NCBI GenBank assembly: GCA_035235625.1
Contig: CP141148.1
Location: forward strand, 32,861,057 to 32,925,056
Direction: 5' to 3'
DNA length: 64,000 nt
Source: Saururus chinensis
Lineage: Eukaryota; Streptophyta; Magnoliopsida; Piperales; Saururaceae
A program made the translations under genes and the position numbers. Under the pieces are notes generated by a model. It searched no databases and had not been told where the DNA came from. It worked only from the letters and a program-made list of their open reading frames with translations. Each line of letters starts with the position of its first letter. The stretch's first letter is position 1. This document shows positions 1 through 64,000 of this stretch, in pieces.

Positions 1-518
1 TTGCCAATTTTTGTGAGCATCATAAGAGAACCCAGAAAGCAGGCAGTACCTCCTTTGTACAAGAACCAGCAAGGAAGAAATTTCATGCCAAATTCTAAAG
101 TACCTCGTAACTGAGAAAATTTCTCAAGTGATTTAGTAAGAAGCCAAGATAGTGCATTAATAAGGAAAAAAAAACAGGAAGCATTGACACATTTCTTGCT
201 GCTATAGAAAAGACTATTAAGTAAACTTAGAAAAAATAGAACTCAAACTGCACAGCAATCACCTTCAGAAAGCTTTCAAACCAGAGTCTTCATTTGTACA
301 TTTATTTTATGTTATAAAATTAAATCTCTATCAGCTCCTGATGGCAGCCTATCTTCTTAAAAATTGCTACCTTCCTATCACAATTGATTTAATAAGAAAA
401 TAAGGCCAATACAGAAGAGATTTCTAAATTGATAAACTCCTGATATGATGCAATACGTATGTCTCAACACTTATCTACTATAGTTCACAATATCTGAGAT
501 ATATCTCGGATTAGATCT

Positions 519-585
519 TAAATATATCTCCGACAGATGTATCTCAAATATATCTCCCACAGATGTATCTCAAATATCTCTCAGA
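519..585. repeat. 26-bp minisatellite in an intron
   Basis: About two and a half units with a 26-bp period, recognised by the repeated motif CAGATGTATCTC at 534 and 560. It lies in the intron downstream of the last visible exon of the minus-strand gene at 626-1677. No function is implied. Confidence 0.6.
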
Positions 586-625
586 TAGTCATTGATGTAA
601 CAAATAAAATACTCTTCTTTCTTAC

Positions 626-1677
626 ATTATGCAGCTCTAACTTGGACGCTGTAAGGATGAAGGCCAAAGTGGCACCACCAAAGACAACTGTGGTAGCTAT
701 AGCAAATGCCTTCCCAACTGCAAGCCAAAGCTACATAATAAAGTTAGCACCATGTACGATTATGTATTATTTCATAAAAAATAAGCTCAGTAAAAAGATT
801 CTAACTTGAAGGATTATACATATTATAAGAACTGTACAAATTTTGCTATTTGCATATTCTGCCTACAAGTATTCCTAATCCAAAATTATATGATACTGTT
901 AGTAGTCCTACCACGTTTACACAAGCCAAACCAACACAACCAACTTTCACCATCAACAATCCATCGCACATGATTTACCAATATAAAATTTATAGAAATC
1001 AGATTAACATAGTATATTTACATAAACAGAAATTTTATAATTACTTTGGGAGAGCCCCTCAGCTGCAGCTTTCAACTTTTCAGAATTAACTAGGGGATGC
1101 CTATCACGGCGTAGATCATTTGCTGTAGAATGTAAAATCGAGTACTCTGTTGAAGGTAACTCCCACCTGAAAATTTTGTTGAAAGAAATAAACTGAAATC
1201 CCGTAAAATGAATCTACAAAATGCTAAAATTTCAGAGCAATTGATTGCAAAGGTAAAAAGCAAAATCGCATTATCAAGCAATTTGCATTCTCCTAAAAGG
1301 AGAAAAAAATGTAAAGCACGATTTTAACTGCACAAATTAATATGCACAAGGAGATATTAAAAAATCATTCAAAGAGAATTTCAACATTCCAATAAGAAAG
1401 TGCCAAACCTTTTCGGGCCGAAGGTGACATGGGGCAAAGAAACGAAGACCCGGAGCGGGTTATTGGCCTCTGCCGATGCAGAGGGAGCGGAATGGGGCGA
1501 AATGGGGAGGACCCATTTGGAGGAGGTAGAGAGGGATGAGTCGGCGGGCGGCGTAAAGACAGCGGATGGCAGGGAGTGGCGGAGGACCTCCGGGAGGACG
1601 TCGGCAGTGGCCTCCTCGCGCTGCGGGAATGGCTGACGCTTGGAGGACGGAGGCGGGAATTTCTGGGCCAGCGACAA
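626..1677 (-). CDS. Small plant membrane protein of unknown function, 5' part (gene continues past the left edge)
   Basis: Three minus-strand exons join in one frame: about 1677-1409, 1166-1045 and 717-626. Borders are AG|gtttgg, ttttcag|G, AAA|gtaatt, cttgcag|TT and AAT|gtaaga. The first exon reads a Pro/Ser-rich stretch ending LPHVTFGPKR. The second reads WELPSTEYSILHSTANDLRR and on to KLKAAAEGLSQ. The third reads IGKAFAIATTVVFGGATLAF and on to SKLELHN, a single hydrophobic segment that looks like a membrane helix. I believe this belongs to a conserved plant family without known function; that is recall, not a search. Later exons should lie left of position 1. Oddity: the first exon has no in-frame ATG. 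Its frame opens with TTG at 1675-1677, just after an in-frame stop, so the true start is either a mutated ATG, a non-AUG codon or an unseen upstream exon. Exons 2 and 3 are well supported; the N-terminus is not. Confidence 0.7.
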
Positions 1678-1739
1678 GAAGAAGAGAAGAAAATGGTCTT
1701 ACCTGGTTCACGAAAGCAGCTCAGACAGGAGGTAGCGGC

Positions 1740-2005
1740 CGGGCACACTATTTGCATAAGGGCTGCGCCGGGCGAGCTGCAGAGCACCGGGATGGAAATC
1801 GTCGGCCGAAGAGACAACGATTTGCAGAAGGGCCGTGCCGGGCGAGCTGCAGAGGACCGTGATAGAAATCGGCGGCCAAAGAAGCGAGATTTCCAGAAAT
1901 GCTGCTCCGGGCGAGCTGCAAAGGACTGGGATGGAAATCGGCGACAGAAGAGGCAGAAGGAAATCGGTGGCCGAAGAGCGGGATGGAACCGGGCGAGCTG
2001 CGAGG
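1740..2005. repeat. GC-rich tandem repeat upstream of the first gene
   Basis: The motif CGGGCGAGCTGC recurs at about 1769, 1839, 1908 and 1990, giving a unit near 70 bp in 3 to 4 diverged copies. The stretch 1400-2080 is far richer in GC and CpG than its surroundings, like a promoter CpG island at the 5' end of the minus-strand gene. It keeps long open frames on both strands, which I read as a by-product of base composition. Confidence 0.7.
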
Positions 2006-2086
2006 GGGAGGGAGACGATATGCGGAATGGAAAGAGGGGAAACAGTGGCAAGGCGAATCATTTCTGAGGGGGGCGAGGGGTAATGA

Positions 2087-2199
2087 CCGGAAATACGCGA
2101 TAACGCGTGTTTCCGGTTTTACGCGTTTTTACGGAATCGACCGAATCTCCTCACGAGGAGATTCACGATTCAGGACGGAATCACGACTGAATCGTGAAT
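2087..2199. repeat. Three consecutive stem-loops
   Basis: First: a 13-bp stem, 2087-2099 with 2104-2116, one T.G wobble and a 4-nt loop. Second: a perfect 9-bp stem, 2143-2151 with 2156-2164. Third: a perfect 13-bp stem, 2161-2173 with 2187-2199. The second and third overlap by four bases, so they would be alternative folds. Variants of GGAATCG recur through about 2290. This is most likely a MITE remnant beside the GC-rich 5' region of the first gene. Confidence 0.55.
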
Positions 2200-5100
2200 T
2201 TTTATTTCCGTTATGATTCACTATCCAAACAAGATTTTAACGATTCTGTGCTGAATTGTAATGGAATCGTCGGAATTTTTTCACGATTCCGTACCCAAAC
2301 GAGTCCTAAGTATACTGTCCACTTCTAAGCTTTGGGTAGTGGAATATAGCATCAAGACTTTTTAGCTAAAATGGTAGAGTTCTTAGGGCTATTCTTAAAA
2401 GGGATTAGCCATTCTGTATTTCACACGGTTGCATTTAAAAATTATGATTTTTAATCCACACTAAGATCCTGTATTTGAACTGAAATTTTAAGAATGCACA
2501 GGTAGAGAGGGTTGGAAGGGAGGAAGCTAAGAGGACTCCGTTGGGGTCCCCAAGATCCGGCAAACTCCAGCGGCAGTCCAGTAGCTATTGCGGTAGTAAA
2601 AGCTTCAACATTGTACTGCTAAAAAAACACCCCTCAACAGTGTCTAGGAGCTTTCGTTATTCAAACTAGCTAGTGTATGATCCACATTCCACAGCCTCAA
2701 TCCCATGAGTACTTGTACTGATCAATTGATCCTGGCAATCCTGAGCCTGCAACATAAGAAGACACCATGTTTTCTTGCAAAGGACACAGCCCCCATCTCC
2801 ACGGGTACACTGCATCGCACCCAGTGATTAGAATATGCCTAGCACTTCACGACAATTTGGATAATTGCACTGTCAAAGCGATAGCAACGAGCACCAAAAG
2901 ACTGTGGAGCTGCAAGAAGCGAACATGTAGATACTTCCAGAATATCTATTTCAGAGAAACCACGTAAACATTAAGAGTAATGTTACATTCACATCAGGTT
3001 TTGTACGTGGAAAACCTGCATCATTTAGAAACTATTGATTAGTGGGGTTTAGAAAAATAGGCCCTACTAATCAATGGTATTAACAATGAAGTAGAATTTT
3101 CGCGTATCAATCATCATCCCACAAAAGTATTTTTCAAACATAAATCAGAACTCATAAAACTTCCATCAACAAAATGACAATCTCACTTTCACCCACGAGT
3201 TCTCACCTAAATGATAATCATACCGAATTAATGTTTTTAGAATAATGCTAAAATGACGTAAAGTGTTATAAGTAACGTCTCAGCACCATCGATTAGTGAG
3301 GACCAAAAATGCGCCCCAATAATCAAGGGTATTTGAATGATGAGATTGGTGTACAACGTACAAACTTTCACGTCAGTAAAGCATTTTTTCATGTTTTTAA
3401 TATGTAATGTTCTGTCCTATAACAAAACTGAATCTCTTAATTAGAACTTTCTATGGCACTAAGCAGTTAGAGACTGTAATAGTTATCTCAATTCTAAAAT
3501 TGCCCACTATTTTGTTTGCTACAAAATCCATTACTTCTACTGTGGAACTATATTTGATGCTGGAAAGCTACAAATTATCACCATGATTTTTTCCGGTTCT
3601 TCTGATAACTGGTTTTGATTAATTTTTCTAGGTAATGAAAAAAGCTATTCAGTACTTAGACACGTCGGTTGCAACTACCCTGGTAACAGGGTGATGTTAT
3701 GGATTTTAGAATGAGTGTCGACTGGTTGATGTTATTAAGGGCTCGTTTACCGCTGGTCCTTCGGTTTATCCCAAAGTTAGGGCCAAATATAGAAGCTGGA
3801 ACTAGTGCAAAACATAGACAAACACAAAAAGGGCTATATTTATGATGGATGGTCTCGAATCCGCAGCTGGGATGCGTTCTGCAAAATCTTGATAAGAAAA
3901 TAGTAAGAGAAGGAAGAAGGTAGTGGCGGTACGTAGTTAGACTTGAGATATCATACATTTGACAGAGTTGATGAAGAGATAATCATGTAATTTGACGATT
4001 ATTCCACGCACCATAACGATGAAGTAACAAGAGGTCAGGTGAAGGAGCAATAAACAGTCTGATCAAAGATAATAATAACAATTTGCAAATATGCAAGCGA
4101 GTAAGCTCTCGATTCTAATTCATCACAAAGTAGAGAGCTTAGTCAGAAAATAAGGTTGTTTGATGGGGCACAAACTCCACAAACAAGAACTAAAAGGAAA
4201 TTACATATTTTCAAAGCATCGCGTGTAGGGTATTATCATAATGTATAAAGCAAGTTGAGTGATAATAAAATTTTTTAGTTTTGGCCTATTTTACCCATAT
4301 TTTAACACTTTCTTATTTTACCAATTTTTCTATAATGCCCTTCAATATTTTAGTAAACCTCTCTCTATATATTTTTTAAATGGTTGTCACATGCCAGCAT
4401 AATATTGGTTAATAACACGATATAAGCCCTACTTTTTAAGTTATATTAGTTTTAACTTTGTAAGGTTATATTTTATAGTCTGCATTCTTAGTATTGTCGA
4501 AAATCCCTTGACAATCTTTGTCTAATGAGATTTCATATGAATTTATTTTCTTGAATTTTTTTAGGGTCCCACATGTATAATATGCTTCTTGATAAGTTTT
4601 TTTCCCTATATTATACATTTTCAAATTCGGGCATTTTAGACACTGTTGGAAAACTCCTAACGGACTATCAAATGAGACCTGCCACCACACCAATCCTAAA
4701 TATGAATGGTTCATTCCATGGGTGAAGTCCTTTGGTACTATAGTCCTCACTAGCCCATAACCAAATATTAAGCATGTGAGATTTGGATTTGTAGTTGCCT
4801 ATTAAGAGTGCATTTTGGTTAATATAGTGCTTATGATTATGTGCATATAATTTATGATCATTATAATTATGAAAGCATGTATTACAACTCTATATCATGC
4901 AAGGGAATATGCATACTTTATCCCTAATTTATTTAAATGTTTTCATACAAATTAAATTTATATGTGCATACACATAATGCATGTGCATTCTTACTAGTAA
5001 AGAGTAAAATGATAAAGATAAGATATTAAAATTTCTATAATATCTCTTTAAAATACAAGTCTCTAGAGTTAAAACTACCAAAACTTGAAACTCATTAATG

Positions 5101-5214
5101 GAGGATCCAATGTTTTAGATGATTGATATAATGGAGTTCAAATCTTCCCAACTCAGTCTTTACTCTTTCCCCTTGTTCTCCTTTCCCTTCAAGCTCCAAT
5201 CTTGATATGATTTT
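2200..5214. other. Intergenic, no gene recognised
   Basis: AT-rich sequence with many stops in all frames. The open frames at 2767-2967, 3656-3958 and 4466-4750 show no recognisable motif, no splice context and no repeat structure. I see nothing that supports a gene here. Confidence 0.6.
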
Positions 5215-5502
5215 AGATAAGTGCTATTTAGACCCCAATGAACTCCTCCCAAAACTTTAAAATTCTAACAATATTTTTTTGTTTACTCCCCTTACCCCGC
5301 CTACCCCAAGAACTTTACCCTCTCACTACTTCCCTCTTCTTTGGTGATAGCAACGACATCGGCATACCAATATTACCCTCTTTAGCTTAGTTGTATTTCT
5401 TGTTCTCTGCATCCCCCCTACCCTCCCCCATCACATGCTTAGGTTTTTGGTTGGGGAGAAAGAGAAGTCCCCCTCCCCCACTTTACCATGCATGGTCATA
5501 AC

Positions 5503-6466
5503 TGTCGAGTGGCTGGCCGGAGGAAGTGTGGCGGTCATGAGCCCTTGGGGGTGGCGCACCAATCAAAAATTAAATCTTTAGACACTAATCTACACAAACA
5601 TACATATAATCGTTAATCAATAAGCAATATACTATCGAACGTAGAGCATGTACAAGTTAAAATCAAATTAAGGAACCACAACGTACTAACCTTGGGCTGA
5701 TCAGACCCTAGCACGCCATCAAAACCTTCACGCCACCAATCGGATGCAATTGATCTCAACAGAATAAAGAAGAGAAGGGGATTTACCTTTGTATGTGTTG
5801 ATCACTCTACCACCTTATTCTTGGGTGAAGATTTCAGCAAGGAAGACACCTTGAAGCCTCACCTTCACATCCCAAACAGTGAGGAGAGTCTTCTCCTTCA
5901 ATTGACTTGCTAGTAGATTTGCACACCAAACACCAAGGGAGACCGCACCAAAGAGAAGGGGGTAGATGGATTGGGAGACGAGAGGTGGGGGGCGGACTAC
6001 TTAGGGCACTCCTCTCCCCCTTCTTTCCCTTTTATACCCTCTCTTAAACTTCTCTTGATGGGCTCTTAATTTGGGCTTCTTCAGTTGGGCTTTTTTTTTA
6101 CTGAATCTTCCTGTTTAATTAGAGGGTCATAGACAACGGGAGCGGGCTCTGTCTCTCAAAGCCTGCGGGGGCCTAGACCCCCTGCACTAAGCCCGTGACA
6201 GGGTTGACCGCTCGCTAACTATGGGTCCGACCATCGACACATAATTCATGTGTCTTGGCCCCACAACGTGTTAATGCACATCCTAGTTACATGCCTAGTG
6301 TGCATGTGTGACGAATGCGGGTCCCAATCAAATTAGTGTCACGATGGCTCACCTGGGGTCAGCGCGACCGCCCTCACCATCCTTGGACCCCTTGGCCTAT
6401 ACCAGTTCACCTGAACCACGATTAATGTGGACCAAAATGGGCCCGAGCTCATACCCTGGTCCAACA
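5503..6466 (-). mobile_element. Solo LTR with perfect 5-bp target duplication
   Basis: A 964-bp unit begins TGTCGAGTGG and ends GGTCCAACA, so it has TG...CA ends. It is bordered by identical ATAAC copies at 5498-5502 and 6467-6471. On the minus strand it reads TGTTGGACCAGGG at its start, with TATAAAA at 6036-6030 in the expected promoter position. No internal domain or partner LTR is present, so it is a solo LTR left by recombination between the LTRs of a complete element. The family is not determined. Confidence 0.85.
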
Positions 6467-6532
6467 ATAACACCATAACAGCTATGTATAAAAAAACCAC
6501 CATGATAGCCAGTTACTAGCCACCATGGTCGC

Positions 6533-7353
6533 TGTCACAGGAGTGAAGCTTTGCCCAGTGTTCTCACATGTGATGGCCTAGTTGTGGTCCGCAACCAACA
6601 ACCACTCTTTTCCCTTCCCACTTGTATGCGCAAGGGAAAACACAAGTAAAAGGCATAACACAACACAAGTCCGTCCTGGTGCAAGGGTCTCCGCCCAAGC
6701 TATATTTCAGTACGTCGAAATACAATGGCAGGGAGAGGGCAAAGGCTAATCCACCAAGTCTGAATTCTCTCTCTCAGCAACCTGGTTTGTTGTGCATGAA
6801 CAAAACTATCACCAACCAGCCATGGCTGCCCTTGCTCTCCCCCTTAAATAGACTTAGCTTGAATTGGTCGGTCCTTATGCTACTAGGAGTTACAAAACCT
6901 ACCCATACAAGAGTTCTCACCCTGACCAACTCTTAGCTCAACAAGCAGTCTGCCCCCAGCCTAAATCAGGAAACCAAGTGGAGTCTATCTTTAGCTAGAA
7001 GTCCAGTGCCATGCTGCCTCTAAGAGTACTATCCATCCAGGGAACTCACTGGCTCAACTCCTACTTGATCTAGGAGTGCAGTAATCCTACATACGTGAAT
7101 CCTGTCCTCCTTAGAAGTCCATCCCTAAGTCCAAGTAGTGCCTAGCTTCGCTGCTAAAGTCTTGCCCGTGCAAGGACTCCTCCTCAGCCTGCTTCGCAAG
7201 GCGAGTAGTCCATCCGGAACACCTCCCGCGTTGCTCTAGCATCCGTTCATGCCCAAGGGGTTGCCTAGGCTGTTTGTCGCCCAAGCAAACTTGGTTGTCT
7301 CTGCCAAGTAAGGGGGTAGCCGCTTCGATCAGCCAAGGCTTAGGGACTCCACT
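6533..7353 (-). repeat. 3' LTR of the gag-only element
   Basis: It begins TGTCACAGGAGTG on the plus strand and ends near GGGACTCCA at about 7353, next to a pyrimidine run that is the minus-strand polypurine tract. The reverse complement of CTTAAATA at 6843-6850 is a TATA-like box in the minus orientation. The exact inner end is uncertain by a few bases because the two LTRs diverge after about 7321. Confidence 0.8.
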
Positions 7354-7433
7354 CCCCTCCTTCCTTCGAATCCTCAATGACCTGAAGCTGCCCCCTCAAG
7401 CGGGGACTCCAACAACCAAACACATCCTATTAA

Positions 7434-8323
7434 CTACAAAGGACTCATCCGTGTTAGCTCCTCATGATCGGATTCCTCATTCTCCTCTTCAGCGACAAGT
7501 GAATTTATCCCTTCCCATTTTGGACAGACTTTGGCACGATGTGGCCCATCACATATGAAACAACCACCACCTCTATTCAGCCGGCCAGACTGCTCGTTGC
7601 CCTTGACTTTGCCACCGTTTCCACCCTTGCTGCCCTCCTTGTTGGATGACTTCACTTCCCCATTCTTCTTCGTTGGCTCAGCAGGAGTCTGTTTGAGGTC
7701 CGCCAAGCTATCAGACGCTGCAATCGCTGTGGCAAGGTCCTCCACTTCCCTCCTTCTTAGCTTGTTTTGAGCCCACATTTGCAAGCCCACCATGAAGTAG
7801 AACAACTTTTCATCCTCCCTCATGTTTGTCATGCCCAAAATCAGTGACTGAAACTCCTTAACGTAGTCCTAAATTGCCCCTGTATGCCTCTCGAGCCATC
7901 CAAGACACGTTTTTGGGAAGGAATTGCGCCTCCAACTCCCTCTTGAACATATCCCACGTCCCTATCTTTGGCCGACCTGCAGTTTCATCATCCTCCAACT
8001 GCGTCTGCCACCACAACTTTGCATCCCCTTCAAGGTACATCACTGCCACAATAACCTTCTCCCCCTCTTGGGTATGGACCAACGTGAAGTAGCTTTCCAT
8101 ATCCCAAAGAAAGTTTCCAATCTCCTTGGCGCCTTGCATCCCTGCATATGCCTTTGGTTCAAGCACCTTTGCCTTCTTTTCAACCTGCTAAGATAAAGTC
8201 TCGCCCCCATCTCGAGATGGAGTGTTGAGGACTGCCCGCTTCAACACGCCACTTCATCAGCTAGCTCGCTAACCTTCATTGCCGCTGCCTCCTCTACCTT
8301 TTGCACTCACTGCCTGAGATAGT
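7434..8323 (-). pseudogene. Retrotransposon gag, C-terminal two thirds, broken
   Basis: On the minus strand the gag (Retrotrans_gag, PF03732) domain reads AKLWWQTQLEDDETAGRPKI, then FKRELEAQFLPKNVSWMARE. It is followed by EDEKLFYFMVGLQMWAQNKL and a zinc knuckle CFICDGPHRAKVC (CX2CX3HX4C). Upstream are VLNTPSRDGGETLS and a Q-rich to basic segment. It is inactive: an in-frame TAG replaces a Gln codon near 8190, another stop precedes DYVKEF, and one-base shifts occur near 7880 and 8248. The protein packages element RNA in virus-like particles in this family. Its N-terminal third is at 16770-17019, across the inner insertion. Confidence 0.85.
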
Positions 8324-9434
8324 CCATATGTAAGATCTCTGATCTTCAACCGGTTTTTGTTTCACTTTAATTATCAGTTATCGTAAGGTTAACACGTTTT
8401 CTGATTTATTCGGTGGTTTCAAAGATAGATGGTGTTTCTCATGGTTTTAATCAAAATCAACTTTACAGATAATAGTTTTAAGTGATTTTGAATCAAATGT
8501 GAATTTTTGGGATTTTTTTGAATTTTTACTATTTTTCCGAAAATCAGGTTTGGCGGGACCCCCTGTGGGCCCCACCGTTGAAATTTGGATTTTTGTTTCA
8601 AATGAACCCAGACATCAACTTAAGCCTATACAAAAATTTTCAGAATTTTTTCAGATTTAATTAGTACTCAAATTTGTAAAATACCCATTTTTAACCCAAA
8701 ATTCTACTTACACCCCATTATTTTAGTTAGTGCAAACCCAAACCCTACTATAAAAGGCTAGACCTGAGCTATTTCTATTTTGAAAATAGGCTGAGAAAGG
8801 AGAGGTCAAGCCTAATCCCCAATTAGGCCCAGATTAGAAGGTGTTTAAGGTAAGTCTTTTTAATTGAGCACCAAAACCTAGCTTTTCTCTTAATCTCTCT
8901 AGATCTACCATTTTTCCTTTGTTTTGATTCATTTTTAAACATCAAAACCTACTTATTTGCATCTTTACTTCAAACCCTAGCTCTCAAAATCCAATTTTTA
9001 TGTTCAACAAGCCCTAGATCTAAGTTTTTGATTAGGGTTTTCTTTGTTAAATCGGTTTTAATAGAGTTTAATTCAAACTCTTTGTCTTTGTAAGGTTTTC
9101 AAGAAGGGTGACCATCAAATCCAAGCCTAATCAAGGGATAAGGTAATGGACTTTCGAAATTTCAGTCTTCCTATGGTAAAACTCTTGATTTTGTGGTTTA
9201 TTTTGAATGGTTTTACTTGATTTAAGACTTTAATAGCATGATTAGTAAATGATAATCTTTAATCCCAATTTCATAGGGTTTTATCTTGTTATGATGTGGA
9301 TTAGCATTCTGGAAGTTATGGTGGACTTTTAATGGCATTTAGGTTGTTAGATGGTAATTTTGAGTTTTATCAATGGAGTTTCGGTTTGAAAATGCGAAAG
9401 GAAGAAGAAGATCGAATCTGCCTTGTTGGCATTT

Positions 9435-9525
9435 GAACGGCCTTGCAGGGCGTTCGAACGTCAACACTGTAATTTTGGCACATATCCTGTTTAGCCGATC
9501 GAACGGCCTGGAGGGCGTTCGAACG
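9435..9525. repeat. Duplicated module with palindrome CGTTCGAACG
   Basis: GAACGGCC plus a short spacer plus GGGCGTTCGAACG occurs at 9435-9460 and again at 9501-9525. Each ends in the perfect 10-bp palindrome CGTTCGAACG (9451-9460, 9516-9525) and is followed by a similar CACTG context. It lies about 700 bp after the TATA box of the inner element, so it may be part of a transcribed leader. Its function is unknown. Confidence 0.6.
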
Positions 9526-10605
9526 ACCACACTGCAGAAATTCACAATTTTATGTATGTTGCTTATTTTGACATATCTACTTCAAAATATCATTTTTATG
9601 TTTATGTGGAGTATTTTGATCTATAATAAGCTACTTAAAGAGTATTCTATTGATGTTAGAAGTTGTGGTATATATATTTAGAGTTATGTGGAATGGCTTG
9701 TTTTTTGTTATATGATGTTGAAATTACCATCTTGAAGTTATGAATGGTTGATTCTCTATGGTTAGGTGTATTTTCAGTAGAGCTACAGTATACTAATGGG
9801 CTGATATGTCATGTTAAGATGTGGTTAATTGATGTGTGAATGTTAGTGTTATGTCTTGACTCAAGTATGAAGTGAATGATCTTATATGTGGTTAGCTCAT
9901 GGTTAAGCTTTGATTTGAGTTACGATTTTAATTATTCTTCTCCTATGATTTCCGCTGGAATTCATGATTAGATGTTAATGCTCATGTGTAGTTCAATGGT
10001 GAGTGAATTACAAGCATATAGATATGCATTGAGTGAAGTGCTTCTACTATGTGCACACACACATGTGGGGTTTAATAATGATGATGAGGTTTGCTATTAT
10101 GATTATGAATGATGCATGAAGGGCTGATGAGAGCACCTATAATGAATTAGAATTCATGTATGCTTTGCCCACGTATGTACCATGTTGCATGCATCATGAA
10201 AATGTATTTCCAATTGAGGTTTTATCGTTGGTTAATCGGAATTGATCAGTTGTGTGGAACAGCCGAAGAGAAACCATTAGACACTTGCGGTATAGGACGC
10301 ATTATGTCGATGGATAGCTCTAAGGTTCATTATGCTAGTGCTTAGTTAAATTTGCTTCTATGGCGTCACGAATACTCATGGTATGGGACGTGAGGACTAG
10401 AGTCGACATAGAAGTATCTTTACATGCACACTTCGAGGTGGGTTGAGTCTAGTTAAGTGGATGCAAATGTATTTCCAATTGAGGCTTTATTGAGATTAAT
10501 CGAATTTGATCGATTTGATGCAACGTGGTGAAATTGCGTGCCAGTTTAATCGGTCGTGGCTTAATCGAAACTTGATTGGTTCGAAAGGACATGTTTTCAA
10601 TTTGA

Positions 10606-11096
10606 GTTCCTGTGTGGAACATTGCGGGTTGAGTCTAGAGAAATGGAATTATGTGGGGACAAGTTGTGTACTTGTCTTGCAGATTGAGATTGATATTATT
10701 AGTGTCATCTAGACCCTGAGAATCCAGTGTGGTATGCCGTATTCACCCGCTACCACGTGTTCTAGGGTTCTCTGTGTGGGAACTCGGGCTCTCCCCTCCG
10801 CAAGAGATGTCCTTGGGCAATCACCCCTGCTCTAGATTCTCTGTGTGAGAATGAGACATCCTTGGCCAGGATCGTCTAGGGCGAGCAGCTTTAAGGATTG
10901 ACAACCCCGACTCTTTTTCATTTCCTGTGTGGAAATTTGACCATGTTATCGCCATCGTGGCCTTGACCGTGTTCTTGCCTGTGTGGCAATGCTTGTGTTT
11001 ACTCCTTGATGGAGGCATTCACCATTTGTATTGATGCATGTCTATTATGAATGCTATGCATGATTGTGTATCATGTGGTTGACACGTTTGTCGTGT
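10606..11096. repeat. Cluster of mini-hairpins sharing a TGTGT loop
   Basis: Seven hairpins have the loop TGTGT and stems of 5 to 7 bp. They lie at 10606-10620 (GTTCC/GGAAC), 10658-10676 (GACAAGT/ACTTGTC), 10767-10783 (GTTCTC/GGGAAC, one wobble) and 10836-10852 (ATTCTC/GAGAAT). Three more are at 10920-10936 (ATTTCC/GGAAAT), 10975-10989 (TTGCC/GGCAA) and 11059-11075 (CATGAT/ATCATG). An eighth at 11082-11096 has loop TTTGT and stem ACACG/CGTGT. The stems differ but stay paired. They lie in non-coding DNA of the inner element, just before a 56-bp tandem array. Confidence 0.75.
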
Positions 11097-11105
11097 AGGG
11101 TTAAT

Positions 11106-11503
11106 GTGGTTTATATGATGTTATGCATGATGGGATATGTATGTTAGAGGTACATTTTATGCAGGTTGATATGATGTGAGGCATGGTTGGATATGTATGC
11201 TAGATATACATTTCATGCAGGTTGATATGATGTAATGCATGATTGGATATGTATGTTAGAGATACATTTCATGCAGGTTGATATGATATGATGCATAGTT
11301 GGATATGTATGCTAGAGATACATTTCATGCAGGTTGATATGATGTGATGCATGATTGGATATGTACGTTAGAGATACATTTCATGCAGGTTTATTTTATG
11401 TGATGCATGGTTGGATATGTATGTTAGAGATACATTTCATGCAGGTTTATTTTATGTGATGCATGGTTGGATATGTATGTTAGAGATACATTTCATGCAG
11501 GTT
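11106..11503. repeat. 56-bp tandem array, about 7 units
   Basis: The marker GCAGGTT or its equivalent recurs at 11161, 11217, 11273, 11329, 11385, 11441 and 11497, an exact 56-bp period. Units contain GGATATGTATGTTAGAGATA and TTTCATGCAG. Two adjacent units share TTTATTTTATGTGATG, suggesting recent local duplication. Non-coding, inside the inner element. Confidence 0.9.
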
Positions 11504-12765
11504 GTTATAATGAGAATGACACTATGTGGATTATACACTATGATGCAGGTTTAGGTGATGTGTCTGTGGATCAGGAAATGATACATCTTGTCAATCATTG
11601 ATCTGAATGATTATATTGTTATGCTATCGTATTTCCGATGATGATAGTTATATTAAAAATCATTGCTGAGTTTGTTAAACTCACCCCTCTTTATTGTATT
11701 TTTGCTTTGGGGCTGCGTGGTGCGACACGCAGACGGGCAGGATCTCCTCTTTGAGGAAAAATCGGAGACGACTTGGATGTGATCGTGAAGACTCTTATGC
11801 GACTTATTTTCTTTAGTTTATGTTTTATGTTTAGAACCTTTGTGTATGGTTCTCTGTTGGATTTATGATACTTTATACAGTTGTGTTGATTAAGACCTAT
11901 TTTGGAGCCTAGAATGGGCTATGGTTGACTAAGAATGTGGGTTTGAGACTAGTCATTTATTTTGAGTTAAGCGACTCTCTTTCTTTTCTACTTATTTACT
12001 CTTGCTCAAAGAAATGTGCGTACTCTGTAATTCTATTAGATTGCCCATATTTAGGGTTAAGTCTTCCGCTAAACCTTCTCTCAATTTCCCCTCGTCGTTG
12101 TAACACCCAAGATTTTTCATACATTTTTCTTAAAATTCACGAAAAAATTTTGCAATATAACATCTGTAAATCGGAGGAAAAATGACGAAATCAAAACCGG
12201 ATAAAACAGTTTATAATTTAAAACAGAAAACATCCACTTTCCATCTAAATATTTCTATCTAAATATTTTCATCATACGGTTAAACATTGTACGGCCAAAG
12301 CAAATATCATCAGGTGCTACTCAAAAACACACGTACGACTAAATTGCTATGATCATAGACTTTAAATACAAATCTCTCCCAGACATTCCTGAGTGCAAGT
12401 CCCATAACAGTCCACAGACTAATCCAAACAAAAGTCCTAAATAAACATCTAACTTCTCATCTCACTCAATACAGGAGATCGTGGCACAAATAAACTCGCA
12501 GTGAGTAAAGCAAATACTTAAGTCAACGGGGAATCAATCCATCGCTGAAATGAGCATCCCTCCCCAGGAGTTCTCCTCACAAACCTGCAAAACCTCCCGT
12601 ACAACGGGGCTAAAAATTAGGGTAATGAGTATTTTCATACTCAGTAGGAAAATACCCAGTAGGGGAAAACCCAAACGATGAACTCAATAAGTTCATAAAT
12701 GCATGCGTTCATGCAACTCAAACATGAAGCAGATAGGCATATCAATATCATGCTCATATGCATAC

Positions 12766-12999
12766 AGTCATACCAAATGCACCATCGTGCCAAAATCATA
12801 CCAAATGCACCATCGTGCCAAAATCATACCAAATGCACCATCGTGCCAAAATCATACCAAATGCACCATCGTGCCAAAGTCATACCAAAGGCACCATCGT
12901 GCCAAAATCATACCAAATGCACTATCGTGCCAAAGTCATACCAAAGGCACCATCATGCTAAAGTCATACCAAATGCACCATCGTGCCAAAATCATGCCA
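12766..12999. repeat. 28-bp minisatellite, 8 units
   Basis: Units containing CCAAATGCACCATCGTGCC start at 12773, 12801, 12829, 12857, 12885, 12913, 12941 and 12969, a 28-bp period. Because 28 is not a multiple of three, it opens repetitive frames in all three phases. These are not genes. Copy B of the surrounding unit has no array at the matching place. Confidence 0.9.
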
Positions 13000-14520
13000 T
13001 CAAATTGAACTTACACAAGCACCCTTATCCAGGGTCTTACAAACTTACTCGTACCACCGTACGCTTACTCAAACAACATATACATACTTGTACGACCTTA
13101 CTCGTACAACTTACACAAAATCACACTTACTGTCTTACTCAGAAACATACTCTTACAATCGTACTCATACACATACTCTTATAGTCATGTTCATACTCAT
13201 ACGCTTACAGTCGTGCTCATACTCATACTCTTACAGTAGTGCTCACACTCATAATCGTACACATATCAACGACCACTGAAGCTCATTACAATTAATAGGC
13301 TCCAGCGTCGAAATGGAAATGAATGCCACTGGGGCAACACCTTAACCTCCGAGGACTGACTAGACGTCATGGACTTTTCCGAAGGTAAGGCACACCAATG
13401 CTCATGGGGCACTGGATCAAACAAGTAAGAGTAGATCCATGATACTGCTTACCTGAGCGCGCAAACATAAACACCCACACATAAGGGGTCATACAGTTGC
13501 CCACCATAATGGGTCTTATAGTGCCAATGCCACTCTTGGGCAGAAATCATACAGTGCCACTTGGGCAGAAACATACAGTGCCACTCTTGGGCGGAAACAT
13601 ACAACGCTCTCAACAGAGCATCAAACGTCTGGGCTTATACATCATGCAGACCAAATCAAAAACATGCGTCTCTCTCAGCAGAGCATCAGACGTCCGGTGC
13701 TCTATACAACACACAAACAACATCCCGTAGGATAAACACCATGGCAAGACATGAGAAATGCTCGGCCGACTCATTAGCGGCCAGCTCAAACACGGAACTT
13801 AATCCGTCGAACCCTCAAGTCTCAAACTCACAACACTATCATTAATTGTGCTTATAATTCAAGTTTGAATTAAGTATATTATGCGGTACAATTATGCCAC
13901 ACAAACTCACAATCCTCGACTGATCAAACCGAAGCTGAGCCCAATCAAAACCCTAGTTCATTAGGGCAGTAGACTTCACTTACCCGTCCACATCATGGAC
14001 AAAACTCATCGTACATCAAAATCCTTACGGTCTTACAATCTCCGCCATCTACCTTATGGCCAAATCATCTTACTGACATCATCAAATGAAGCTCCTCAGA
14101 GCCAACCCAGTTATCGCCCTCTTACTTATATCTCACTTATTATGTTTACTTTTCACTTCATAATCTGTACGTTATGCTTGTACAATTAGGCACACTCTTA
14201 CTGTCTGACAATCACCTAACATACAATCCAACCCAAACCGATCCATTCTAATCCTTGCCCGTCATAATCATAACCTCTGACATCCATCATATGCTTACAC
14301 ATCCGTATCCAAATCCATACCAACCACTGATACTTCTTACCATCCATAGCTCATACCTCTGCCCACATCCACATACACATATCCATAGCATAGTCAAATA
14401 GTCATCATACATACGTATGTCTATCACACATATGTATAACATACACATACTGCCATACACACGAAGCTTACAACCATGCTCACTAGTCATCACTAGTGCA
14501 TACATACATACGTCAAACAT

Positions 14521-14760
14521 ACATGCTAGCCATCACTAGCACATGCATAATCTAAACATACTCCAAACATGCACGCTAGCCATCACTAGCACATGCATAA
14601 TCCAAACATATGTCAAATATACACGCTAGCCATCACTAGCACATGCATAATCCATACATACTCCAAACATGCACACTAGCCATCACTAGCACATACTCAA
14701 TCAACATACAAAACTTACCAACAAACACGCTAGTCATCACTAGCACATACTTACATCCAA
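14521..14760. repeat. 50-bp tandem array with CTAGCCATCACTAGCACA
   Basis: The motif GCTAGCCATCACTAGC recurs at about 14525, 14575, 14625 and 14675, with a diverged copy near 14728. A related array lies in copy B at about 59530-59611 and 61030-61290, where a hAT element has split it. Each unit contains a short inverted repeat, GCTAG...CTAGC. Confidence 0.85.
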
Positions 14761-16343
14761 CATACTTACAGCCAACATGCATGTCATATGCATTTCAACA
14801 TACCATATAATCATGCTTACATGTACATCATGCAATCGGATCGTTACTTAACATTCAAAGCATGGAATCATACAATCCTAGCATGCTGCTACTCATTCAA
14901 AGCATGCTATCATGAAATTACGAATTCAAAGCTCCCCTACCTCGTAATCATGATGTTCGATGGCGAGCACACGACGGTGGCGGCGTCAGTAGCGGAGTTG
15001 GCGGCCAAAACCATTGCCTGGATGAGAGAGCTCTGTCCCGAGGATTTTAGGAAGTGTCGGAAACAATCACGGCCAAACGGGGTGTCAGAAATCAATGCGG
15101 AAAAACCCGCAATCCACGGTGGCACACTAGGGTGGCCGGGAGAAATATCATGCCAACATATGTGGCGGTGCGACCAGAAGTCGATGGTGTACTCACTAAA
15201 GATGGGCCGGTGGCTAAGACTTGCTCAGCCGGCCACAAGACGTATAAATCGGTCGTGGACAGCACCCAACGGCGACGATTTTGGTCAGCAAAGGCCCACA
15301 TAAGGGCGGAGAGCGTGGGGCAACGCTCAAGAACAAAGGAGAGGTGGTGGAGGCTCTAGTGGTCAACTCCACTCGGTGGCAAAGCCAACCGATGGTCAGG
15401 CGGCGTGAATGCGGCGCCTAAACCCAAAAGCATTTGCGTGGCCACATGTACACGCGACCCAAAGGGGCGGGGGAGAGGGCTGAAAGGAGGCAACCCAAGG
15501 CCCATAAAAGGCCAACAGGGCTAAGGCCCTAGCGGTGGCCAATCAAAGCGGCGACATCGCCGATCGCCACCCACAACCAATACCCATGGTGCGGGTGGCT
15601 GTGCATCTCGCACGGTATAGGGCAAAGGCAAGCGGCCCACTCCAAGCGGACATATAATCGGGCCTAGTGGGGCTGACCCTCACTGTCGCCAAGCCAAGGC
15701 AGAGCCCACGATGGCCAGATGGCCTACGGCTCGCCGATGGCAATGACCCAAGACGCACCCAAAGCGTCTAATCGGGTGGAGCAATACAATAGGGCGAAGC
15801 GGGGTCGAAAACGGTAAACCCCTATCTACACCGGGTCGAGGTAGGCTGGACGGAGTCCTTTCGGTGGCCAGATGACAACTGGAAACCCACCAGCATCCAA
15901 AAAATCCCACGGACAGTGAGATGGAGAATGAGAACAAAACCCGACCAAAGTGTCGGTAGCTCACCACGGAGCGAAGAAAGCATGGCGGCGGCTCTAGCTA
16001 GCGCCTATAGGTTCCTAGCGGCCAACTAAACATAAGTCTAGTTGAGGGTGGCCGTAAACGATGTCAAAATCGTACACCCACAGTTCAAAAACGGGATTGA
16101 AGGAGAGAAAAACCCGAAAAAATGTTCGGTACCTCGTAGAGGGGCGAAGAGGCCGTGGTAGCGGTCATAGCCGGTACCTACGGACTCGTGGCGGTGAGGC
16201 AAGGAGGATCTCGATAAGAATCTATGAAAATCTGATGAAGGAGGAGGGAGAACGGAGCGATCGGATATGCCCTCGGGTTTTCTCACAAAACCACTGGACG
16301 TGAAAAAAGTTTATGGGCGTCAGTCCTGTGAAATCCGATGGGT

Positions 16344-16347
<4 letters not shown>

Positions 16348-16378
<31 letters not shown>

Positions 16379-16403
16379 TATATATATATATATATATATA
16401 TAG

Positions 16404-16438
<35 letters not shown>
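16348..16438. repeat. Compound (TA)n microsatellite with GT interruptions
   Basis: Three blocks of alternating TA are separated by single TAGTTA interruptions. The matching place in copy B (about 62700) has no TA run, so the array arose or expanded in copy A only. Confidence 0.9.
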
Positions 16439-16440
<2 letters not shown>

Positions 16441-16769
16441 ATCTTTTTAATTTTTATTACATCTACATCCCTAATACGCGTTCACCCACTGGTTACGCGT
16501 TATAGCTCCAAACTTTCCATCGTAAGCGCGCAGCGAGGCCCACGGCCCCCGACTAAGCCCCACAGCCAACTCTATGGTATAAATATGGGGTATATATACA
16601 TAAATATGAATACGCTGTAGTGTCACATTTTCCCGCCGAAAATGACTAGAAAAATAGCAGGAAAATCCAAAAAATTGTAGAAAAATCAGGGACCTTATAG
16701 TCGCCCCCGCGTGCTTGACCGGCCCTTGGACCGGGTTCGGCTCGGGTCGGGCAACGCCGGGGCGTGACA

Positions 16770-17019
16770 CCATCGTTGCAACCACATCAGCCTCTAATGT
16801 GGTGAGATGGGCTGCCCCTTCAGCCGTACTACCTTCTTCCTAAGATTCGTTAAGGTGTAGTGCGACTTCAAGCAAGGACACTTGTTGGTTGAAGAAGTCC
16901 AAACACTCATTGATGTTGCGCAAAGAGGTTTGGACTTCAGCCAACGTCCCATTTGTAGTGGCCATTGCATCCACCTTCGCCTCGATCTCAACAATTTGAG
17001 CCAACATTGAGGCTACCAT
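16770..17019 (-). pseudogene. Retrotransposon gag, N-terminal third, broken
   Basis: The minus strand from ATG at 17019 reads MVASMLAQIVEIEAKVDAMA, then TLAEVQTSLRNINECLDFFN and VSLLEVALHLNES, a heptad-like stretch that looks like a coiled coil. An in-frame TAG follows NES, then the frame continues to EADVVATM and stops at the inner insertion. It continues at 8323 as DYLRQ. The LTR and the possible primer-binding site lie just upstream on the minus strand, as expected for a gag start. Confidence 0.75.
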
Positions 17020-17214
17020 TAGTGCTCTCTATTTTCCAGCAACTCATCAAGGTAAGGTAAGCACGCAACAAGGATCTCCAATCTGTTCAGCGGCAACCTG
17101 TCAAGGAATTCGCCTATTCCGGGTATCCTCACGACTCAACAACCTTCAACCAACTCCTTCGCAGAGACCGTACAGAGCGTTTACATCTTTTAGTATCCTA
17201 GCAATGGAACCAAC

Positions 17215-17998
17215 TGTCACGGGTGCGAAGCTTTGTCTAGCGTTCGCACACGTGATGGCCTGGCTATGCCGCGCAACCAGCAGCCACTCTCTTCCCTTCC
17301 CACTCATATGCGCAAGGGAAAACACAAGCAAATGGCACAACACAACACAAGTCTGTCCTGGTCCAAGGGTCTCCGCCCAAGCTATATTTCAATACATCGA
17401 AATACAATGGCAAGTTGAGGGCAAAGACTGATCCACCAAGTTTGAATTCTCTCTCTCAGCAACCTGGTTTGTTGTGCATGAACAAAACTATCACCAACCA
17501 GCCATGGCCGCCCTTGCTCTCCCCTTTAAATAGACTTAGCCTAAACTGGCCGGTCCTTATGCTACTAGGAGTTACAAAACCTACCCATATAAGAGTTCTC
17601 ACCCTGACCAACTCTCAGCTCAACAAGCAGTGTGCCCCCAGCCTAAATCAGGAAACCAAGTGGAGTCCATCTTTAGCTAGAAGTTCAGTGCCATGCTGCC
17701 TCTAAGAGTCCTATCAGTCTGGGGAACTCACTGCCTCAACTCCTACTTGATCTAGGAGCACAATAATCCTACATACGTGAATCCTGTCCTCCTTAGAAGT
17801 CCATCCCTAAGTCTAAGTAGCACCTAGCTTTGCTGCTAGAGTCCCGCCCATACAAGGACTCCTCTTGCGCTGCTTTAGCATCCATCTATGCCCAAGGGGC
17901 TGCCTAGGCTGTCAGTTGCCTAAACAAACTTTGTTGTTCATTGCCAAGTAAGGGGGTAGCTACCCCCTTTTCCCATTCGACAAGTTAAGGGTCTAATA
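17215..17998 (-). repeat. 5' LTR of the gag-only element
   Basis: It begins TGTCACGGGTGCG on the plus strand and runs parallel to 6533-7353 through AAGTAAGGGGGTAGC near 17960. Its outer end is decayed, but GTCGC at 17999-18003 matches the duplication at 6528-6532. By recombination rules this is the upstream LTR of a minus-strand element. Confidence 0.8.
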
Positions 17999-18003
17999 GT
18001 CGC

Positions 18004-20084
18004 TCTCACTATGGATAAAGCTACTTACCATGACAAATTTGGCAGTAGCTACTAAAGGCTTTGGAGTGGTCATGGCTACTCAAGTTCTAGACAAAGCCAC
18101 CATGGCCATGTATATATTATGGCCAGAGCAGCCATGGCTTCTCTGAGCCGCTCTGGCAGGTAGGCTAGAGCCACCATGGTAGCCACGACTAGAACTACCA
18201 TCGGTTGTGGCAACTTTAGAGTCTGGCCATGGTACTCGTGGCTGCTAAGAGTGTCATGATCATAGCCAAGGTAGGAGAGGGAAGATGGGATAGAGATCTA
18301 CCCAAGTGAGGCGGTTGCCATTATGGAGGGAGGATGAAGCAATAATGAGGGTGAGTGTGGCTAGGGATTCAGCAAGTCCAGAGCAGTGATGCTCAAGGTC
18401 AGAAGTCGGCCCGGAGTTGGTGTTAGATCTAGGAAAAGTGAAAGGTGTGAGGAGGGAGGCAATAAATTTTTTTGTTCGTGGGGTAATTTTGAGAGAATTC
18501 AGAAAATTAGTTTAGGGTAAAATAGACGTGGGAGAGATAGAAGTTTATTGGGGTTTGAATAACATTGTTCTTGATTTTATCCTTTAGGCCATCAGATTCA
18601 ACTTCATAAAGGCCTTAGATTTATGGCCCATTTGATAAAGTAAAATTATTTTGGTCCAATAAATCTATCTAGCAACACTATCCAACTCTAATGTGGTAAG
18701 TTTTGGTTGGACGGAGAAAAAGTAGGCCATGTGATGGATAAAGAAAATGTGGCACATTGTTTGAATGTTTATCAACTTTCTTTGATAAATTTGGTCCCCG
18801 AATGGATAAGGTGGGATTAGGCCATATTGGTCGTTTGTGCAGGCTATTAACACTTCAAGAGGAAAAAAAATGTCTAATATGGTAAGGGACGAGGAATTTT
18901 TCACCCCCTATTCTATTTAGCCCACCTTACCTCCATACATACAGTCAGGTCGGTAGGTATTACTTATAGATATTTACCCATTGTTTAAAGGGGGTGGGAT
19001 GGCTAAAAGAAATGGTGACAGACTTCTCAACTTATAGGAAGTTGTTCAACATTTTTTTTGACAACAGACATGTCACATGTGGCCTTTTGCTTAACCAACA
19101 TACTAATAATACATACATTCCCTGTGCAACGTGGTGGCAGGGAGTTGTCATAACAAGTTCTTAAGTAGATCATAGGCCAACTGTTATAGCAAACCCCTAA
19201 CAAGACTTATATAAACAGGATTCATATAATTTACCATGTTACTAGGTAAGGTGCTAATAATTTTATATTATAATTTAACAAATAAAATAATTTATAAATT
19301 ATACATAAGAAAAAGTTGATTGACGCCAGGGCTCACACATGTTGGCGTGCACTAGAGGCAGCAAGCCATCAGATCTATATCTAAAGGTGCACTTTAACAA
19401 AGGATAAGGGGATGATTTAACCCCACCTGCCCTATACATCATCAAATCAAAATCTGACGGCCTACAACGCCCCATGCATGCCAACACAAGTGAAACAGTG
19501 TGCATACTAACAGGACTTATATATCTAAATAGATAGGGATACACATATATAGCACTCCTTTAGTGGAGGATGGAACTTATAAGTGTGACTTTGGCCTCCT
19601 CTTGTTTGCCGGATGGCCTGTCGGGATTGGATTGGTTGGTTAAATTATGGAACTAATGACGTTTTCAATTCCACGAGTCAAAATAGCTTTTATTTGAACT
19701 TCAATGGACAGTAGACACCATCTCAACTGAATGCCAAAAATATGGCTGCTTCAATTGGGGTGGTCACAGTCATCACACGGGATGCCAAAAACATGGCTGC
19801 TTAAATTGGGGAGGTCAGTCATCACACGGGATTCCTGTCTAGGGGCTCTTCAGTTGTTTACCATCATAATCACCTCTCAAGGCCCAGTGAGTTTTTCTGA
19901 CCAGGGGCTTCAAACATACTACATAAAGGGTTAATCAAGGGACTCTAGTCACGGAACCAGTTAGGCTAGTCAAATATTATTAAGAAAACAGAAGAACATA
20001 AGTAGATTGACTGTCTATTAGTGATTTGAGTCTAAATTCCAATTCTAAAACTTGATGGGCAAGTAACCAGAAACAATCAAAGGC
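18004..20084. other. Intergenic, no gene recognised
   Basis: The first 570 bp carry repeated CCATGG and TAGCC motifs and belong with the sequence left of 6528. The rest is ordinary AT-rich sequence. Near 19736-19820 a segment containing TGCCAAAAATATGGCTGCTT is repeated about 50 bp later (period near 55). No protein with recognisable features is present. Confidence 0.55.
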
Positions 20085-20092
20085 TATATATA
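20085..20092 (+). promoter_or_regulatory. TATA box of the small intronless gene
   Basis: TATATATA lies 80 bp before the ATG at 20173. A GAA microsatellite (about 20117-20142) falls in the predicted 5' leader. Confidence 0.6.
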
Positions 20093-20172
20093 TGTCTGAC
20101 TAGCTACCACCCAGTTAAAGAAGAAGAAGAAGAAGAAGAAGCCCTCTTAGCATCTTCCTTTCTGCTGAAGAA

Positions 20173-20373
20173 ATGGCTTTCTTGTCATCTGTTTTCAGCT
20201 GCTTTGCTTCTCCTTCCCGCATCTCCTGTGACCAGCTTGCTGAAAACCCGCAGGAAAAATCAGAGTCGAAAAAGTCTAAATTCCCTCTCAGTTCCCACTT
20301 GAAATCCAAATCCAGTGCCCCAATCCTTGTTTCCTACTTCCCTATCAACTCCCACCTCTCTAGATTATATTAA
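20173..20373 (+). CDS. Small plant protein, UCP031279-like (66 aa)
   Basis: An intronless frame reads MAFLSSVFSCFASPSRISCD at the start, a Lys/Ser-rich middle (SESKKSKFPLSSHLKSKSS) and the C-terminus APILVSYFPINSHLSRLY. From memory, a short plant family (including Arabidopsis At1g10140 and At1g58420, UCP031279) shares an N-terminal hydrophobic or cysteine-containing start and a C-terminal motif close to PIxVSYFPxxSxLSRL. The biochemical role is unknown, and members are often reported as wound or stress responsive. No signal peptide or membrane helix is convincing; the basic middle is likely disordered. The upstream TATA box and clean leader support a live gene. The length fits the shorter members. 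Confidence 0.75.
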   Translation: MAFLSSVFSCFASPSRISCDQLAENPQEKSESKKSKFPLSSHLKSKSSAPILVSYFPINSHLSRLY

Positions 20374-20966
20374 ACCCTTTCGATTTCTTTCTTGGATGCC
20401 AATTTTGAGACATTTTTGCATGAGCCATACTGGTCAGATGCCAGAGCAGAAAGGTTGAGTGTTGAGGTTGAATTTGCTATTGATAATGGGATACATGACT
20501 TGAATACATGGCAGGCAGGAATGGAATTGTCTATTGCAGTTGGGATTGTATTGTGATTTACATTTTCTTCTTGAGAAAGTCAGGAATCTAAGCACATGCA
20601 GCTGCAAGTGGGCATCCTATTCTTCTCAGACAAGTTTAATTGGAGACTTTGTGCTGCATTGATAATGTACTCCAATTACTACAATTTTTTTTTGAGTGGG
20701 ACACGTAATTGTGTTCATGTTGTAACTCTGGTGCATTGATAATGTGAATTCTTCTTTTGACATTTTCACGGAAAATGATAATAGTCCAATAAACTTGTCC
20801 AACAAAACCCTCCAACCCTGTTATAGGGGATTTTGGTCAAACATGTTCGCATCAATAAACATCAAAGCAAGTTGAAAAGATTCTACCGGCTAATTGGGGG
20901 CATGTCTATGGCTAGTTCATTATGCTAAGTACAATCTGCATTGTAAATAGAAACTATTATGTTGAG
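20374..20966. other. 3' flank of the small gene
   Basis: AT-rich sequence, presumably the 3' untranslated region followed by intergenic DNA. I see no further coding or repeat feature. Confidence 0.5.
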
Positions 20967-21133
20967 GGGAGCATTTTTTATACTTCCTGAAGAGTGTGAG
21001 CCGAGTATTAGGAATGCTTGAGAGACGTTGATTTTCAAGATTGACGGCTGTATTATCAATCTTAAAAATTAATGCCTCTTAGGCGTTCCTTACGCTCGGC
21101 TCACGATAGTAGAGCATAAAAACCATTCCCTGT
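20967..21133. mobile_element. MITE-like hairpin, about 167 bp
   Basis: Two arms of about 49 bp (about 20996-21046 and 21054-21104) pair imperfectly: GTGAGCCGAG at one end faces CTCGGCTCAC at the other, and both arms reach AGATTGA at the loop. Weaker pairing extends outward to GGGAGCATTTTTTATAC and the matching AAAAACCATTCCC. There is no coding content. The shape fits a non-autonomous DNA transposon; a small-RNA hairpin is an alternative. Confidence 0.65.
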
Positions 21134-24183
<3,050 letters not shown>

Positions 24184-26246
24184 CTAAGAGGCCATTGAGG
24201 CACATTCATGGTGGCGAGGGCAGGTGACCAGGTGGTCGTTGGTGAGGCCAGCAGCCTGCATGAATGAGTGCATGACCGTTGGCCCGACCAGCCGGAAGCC
24301 CCTCCGGACCATGTCCTTGCTCATCGACTCCGATTTCGAAGTCTTGACGGGGATTTTCCTGCAAGATTTGTACTGGGTGGAGATCGGCTTCTTGTTCACA
24401 AAGCCCCACAAGTATGCGTCAAACGACCCAAATTCCTTCCTAATCTGCAATCACATATTAATGAAAACATTAATTATCTCACTATTGATTGAGTATAAGA
24501 GATGGGGGTATCAGTAAAATGATGAATTGGGCTACCACTAAGTCTTGGGTTATGACCATAATCATGTCAATCATAGCATTGCATTAAAGAGGTGAATCTG
24601 AACAAGTGCCATCACTGTTCAAGAGGGTGAGGTCCCCCACAACTGTTTCAGCAACAGTACCACCAATAATCTAATGGAGGCTCACCAAATCTATGGGGCT
24701 GGCTCCATAATAGCAAACTTTTAGCTAAAGGTCTAAAAAACCACTGTCCCTTGGCTTTTAGCAGTTGTTTCTTTCAAGATCATTGCTTCAACTTGTGCCT
24801 TTTGCCTAGCTTAAATAAAAACTTGTGCCTTTTTCCAAATTGTATCTTATACACTTGGCCTAAAGTGATTTTAATAAAATTGCATTTGGTTAGGACTAAT
24901 ACATCAATCATTTATTTCCTCTCAGTTTTTGCCCTTTACATATTAGATTAGATTCACTGAGATCTTCTCCTTCTATCAGATTATGGAACAGGTGAGAAGG
25001 AGAAATGAATAAATATCAGAGGGCAATCCAACCTGTAGAATTCTGCGGGCGTTATCAACTACAGCATGAACTCTGCTTGAATCCAAGCCATAATTTGCAA
25101 CTATGGATGCCATTCGCTTCTCGCTGAAGTTGGCGACAGTGTCCACATCAAACTCAGCAAAAGCCGCCCTGGAAATTACAGTTTCTCATTGTTAGCTAAC
25201 AGATGTATGTTGTGTTTCCTTTTTAGAGAAAGGAGGAATAAAACAGACACAGAATTTTATGCTAGTCAACATTTTTCTTGTTCATGACAAATGAAGGGGA
25301 CCTGCTTCCATCTTACCTGAATTCACTCCTTTTTCTCAAGATTGATGACCAATCTGACCCAACCTGAGTACCCGTCATTACCAATAATTCAAACAGCATC
25401 CTGTACACAACCAGAAGCTTATTAGTCTTTTATCTCTTCTAGAGAATGACTACAAATAGATAGAGTAAGAGTGATAGTGAGTGAGAGAGAGAGAGACTCA
25501 CTTGTCATCATGAACAGGCACTCCCCATTCCTCATCATGGTAAGCAACATAAAGAGGATCTGCCAATAAAAGAAACAAAGCCAATTTCATGAATTTGAGA
25601 AATAAATTCACTAAAATTTAGGCAGCTAATAACTCTTAGAATAGTGAAGGGCATGCTGTGGGTGAAATTGCATACCAGAATTGGGTGTAATGAAACTGCA
25701 TCTTTTCTCCTCAAGGGCAGCATTAACATTTATTGAAGAATCATCAATAGAGGCCACCATCTCCTGCAGCTTGGCAGCTGTCCTCCCATAGTGGGCAATC
25801 TTCAACTTCCTCTGCGCCTGCAAGAGGCTCACATGCTCCCTCCTCGCCGCTGCTATGGTTCCAGGGGCCTCCACAATGAGAGAAGACAAATCCACCAGAT
25901 GTTCAATAGCAAACGGACCAGCACCAATGCTAGATTTCTTGGGCTTCTTTCTGACCAGTGGGGTGGCTTTGGTGGGTGTTGATCTTGGCGTGACAGGCTT
26001 CTCCAGGCTGGAGTTCAGCCCATTGGGGTCATTGCTTCTCTTGGCCCCTAGAGCTGCAGGCTTGAGCTTGGGCGAAATGGGTGGGGAGAGCCTACTTGGG
26101 ATTGAGGAAGGCTTGGAAGTGGGAACATAAGTGGTGGAGGGAAGGGACTTCTTCTTGGGGGAAGGAAGACTCTGTAGGCGGTTGCCTGCAGGCTGTAAGA
26201 CTGGCCTGCCATTAATCTGAGGTGCCTTAACCTTGGAAGTGCACAT
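24184..26246 (-). CDS. DNA-3-methyladenine glycosylase I family protein (Tag type), 5 exons, 369 aa
   Basis: Exons on the minus strand: 26246-25676, 25559-25502, 25400-25317, 25168-25033 and 24444-24184. All four introns are GT-AG and the joined frame is exactly 370 codons. Tag enzymes cut the base-sugar bond of alkylated adenine in base excision repair; plant members are nuclear. Residues 1-180 are a basic Ser/Pro/Lys-rich extension absent from bacteria. The HhH-GPD domain runs from about 182 to 360: YHDEEWGVP at 197-205, RRGFRLVGPT, and NDHLVTC near the end. Zinc ligands of E. coli Tag map to C183, H198, H354 and C358. Oddity: E. coli catalytic-pocket Glu38 aligns with T219, while the base-stacking Trp46 is kept as W227. 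As I recall, plants have several paralogues, many without this Glu, so activity on 3-methyladenine is not assured. The gene looks intact. Confidence 0.93.
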
Positions 26247-26327
26247 GATTGTAATGGCTAGAGGGAGGGGGAGAGGATGGGGAACAAGACTGAGGTGGTG
26301 GGCAAGAATGTGGAGGGAAGGAAGGGG

Positions 26328-26335
26328 TATTTAAA
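26328..26335 (-). promoter_or_regulatory. TATA box of the glycosylase gene
   Basis: On the minus strand TTTAAATA lies about 82 bp before the ATG at 26246, followed by a purine/pyrimidine-biased leader. Position and spacing fit a core promoter. Confidence 0.6.
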
Positions 26336-26339
26336 GACA

Positions 26340-29300
26340 GAGTAGGATGTTAGATGAAATCTGTCATGCTAATGTTTGTAAATATGTCCCAACCAAGAGG
26401 CTGTTATAGTACTGTGGTGCCATTGGGGCAGGTGGGCACAGGTGAGGGGAAGTTGTAACATGGAGAGGTGGGAATCTGCCAACAAGAGCATTAGCAAGAG
26501 GCACAAGGGGAGAGGTAAGGCAGAATATAAAAGATGAGAATGGGTCTCCCCCATGTCCACTCTCTGTATGAGTTTGCAGGGGTGGTGCCTTTAGTGATGG
26601 AGTGGGGGATAAGGAAGGTGAGGGGCAAGTACCAATCATTGCTAACTTCACCTCTTTCTAGCTGGCAAAGAATATGCCCTCTATCTCTGGCTAACACACA
26701 CATGCACATGTGCATGCCTCTTTTGATGTTGAGGGGGCTGAAACTGGATGTAAAGTAGGTTGCAGTTAGGAGCCCTTCGAAAGATGGCTGGCAATGCTTT
26801 AGGTCTCTTTTTTGTTTGTCTCATGGGTTCATTACTTTCTTAACAATGCAATTAAAATAATGGGTTCATTTTTCAGACAGATTGTTATCAAGCTGTGATG
26901 GGTGTCCTGAAAGTTGGGGGGAGTGAACGTGGTTTAGGTTCTTTTTGTTTCCTTGGTGTAGTTACAGCAGGTTTAGCTGTAGATCATGATTTCACTATTC
27001 AAGGCAAAATCAAGTCATGGGCTGAAAGGCAGATTTCACAGAGCAATTATCAAGCTCCCCATAACTGTGAAGATAGAAAAGACAATCTAATGTTGTTTGA
27101 TCAAATGCCTCAATGACCAAAGTTTTGGAACTGTTGCATGTGATCATTTTGCAAGTGCGAGGATAGGAAAAACTGTACGGCAAGGACTCATTGAGAGAGA
27201 GAGAAAACCCGTATAATTGATTTCACGTGTGAAGCAAGCATCTATTGTTCTTCATGAGATTGAAGAGTTTGGTCACTTGTATAAGATTGTCATGCAGTGC
27301 ATACAATGTGGAACTCATTCCACCGTCTATCATACTGACAGAAAAATTCAGTGCTCGGCGTGTATTTGATTGGCAGAGGACCTACCTTTAGAGCTTGTGA
27401 ATTTGGAACTTGCACAGCTAGTATCACCAAGAAGTCATATGAGCCAAGTATTAGCTACATCGGAGTCTAACATAATTGATGAGCAACATGTGGGATGCAT
27501 TTGGAGGTCTCTGTCTCCTGACATTGCCTAACTTGCAAGTACCCTTTGGATCAGCCTTTTCCAAAGAAACCCAGCCCTTACCTTTTGGTGATAAAACACT
27601 TATTCTCCTCTACCTTTTGTATAGTACAAAACCTCCACTCATCTCTTCATTATATTGCAGAACCCCATTATCAAAATTGAGAGCACTAATTGGATTCATA
27701 AACGAGTTGGCCAAACCGATCAATGCTCACAGGATAGTGATATTCTCACAACAAAAATACTTATGAAAATTTATATAATAATTTTGATTGGATTTCACAA
27801 ATAGGCCCCATGTAAACTTTACATGGGTTCACTTATCTAGACCAATTTAAATTTATGTGTAAATTTTTTATATAAAAATATTATTTTCAATACATATAAG
27901 AGGAAGATAACAAAAATGTATTTTAGAGGGCATAAACAGTGCTTTGTGGTAATCTACAAACTATGCTTTCCCTAAACCTTTTGGACATCACAAAGCATAC
28001 CTATCTAACTCTTTCAAAGCCTAAAGCCTCGTCTAATCTCTTCATTAGAGCAACTGTCGAATCTGCCCATTGTTTGCATATGCAAGAGGAGAACAGCAAC
28101 AAACAACAACAACATGCATTAATTGAGGCTAACACCGGGCCAATATGGCAGCTCTTTGGGGGCTTCATGGCCTTGCCTCCAATAAGAGGGGATTGGTGGG
28201 TCTTGCCAAGAGATGACATGGGCCCCCCTTCCAAAGAATTGGTACATAAGCCAAAGTAACAATAACATCAACAGAGACCGCACATTAATTCATGTGGGAC
28301 TGCTGTCTCCATTTTCACTAGGTACTGCTATGCAATTTGGCTGGGTCTAGTATCGAGTCATCTCTATCCTCTTCAGGCACCAGTTGGGCTGCCCACTTTA
28401 ACGCCATACATGCACTGGCCTCTAGGCTCCACCCCCCACACAAGGCTGTGGGGCCCATTGAACTGACCGTGACCTTGAGTGGTCCTTTGACTTGGTGGGC
28501 CTGTGCATCATAGTTTCTGAGCTGGAGGCAGAGAAACACCTAGATAGAGTAGCACTAAAAATTCAGACCAAGATTAATCAGGGTCGAGTCTAGTTGGGTC
28601 TATCTCGAGTTAATTTGGGTTCATGAAAAAATAGCTAAGTACTTCTAGGGTAGGGTTAGGTTTAAAAATTACCGAATTTAATAAATAAATTTTATTTGAC
28701 GAGAAAGTATTTTGTAGAACCGCTCTACCACATGTTCGTATATATATTTATTTATCTTTAAATACATAATCTAAAATTTATGCCTCTTCTTACTTAATTT
28801 TAAATATATATAAATTCATTAAACATGTTATTTATTTATAAGGCATATCTACTACATGTCCCGTATAATGATTTTACTAGATAATTTTTCCTATTTAACT
28901 AGATGGTATTAAATTTTTGTAACTTGTTGTGAATAAAATTCAAGATGATATCTAGCTTGTTCTTAAAATTTTAAATCAGCCCCAACCAACTTAAAGTAAA
29001 ATTTTAATTCCTATATATTTTTTTTATTTTTTTATCTAATTTCAAGTCAGGCGGGTTAAAAAACCATTGATTCCTATTTAAGATTAGAGGTAAAGCTTTT
29101 AAAGATTGACTTGTCAACCCAACTTATAAAAATGCAGACTTAAGGTAGGGCCTTAAAATTTATAATCTATCTCAAATAGGGCTAATATAGAATCGAGGGG
29201 TAAAAAGCCGGTACCCGCCCTCAAGTATTAAAATAAATTTTGTTAGAGTTTGACATATTTAAAAGAAGTTTAAGAAATTTTAAACTTTAAAGTTATGATA

Positions 29301-29833
29301 ATTAGTTGTGAACCTAAAAACCAAAGAGGGGACCTCACAAGATCATAATTTGTTTATTAAAAAATATTTTTTTATATAAAAAAAAACCTCGAGGCTTAAG
29401 CATGAGTCCCAAGCTAGGGTAGAACTTTTAAAAGCTTGGTTACCTAAAACCCGGGCTAGGATATAAGCTAGCAGTCTCCAGCCCGGCCCAACCCAGCCTT
29501 GTTTCAGCCTTATCTAACGATCGGTCGGTCCGGGTCGGGTCCTAACCCGAGATACACCCAGATTACGGAAGTCTTTCGTGGTTGTACGGACAGATGAGAA
29601 AAATACAGAGGTCCGTCTGTGCCTGTTCGATTTGGTGCTTCTTCTGAACGGCCGATCAAATTCAAGATCTGTTATCAAAGAATAGAAAATTTGCAAGATC
29701 TCAATACCTCGATTAGCCGCCCTTGTCAGGTTCTTCTTTTTCGGCTCCATCTCTCTCTTATTCTATATATTTTTTTTGGGTTTTGTTATTGTCAACGATT
29801 ACCTGTCAGATTAGAAACATTCCAAGCTATCAA
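26340..29833. other. Intergenic, no gene recognised
   Basis: Open frames here are short and lack motifs. From about 28560 to 29500 the sequence is degenerate, with scattered GGGTCGG-type and CCCGGCC-type words typical of old repeats. The stretch about 29520-29830 is probably the promoter and first non-coding exon of the gene at 30268. It includes TATATATT near 29765, but I cannot place the first exon with certainty. Confidence 0.45.
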
Positions 29834-30050
29834 ATCAGGAATTATTCAATGTATGATTCGTAGAATGTGGACGAGTTGATTGGAATCTTTAGAACTCACT
29901 TTCTGCACATGCCTTTTGGCTTGAATTACCCACCATATCTATCTTGTAAACTGCTGTCTATCTGTATTGATCAAGTTTCTAATGACCCAGAATCTGTTTG
30001 ATGAAATTACTACTGCATCTCTCGAGTATATTAATATTTGTTCGTATTAG
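29834..30050 (+). repeat. 220-bp direct repeat, left copy
   Basis: The sequence from ATCAGGAATTATTCAATG through TATTAATATTTG is repeated, diverged, at about 33934-34150. It lies in the 5' region of the Pkr1-like gene, and the two copies bracket the gene. Confidence 0.75.
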
Positions 30051-30267
30051 TTAAGTTTTTCACTGACCCAGAATCTGTTTTGCTCTCTCGCACGTCTGTT
30101 CGTTTTTTCCTTAATGATGGGTATTTACAAATTACCATTTTGAAATGGGGAATCTCCTGAATTTGGGCTGTTTTTCTCAATGATTATAACATATTTTGAA
30201 CAGCCCATGTTATCTCAATTGATGCAGATTCACTGTACTTGAAGGATTATATGTTTGAGTTCTTCCT

Positions 30268-32415
30268 ATGGATAGCTCTACGGGAGAAAACGTGTCATCT
30301 GCAAAAGCGGTTCTTTTAGGGGCATTGGCTCCAGGCGTTAATGTGAGTTCATATGCTTTTGTCAATTTGGAAGATGGTATGAATATTTGATATAGACTTT
30401 GTTTAGGGCGTAGTGTGCTGACTCTGTGCATTGCTTTTCCTATTTGTTTTCAGAGTCCCACATGGTCTGTTCTCAAGCTTACGTTCATTACTCTTGGGGT
30501 TTGTCTAGCAGCTATGCTTGGTCTGGCATTCACTTCCAGCGATTTGGCAATGTCAATCCATGTTACTTTACTGGTTATTATAAGTGCAGTGTTATTTTTC
30601 CTCCTTAATAGGTCAGTGTTTCTCTTCTTGGAGAAGCTTGCTAGGGACGAATTACAATTACAGATAATCTGTTTATAGTGATATTTATAAATCAAAACTT
30701 CCAGTGTATTTTTGCATAGTTTTGGTGCTTTAAGTTGTTTGGGTGTGGAATTATTTAGAAACGGAAGTAGAATTTTTCAGAATTAATTCCATTGATTCAC
30801 TCTCAAATGAGAAATAAGGTTGGTACTGGAATTACTTAGAATAAATTTGGTTGTCCCGTCAAACCCATTTCTAAAACTTTAAATTAACATATTTCTCTCT
30901 TCCAAACTCGGATATGCACGGTCTTAGAAGTGCTGCATTCATATTGACAAGCCCTATCAAACAACACATGGGTAGGTAGTTTTGAACTGTTCAAGTAGGC
31001 CCCACTTATATGACATACTTCTCAAGGCTCAAATCGTAAAAGATGGTATTGTTTATGAATTCATTTCAGTCTGAAGAAATCTTTATGAATCTTCGTAATA
31101 CTTTAAGCATTTGCCAATTTATATGTGAGAATGGCAGTATGTGCATCTTTTTTAACTTGAAAAGCTTCCCTCTATATTATGAAATTTCGAATCAGTACCC
31201 AAAGCTCATGAATGTTTGTTGTCTACTTTGGCCATTTGAGCTTCCTGGATATATGATATGTTTTCTTTTCTCTAAAGCCTAGCTGATTTTTTCTTCCACT
31301 GAAAAAATGTATTGAGTTGTAAAGTATCATGTTCATGATGCTGAGTACTGAGGACTTATTATTCCTTTTTTCAGGTGCATGAAGGCTTGTGCTTGACAAA
31401 AATAGAGAATATAGACATTTTTCGTTAATTTTCTATGACATTTATTTTTGGTTAAATCTTGCTAGTTAAGAAGTTAGTTATGTAACTTGAAAATGATTTG
31501 AGAATATAGACGTACTCATTGCCGCCAAGTAATCTTTATTGAGAAGATGTTGAGTTGTAGGCTTATAATATCCTTTTCAGGAGCAAGATAGAATCAAATT
31601 TTTTTAAAAAAATTTGGGAGGAAATTCATTTCTGGGCAAATCTTACTAGTTAGGAGGCCAGTTGTATATATAGAGTTGATTTGTTGATTGATTAGTTGTA
31701 CGGTTGTTTATGTGCTCTAAGCCTCCAACGTGATGTATATCATGTGCTGCCAAGTAATATTCCTTGAGAAGATGTGCTTGTATTTCATTTGCTGCCAAGT
31801 AATATTCATTGAGAAGATGTGCTGAGTTCTGAAGCCTCATGCTTGCGATGTTAAGTGCTGAAGGCTTATGATATCCTTTTCAGTAGTACAAGGGCTTGCA
31901 GTTGATCATGCTATAGAATGTTGACAATTTTCTTCCATTTCCTAGGAAACCCATTTTGTGGCCAAACTGCACATGTGAGAAGGCCAGCTATATTATTTAA
32001 AACTGATTTCGTGATTGTTGTAGCTCTAAGGGAATGTCTTTGCTGTCTTAACTGCCAGACCGATTTGTGCCATTTAATACAGCGTGTGCACATGCTTTCT
32101 TATTGTTTGGTAGATATCCAATGTTTTCTTACGTATATGTATTTCTCTGTGTTCCATGATTTCTTGTTTTAACATTCAAGTTTGTGCACTGGTTGGAGTA
32201 CATTGCAAAAGATTGTTATTAAATTGTAAATAGTCTGTGACGTTTTTTCATAAATAATATCCTCATGAAAAAGTCCCTTACTTCTGCAACCTTTTTTGTT
32301 TCTATGCAGTTTTCTTGCCCAAACAGGTTTTGTATCAGTTGAAGACCAGATGAAAGAACTAGGTTTAGCACCAAAAGTTGAAAGCAGAATAAAGATTTGT
32401 ACAGGAAAATCGTAG
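30268..32415 (+). CDS. Pkr1-like two-helix membrane protein, copy 1 (112 aa)
   Basis: Exons 30268-30342, 30454-30611 and 32310-32415 have GT-AG borders (AAT|gtgagt, ttttcag|A, ATAG|gtcagt, tatgcag|T) and join into 113 codons. The order is a short polar N-terminus, APGVNSPTW, a first helix at about 32-52 (TFITLGVCLAAMLGLAF), a short loop TSSD, a second helix at about 57-78 (HVTLLVIISAVLFFLL), then FLAQTGFVSVEDQMKELGLA and a basic tail. The PGVN-PTW start and two adjacent helices resemble the Pkr1 family, an ER membrane factor for V-ATPase assembly known from yeast. This is my inference from the pattern. A 5' non-coding exon likely lies upstream, because TTGATGCAG near 30227 looks like an acceptor. 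Copy 2 at 50481 differs by three amino acids and a two-residue extension. Confidence 0.8.
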
Positions 32416-33060
32416 ATCTAGTCATCAAAATAATGAAAATCGTCCCAAAGACCTTTATTATAGAGGGTGGCCATCCTAGGATGAAGCAGTGCCACTATCA
32501 TACTACAGGAGCCCAACGATGTAGATAGGCGTGTGGAGCAACATCACGAAGTTGACATGTCGGAGCCACATGAGGGAGAGCTGAAGGCGAATTCCGTCGA
32601 CTGTCAGTGGCTCCGATGTGCCAATTTCGAGTTGTTGCTTGGACCTTTCTATTTCGTTGGGCTGCTTCGGCTTTGGTATAATAGCCACCCTTTTAATAAT
32701 AATCTTCTTTCGAACGGAGTTCACCATTTTATTCTCAAGGAGAAGAAAGACTTGTGCAGTTAGCCCCACTTGGAAGGAAGCAGCCACCCGATATTACTGT
32801 CCGAATGAAAGAAAACTTGAGCCTTCGCCGTTGCTAGCAGTCGTGAAGCAGATAAAGACTAAGAGGGTTATGCATATTAAGTCAAAATCCTTTTTATTCC
32901 CCGGCCGTTCATTTATTTCTGATGACTTACTGAAATTGTGATCGAATGCTAATTGTCATTTTTTACAAAAGCTTATTGACACGAGCATTTTTATCCTATA
33001 TAGCGATGCTTATTTACCATTTAGGATACCGTTGCGTTGGATAAGAATGTGTCCATCCTT

Positions 33061-33243
33061 GGTACAAATCAGATAATTGTGTAGACTTGATAATTAGGTG
33101 AATATTAAAAGGAAAAAGTTTGGTACAAATCAGATAATTGTGTAGACTTGATAATTAGGTGAATATTAAAAGGAAAAAGTTTGGTACAAATCAGATAATT
33201 GTGTAGACTTGATAATTAGGTGAATATTAAAAGGAAAAAGTTT
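33061..33243. repeat. 61-bp tandem triplication
   Basis: Three nearly identical units start at GGTACAAATCAGATAATTG, at 33061, 33122 and 33183. Copy 2 of the segment has a single diverged unit near 53180, so the triplication happened after the duplication and is recent. Confidence 0.95.
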
Positions 33244-33594
33244 GTATCAGATAGGGCTTACGCATACATCATAAACTATTGGTTGTTGGATTTAGATACG
33301 ATGGTCTAAGAGGAAATAAAACTAATATACCCTTTGTGTTATGTGTGCCGTCAAATCAAAATTTGATTGTGCATGATGCATGGGCTCATACGATTGGATG
33401 CCTCATGGGCTCATACAATTGGATGCCTCGTTTAAACAAGACTCACATTATAAAATGGGGTATAAATATGATTACCATCTCTTCTATGTTAAGTGTATTT
33501 GTATTGAGACCTCACGCAAGTATGCAAGCGTTTTTAATATTTTTTACTGACAAATGAGCCCAATGGAAGAAATACATGGGAGCCTTTTATCGAC

Positions 33595-33677
33595 AAGATC
33601 TATGGTGCTTATGTTAGTGCATATTAATGTCAATGACATTTATGCTAACATGTATTAATACGTACATGGCCGATCTT
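33595..33677. mobile_element. 83-bp MITE-like palindrome, copy 1
   Basis: AAGATC at the left faces GATCTT at the right, and ATGTTAGTGCATA pairs with TATGCTAACAT around a short centre. The counterpart in copy 2 is at 53576-53658, where the outer 14 bp still pair perfectly. Confidence 0.6.
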
Positions 33678-33933
33678 AAATATCAACTATTCTTATGTAT
33701 TCTTCTTTATGCTGGGCGCATTTTGAATGGGGAATATAGAAAATAGTTTTGAACCTCACATAGTTATGGAGACCCTTAACCTTCAGCGATGGGACAAGAA
33801 ACTGACTCACTGATATTTCATTGGGTGGAGCTAAAGTTATGAAGGATTGCTGGGGCCATTAATATGGATGAATTGTGCCAGTGTGGATGGGGGATGGAGC
33901 ATCCATGTTGCTGTCTCAGAGGCGCCGTGGGGT

Positions 33934-34150
33934 AATCAAGAATTATTCAATGTATAATTTGTAGAATGTGACTGAGTTGATTGAAATCTTTAGAAATCAC
34001 TTTCTGCTCATGCCTTTTGGCTTAAATAAACTGGTATATTTATCTTGTTTACTACTGCCTATCTGTATTGATCAAGTTTCTTTCTGAGCCAGAATCCCTT
34101 GGAACAAATTACCTACCGTATCTATCTAAGTATATTAATATTTGTTTGTA
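33934..34150 (+). repeat. 220-bp direct repeat, right copy
   Basis: Diverged repeat of 29834-30050, about 4.1 kb downstream of it. It is also present in copy 2 of the segment (about 53914-54130). Confidence 0.75.
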
Positions 34151-35865
34151 TTATGTACTTTCCAGGTCCAAATAAAGGACCCCTCGGCCCATTATTTGGT
34201 GCACCCCTAAATTTTAGTCAGATCATAGAGCATGATGATAGATTTTATCATTTTTTTTATATTGCCTTATGTTTCCAATAATACCCTTAGGTATAAATTT
34301 GAAAGTATACGTGGTTTGGGTGTTTATTTTAGACTTTATCTTATTATAATGATATTCTTTTAGATGAATGTCATGTGTTAGCTTGATAGTTGATATTAGA
34401 AATGACATGTGTCCAATTTTTTATATTTTTTCATATTACCTGGCCAAAGAAGTGAATATTTTATTATTTTTTATTTTTCCACAAAATGCCACTGAACTCG
34501 AACTTACATGATATTAGAAAATTTTTGGACATAAATATTGTTGGGTTAGAGTTTAGGGTTTTATATGGTGTAACCCTATTACATTATTGCATTTACACTT
34601 AAATGACTACACCGACTGATTTCGACAATTGGATCAGTGAAAAATGAATACGCAGTGTGAGTTTTGATTTCCAACCTATCCCACTAGCCATTTCCAAAAA
34701 CAAACAATTGATTTCCAAAGTACAATCAGTGAAATGCAAAAAAACTCCGCAACGTCTAATTTTTCTTGTTTTCAACAAGTAATCTTGAAATTTTCTACCT
34801 TGAAGTGAGTTTTGGCTATGAAATGAGGTTCCGTCCAAGCGTATACTGACGCGATCATGATAAAGCAGTGAACTTTGGCGAAAATTACTGGCCAATTAAG
34901 GGGTTAATCTAGCTCGGATTAATTTCGTGGTAAGGGCTTTCTCTAGCTCTAAAGTGTATATTCATATACACAATTTTCATATATCGTGTTATAGAACACA
35001 TGTTGTAGTAATTATTTTCATCTCCTCAGTAGTTTGTCATATTATCAAGTCATCTCCTCAGTAGTTTGTCATATTATTAAGTATACACATGTAATATATT
35101 GTGTTATCAATAATACGATATAGATATCCTCCTACCATGTATGCATAGCATACATAATGTGTTATGAACAACACGACATGCGAAAAATAGCATTCAATTA
35201 TTATGCTATCGTGTCAGAGAATGTATCATATTGTGTATCCGATAACACGATATATGAATTTAGCGTGTATTTGGACGTTAGTTATATAATGTGAATCAAT
35301 ACGACTCTTTTATTTTGGTCATGACCCATTGTTAATGTACATATATGTAACATCTTTTAAAGGCAAAAGGCTACAAGAATAAACTCAAATAGCAGAATCA
35401 GTGAAGACATCAAAAGAGAAGAAAAAGAAAATTTATTGGAGGAGATGGGGTCTTCAAACTACCTCTTAATTTATGGGTTGGGGGGAGGGGGATTGTAATA
35501 CATTCATTAATGACTCAAAAAATGACCTCTTAATTTACATTTAATAAATAAAAAAATTACCTCCTATTTAATCAAAAGACAAGAAATATTTGCAGCAAAA
35601 ATGAAACAAAAGGTAAAAGTCTCCAAATTAGTCTCCCCGCTCCCCCACTACACATGTCTGAGCTCCACATTTCCTTATAAACTTTCTCTACACTCACTTG
35701 TTTTCCTACGTGGGACTATTAAAGATCCCTAAGCCTATAAATTTTAAAGGCCCTTTAAGGTGGATTTGACATTTTATACTTAGTGATGTAACCTAAAAAT
35801 ATTTCACTTTAAAACCCAAAGTGATATCTAAACACCTAAATCTCCCTCTTAAAAAACGTATTTGA

Positions 35866-37256
35866 CAAACAAGGGCAAAAGACTCTGTTTTCTTCTCTCA
35901 AAATTTAGGTCTTCTTATATCTAATACCATCTTCACCTAGTCCTTTTATATTTCATTAAGTTGGTTTAGATAAGAGAATCTAATATGGAATGATCTCTTT
36001 TTCAGAATACTTATATTAGGCAATTTTAACCAACAACGATCCATGATTTCATATAGCAATCAATCAGACACTATTTCTGTTCGTATGAAATCTTCTGTCA
36101 TTTCAAATAGCAATCAATCAGACACTATTTCTGTTCATATAAAATCTTTAAGCGATTGATCTCTTTGAAGAAATGATCGATTAGCAACCTATCTGTGTAA
36201 AATTACAAAAATAGTACCATGAAGTAATTGATCTTCATAATGTATTCATTAGTAGTGGATCGATGAAGAACAATTTTATCAAATTTTCTCAAAACTTTCA
36301 AAATCATGCTAGAGAAATTGTACTTCTATGCAAAATATATTGAAGAGATTGACCTCTTCAGGTGAAAAATCTTCATTTTTAAAAAGTTTGCACTATGTTT
36401 TGGTTCTAAATTGAATAACTTTGAAAACAATTTATTGCATGTGACCTAAACCAACTCTTATTGGGAAAAATATACAAAATATGGGCATACAAACTGTTAA
36501 CATTTGGACATTTACATTGATAGATAAAGTTACTGACGAGTTAAAGACAAAAAAGCTTCCAAAAAGAGAATTAGCAATACACGAACCGGTAAATTTTAAT
36601 GAATCACATACAAGAATGAAACTCGTCCACACTAAAAGACTAAATTACATGGTTAGATATGGGAGTAGCGGAAAAAAAAAAATAGCTAAAACAAAAGGTT
36701 GATTAGGCACTGCACCTAACAGACAAAAGCTTAGCGAGCAAACTCATAGAAAAACAATAACAAAAGCAAAAAACAAAAATCGCACCAATTCTGCTGGTCA
36801 ACAAGATCAAATATCAAATTTGGAGTCTTACTTTTCCTTAGTGGCGATGGTCGGAGAAGCACGGAGGAGGAGATCCCGCTTCTTCCCACTTCAAGGCGAT
36901 GAAGATGGATGGAGGGCGGGTAATGTGGGCGGGGAAACACCTTTCGCGTGTAACTCTTTTAAGTTAACTCGAATCGGCTCTGCTGCGGACAAGATGGATC
37001 CAGGAGCGTTGGTTGTTAGTGGACGGACAAGATTTCTTGGGCGCAAATAGACGGCTTAAGCTGCGGCTCAGAAAAGTTGGGAGGGGACGGCTGAGAGAAG
37101 ATGAAGGGGTCTCCGGGGTCCGGTCCCATTTGCTGTCACCTTTAGTTTCGAAACCAAAACGGACTTTTAGTTTGATTATCACTTTGATTAGGAACTCTTG
37201 TTGTATTTGGAGATTTTACTTCAATTTTTTTCCAACTAGGATCCTGTTCCGGCGCC
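35866..37256. other. Intergenic, no gene recognised
   Basis: It contains a 54-bp tandem duplication (marker AGCAATCAATCAGACACT at 36055 and 36109). The GC-richer stretch 36830-37170 looks like promoter DNA of the DUF295 gene, although short open frames exist on both strands. Confidence 0.5.
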
Positions 37257-37264
37257 TATTTAAA
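37257..37264 (+). promoter_or_regulatory. TATA box of the DUF295 gene
   Basis: TATTTAAA lies 462 bp before the ATG at 37719. A 5' leader intron is plausible: possible donor ACTG|gtaaac near 37362 and a weak acceptor AATAG near 37707. That would account for the distance. Confidence 0.5.
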
Positions 37265-37718
37265 GGGCAGAAGCTTTCGTTAATGACACACCACCGCCTT
37301 CTGCCGAGACGATTGTGCTGTTTTCTGCAGCGGTTGTGTTTTCTTTCTCTTAGCGAACTGGTAAACTTTAGTCTTCCTCCTGGCTTTTATTTTTTTAATT
37401 CAAAATCTGCATGACCGCATCATTGTTTTTGTCCTAAATTTTTCACTGTGCCTTAACTTTAAATTACAATTCCTATTGGTGACCAACTGATTGTTTTAAG
37501 TAATAAACCAATATTATATCCTCATGGTGATATTCAAGAGATTTAACCTTTTGGGTAAATTTACTCGTGATGGTCATTATTTCAGATGATCGATCTGTGG
37601 CATCGGTTGTGTTTCTTAATATTGATTCGTATGCTTTATGTATTTTAATATTTATTTTACAGTCAATTAACTTAGTGATCCTTGTGGATGAAGTGTGTTG
37701 CAAATAGGGTGTTCATCC

Positions 37719-39875
37719 ATGTCTTCTTTGAGATGCTTAGGAGGTGGAAACCCACCGGGTTCTCATCTGCCTGTCCCTCAGCCGGCTCCTTGGTTGACCT
37801 TCTCCAGTGCACAAGGGAAAGAGGAGTGGACTTTCTACAATGTCATAGACAAGAGCTGCGAGGAGCGACTCATATCCAGTGTTAGTGACACTGATCTTTT
37901 GATGTCTTCTCATGGCTGGTGTCTGCTGCGTGATAGAGGCTCCGAAGAGATTTTCGTATTCAATCTCATCTCATTAGAGACCATCCATGTCCCACCTATT
38001 AACCCCCATGACAATCACACCAAATTCACCTATTTCTTTTCGTTGCCACCTTCTGACCCTGATTGGTCCCTCGTCTGCATTCATCGATTTGATCACTACT
38101 TTCTGATATTTCGCCCCGGTGACAATGAATTCACAAAGCATGTATTCCAGTTTCTTGAAGCACAGGATATAAGTGGTGTTGTTAGTCATGGGGGAAAAGT
38201 ATTTGCAAGAACATGTTACAGAGACGTTGTGGTGATTATAGACCCTTTCCCAGACGTTAGAGTGGAATATCTCGAAATAGATATGCCCAAAGTCCCCAGA
38301 TTAGGTAGATTCAGTCGAACTATTCGTCTCGTAGAGGCATGTGGGGACATTTTCCTTGTCGATCAAAGTGATTATCTTGATTCAGATATATTGCATCATA
38401 TTGAGGTCGCAAGATTGGATTTCTCCAAGAAGGTCTGGGTGAGAGTTGACAGCATAGGCGATCTCATTTTCTTCCTAGGGTCTGACTACTCAGTGGCATG
38501 CACAGCTTCTGCAGCCAACATCAAAGGAAATTGCATATATATAATTGATACTATTGACAAGAAACTAAATCGCTATGACTTGGAGTATGGAAGCTTGACA
38601 GTTGATTATCCAATTCCCCCCTTTGAAAGATGTCCTGGCGATGTACCTCACTGGGTAAGGTTTCTTAGCTATTCAGTGTTTTTTTTCCCCTCTTTTCTTT
38701 CTTCTACTCCTTGCTATGATGTTTGTGGCATTATAGAAGGTTAAGAAGAATGAGTAGTGTTATAATGAGATACATGAAGATAATAGGCTTCATTATTAAC
38801 ATGACTTGTTTGTTTTGTGCAGGTTTTAGTAAATCAGGGCATTGACGAACAAAGTGGTAAGAACAATCACATTAAAGAAGACCAACATCAAGAGGGAAGT
38901 GTGGTGGTAAGCCCCCTGCAAAGTTGTGTTGTCAATAGTGGCAGGGATTTTACCCTGAGTCAACAGCGAACCCCTGGAAGAGGGTATCCCAAAAATCCTT
39001 GGCTCATGTTGACTCATAAGAATAGTGGCATTTATAAGTTGGTAGACCCAATGAGTGACGAGGCTTGTACTCTCAGCATTCCGGAGTTATCGGGTTCTAC
39101 ATTGTATTTCTCTCGAGAGGGTTGGTTGATAGTGCACAAGACCCCTCAAGTCATGTTCTTATTCAATCCCTTCACGAATGATAAACTTGAACTCCCCGTT
39201 GTAAGGTTTTCAATGCCGGTCTTCTATGGAATTGCCTTCTCGTCTACACCTACTTCTCCAGATTGCATGGTTTTTGGCATTGTTGATGCAGATGAGGATG
39301 CAGTTAATGTTTGTTTTTACCGTTGTGGGGATGAGGAATGGACACAACTGGTGTTCCCAAATTATCACAACTTTTGTGCTTCTCATAACAATCCTGTCTT
39401 CCACAATGGGCTCTTCTACTGCCTGGGTTTGGAGGGGTCATTAGGGGTGTTTGACCCTGAGAAGCTAGCATGGACTGTTTTGAGCTTATGCCCAGATTTT
39501 GATTTCGAACAAGTCGAGAGGTATTTTCTGCTTGAATCTGATGGCAAACTCCTGGCATTTTTCATGGATCAGTTTGGCTATCCGCATGGGCAATTCCGGC
39601 TTGATGCTGATGGAAGTAGATGGGAAGAGGTGAGTGATTTTGGAGATAGAACACTATTTCTTGGCCAAAGTACTTCTTTTTCTATACCAGCACCCGACCA
39701 GGATATGGAGAACTCAATTTGTCTGCCCAAGTTCGAGGGAGAATATGATTACGATGATCCCATAATCATAGGCCCCAGGGAGTCTGGAGATTCTTCTTCT
39801 GTTATATACTACAAGCATACAGAGTACCTGCTCAACATTTGGATTGAACTGCCCAAGAGTATTGACACGAGTTAG
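37719..39875 (+). CDS. Protein with two tandem DUF295 regions, no F-box (662 aa)
   Basis: Exons 37719-38654 and 38823-39875 (CACTGG|gtaagg and gtgcag|G) join in frame. I chose the ATG at 37719 because the frame upstream has no earlier ATG. The first region, residues about 60-310, reads SSHGWCLLRDRGSEEIFVFN, then WSLVCIHRFD, GGKVFARTCYRDVVVIID, VARLDFSKKVWVRVDSIGDL and FFLGSDYSVAC. The second, residues about 360-650, reads NPWLMLTHKNSGIYKLVDP, REGWLIVHKT, VMFLFNPFTNDKLELPVVRF, HNGLFYCLGLEGSLGVFDPE and LFLGQSTSFSIP. Both follow the DUF295 (KIB1-4) plan. DUF295 proteins often carry an N-terminal F-box and act in ubiquitin ligases (KIB1 targets BIN2); here no F-box is visible, so this role is uncertain. 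The intron falls exactly between the two regions. The gene looks intact. Confidence 0.85.
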
Positions 39876-40520
39876 TGAATGACAAATGATATAACTTTTT
39901 ATTTTTTATTTAACAAATAGTGCAATTCTTTTCACTTAGTTGGGTTATTCAAATGTGATTATTGACAACACCTTTCCGAATTCCTAAATTCTGGGCCAGG
40001 AAGCAACGGCTAATACTGACAATAAAGAACTTACCAAACAATGGCAAATCAAACAAACAAGATGGAATGATTATAAACATGATGGACCTAACACCTACAA
40101 TTATCTATCAAAGCTAAGGAAAAATATGCAAGGCACACATAAAAGTCACAAAATTAGCAGGCCACTGAAGGTCTGGTCGTCTATGAACTAGCAACGGCCA
40201 GATCTGTCTCGGAGCTCCTTCAAACAGATCTGTCTAGACTACCAAAACTAGTTGTAGGCAGCCGACTGCAGAAGGCTTGGTAGTCTGCTTCCTTGAAGGA
40301 GAAAGGAGGAGCGAAGTGAGGAGGGGAGGTGGTGTACCTTAGTGCATATTTTTTTACAGATTATGTAGTTTTAATTTACAAAACCATAATAAAGTTAAAT
40401 ATCAAACTAGAATAATTTTTTTTAAAACGTAAGTAAGACAAACATGTAGTGAATGGAATTTAATTTTAGTGGAGGCAAAATTACAAGTAGATTTTGGCCA
40501 CGTAGGTACTAGCCAAACCC
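39876..40520. other. 3' flank of the DUF295 gene, no other feature
   Basis: AT-rich; includes the likely 3' untranslated region. A short imperfect repeat around CAGATCTGTCT lies near 40199-40232. No coding signal. Confidence 0.5.
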
Positions 40521-40859
40521 TAGTGCTTGGTGTGGTCTTTGAGAAGGATTTCGTCCTTACGAAAGACCACGCAAATGATAAAATCACCTCACTTGTGTTT
40601 TTCGGCACAGATACACTTATTTAGCTATTGCTAATGAAGAAATAATATTAATTTTTTTTAGATTAATCAAAATAGGAAGCAACTCATGCCCCCTATAATA
40701 TAACATATAATACACTAATATCCACACAACCAACATATAAATCACAATAATATCAACACATCAAGTGATTGGAAAGTCTATGAGTAATATATAAATTAGA
40801 TACAAAGCAAGCATATAACAACTCCAATTATATAACAACTCTACTCATATGACCTCGAC

Positions 40860-41860
40860 CATGACCCTGACCTCGATAGTGTTGTGTTGGCTCCTCATGC
40901 TCCTCAGAAGTAACAAATAGCTCACCCAAACACACCTCTAAAGATAATAAAATAGGATCTGCATCAGCTATCTACTATCGTATGATATACTATCGGATCT
41001 AGATGGGGATGGGCTAGATCTTGAGCAACAACAGATAATAAACGTGGAGGAGAGCCAAGTGCTACTGATGAAGATGAAATATCTGTGAATGGAGTTTGCC
41101 TCGATAGTGTCTAAGCTGCATTGTTAGTAGGATAATGTCCATGAACATCTTCATGATGCCTGATTATCAACTCACATGATGTTATTAATACCTCACTCAA
41201 AGTAAAGGTGTTAATCAAATGCGTATATGTCTGTTGCGCTAAACCAAGCTATAAAAAGGCACCTCTAGGCTGATAAGTCATATCCTCTTAATCATCGCGT
41301 GACAATCTCAAAACATATGAGCAGCGTTTGAGAGAGTTCTCGAACCATGCAAATCTTCTCTCAATACAAAAAAGTCATAACTAAGCCCACGCCTCATGCG
41401 AATACTCCTTGCGGAGTCAAATTTAATGCATAAATTCAACAATCCACCTAAAACTATGTTAAATTTATGTGTAAAAAAATATTGACTTGGCTCCTAGTGG
41501 AGTTAGTCGACATGTAAATGTTCCCACTACTATGGTTATGTCACAAAATATCATAAAAGTTATTAGAAATGAGAAAACTTCAATAAATTTGTTTACCTGA
41601 AGCTTTCCCTAACTCTCAGTATAAAAACATAAGGGTAGTACTGACCCATGCGTAAGTGCCCTTCATCTCCATCTCTCGACGAGAGTTGCCTATTGAGTCG
41701 AACATGTAGATAAAGTGTCCAAATCGAACTCGCTTAATATATGGGAGAGCATGCTCATCAATGGGCCATTGTCGAAGGTATCTAAAATGCTCCATCAATG
41801 GGGCCTATGCAACTCTTGTTGAACAAGTACTGACTCATCAATGACCTACGAGGAAATAAG
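40860..41860 (-). pseudogene. Plant mobile domain fragment in the left arm
   Basis: On the minus strand MMEHFRYLRQWPIDEHALPY followed by KRVRFGHF is the start of a plant mobile domain (PF10536, the MAIN/MAIL group), as at 44724. The sequence then jumps past a deletion and continues as degenerate domain and tail sequence to about 40860. It is inverted relative to the right-arm copy. It cannot make a protein. Confidence 0.75.
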
Positions 41861-42559
41861 AATTTGAGGAACATATAGTCATATCTAAAATAGAGAGTAA
41901 ACAAAAAGTCACACAGTCTATTTGTATGCTTACCAATCAATAGGAGGGTTGCTGCATCTTTTATTATTATGCCCAGATTGTTTGCACCTCCCACACTTAT
42001 AACCTACTCTTTCATCTCTCTTCATGGTCACATAGTCCATTATATCCCTAATATGGATAGAATGTGGTCAACTAGGGCACACGGTCCATTGCTTTTGGAG
42101 GCACATCTCTTTCCCAAAACTCTTGACCACGAGGAGTGGAAGGCACATGTAAATGCCAGTAGATGATAATGAAAAGGAAAATTTTTCCATGACATTAGCA
42201 TCAAACAAACGCCATAGGTTGTCTGCACCTATTGACAATAGAAGTGGACCTAATTGGAGGTAAGGTTTCTTAAGATGTGAATTTTATAATTATCGATGAA
42301 AATTAGGATATTAAATTATGAATTTTGTGCATAATATGGAAGGTACACATCTTATGCACATGAGACATTTAGCATTGGAATGTCACAAGATGGTGCATGA
42401 TTTGGAACTCAAAACTCAATGGGTATTCATTACCCCTACAGATGTTGGACATACTGATGTTAGACCATCAAATCAAAGGTGAAGTATATATTTATAAATG
42501 AATCTAATATTTTTAGTTTTTAAATAAGTGTTTAGGTAATATGAAATTCAATACATGTG

Positions 42560-44560
42560 AGCTATTTATGTGTAGGGGAGCCCATGTCCATGATGATGAT
42601 GTTTATGTAAATGAGGCCAATAAAGGAAAAAGATAATATAGGTGAAGCTAGTGAAGAGGAGTATGGTATGAGCAAAGCAGATGTTAGAGGTGAGGAAAGT
42701 GCTTAACAGATGGCTGACGGCAAGGGGGATGATGAAGTAGACAATAAAATTGCCGCAAATAACTTGAATGTGAATGATGAAGAGTTGTTGTACTATGACG
42801 ACAAGGGGCCAATCTATGCACATATCACAGATGAGCATATAGATGTTGCAGTTAATTCTGATATGGATATAGAGAAATAGAATGAAGAAGAGTTATACGT
42901 TGGGCGCATCTTTGAGGATAAAGAGACATTTATCATAGCTTTGAGAATCATGTAAAATACAAGGTTTTACGTACAAATATATCAGAATATATAGTTAAGT
43001 GTGTTGATAGTGCTTGCCCTTGGAGAGTTCATGGATCAATAAAGAGGGGTGTAGTGTACTTTAAATTGAAGACATACGGAGGTGAATACACTTGTAGGAA
43101 TGTTTAGCTTAGTACTGAACATAGGTAGTGCATTGCATCATTTGTTTCTAAGGTCATAATGTTCGTCATCCAAGCCGAATTAACTCTCACACCGAAGGAT
43201 ATTATTCAAAGAATAAATGAGAGGTTCCACATTGACATTTCTTATAAAAAAATAGGTAGCATGAAATACAACCATAAAAGTTATTTATGGGGATTGGGTT
43301 GAATCATACAAATTGTTGTCAATGCATCTCAAGGCAAGGCAAAATGCTAAACCCTGTACCTACTACGAGTTGGAGTCTAATCTAGTAGATGGTGGCCCAT
43401 GTCAAATATTTACTTAGATGTGTTGGGGATTTGGGCCGTTTATACTGTTTTCGTCATTGCATCCTGGTGTTTGGTGTCGATTCCTCTCACTTGCATGGTA
43501 AGTAGCCCGGAGCACTTATGGCACGATGCCTATAGAAGGAACAATGGGTTATTTCCTCTAGCATTCAGGATAATAGCAAAGAAAGACTAGCAAAATTGGA
43601 AATGGTTCTTAAGTTAATTGAAGGAGAATGTACTTATGCAAATGACGAATGTCATAATCATTTCAGATTGACATAGGGGGCTTCAAAAGGTCATGCCTGA
43701 AAATTTTCCCCTTCATTCTTTTACCATCGATAGTGCATCAATCCATAAAAACACATTTTAAGGAGTTTAAAAATGATACACTGACAGATGCATGTGTATT
43801 AATAGTAGAACAATTTGATGTTAAAATGGACTTGATTGGTCAGGAAAGTCCCAGGGCAAAACTACTCCTCTCAAGAGAAGGATTACACCCTGAATAGTGG
43901 GGTTTCTTACCTACGATGGTTTTAGAAGATTTGGCATAACAACTACAAATATGGTAGAAAGTTTAAATAGTGTCTTCAAGGAGGCATGATGATTACCCAT
44001 GTAGGCCTTAGTGTTAGCTATTTTTTATCAAGTAGTAAAATTCTTTGTGAATCGATCTTGTGCTTCGGATGCTCTGGTCACCCCGTATACTCCTAGAGTA
44101 GAAGGGATAATAAAGGAACAAACATGTAAAATTAGGGAGTATATAGTTAACAGAATCAACCCCACCGATTACGAAGTGATGTCAATGTGTGGAAGGAGGC
44201 TTATGATGAATGTGGTTCATTGAACTTATACATGCAATTTCCCTCAATTCTACCAGTATCCTTACTCTTATCTTCTTACCGTGTGGGAAAAGCGGTGGTA
44301 GCCTATACAGGCAAGAGTATGTTACACATTGACCGCTTATAAAAATATGCATTATGTACAATTCTACTCTCCTTGTGGTCGGGAGTTTTGGGAAAGAGAT
44401 GTGCCTTATGTGTTATTACTGCTAAAAGTAACAAGACAACCTAGTTGCCCACGATTTGTCCGCATTTGGAATACAATGGACCGTGTGACCATGGAGAGAG
44501 ATGGTAGAGCAAGCTTTAGTGTGGGAGGTGCAAACAATTCGGGCATAATAATAAAATATG
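42560..44560 (+). pseudogene. MULE transposase (MuDR/MURA) remnant with zinc knuckle
   Basis: Degenerate plus-strand pieces in order: an acidic N-terminus (GKGDDEVDNK, NVNDEELLYYDDKGP), a MuDR DNA-binding part (CVDSACPWRVHGSIKRGVVY, LTPKDIIQRINERFHIDISY), and transposase-core remnants (SPEHLWHDAYRRNNGLFPLA, FKEFKNDTLTDAC, GITTTNMVESLNSVFKEA). Next come a SWIM-like CTCNFPQFYQYP and YKNMHYVQFYSPCGREFWER. It ends with a knuckle remnant (SVGGANNSGIIIK) in which the cysteines are replaced. At least a dozen stops and several shifts make it inactive. Confidence 0.85.
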
Positions 44561-44723
44561 CACTAACCCTCCCATTGATTTGTAAACATACAATTAGACT
44601 ATGTGACTTTTTTGTTTATATGTTCCTCAAATTCTTATTTCCTCGAAGATCATATGAAGCTTTTTTGCGGGCCAGGCCCCATTGATGAGTTAGTACTTAT
44701 TTACAGGAGTTGCATAGGCCCCA

Positions 44724-46170
44724 TTGATGGAGCATTTTAGATACCTCCGACAATGGTCCATTGATGAGCTTATTCTCCCATATATCAAGCGGGCTGGATT
44801 TGGACACTTTTTCCACTTACAGTATGTTCGACTCGATAGGCTTTTGCTCATAGCTCTCATCGAGAGATGGAGGAGACACAGATGTTTCATCTACCTTATG
44901 GGAAGATGTCCATCATACTTATGGATGTGACAGTTCTTCTTGGACAGGCAGTGACAAGCATGAAAGGAGGAGGAGATTTAAATTTATTAGTTAGACTCCT
45001 TGGCAAAGTACCTCCTCCTTTAGTGATGCGTGGTAGCCGAGTGAGCCTCAGATGGCTATTAGGTGAGTTTCATGCACTCCCAGAGATGCCACTGAGATAG
45101 TCATCGGGCAGCATACACATGTGCATATTTGTTGCATTTACTTGGGGCTATGATATTTGTAGATAACACTAGTAGTCATGTTCATGTTGCGTACCTCTCC
45201 TTCCTTGTGGATTTCGACATGGTGGGAACTTTCTCATGGGACAATGCTACCCTTCGCATTTTTATACTGAGAGTTATGGAATGTTTGTTAGGCTATGACC
45301 TCAAGACTTGCAGGCTGTGTGACCCTTCTACACATACAATTACTTTATTTTTTTTAATAACTTTTATGATATTTTGTAACACAACTATGGTCGTGGGAGC
45401 ATTTACATGTCGGCTAACTAACTATTGAGATGGGTCATGTAGTAGAGGGTGCTCCATTAGGAGCTAGGTAAATATTTTTTCACACTTATATTTTTAACAT
45501 AGTTTTATTTGGATGTGTTGAATTTATGTGTTAAATTTGACTCCTTAAGGTGGAATGTTTAGAGGCGAAAAACCGAAAATCTACAAGGAGTCCTTCGTTT
45601 GTGTAGAGGAGAGTTAGACCACCAATGCCCTTATAAGGTAATTTTATTTCATTATTATATTTAATATAATAAATATAGGCAATGTAAGGTTATTAAAAAT
45701 TAATTATGCTTATAAATTGTGTAAATCATTTGGTAGCCATACTCACCTGAGGCATTGACTGAGTTACCTCCTCTTTGTATAGAGGGAAGAGGTGTGCGGT
45801 TCTCTAGAATGCCGCTCATATGTTTTGAGATTGTTGAGCTATACGTGCCTGATCCTGTGATGCTTCAACTTAATTTGGAGCAAGATATCCTTCCTCGTAC
45901 TATAGAGTTTGTCCATCGAATCAGTCAACAAGGTCGCCACACTACTATCTAGGTTGTGCATCATACAATATATATTGCTCGATGGGATAATAGGAGAGCC
46001 ACTATTCTCCGAGCAGAGATAGCTACAATATCGCTAGATGTTCGTAGCTTGTATATGCAATGGTATTTACCCATTACACGCAAATATATTTTACCATGCA
46101 ATGATTCAGAGGAGATGACTTATCAACCTAGGGGCACGTCTAAGGGAGCTTTGGTAAATAAATCTTAATT
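44724..46170 (+). pseudogene. Plant mobile domain remnant in the right arm
   Basis: Pieces of PF10536 in order: HFRYLRQWSIDELILPYIKR, AGFGHF, LIERWRRHRCFIYLMG, then RLLGKVPPPLVMRGSRVSLR, FLVDFDMVGTFSWDNATLRI and LPPLCIEGRGVRFSRMPLIC. Last come IYIARWDNRRATILRAEIAT and MQWYLPITRKYI. From memory, mobile domains occur both in host MAIN/MAIL genes and inside some MULE and Ty3 elements. Here the domain follows a MULE zinc knuckle directly, so it belongs to the transposon. Frameshifts and stops separate the pieces. Confidence 0.85.
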
Positions 46171-46733
46171 AATTATATCATAATATTTTCTTATTTCTTG
46201 TTTATTATTTATATGACTTTTATTTTAATTTTTTTATAGCTTGGTTTAGTGCGATAGACATACACGTATTTGACTGACATAGTTAACACCTTTACTTCAA
46301 GTGAGGTCTTAATAACATCATGTTAGTCGATAATTAGGCACCATGAGGATGTCCTTTGTAGCTTGCCACTACTTCAATCAGTTATTACAGACGTTCTTGG
46401 ACTATCCTACCGACGAGGCAGTTGAGACACCACTGAGGCACGCTCCATTCAAGGATATTCCATCTTCATCTGCAGTAATTGGATCTCTTCCACGTTCATA
46501 ACATCCGATTTCTCTAGATCTAACCCATCCTCAGCCAAATCTGATAGTATTTCATAGACTACATCGGGTTGCTTGTGCGGATCCTATCCCATTCACTTCA
46601 GAGGTGTGTTTGGGTGAGCCATCTGTTACTTATGTGGAGAAGGAGGAGCAAGAGGAGCCAGTACAACATTGTCGAGGTCATGGTTGAGGTTGTAGGCTTA
46701 GGAGAGGTAGACTGACTTAGAGTTGTTATATGC

Positions 46734-48416
46734 TGTGGCGACCGTCAGAAAATAATATACGTCATATTTTACGTAATTATTATCTCGCTCGGCACGTGTT
46801 ACATTGCACGTGGAACCGAACGTGACGGTCCACCTTACGGATTACAGAACAAAAATATCGGCATAAAATAAGTTGGTATAGAAAAGTTTGGAGTTGATGC
46901 ACAGCTAAAATATTACATATGACGTAGCAGAAAAGTAGGACCTTGTCCAGAATACACTGCATGTAGAGCAGTCATATTACAGAATTATAACATACATGTT
47001 GAAAATATATTATTACAGAGGAATGTATTTAAAAGAGACTAATCAGATAACCCTTCGGTGGACCCCTCCGCGTTGATTTTACTACCTGCAGAGTCTGTGG
47101 GTGGGTGAGTATTTTTTTTATACTCAGTAGGTGGAATTAAAATCTAATTTGATGCTAAGCAAAAGATAGTAATTTTATTTTTTTTTTATTTTTTTAAACC
47201 AATTCAGAATAATTTCGGAAAGCACCGATTCGTCCGATGACGATAAATCCAGAGCCGTGATACCGAACGGCGTTCCTCCGGTGCTCATGGGGCAACAGGA
47301 AGCTCAGAAGGCAGGAGTTTTCCCATGATACTCCATACCTATGCGCGCGCCAGATACCGATCATTTCCTCGGTAGGTATCCAGAATTATTATAATTCGAG
47401 GCTTAACCTCAAATTTATTCGGAAAACGTAAATACCCTGACAAAATTTCAGGGTATGTAAACATATCATACGTATGACATTTCTTAGAAAATTCAAGCAT
47501 ATGAGCATAACGAAATAAAACTGTATAAAAACTAGAACATATAAGCAGAGCATAGGTTAGAGTTTAAAATCCCCTACCTTAACGTTGGCGTAGAAAATTC
47601 GCGGTCGTAGAGAGCTGATATAGAAAATCCGGTCCCGCCACGGCATCCAGCACTATTGCTTTAGTTAAGAACGCCTTTGAAATGGTTTGAATCGGACTTA
47701 AAACAGTCCAGAACGGAGAGTCAGAAGTTTTTTTTTTTTACGTAAGGTAGAAGTGAATAGTGAAGAAGAAAAAATGAGGTATATATAGTGGATGGGGCGG
47801 AACTGACGCGCGACGCGTGTCGCGCGGTGCCGCGCTGCGCGACACGCGGCTCCGCATGTCGCGCGGTCCGCATGCGTGGCCCGCGCTGCGGGTCACGCAG
47901 ATCCGCGCTCCGCGCGGATCACCGCGCGGCGCGGACCCGCGGGCCCGCCGCGGGCCCGACGCGCTCCGCGAACCGCGCGGCGCCACGTCGCGCGGTCAAA
48001 CCGCGCGACGTCGTGCGTCGTGCGGTCAGCGCGCGGCTGACGCATTGCATGCGTCAGCCCAAATTAAAATATTAATATATTTTTTTTCTTTTTTCCAAAA
48101 TTTTAAATTGCTTTAACTTTTTACCTATATATCGGAATTGTACGTTCTTAGTACCGATGGATTCGTATCGACGAGCCCTTCGAAACAAGACCACTCAAGG
48201 ATAGGTTTTACCGTAGTTTTATCGTAGGCCCGCTTATGATGCGCGCTTCCACGATCGCTACATACGGTCACTATCTCCGAATCAAGTGTTTCAAAAATCT
48301 TTAAGTTCGGTTTTTAAAGTTCTACAACATTTATTTAGGTCCCGAAAGCAAAATAACGTTCTAATAATATATAAAAATTCTAATAGTAAAATTTACCTCA
48401 GATCTGGGTTGTCACA
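46734..48416. mobile_element. Solo LTR in the MULE right arm, TSD TATGC
   Basis: A 1683-bp unit begins TGTGGCGACC and ends GGTTGTCACA, with TATGC at 46729-46733 and 48417-48421. The uninterrupted site survives as the inverted counterpart in the left arm near 40815-40835 (GCAAGCATATAAC on the plus strand), which confirms the insertion. It holds no genes. TATATATA near 47771-47778 sits just before a CpG-rich block. Orientation is not settled because both ends look alike. Confidence 0.9.
47800..48056. other. CpG-dense block inside the solo LTR
   Basis: About 260 bp built almost only from CGCG, GCGCGG and GGCCCGC words, with repeated CGCGCGGT/ACCGCGCG elements in both orientations, in a window that is otherwise AT-rich. 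Frames through it (Arg/Ala-rich) are composition artefacts. Confidence 0.9.
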
Positions 48417-48771
48417 TATGCTTACTTTGTAAACCAAACATTTTGAGAACATTGTATCTAATTTATATATTACCCATAGACTTTCTAATCACTTAATGTG
48501 TAGATATTATTATAATTTATATGTTGGTTGTGTGGATATTAGTATGTTATATGTGATGTTATACAAGGGCAGGGGTTGCTTTTGATTTTAATTAATCTAA
48601 AAAAAATTAATTTGATGTCATCACTAGCAATGACAAAATTAGTATATTTGAGACGAAAAATAAAAGTGAGGTGATTTCGTCATTTGCATGGATGAAATCT
48701 ACCTTTCGTTCAGAAGGAGAGTGATTTCATCCTTCTCAAGCCAACTTCCACAAAAAACTAAGTCTTAGATG

Positions 48772-50178
48772 TTACTTCAAAAACTAATGAATTAACTATT
48801 AATTAACAAACTGAAGGACAAAATCAACTTAAACTTGATTATTTAAATAATTTTTCCTTCTTTATATAATATATATGAAATAACCTATGGGTGAAGACGA
48901 AATAAATCAACTTCTTATTCTATTGTTATGCATCCTCTACAAAAAATTAAGTCTTAGATGTTACTTCAAAAAAATAAATAAAAATATAGTTCAAAAACTA
49001 ATGAATTAGCTATTAATTGACAAATTGATTTTGCATCTTCTCTTATCGAAGAACTTAGTAATTTAAATGTTTTAAATGGGGACAAACACATGGAATCTAT
49101 TTTTAGTGCAGGAGGTAGAGTGTTGGACGGTAGGCAAAGTCGACGAATGCGCGATGCGGTGGAAGCATGAATTTGCTTAAAAGATTTTTTAAGTCTCCCT
49201 AAGGATGAATTATCGAAATAAATGAAATTGATTACGAAGGAAGAATTCGACCAATGCCTTTGATGGCTAGGGAGAAAAATAACAACCCTCCACCATGTGG
49301 AGCCATCTAAAAAACATTTGGGTAAACGACCCCAACAAGCTGTAAATGTTCCTCTTAAGAGCCGAATGTAGCAATTGCAAAGCAATTCTAAGCATGTGAA
49401 CATGCTAAATCATAGACCGAAGGACCCCAAACAAGCAAAGCTAAGTATCATCTGTGCGTGCCTCTTCTACCTCTCTTTGTATTTTAAATTTTAATTAAAA
49501 AACAAATCAAAGGGAGCTCAAGTACGTTGTGCATGTCGAGCAACCTTGGAAGAAAGAATTTTCAAAGTATAAGGATTATGAACACCCCTTAAATTCTACG
49601 TAAGATTTATATAACTTTCAATATTTAGACTAGTAATCAATATATCATATATGCATATGTTACAACTAATTTTATTGATGCATAGAGGTTTTAAATAAGA
49701 GAATATTTTAACTACCTAAATTATTAAAAAATCTTAGATTTCCATTTTAAATGAATACAACATTAATGATAATGGTAGAATTTTAAAAAATCATTGTTGT
49801 AATAGAAAATTATATAAATAATGTTAAAAAAATTACCAAAATAGCGGAGATGGTATTTGTTTTGACACCATGTAGGCGCCAGCTAAGCACGGGCAAGCTG
49901 TGTGGCTTTTTCTTTAATTCTGTTTTTTTTATTTCATCATAAAAATACAAAGGTCAAAGGGTGACTATCTATTATAAGGATTCGCACATGCACAGAGCTT
50001 ACTTACCTTAATATAATATGTGCTTAACATCATCTATTCATGCATTTAAATGCAAGGAAAACTATACTAATGTATTATGTATAAAAGCATAAACATTATC
50101 ATAAATCATATTTGAAATATTCTACACCAATGTACTATTAGTAACCTCATCAACGAGTTGAACCCTTATCAACAGTAG
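48772..50178. other. Spacer with a local direct repeat and a hAT fragment
   Basis: AAGTCTTAGATGTTACTTCA occurs at about 48760 and again at about 48949, each followed by related ACTAATGAATTA sequence. This is a diverged tandem duplication of about 190 bp beside the MULE end. The only coding remnant is the hAT fragment at 49060-49260. Confidence 0.6.
49060..49260 (+). pseudogene. hAT transposase C-terminal fragment
   Basis: The plus strand reads FSAGGRVLDGRQSR, RMRDAVEA, a stop, then ICLK. This matches the C-terminal dimerisation region of plant hAT transposases, whose usual form is close to FSxxGRVLxxxRxRLxxxxVEALxCxxxW. Only this end is present and it is broken. The minus-strand frame of 145 codons over it is a shadow. 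Confidence 0.7.
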
Positions 50179-50480
50179 ATTGATCAAGTTTCTAATGACC
50201 CAGAATCTGTTTGATCAAATTACTACTGCATCTCTCGCGTATATTAATATTTGTTTGTATTAGTTAAGTTTTTCACTGACCCAGAATCTGTTTTGCTCTC
50301 TCGCACGTCTGTTCGTTTTTCCTTAATGATAGGTATTTACAAATTATCATTTTGAAATGGAGAATCTCCTGAATTTGGGCTGTTTTTCTCAATGATTAAA
50401 ACATATTTTGAACAGCCCATGTTATCTCAATTGATGCAGATTCACTGTACTTGAAAGGATTATATGTTTGAATTCTTCCT

Positions 50481-52625
50481 ATGGATAGTTCTACGGGAGA
50501 AAACGTGTCATCTGCAAAAGCGGTGCTTTTAGGGGCATTGGCTCCAGGCGTTAATGTGAGTTCATATGCTTTTGTCAATTTGGAAGATGATATGAATATT
50601 TGATATAGACTTTGTTTAGGGCGTATGAGTGTTCTGACTCTGTGCATTGCTTTTCCTATTTGTTTTCAGAGTCCCACATGGTCTGTTCTCAAGCTTACGT
50701 TCATTACTCTTGGGGTTTGTCTAGCAGCTATGCTTGGTCTGGCATTCACTTCCAGCGATTTGGCAATGTCAATCCATGTTACTTTACTGGTTATTATAAG
50801 TGCAGTGTTGTTTTTGCTCCTTAATAGGTCAGTGTTTCTCTTCTTGGAGAAGCTTGCTAGGGACGAATTACGATTACAGATAATCTGTTTATTGTGATAT
50901 TTATAAATCAAAACTTCCAGTGTATTTTTGCATAATTTTGGTGCTTTAAGTTGTTTGGGTGTAGAATTATTTAGAAATGGAAGTAGAATTTTTCAGAATT
51001 AATTCCATTGATTCACTCTCAAATCAGAAATAAGGTTGGTACTGAAATTACTTATTATAAATTTGGTTGTCCCATCAAACCCGTTTCTAAAACTTTAAAT
51101 TAACATATTTCTCTCTTCCAAACTCGGATATTCATGGTCTTAGTAATGATGCATTCGTATTGACAAGCCCTATCAAACAACACATGGGTAAGTATTTTCG
51201 AACTGTTTAAGCAGGCCCCACTTATATGACATGCTTCTCAAGGCTCAAATCGTAAAAGATGATATTGTTTATGAATTTATTGCAGTCTGAAGAAATCTTT
51301 ATGAATCTTCGTAATACTTTAAGCATTTGCCAATTTATATGTGAGAATGACAGTATGTGCATCTTTTTTAACTTGAAAAGCTTCCCTCTATATTATGAAA
51401 TTTCAAATCAGTACCCAAAGCTCATGAATGTTTGTTGTCTACTTTGGCCATTTGAGCTTCCTGGATATATGATATGTTTTCTTTTCTCTAAAGCCTAGCT
51501 GATATTTTCTTCCACTGAAAAAATGTGTTGAGTTGTAAAGTATCATGTTCATGATGCTGAGTACTGAGGACTTATTATTCCTTTTTTCAGGAGCACGAAG
51601 GCTTGTGCTTGACAAAAATAGAGAATATAGACATTTTTCGTTAATTTTCTATGATATTTATTTTATGGCTAAATCTTGCTAGTTAAGAAGTTAGTTATGT
51701 AATTTGAAAATGATTTGAGAACATAGACGTACTCATTGCCGCCAGGTAATCTTTATTGAGAAGATGTTAAGTTGTAGGATTATAATATCCTTTTCAGGAG
51801 CAAGATAGAATCTATTTTTAAAAAAAAATTTGGGAGGAAATTCATTTCTGGGCAAATCATACTAGTCAGGAGGCCAGGTGTCTATATAGAGTTGATTTGT
51901 TGTACGGTTGTCTATGTGCTCTAAGCCTCCAACGTGATGTATATCATGTGCTGCCAAGTAATATTCCTTGAGAAGATGTGCTTGTATTTCATTTGCTGCC
52001 AAGTAATATTCATTGAGAAGATGTGCTGAGTTCTGAAGCCTCATGCTTGTGATGTTAAGTGCTGAAGGCTTACGATATCCTTTTCAGTAGTACAAGGGCT
52101 TGCAGTTGATCATGTTATAGAATGTTGACAATTTTCTTCCATTTCCTAGGAAACGCATTTTGTGGCCAAACTGCACATGTGAGAAGGCCAGCTATATTAT
52201 TTAAAACTGATTTCGTGATTGTTGTAGCTCTAAGGGAATGTCTTTGCTGTCTTAACTGCCAGACCGATTTGTGCCATTTAATACAGCTTGTGCACATGCT
52301 TTCTTATTGTTTGGTAGATATCCAATGTTTTCTTACGTATATGTATTTCTCTGTGTTCCATGATTTCTTGTTTTAACATTCAAGTTTGTGCACTGGTTGG
52401 AGTATATTGCAAAGGATTGTTGTTAAATTGCAAATAGTCTGCGACGTTTTTTCATAAATAATATGCTCATGAAAAAGTTCCTTGCTTCTGCAACCTTTTT
52501 TGTTTCTATGCAGTTTTCTTGCCCAAACAGGTTTTGTATCAGTTGAAGACCAGATGAAAGAACTAGATTTAGCACCAAAAGTTGAAAGCAGAAGAAAGAT
52601 TTGCACGGGAAAATCGTTAATCTAG
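50481..52625 (+). CDS. Pkr1-like two-helix membrane protein, copy 2 (114 aa)
   Basis: Exons 50481-50555, 50670-50827 and 52514-52625 keep all splice signals of copy 1 and give 115 codons. Compared with copy 1 there are five silent changes, three replacements (F to L in the second helix, G to D in KELDLA, I to R in the tail), and the TAG stop has become TTA, so the protein gains Leu-Ile before the next in-frame TAG. Both helices and the APGVNSPTW start are intact. The excess of silent over replacing changes suggests constraint for at least part of its history. However, the upstream sequence is unrelated to that of copy 1, so expression would need a new promoter. The Pkr1 link is inference, as for copy 1. 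Confidence 0.75.
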
Positions 52626-53575
52626 TCATCAAAATAATGAAATCCGTCCCAAAGACCTTTTTTTATAGAGGGTGGCCATCCTAGGCTGAAGCAGTGCCAC
52701 TATCATACAACAGGAGCCCAACGATATAGATAATCGTGTGGAGCAACAACACGAAGTTGACATGTTGGAGTCACATGAGGGAGAGCTGAAGGCGAATTCC
52801 GTCGACTGTCAGTGGCTTCGATGTGCCAACTTCGAGTTGTTGCTTGGGCCTTTCTATTTCGTTGGGCTGGTGTGTCGTGATAGTGCCAGTTGGGCTGCTT
52901 AGGCTTTGGTATAATAGCCACCCTTTCAATAATAATCGTCTTTCCAACGGAGTTCATTTTGTTGACTACGCTCAAGGAGAAGAAAGACTTTTGCACTTAG
53001 CCCCTCTTAGAAGGAAGCAGCCACCCAATGTAAATGTCCGAAATTGTGATCGAATGCTAATTGTCATTTTTTACAAAAGCTTACTGACACATGAGCATTT
53101 TTATCCTATATAGCGATGCTTATTTACCATTTAGGTTACCTTTGCATTGAATAAGAATGTGCCCATCCTTCTTCCTTTCTTGGTACAAATTAAATAATTG
53201 TGTAGATTTGATAATTAGGTGAATATTAAAAAGAAAAAGTTTGTACAAGATAGTACTCACGTAGACACCATAAACTGTTGGATCTAGATTTGATGTGTAA
53301 GGGGACATAAAATTAATATACCTTTTGAATTATGTGTGCCGTCAAATTAAAATTCGATAGTGCATGATGCCTTGGCTCATACATTTGCACGTGAGCCTAG
53401 GCTAATTTAAATAAAACTCACGTTAAAATGTCTTTACATATAAAATGTGTTATAAATATGATTACCATCCCTTTTATGGTAAGTGTAATTTTACTATGAC
53501 CTTATGCAAATGTTTTTAATGTTTTTTATTAATAATAAGCCCAGTATAGGAAATACATGAGAGCCTTTCATACAC

Positions 53576-53658
53576 AAGATCAATGGTGCTTATGTTAGTG
53601 CATATTAACGTCAATGATACTTGTGCTAACATGTACTAATAGGTGCACCATTGATCTT
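53576..53658. mobile_element. 83-bp MITE-like palindrome, copy 2
   Basis: Perfect 14-bp ends, AAGATCAATGGTGC and GCACCATTGATCTT, enclose TTATGTTAGTGC and its diverged complement. It is the same element as at 33595-33677 and was there before the segmental duplication. Confidence 0.7.
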
Positions 53659-55489
53659 AAATATCACCTATTCCCATGTGTTCTTCTTTTTGTTCGGCGT
53701 ATTTTTAATGGGGAATATAGAAAATGCTAATGGGGAATATAAAAAATACTTTCGAACCTCACACAATTATGGAGACCATTCTTAATACCTTCATTGGGTG
53801 GAGCTAAAATTATGAAGGGTTGCTGGGGCCATTAATCTGGATGAATTGTGCTAGTGTGGATGGGGGATGGGGCATCCATGTTGCTGTCTCAGAGGTGCCG
53901 GGGGGAAATCAAGAATTATTCAATGTATAATTTGTAGATTGCGGATGAGTTGATTGAAATCTTTAGAAGTCACTTTTTGCACATGCCTTGTGGCTTAAAT
54001 AAACTGGCATATCTATCTTGTTTACTACTGCCTATCCGTATTGATCAAGTTTCTTTCTGAGCAAGAATTTTTAGGAACAAATTACCTACCATATCTGTCA
54101 AGTATATGAATATTTGTTTGTATTATGTACTTTCCAGGTCCAAATAAAGGACCCCTTGGCCCATTATTTGGTGCACCCCTAAATTTTAGTCAGATCATAA
54201 AGCCTGACCCTAAATTATAAAAAAAAAGATATTACTATATAAAGCACGAAGGGTGATGATAGATTTTATCAAATTAGTTATATTACCCTATATTTCCAAT
54301 AATGCCCTTAGGTGTAAATTTGAATGCATATGTGGTTTAGGTGCATATTTTAGACTTCAAGTTATCATATTATAATGATATTTTCTTAGATGAATATCAT
54401 GTGTTAGCTTGATAGTTGATATTAGAAATGACACATGTCCTATTTTTATAGAGCTTTTTCCATATTACCTAGCCAAAGATGTAAATATTCTATATTCCCT
54501 GGTTTTTCACAAAAATGCCACTGAACCCGGACTTACACGATCTTAGAAAATTTTTGGATAGAAATATTGTTGGGTTAGGGTTTAGGGTTTTATATTGTGT
54601 AACCCCGTTACACCATTGCATTTACACGCAAATGACTATATCGATTGGCAATTTCGATAGACTAATCAGTGAGAAGCGAATACGTAGTGTGAGTTCTGAT
54701 TTTCAAGCCATCCCACTGGCGATTTCTAAAAAACAGACAATTGATTTCCAAAGTGCGATAGGTGAGACGCAAAAAACTCCGCAACATCCAGTTTTTCTTG
54801 TTTCCGAAAGGCAATCTTGAAATATTTTGCCCTAAAGCAAGTTTTGGCTGTGAAATGAGGTTCTGTCCGAATGTATATTAACAAGATCCTAGTAAAGCAG
54901 TGAACTGTGGCAAAAATCACCAACCAATCAAGGGGTTAATCTGGCTCAGATTAATTTTGTGATAAGGGCTTTCTCTAGCTCTAAAGTGTATGTTCATACA
55001 CATGATTTTTCATATATCGTGTTATGGAACACACTACGTAGTTACTACTTTCATCTCCTCAATAGTTTGTTGTGTTATCTAGTATATGATATGAAATATA
55101 TCATGTTATTGTTAATACGATATACAATATAGATGCCCTCCTATCTTGTATGCATATCATACATAACATATTATGAATAACATGATATGCGAAAAATGAC
55201 ATCCAATTTTGTACTACCATGTTTGAGAAGAACTTATATCATTTATCTAATAACACGATATATGAATTTAGTGTATATTTGGACATTAATTACATAATAT
55301 GAATCAACGCGACTCTTTGATTTTGGTCACGACCCATTACTAATATATATATGTATAACATCTTTTATAGACAAAGAGCTATAAGAATATAGTCAAATGA
55401 CATAATCATTAAAGGCATCAAAAGAGAAGAAGAAGAAGAGAATTTATAAGAGGAGACCGGGTCTTCAAACTACTGCTTAATTTATGGGT

Positions 55490-55508
55490 GGGGGGGGGGG
55501 GGGGGGGG
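55490..55508. repeat. Run of 19 G
   Basis: An uninterrupted G run. The matching place in copy 1 (about 35470-35490) has short G runs broken by A and T. Such a run may form a G-quadruplex and is prone to sequencing and assembly error. Confidence 0.95.
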
Positions 55509-55912
55509 AATGTCATTATACATTCATTAATGACCCAAAAAATGACCTCTTAATTTACATTAATAAATGAAAAAATTACCTTCTGTTTAATCAAAAGACA
55601 AAAAATGTTTGCATTGAAAAATGAAATAAAAGGTAAAAGTCTCCGAATCAGTCTCCCCGCTCCCCCCGCTACCACATGTTGGAGCTCCACATTTCCTTAT
55701 AGAATTTCTCTACACCCAATTTTTTTCCTATGCAGGACTAAGTAGGACCAGTTGATTTATAATCTAAGTAGGACCACGTAATTTATAACTTTTAAAGGCC
55801 CTTTAAGGTGGATTTGACATTTTATACTAGTGACGTGACCCAAAAATATTTCACTTTAAAACCCAAAGTGGTAGCCAAACGCCTAAATCTCCCTCTTAAA
55901 AAGCGAATTTGA

Positions 55913-57386
55913 AAAGTTCCCACATATTTGGAAACTAGTATAATTTAAGCGAAAATTTTCCCTCCAAGAGAAAATAGCTTTAGATTGAAAGACTTTAAAT
56001 TTAAATTAGGGAATAGGTTTCTCTTATAAGCCATAGGTAATGGGTTTACAAGTGTATAACTTCTTAGAGCCCGCTACTCAAAACCCATCACCTTGAACAA
56101 CCAACATCATTACCAAGACCCAATCCTTCCGGAGGTTCTGCTTTGCCTCCCTCTAATATGAAGGTTTTACTAAAGTTCAAGTCATTGTACCATGAATTTC
56201 GATTTCTCATCTTTTTTTGCAAGAGTTACCATTTCTCATATTTGTGCCATTTTTTAACCTTTTTTCCCTCACCCTCATGTCGCCCTCCATTTGATCTAAT
56301 AACCTCATGGCTTCTACTGTATAGTTCCCAAGGAATAACTTTTTTGCTTGATTAGCCAAGCCATCATTAATCAAACTCTCCCGCTCTTCTTCCTTATGTC
56401 CATGTTGTTAAAATGTATGTGGCTATATATATATTGTATTGACTTATTTCAATGAATAAAACAATGTCAAATTGATGTGTAATTTGAGTCATAAGATATG
56501 ATAAACAAAACAATACTAAATTGATGTGTAAGTTGAGTCACAAGATAGAATATTTGCTGCTCAATATCACCTGATGAAGATGAAGTAAATCAAAAGACCC
56601 AGAAGTGTTTTTTACAAGTAAAAAGACACACACACATCACATGTATACATTTAGGATAAAAGGGTTTATCATATAAGAGTGTGAAAAGAATGAGTGAAAA
56701 ATTGCATATGTAAATTTTTAATCCAAGATTATCGGTAAGAATTTTAATTTTTTGGCACTATAGTAGTATCGAAGCAAATCACTATAGCAGTTAATGTTCA
56801 TCCATTGATAGATTCTTATAGTAGTTTTTAGAAAATTTGATAGAGACTATTGCGATCGATTGATGATCAATTATTGTAATGATCGATTGCTAGAATCCAT
56901 AATTTCTAAAAATAGGTCATTATGAGTTAAATTTGATTCCTATTCATAGTCTAACACATAAACTGACTTAGTTATCTATATAAGGAGTGTTTTGAATATA
57001 GGAAAAGAAGAGAAAAATAATTCTAGCATAGTGAGAGATTGATGAGTCTACTTTATTGGGTTTTAAGAATATAGAGTTTTCCTTTGGCTATATACTTTAA
57101 AAATGAATTCAATTAGTTAAAAGCGAAGAAAAATTCACAACACAACACATACAAGAGTTGGAGGAGTTGCAATAAAATTTAATGAGAGATTGAAGACTCA
57201 AGGCAAAAGTCATAAATAAGAGGAGATTGTATGAAGTGATTATAATGAGACAATGAAAAAGTAAGTAGAAGAAAAGTTTCAAGGCTTGAGGAAAAGACTT
57301 AAAGACTAGTAACAAAAGAAGTTTGAGGAGATCTAAACAAAGGGGGTTTTGGGTTAGAGTCTCAATAAAGGTTGGTAGTTTGCTTA
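55913..57386. other. Intergenic, no gene recognised
   Basis: AT-rich. Small diverged repeats are present (for example AAATTGATGTGTAA near 56471 and 56519). The minus-strand frame at 57109-57429 is hydrophobic from composition and has no recognisable motif. Confidence 0.5.
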
Positions 57387-60300
57387 TGTAATACTTAAAA
57401 TTTTTCATCATATTTTCTTCAAAATTCATGCAAAATTTTTGTAATATAATGACTGTAAATCGAAAAAATGATGAATATGAAACCTGTGAAAGTAATTTTT
57501 ATAATTTAAAATATTGCACATCAGTTTTTCCCATATAAATTTTTACTCATTCGATCAAACATCATATGGTCAAGCGAAACATCCTCAAGCGCTACTCGAA
57601 AATAAACATACAAATAAATTACTATAATTATAAATTTTAAATATAAATCTCTCTCAGGCATCCCTGAGTGCAAGTCCCATAATAACCCAATCCAAATTAA
57701 AAGTCTAGAAAGCATACACTTTAATTCTTATCTCATCCAATACATCACATCATGACACAAATAATACTTGCAGTGAATCCAAGATATACCTAATTCAAAG
57801 GGAATCAATTCACCGTAGAAACGAGCATCCATCTCCAAGAGCTCTCCATGACAAACCTACAAAAGCCTCCCGAACACAGGGCTAAAAAAATAGGGTAATA
57901 AGTATTTTCATACTCTGGAGGAAAATACTCAGTAGGGGAGTTGTAAACAGTGAACTCAGTAAGTCTACACATAAATGTGTTAATGCAACTCAAACATGAA
58001 ACAAGTAGATATATTATAATCATGCACGCATACAATCATGCCAAGCACACAATCAAACCAATCTACGTATACACTCTTAATCAGAGTCTTACAAACTTAC
58101 TTGTACAATCGTACACTTACTCATACAACTTACACATACTTGTACAACTGTACTCATACAATCTTACTCGTACGACCTTACTCGTACAATCTTACTCATG
58201 AACATACGCTTACTGTCTTGCTCAGAATCATATTCTTACAGTTGTGCTTAGAATCATACTCTTACGGTCATGTTCATAATCATACTTTTACAGTCGTACT
58301 CAGAACTTACACTTACTCAAAAACATATGTGTTCACTCAAACAATCGTACACATACTATCGACCACTGAAGCTCATTACCATTTATAAGCTCCAGCATCA
58401 AAATAGAAAGGGATGCCACTGGGGCATTACCTTAACCTCCGGGGAATGACTAGACGTCATGGACTTTTTCAAAGGCAAGACACACCAATGCTCATGAGGC
58501 ACAGGAACAAATAGGTAAGAGCAGTTCCATGATACTATTTACCTTAGCACACAAACGTAAACACCCACACATAAGGGGTTTTATAGTGCCAATGCCACTC
58601 TTGGGCAGAAATCATATAGTGGCACTCTTGGGCAGAATCATACAACACTCTCAATAAAGCATCAAACATCTGAGCTTAATACAACACACAAACCAAATCA
58701 AAAATATACATTGCTCTCAACATAGCATCATACGTCTGAGGCTTAATACAGCACATAGGCAACATCTCGTAGGATAAATACTATGGCAAGACATGAGAAA
58801 TGCTCAACCGACTCATTATTGGCTAGCTTAAACACGGAACTTAATATGTCGAAACCGTCAGATCTCAAAGTCACAACGCTATAATTAGCTTTGCTTATAA
58901 TTCAAATTTGAATTAAGTTATGTGGTACAATTATGCTACAAAGATTCACAAATGTACAGTGCTCCACTGATCAAACCGAAGTTGAGCCCGATCTGAAAAC
59001 CTAGTTCGTCAGGGCTGCAAACTTTACTTAACTCATCCATCTCATGATCACAACTCACCATACACCAAAATCTTACATATTCATACAATCTCCTCCATCC
59101 ACCTTATGGCCAACACATCTTACTCAGAAGTCATCAAACTAAGCTCCCCAGAGCCAAACCCAATTATACCCTCTTACTTATACTTCACTTATTATGCTTA
59201 CTTTTCACTTCATAAATTATATGTTATGCTTGTACAATTATGTAACAACTCTTACTGGCTGACAATCCCACAACATACGCTGTATTCCAAGACAAACTAA
59301 TATGATCCACTCTAATCCTCGCCCGTCAAACTTACATTAGTCATCTTTCATCATACGCTTGCACATCCACGTCCAACTCCATACTCTATCACCGCTTACA
59401 GTCCATCACCAATACATATGCTCCACACACACATACACATATCCATTGCATAGGCATATAGACATCATATATATGTATATCCATCACACACAAGTATTAC
59501 ATACACATACTTTCATGAATAGCTTACTAACATACTCACTAGTCATCACTAACACACACATAATCCACATACATTAGCATACCATCGTACTCACTAGTCA
59601 TCACTAACACATAGGGGTGTTCATGGACATGGACGGACGCGAACAGATGCATATCCATGTTCGTCCACCAATTATATAAATATTGTCTGTGTCCGTTCGT
59701 GTCCGATAATGTCCGTAGCGTATGTTGTCCAAGTCTGTCTGTCACAGACATGGATGGACACAGACGGACATGGATAATTCAGTCAAATCCATGTCCAGTA
59801 TTAATACCTAACAAAACTTCTATAATCTTAGAATATAGCTATTAGGCCATCAATTACATCATAGATGAACTTTCAAGTGTCCTCTTGATCTGCATAGAAG
59901 TTCTGTTGAGCTATATTCTCCTCTTTGTATGAAGTCTTTTTTCCAACAAATACAACATCAGAGGAGAAATGAAGATAAGTCTTTTGAAAAAACTACAATA
60001 ACGAGACAGATCATTAATAAAAGTTGGTATGGTTCTTGATAATTTACAATATGACATAAAAAACATATATCCAAACGGAAATCATCACGAGATGCTGCGA
60101 TTTGGAAATAAAAGTTCCAGACTTCCAGACGAATCAATTTGAGATGATGTCTGAACCAAATGTTCTGGCGTGTAATGCCATGATCGCGTGCTGCACGAAG
60201 AAATGTTTGAACTAAAAGTTGTGGTGTGTAATGCAGACTCAAGTTTAAATCAAAGTCATTATGTAGGTATCATCATTTAAAACTGTATCCTGACGATAAG

Positions 60301-63010
60301 TCCAAACCTCAATCCACAAAGAGACCAGTTGTAGAATCCTATGATGAGATTGTCTTCCCTGATCCTATTGAAGCTTTTTTTGCTTGAGTCCAGAAACACC
60401 CATCTGTCATAGTACCAAGGTTGCTTGCTAATATAACATTACCTGTAACATCAGCTGAACGAAAATCTTCAGGAGATGCTGCAATCTGGAAATTTACCGC
60501 GAGAGAGAGGGATTTGGAAATTTACCCATTTGTTGAATCATCACAAGATGCTTCAATTATTCGTTGTCTGTTGAAGCAAAAGTCGTTGGTGCACCATTTC
60601 ACGAGTTGAATCAGAAGACAAATGGTGGTGACCATAAATCATTGGCGGCAACAACATTGGTATGGGAGAGGCAGAGTAGTAGGGATCGGCGGCGGCGCTC
60701 CAACGACATTGGTATGGGAGAGGCAAAGCAGCAGGGGTGGTAGCGGCGCTCCGGCATTGGTCTGTCGCTTACTGTTTTTTAGGGTTAGCCGGTTTGGGCT
60801 TACTGAGTTACTGTTTTTAGGGCTTACTGACTCATTATCTCAATGGGTTTGTCTGCGTCCGCATATACTTATAAAGATGGACTAATTTAAGAGTCCGTGT
60901 TCGCGTCAGCCCTAGACCAAAAAATCTGTCCACTCTATGTAGTCTTGGATGCGGATACAGACGGACAAACGGACATTGGATGTTCGTGAACACCCCTACT
61001 AACACATACATACACATCCATATAAGTAGCTTTCCAATGTGCTCGCTAGCCATCACTAGCACATACATGCACATCCATACACAAAACTTACCAACATACT
61101 CGCTAGCCATCACTAGCACATACACAATCCACATACATAGCTTACCAACAAACACGCTACCCATCACTAGCACACACATAATCCACAAACATAGAAATAT
61201 ACTTACTAGCCACCACTAGAATACACACAATCCACAAACGTAGCTTACCAACATACACGTTAGCCATCACTAGCACACACATACTTCAAACATACTTACA
61301 ACCCACATGCATGTCATATGCATTTCTGACATGGTATAATTTATCCTCTTATATCATGCAAACAGATCATGATTTAACATCCAAAATATTGAATCATACA
61401 ATCCTAACATGCTGCTACTCATTCAAACCATGTTATCATGAAATTACAAGTTCAAAGCTCCCCTACCTCATAATCATAACATATGATGACAAACACATGA
61501 CGGTGGTGGCAACGGAGTTGGTGGCCAAAGGCATTGCCAAGTTGAGAGAGCCCTTGTCCTGAGGGTTCAGGAAACGCTAAAAGTACTCACAGCCAAATGG
61601 GGTGACACAAATTAATGCGGCAAAATCCTCGATCCATGGTGGCACACTAGGGTGGCCAGGAGAAAGGTCGTGCCAACATTAGTGGTGGTGCAACCAGAAA
61701 TCTAGGGTGTACTCACTGAAGGTCGGCCGGTGGTTGAGAAGTACTTGACCGGCCGTAAGACATCAAAACCGGTCATAGACAGTACCCAACGGCGTCGATT
61801 TCGCACCTACAAGGGGCCACAAAAAGGCGGAGGGTATGGGGCAATGCTCAAGGATAGAGGAGAGGTGGAGGGCTCTAATGGTCAACTCAATCGAGGACGG
61901 AGCCATCCTATGGTTGGGCGGCACAAAAGCGGTGCCTATACCCTGAAACGCACGCGTGGTCACAAGCACACGCAGCCAAAAAGGGCCACTCTAGGGAGAG
62001 ATGGGTTGGACGGTGATGGCCCAAGGCCCACAAAAGGGAGGCAGAGCTAAGGCCAAGATGTGGTGGTCGATCGAAGTGGCAACATCACCGATCGCCACCC
62101 ACAACTAGCATATTTGGTGTAGGCAGCTATGCATCTCGCATAGTATAGGGTAAAGGTAAGCGGCCCATTCCTAGCGGAGGTGGAACCTTGTGGAGGAGAG
62201 GAGTGGAGGGGGTATAGAAGGTAGATCCGGCCACACATGGGATGGAGGAGTGGTGGCCAATCGAAAATGGCCGACGGAGGCGACGAAATAGTCGTCCCGA
62301 CTAAAATTGTTTTTGCACAGTGAGAAGGAAACAAAATCGAGGAAAGTATCGGTAGCTCACAAAGGAGCAAGGAAAGCATGGAGGCAGCCCTATCTGGTGC
62401 CTAAGGGTTCCTAGCAGCCAAACGAAGATAAGTCTAGTTGAGGGCGGCCGCAAACGGTAGCAAAATTGCCCTCCTATGGCCCAAAAACGAATTTAAGAGG
62501 TGAGGAAAACCAAAGAAAAGACTGGTACCTCATGAAGGTGCGAAGAGGACATGACGGCATTCATAGCTGATACCTATGGACTCGTTGTGGTAAGGCTAAG
62601 TGGATCCCAATAAGAACCAATGGAATTTGACGACGGAGGAGGGACAACAAAGCGACCAGAATGTCACTCGGGTTTTCACAAAGTTACTGGACGTGAAATT
62701 TTTCTGGACATCGAAACCTTTTGGAATCATGTCGATGGATTTCATATTTTATACATATTCTTTTTTTCCCAGGTATATCCTCATCATGTGTTAACCTCAT
62801 GTTTACACATTATACCTCCAAAATTCGCTCCAAAAGCATGCGACAAGGCTCACGGCCTGCAACTAAGCCTCACTCTCGACTCTACGGGTATAAATATTGG
62901 GGTAAATACACAAATACAAATATGCCAAAGTATCACATTTTCTGCCAAAAATGACCAAAAAAATAGCAAATAAATCACAAAAAATTATAGAAAAATCATG
63001 AACATTACAA
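57387..63010. repeat. LTR-like unit, copy B, split by a hAT element
   Basis: It starts TGTAATACTT and runs parallel to 12099-16700 in the same orientation through ATAGAAAAATCATGAAC. Shared landmarks include the CTTACTC and GTACAA tract, AACACCCACACATAAGGGG, the CTAGCCATCACTAGC array and the TATAAATA box near 62889. It lacks the 28-bp array and the TA run of copy A, and the last about 70 bp of copy A have no counterpart. Without the hAT element it is about 4.2 kb. Confidence 0.8.
59612..60998. mobile_element. Non-autonomous hAT element, 1387 bp
   Basis: Perfect 12-bp inverted ends, TAGGGGTGTTCA and TGAACACCCCTA, sit inside a perfect 8-bp target duplication, CTAACACA (59604-59611 and 60999-61006). 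Repeated GGACGGAC and GTCCGT words lie just inside both ends, as expected for subterminal transposase-binding motifs. No transposase frame is present, so it depends on a relative. It inserted into the 50-bp array of copy B; the flanks rejoin as array sequence. Confidence 0.92.
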
Positions 63011-64000
63011 CTTATGTCGATGTAAAGTCTTGCTTGCTAGTGTATTGACTTGGTCATAGATAGACAGCCGTAGCTTTTTATCCTAGTTGGGGTTTTCCAT
63101 ATAAAAAATCCTTGTGTGTTCTTGCATGTTGTATGGGTCGATTGATGATAGAGTGATCATGAATGTGTAATAATTAAGATTTATCATTTTTGTTGGTCAA
63201 TTTAAATTCGTGCATATAGAAGCTAGAACTCTTAATTGCTTACTTGTTAAAGTACTAGGGTAAGGAGCAATCTAGTGATCCATTAAGCCATCTAGACGGA
63301 TATTAAACTTGCATGATCTACCTTATTGCTACCATTAATCCTTGATTAAAGTACCTTTAAGGGCCATGAGATTGACTTGTTGAAGTATTGCCTTTGGGAA
63401 ATTCCACTGAGGCTTGGTGCGCCATTAAAGAAGCTTTCTAGTGTGTTTTTGGATCAATTTGAGGTAGGTTAAATTAGATCTTCGTTGTTGTTTGATAATT
63501 ATGTGATTTTAAGTAGGGTCTTTAGGGTTTAGAATTCTTGCATTACAATATGATAAAGAAAGGAAGTTTTCAATTGTGATTATTATAAGATCTCTAACCT
63601 TAACTTGGTTTGATTTTGAATTAATTATGTGATTATTGTGTGGTTTTCATTTAATTTGCGGGTTTGACTTTTTTGGAGGTTAAAGGATGATAATGATGGT
63701 TTTAATAAGGTTTTCTATCATCTTTATAAGTTTCTATATCAAACTCAATTTATCCTATTTTTAGGGGATTTTTTGGATTTTGTGGGATATTTTCTTAAAT
63801 TTAGGGTGTAGGCCCCACTATGGGCCCCACATTCACATTTGAATGGTGAGGGTCCCACGAGACCTTAAACTTCTCTAGAAGACTTCTTATAAGACCAAAA
63901 CAAATCATCAACCTCTCTAGAAGACTCTTAACACAAATTCCCTCTTGCTTAGATCTCCTTCTCTTTTTGTTTCAAGCCTTCATGTCTTCTCCTCTAAGCC
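63011..64000. other. Flank after copy B, probably repeat-derived
   Basis: AT-rich and non-coding. From about 63584 it shows weak collinear likeness to the start of the inner element at 8329 (TAAGATCTCT, later GGGCCCCAC). No gene is visible up to the window edge. Confidence 0.4.

Follow-up and report, generated by a model that had tools for sequence, protein, structure and literature searches.

Interchangeable stems around a constant TGTGT loop: a probable RNA hairpin array in the long terminal repeat of a plant Ty3/gypsy retrotransposon

Introduction

Why should a few hundred base pairs of plant DNA carry hairpin after hairpin with the same five-base loop, each on a different stem? The question is raised by a stretch of 64,000 nucleotides from Saururus chinensis (GenBank assembly GCA_035235625.1, contig CP141148.1, positions 32,861,057 to 32,925,056 of the forward strand), which was analysed as a whole and is called the window here; coordinates are those of the window. 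A sequence-only reading had noticed in it seven TGTGT pentamers between self-complementary arms that change on both sides together. It had proposed that this reflects either RNA structure or a process that writes inverted copies around TGTGT. We asked which of these explanations fits the locus and its many genomic relatives, and what such an array might be for.

Results

A cluster of TGTGT-looped hairpins

The seven TGTGT loops with arms of 5–7 bp lie on the + strand between 10606 and 11075, where they had been reported. Six of the stems are perfect over 5–7 bp, whereas the seventh, around the loop at 10773–10777, contains one G-T pair (ttcTc/gGgaa) and forms a 6-bp stem in the window copy only if G-U is allowed. 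In order, the hairpins are H2 (gttcc-TGTGT-ggaac, 10606–10620, 5-bp stem), which is a tandem with a 23-bp period in part of the genomic copies; H3 (gacaagt-TGTGT-acttgtc, 10658–10676, 7 bp), whose pair 4 is A-U in the window copy; H4 (gttctc-TGTGT-gggaac, 10767–10783, 6 bp including the one G-U); H5 (attctc-TGTGT-gagaat, 10836–10852, 6 bp); H6 (atttcc-TGTGT-ggaaat, 10920–10936, 6 bp); H7 (ttgcc-TGTGT-ggcaa, 10975–10989, 5 bp); and H8 (catgat-TGTGT-atcatg, 11059–11075, 6 bp), which is confined to the clade of copies that includes the window (clade A, below). An additional hairpin with a TTTGT loop follows at 11082–11096.

The concentration of stems is local and specific to one pentamer. The + strand of the window contains 80 TGTGT, seven of them within a perfect stem of at least 5 bp; such stems flank six of the eight TGTGT in the array region and one of the 72 elsewhere on that strand, and on the − strand one of 122. 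TGTGT is also the sole pentaloop (stem of at least 5 bp) that exceeds two occurrences on the window's + strand, with seven against two for the runner-up. Shuffling preserving dinucleotides had been suggested as a control. In 5000 such shuffles of the 525-base region, a single TGTGT hairpin arose in 11 and two or more in none, compared with the six perfect hairpins observed, and no pentamer of any sequence looped two hairpins. These shuffles rule out a chance origin. A search of Rfam with window positions 8300–16900 returned no match at the gathering score, and we rejected a known RNA family as the identity of the hairpins.

Hairpins with other loops had been claimed at 11713–11732, 11745–11757 and 11833–11853, and all three exist. 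The last (agaacc-TTTGTGTAT-ggttct, + strand) has a related loop and is also found in the homologous long terminal repeat (LTR) of another locus, L053. Upstream of the array, a hairpin ttccaTGTGTtggaa is missing from the window copy and present in 11 of 92 aligned sequences.

Two further features of the region were observed. Inside the array, at 10863, a hairpin with a different loop (atcct-TGGCC-aggat) is identical in the window and L053 LTRs. Directly downstream, at 11108–11512, lies a 56-bp tandem repeat of 7.2 copies; five of its units contain a perfect 6-bp hairpin, atgtat-(7-base loop)-atacat, and two of these align with L053.

The array lies in the LTR of a high-copy Ty3/gypsy element

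The array had been placed in the non-coding part of a large retroelement. This was borne out in kind, with the correction that the sequence is an LTR, and that in the window this LTR stands solo and is divided by a nested element. Its first part, at 8329–12098 on the + strand, begins with TGTAAG and was delimited by homology to several loci, among them L053 and L054, whose LTRs form a pair with 98.8% identity. It is interrupted at about 12098 by the nested element and resumes at 16700–16769, ending in GGGGCGTGACA; this terminal part is 91.4–97.1% identical to the LTR ends in L039/40, L041/42, L053 and L054. The 5′ boundary is TG, and the flanks, ccata and ccatc, look like a decayed target-site duplication. 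No primer site was found after the window LTR (16769 on). Because of these flanks and the lack of a following primer site, we take the window LTR as solo.

The coding part of the family was read from L053 and L060, the latter being the next stretch on the same contig. In L053 the LTR end is followed by tggtatcggagc, which we take to be a primer-binding site of the initiator-Met tRNA type, and then by a frame with protease and reverse transcriptase (RVP_2 and RVT_1 domain matches). L060 adds RNase H, Integrase_H2C2 and SH3_Tf2-1, together with an rve match of 18.7 bits, below its cut-off; the last frame of the element matches Ty3 Gag-Pol (7q5b) as an integrase, and its residues 253–297 match the chromodomain PF00385 at 24.5 bits (E = 2.6e-5), just under the cut-off of 25.1. 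A purine tract and the end of the integrase frame lie just before the 3′ LTR of the L053/L054 element. LTR, primer-binding site and pol thus follow one another on one strand (L053, L060), TG..CA LTRs, primer site and purine tract before the 3′ LTR were all read in L053 and L060, and protease, reverse transcriptase, RNase H and integrase stand in Ty3/gypsy order across the two loci. By these features the host is a high-copy Ty3/gypsy element, probably of chromovirus type. The three frames searched in L053 and L060 gave no match to a gag family, and no CCHC motif was found in either locus; in the first frame of L053 the protease match already begins at residue 66. We take the missing gag as a probable loss in the one element read, not as an absence from the clade.

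Other elements were encountered in the course of this analysis. At 1456–4038 of L039 (− strand) lies a sibling Ty3/gypsy element whose LTR end differs. It has two CCHC zinc knuckles and a reverse transcriptase frame; a search for loops recurring with at least two different stems found no TGTGT array beside it. A second LTR-type family, starting TGTAACACCC, occupies 12099–16699 and 57387–63007 of the window, its longer pieces being 74–78% identical. It carries two hairpins at shared positions, each differing by one compensated pair (accct/agggt versus actct/agagt; cgtac/gtacg versus tgtac/gtaca). Loops recurring with at least two stems did not include TGTGT on either strand of the nested element (12099–16300) or of window 55001–64000. 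A direct repeat (6532–7320 and 17214–17960, 85% identical) brackets the solo LTR with its nested element, and two adjacent frames with a KIB1-4 beta-propeller domain lie at 37695–38744 and 38817–39875.

A predicted promoter would place the array in the leader

A TATA box, CTATAAAAGG, marks a predicted promoter at 8748–8757 on the + strand, at about LTR nucleotide 420. Every copy retrieved with a 400-base stretch that includes the box has it (23 of 23), and the genome contains 2738 matches to the spaced promoter pattern, against none for the reversed control. Directly after it, at 8766–8792 on the + strand, a hairpin gagctatttctattttgaaaataggct covers the predicted start site. Ten copies of this hairpin all fold, with paired changes on both sides (for example atttcc/ggaaat and attccc/gggaat); they were hand-chosen from 100 listed promoter matches on contig C1, with a search pattern that fixed the outer 3′ arm.

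The TGTGT loops fall at LTR nucleotides of about 2018–2480 in L053 and 2280–2735 in the window. The array therefore lies about 1.6–2.3 kb downstream of the TATA box, with 0.9–1.6 kb of LTR still to follow and the primer site beyond that. Should transcription start from this box, the hairpins would be part of the R-U5 leader and on its sense strand.

A further explanation concerns polyadenylation. Plant far upstream elements of polyadenylation are UG-rich, and UGUGU exposed in loops might be such a signal, setting the end of R. There is indeed no AATAAA near the array: the window LTR has none up to 12100, and the L053 LTR has one, at nucleotide 98. A polyadenylation signal would, however, leave both the stems and their spread over 470 bp unexplained, and we regard it as very improbable.

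Sampling of genomic copies

The genome searched comprises 516 Mb in 11 contigs. Both H2 and H6, the latter in its clade A form, contain a 13-mer, TTCCTGTGTGGAA, that has 5183 occurrences in this genome, compared with 23 for the reversed control. With the 521-base array region as query, 4333 candidates were returned, and scores were computed for the best 40. We aligned 92 sequences and kept for the tree the 81 in which all of H3–H7 were readable; L002, L004–L009 and L039 were left out as duplicates or overlaps, and second matches in L055 and L038 as weak. The sample is not random, because its members were found either through the 13-mer pattern on contig C1 (many copies) or through similarity to the window (40 copies, 30 of them fetched).

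Among the distinct TGTGT contexts of the fetched sequence, stems of at least 5 bp flank 134 of the 917 that belong to the LTR family and eight of the 481 outside it; five of these eight are the H1 stem of the family itself and, as far as can be told, sit in LTR parts beyond the two query LTRs. Genome-wide, the 15-mer TTCCC-TGTGT-GGGAA (paired C/G form) occurs 559 times and TTCTC-TGTGT-GAGAA (paired T/A form) 4440 times, each with a control of 0, whereas the T-G form of the same 15-mer occurs 32 times (control 3). These counts are no test of a single site, because the T-A form pools H5 and the clade B form of H4.

Two stretches were examined as candidates for a more diverged subfamily, which was rejected: L201 is 86% identical to the window and 82% to L053, and in L200 the part excised was not homologous. 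Viral contigs were scanned twice with 15-base hairpin patterns, which returned 50 and 48 stretches, with two TGTGT hairpins at two loci. L189, the one locus of these two that was examined, was taken for a chance match and rejected as an array outside the host genome.

Stems change on both sides between copies

The constant loop with stems that change on both sides, first seen within the window, recurs between genomic copies. Five or six of H2–H7 are kept in 78 of 81 copies, counting a hairpin as kept when at least four of its five inner pairs form, G-U allowed. Over the inner five pairs of H2–H7 in the 81 copies, 88.4% are Watson-Crick in register, and sliding the partner arm by −3 to +2 lowers this to 20–32%. 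A second Watson-Crick type that differs on both sides in at least five copies was seen at five of 30 pairs, compared with 0–1 of 30 when the arm was slid.

The copies form two clades, A (37 copies, including the window) and B (44), which differ in which hairpins they carry. The H8 loop reads TGTGT in 32 of 37 clade A copies and in 0 of 42 of clade B, and the H1 loop in 0 of 43 of clade B. The number of hairpins is therefore not fixed, H1 and H8 being features of clade A.

Among the 36 stem pairs of H2–H7 (pairs 1–6), 34 pair in the majority of clade A if G-U is counted as a pair. Clade B retains 27 of these unaltered, and four have changed on both sides and still pair: H4 pair 2 (C-G in 32/37 of clade A, T-A in 39/44 of clade B), H6 pair 1 (C-G in 31/37, T-A in 42/44), H6 pair 5 (T-A in 33/37, A-T in 44/44) and H7 pair 2 (C-G in 33/37, T-A in 43/44). 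One more differs on a single side and keeps its pairing, with G-U in one clade. The remaining two are unpaired in clade B, one after a change on the left only and one after changes on both sides. H7 is weak in clade B, where 37 of 44 copies have C-T at its pair 5; at its pair 4, compensatory in part between clades, 19 of the 44 have C-G and 21 have C-A. The C-A form may be a product of methylation decay, since the C-G form makes a CpG.

Assuming that the six changes in left arms and the six in right arms are independent of one another, and that a third of joint changes give a pair, at least four compensated pairs have P = 5.8e-5; most of the compensatory changes belong to a single deep split and so amount to few independent events. 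Counted branch by branch, joint changes of Watson-Crick type numbered four in H4, with one more at H2 pair 7. As the deep split is at the root, where parsimony divides it, this count is blurred and we used the comparison between clades instead. A rarer form of H4, gtttcc/ggaaac, was seen in one copy.

Paired changes could also be made by mutation, with template switching during reverse transcription or replication copying one arm into the other, and old duplicates of one TGTGT hairpin being corrected later, arm against arm and without selection. Such correction would likewise yield paired changes, and the 23-bp tandem unit of H2 in part of the copies implies that duplication does occur here. 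By eye, though, the flanks of H3–H8 share no common unit, and the loop has been kept, although correction needs no given loop. We consider a mutational origin improbable, a judgement to which the wobble pairs described next also contribute.

Fixed wobble pairs and the question of strand

Pair 4 of H3 is G-U in 84 of 89 copies (by clade, 33/37 in A and 44/44 in B), and pair 6 of H4 is G-U in 36 of 37 copies of clade A and one of 44 of clade B. Fixed G-U pairs suit a sense-strand RNA and suit neither a DNA dyad nor arm-to-arm correction. Of the two alternatives offered by the sequence-only reading, RNA structure is the better supported; a process writing inverted copies fits less well, because the G-U at H3 pair 4 has persisted, uncorrected, in both clades.

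The same pair bears on the possibility that the motif acts as double-stranded DNA, with transcription or integration controlled through cruciforms or dyad binding sites. Clustered palindromes near the promoter are found in Sirevirus LTRs, according to the accessible part of PMC2829016, which describes motifs of this type as a mark of transcriptional activators. A dimer site would nevertheless conserve its half-sites, whereas in this array it is the spacer that stays constant while the half-sites change. The fixed pair, as G-T in DNA, breaks dyad symmetry in nearly all the copies just counted, and the array lies far downstream of the TATA box. A role as DNA is in our judgement quite improbable.

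Scattered mismatches were less informative. Counted by hand over pairs 2–5 of H2–H7, leaving aside H3 pair 4 and H7 pairs 4–5, G-T and A-C mismatches number 37 and 32, and being about equal they give no strand preference; adding H7 pairs 4–5 brings the counts to 39 and 68. The T-G form of the 15-mer above, which RNA could tolerate, is likewise rare genome-wide. Predicted folding of 12 drawn copies, with one to eight perfect stems per hairpin, did not tell the strands apart, antisense pairing being as high or higher for most hairpins. Since both strands fold, folding was discarded as a proof of strand. It is the position of the array and the fixed wobbles that support the sense strand.

The loop is conserved between clades

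The two clade majorities agree at every loop position of H2–H7 and differ at 53 of 354 flank columns. Without selection and at the flank rate, the probability that all 25 loop sites of H3–H7 remain unchanged is about 0.017 (0.85^25). An alternative loop, TATGT, occurs in 6–14 copies of each of H2–H7. Within the clades, the ratios of internal to terminal changes are 7/52 for loops, 17/102 for arms and 122/693 for flanks, with no clear slowing of loops or arms on internal branches, as expected if most copies are dead. When the window and L053 LTRs were compared in 40 blocks of 100 columns, the three blocks of H4–H6 were 84–86% identical; of the remaining blocks one was 88%, one 83% and the rest 0–81%, the low values being due to indels.

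Discussion

From the wobbles, the compensated pairs and the constant loop, we hold it highly probable that the array is a selected structure of the sense-strand RNA. Its constant loop, interchangeable stems and multiplicity lead us to propose a multivalent platform, and on balance we favour a protein-binding array of this kind, with somewhat less assurance. The stems would mainly hold up the loop, and their sequence could drift by paired changes because they mainly serve to present it. The UGUGU loops, transcribed within the R-U5 leader of the genomic RNA, would then be several binding sites for one single-strand RNA-binding protein.

Because the array sits in a predicted retroelement leader, the first candidate for this protein is the Gag nucleocapsid with its zinc knuckles. 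The nucleocapsid of HIV-1 has a preference for TG-rich single strands. Bound in this way, the array might mark the RNA for packaging into virus-like particles, as the dispersed packaging signals of RNA viruses do, and the copy read, in which no gag was seen, would then need a helper. Packaging, dimerisation and replication had all been proposed as roles; any of them may apply, and packaging is our leading reading. Gag-driven packaging as the function of the array is nonetheless a tentative assignment, somewhat short of an even chance. The complete reading, in which sense-RNA hairpins present UGUGU to a single-strand RNA-binding protein, most likely the Gag nucleocapsid, for packaging, is put forward as a working proposal that we do not quite expect to hold in full. 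More speculatively, interchangeable R-U5 mini-hairpins that each offer UGUGU to Gag might constitute an undescribed RNA recognition code of plant LTR retrotransposons, in which the number of hairpins would grow by 23-bp tandem duplication while the stems are free to drift. If true, such a code would let gag-less copies be carried by a helper.

The same anatomy would be expected if the hairpins were read by a host protein and not by Gag, and the sequence does not favour the host protein over Gag. CELF-type proteins bind UGU-rich RNA, and CELF/Bruno-type UGU-binding proteins on the loops would keep unspliced leader RNA out of translation; alternatively the array could be a nuclear export or stability element. 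The structured leader of cauliflower mosaic virus recruits export factors, according to the accessible text of a review (PMC12786077), which calls it unclear whether plant LTR elements have leader motifs that do so. We think a host reader unlikely and keep Gag as the preferred candidate.

How plant LTR retrotransposons select their own RNA for packaging or export seems to be little known; the accessible text of the same review names no RNA element for this choice. A compact array of one loop with paired stem changes is a concrete candidate, and the thousands of natural copies in one genome are a data set for RNA covariation. Among the literature matches listed, we found no earlier description of such hairpins (in the accessible part of PMC3601003, among others) and no mention of the 13-mer TTCCTGTGTGGAA in their text; most subscription papers were outside the scope of this search.

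Comparison with known systems

Like cauliflower mosaic virus, the element described here is a plant reverse-transcribing element with a long, in its case predicted, structured 5′ leader, and an array of hairpins with one loop is not described for that pararetrovirus leader in the accessible text of PMC12786077. Sirevirus (Ty1/copia) LTRs also contain clustered symmetrical motifs, mostly with a CGG-CCG core, varying intervening bases and a position upstream of the TATA box (accessible part of PMC2829016). By contrast, the array belongs to a Ty3/gypsy element and combines a constant spacer with varying arms downstream of the TATA box. We rejected membership in the Sirevirus motifs, as the arms differ from hairpin to hairpin, there is no CGG-CCG core and the element is Ty3/gypsy.

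Retroviral psi leaders have nucleocapsid-binding stem-loops with exposed G/U loops in a leader position near the primer site. The array shares the exposed G/U loops and the (predicted) leader position near the primer site, but it lies upstream of that site, inside R-U5, and repeats several loops of one sequence.

In the dispersed packaging signals of single-stranded RNA viruses and hepatitis B virus, such as those of MS2 and the RGAG loops of HBV, several stem-loops share a loop motif while the rest varies (accessible parts of PMC6281560 and PMC7612645). The array has the same three properties: several stem-loops, a common loop motif and variable stems. It differs in that it is clustered in 470 bases of an LTR, whereas those signals are spread genome-wide, in that its protein partner is a putative one, and in that its host is a plant retrotransposon.
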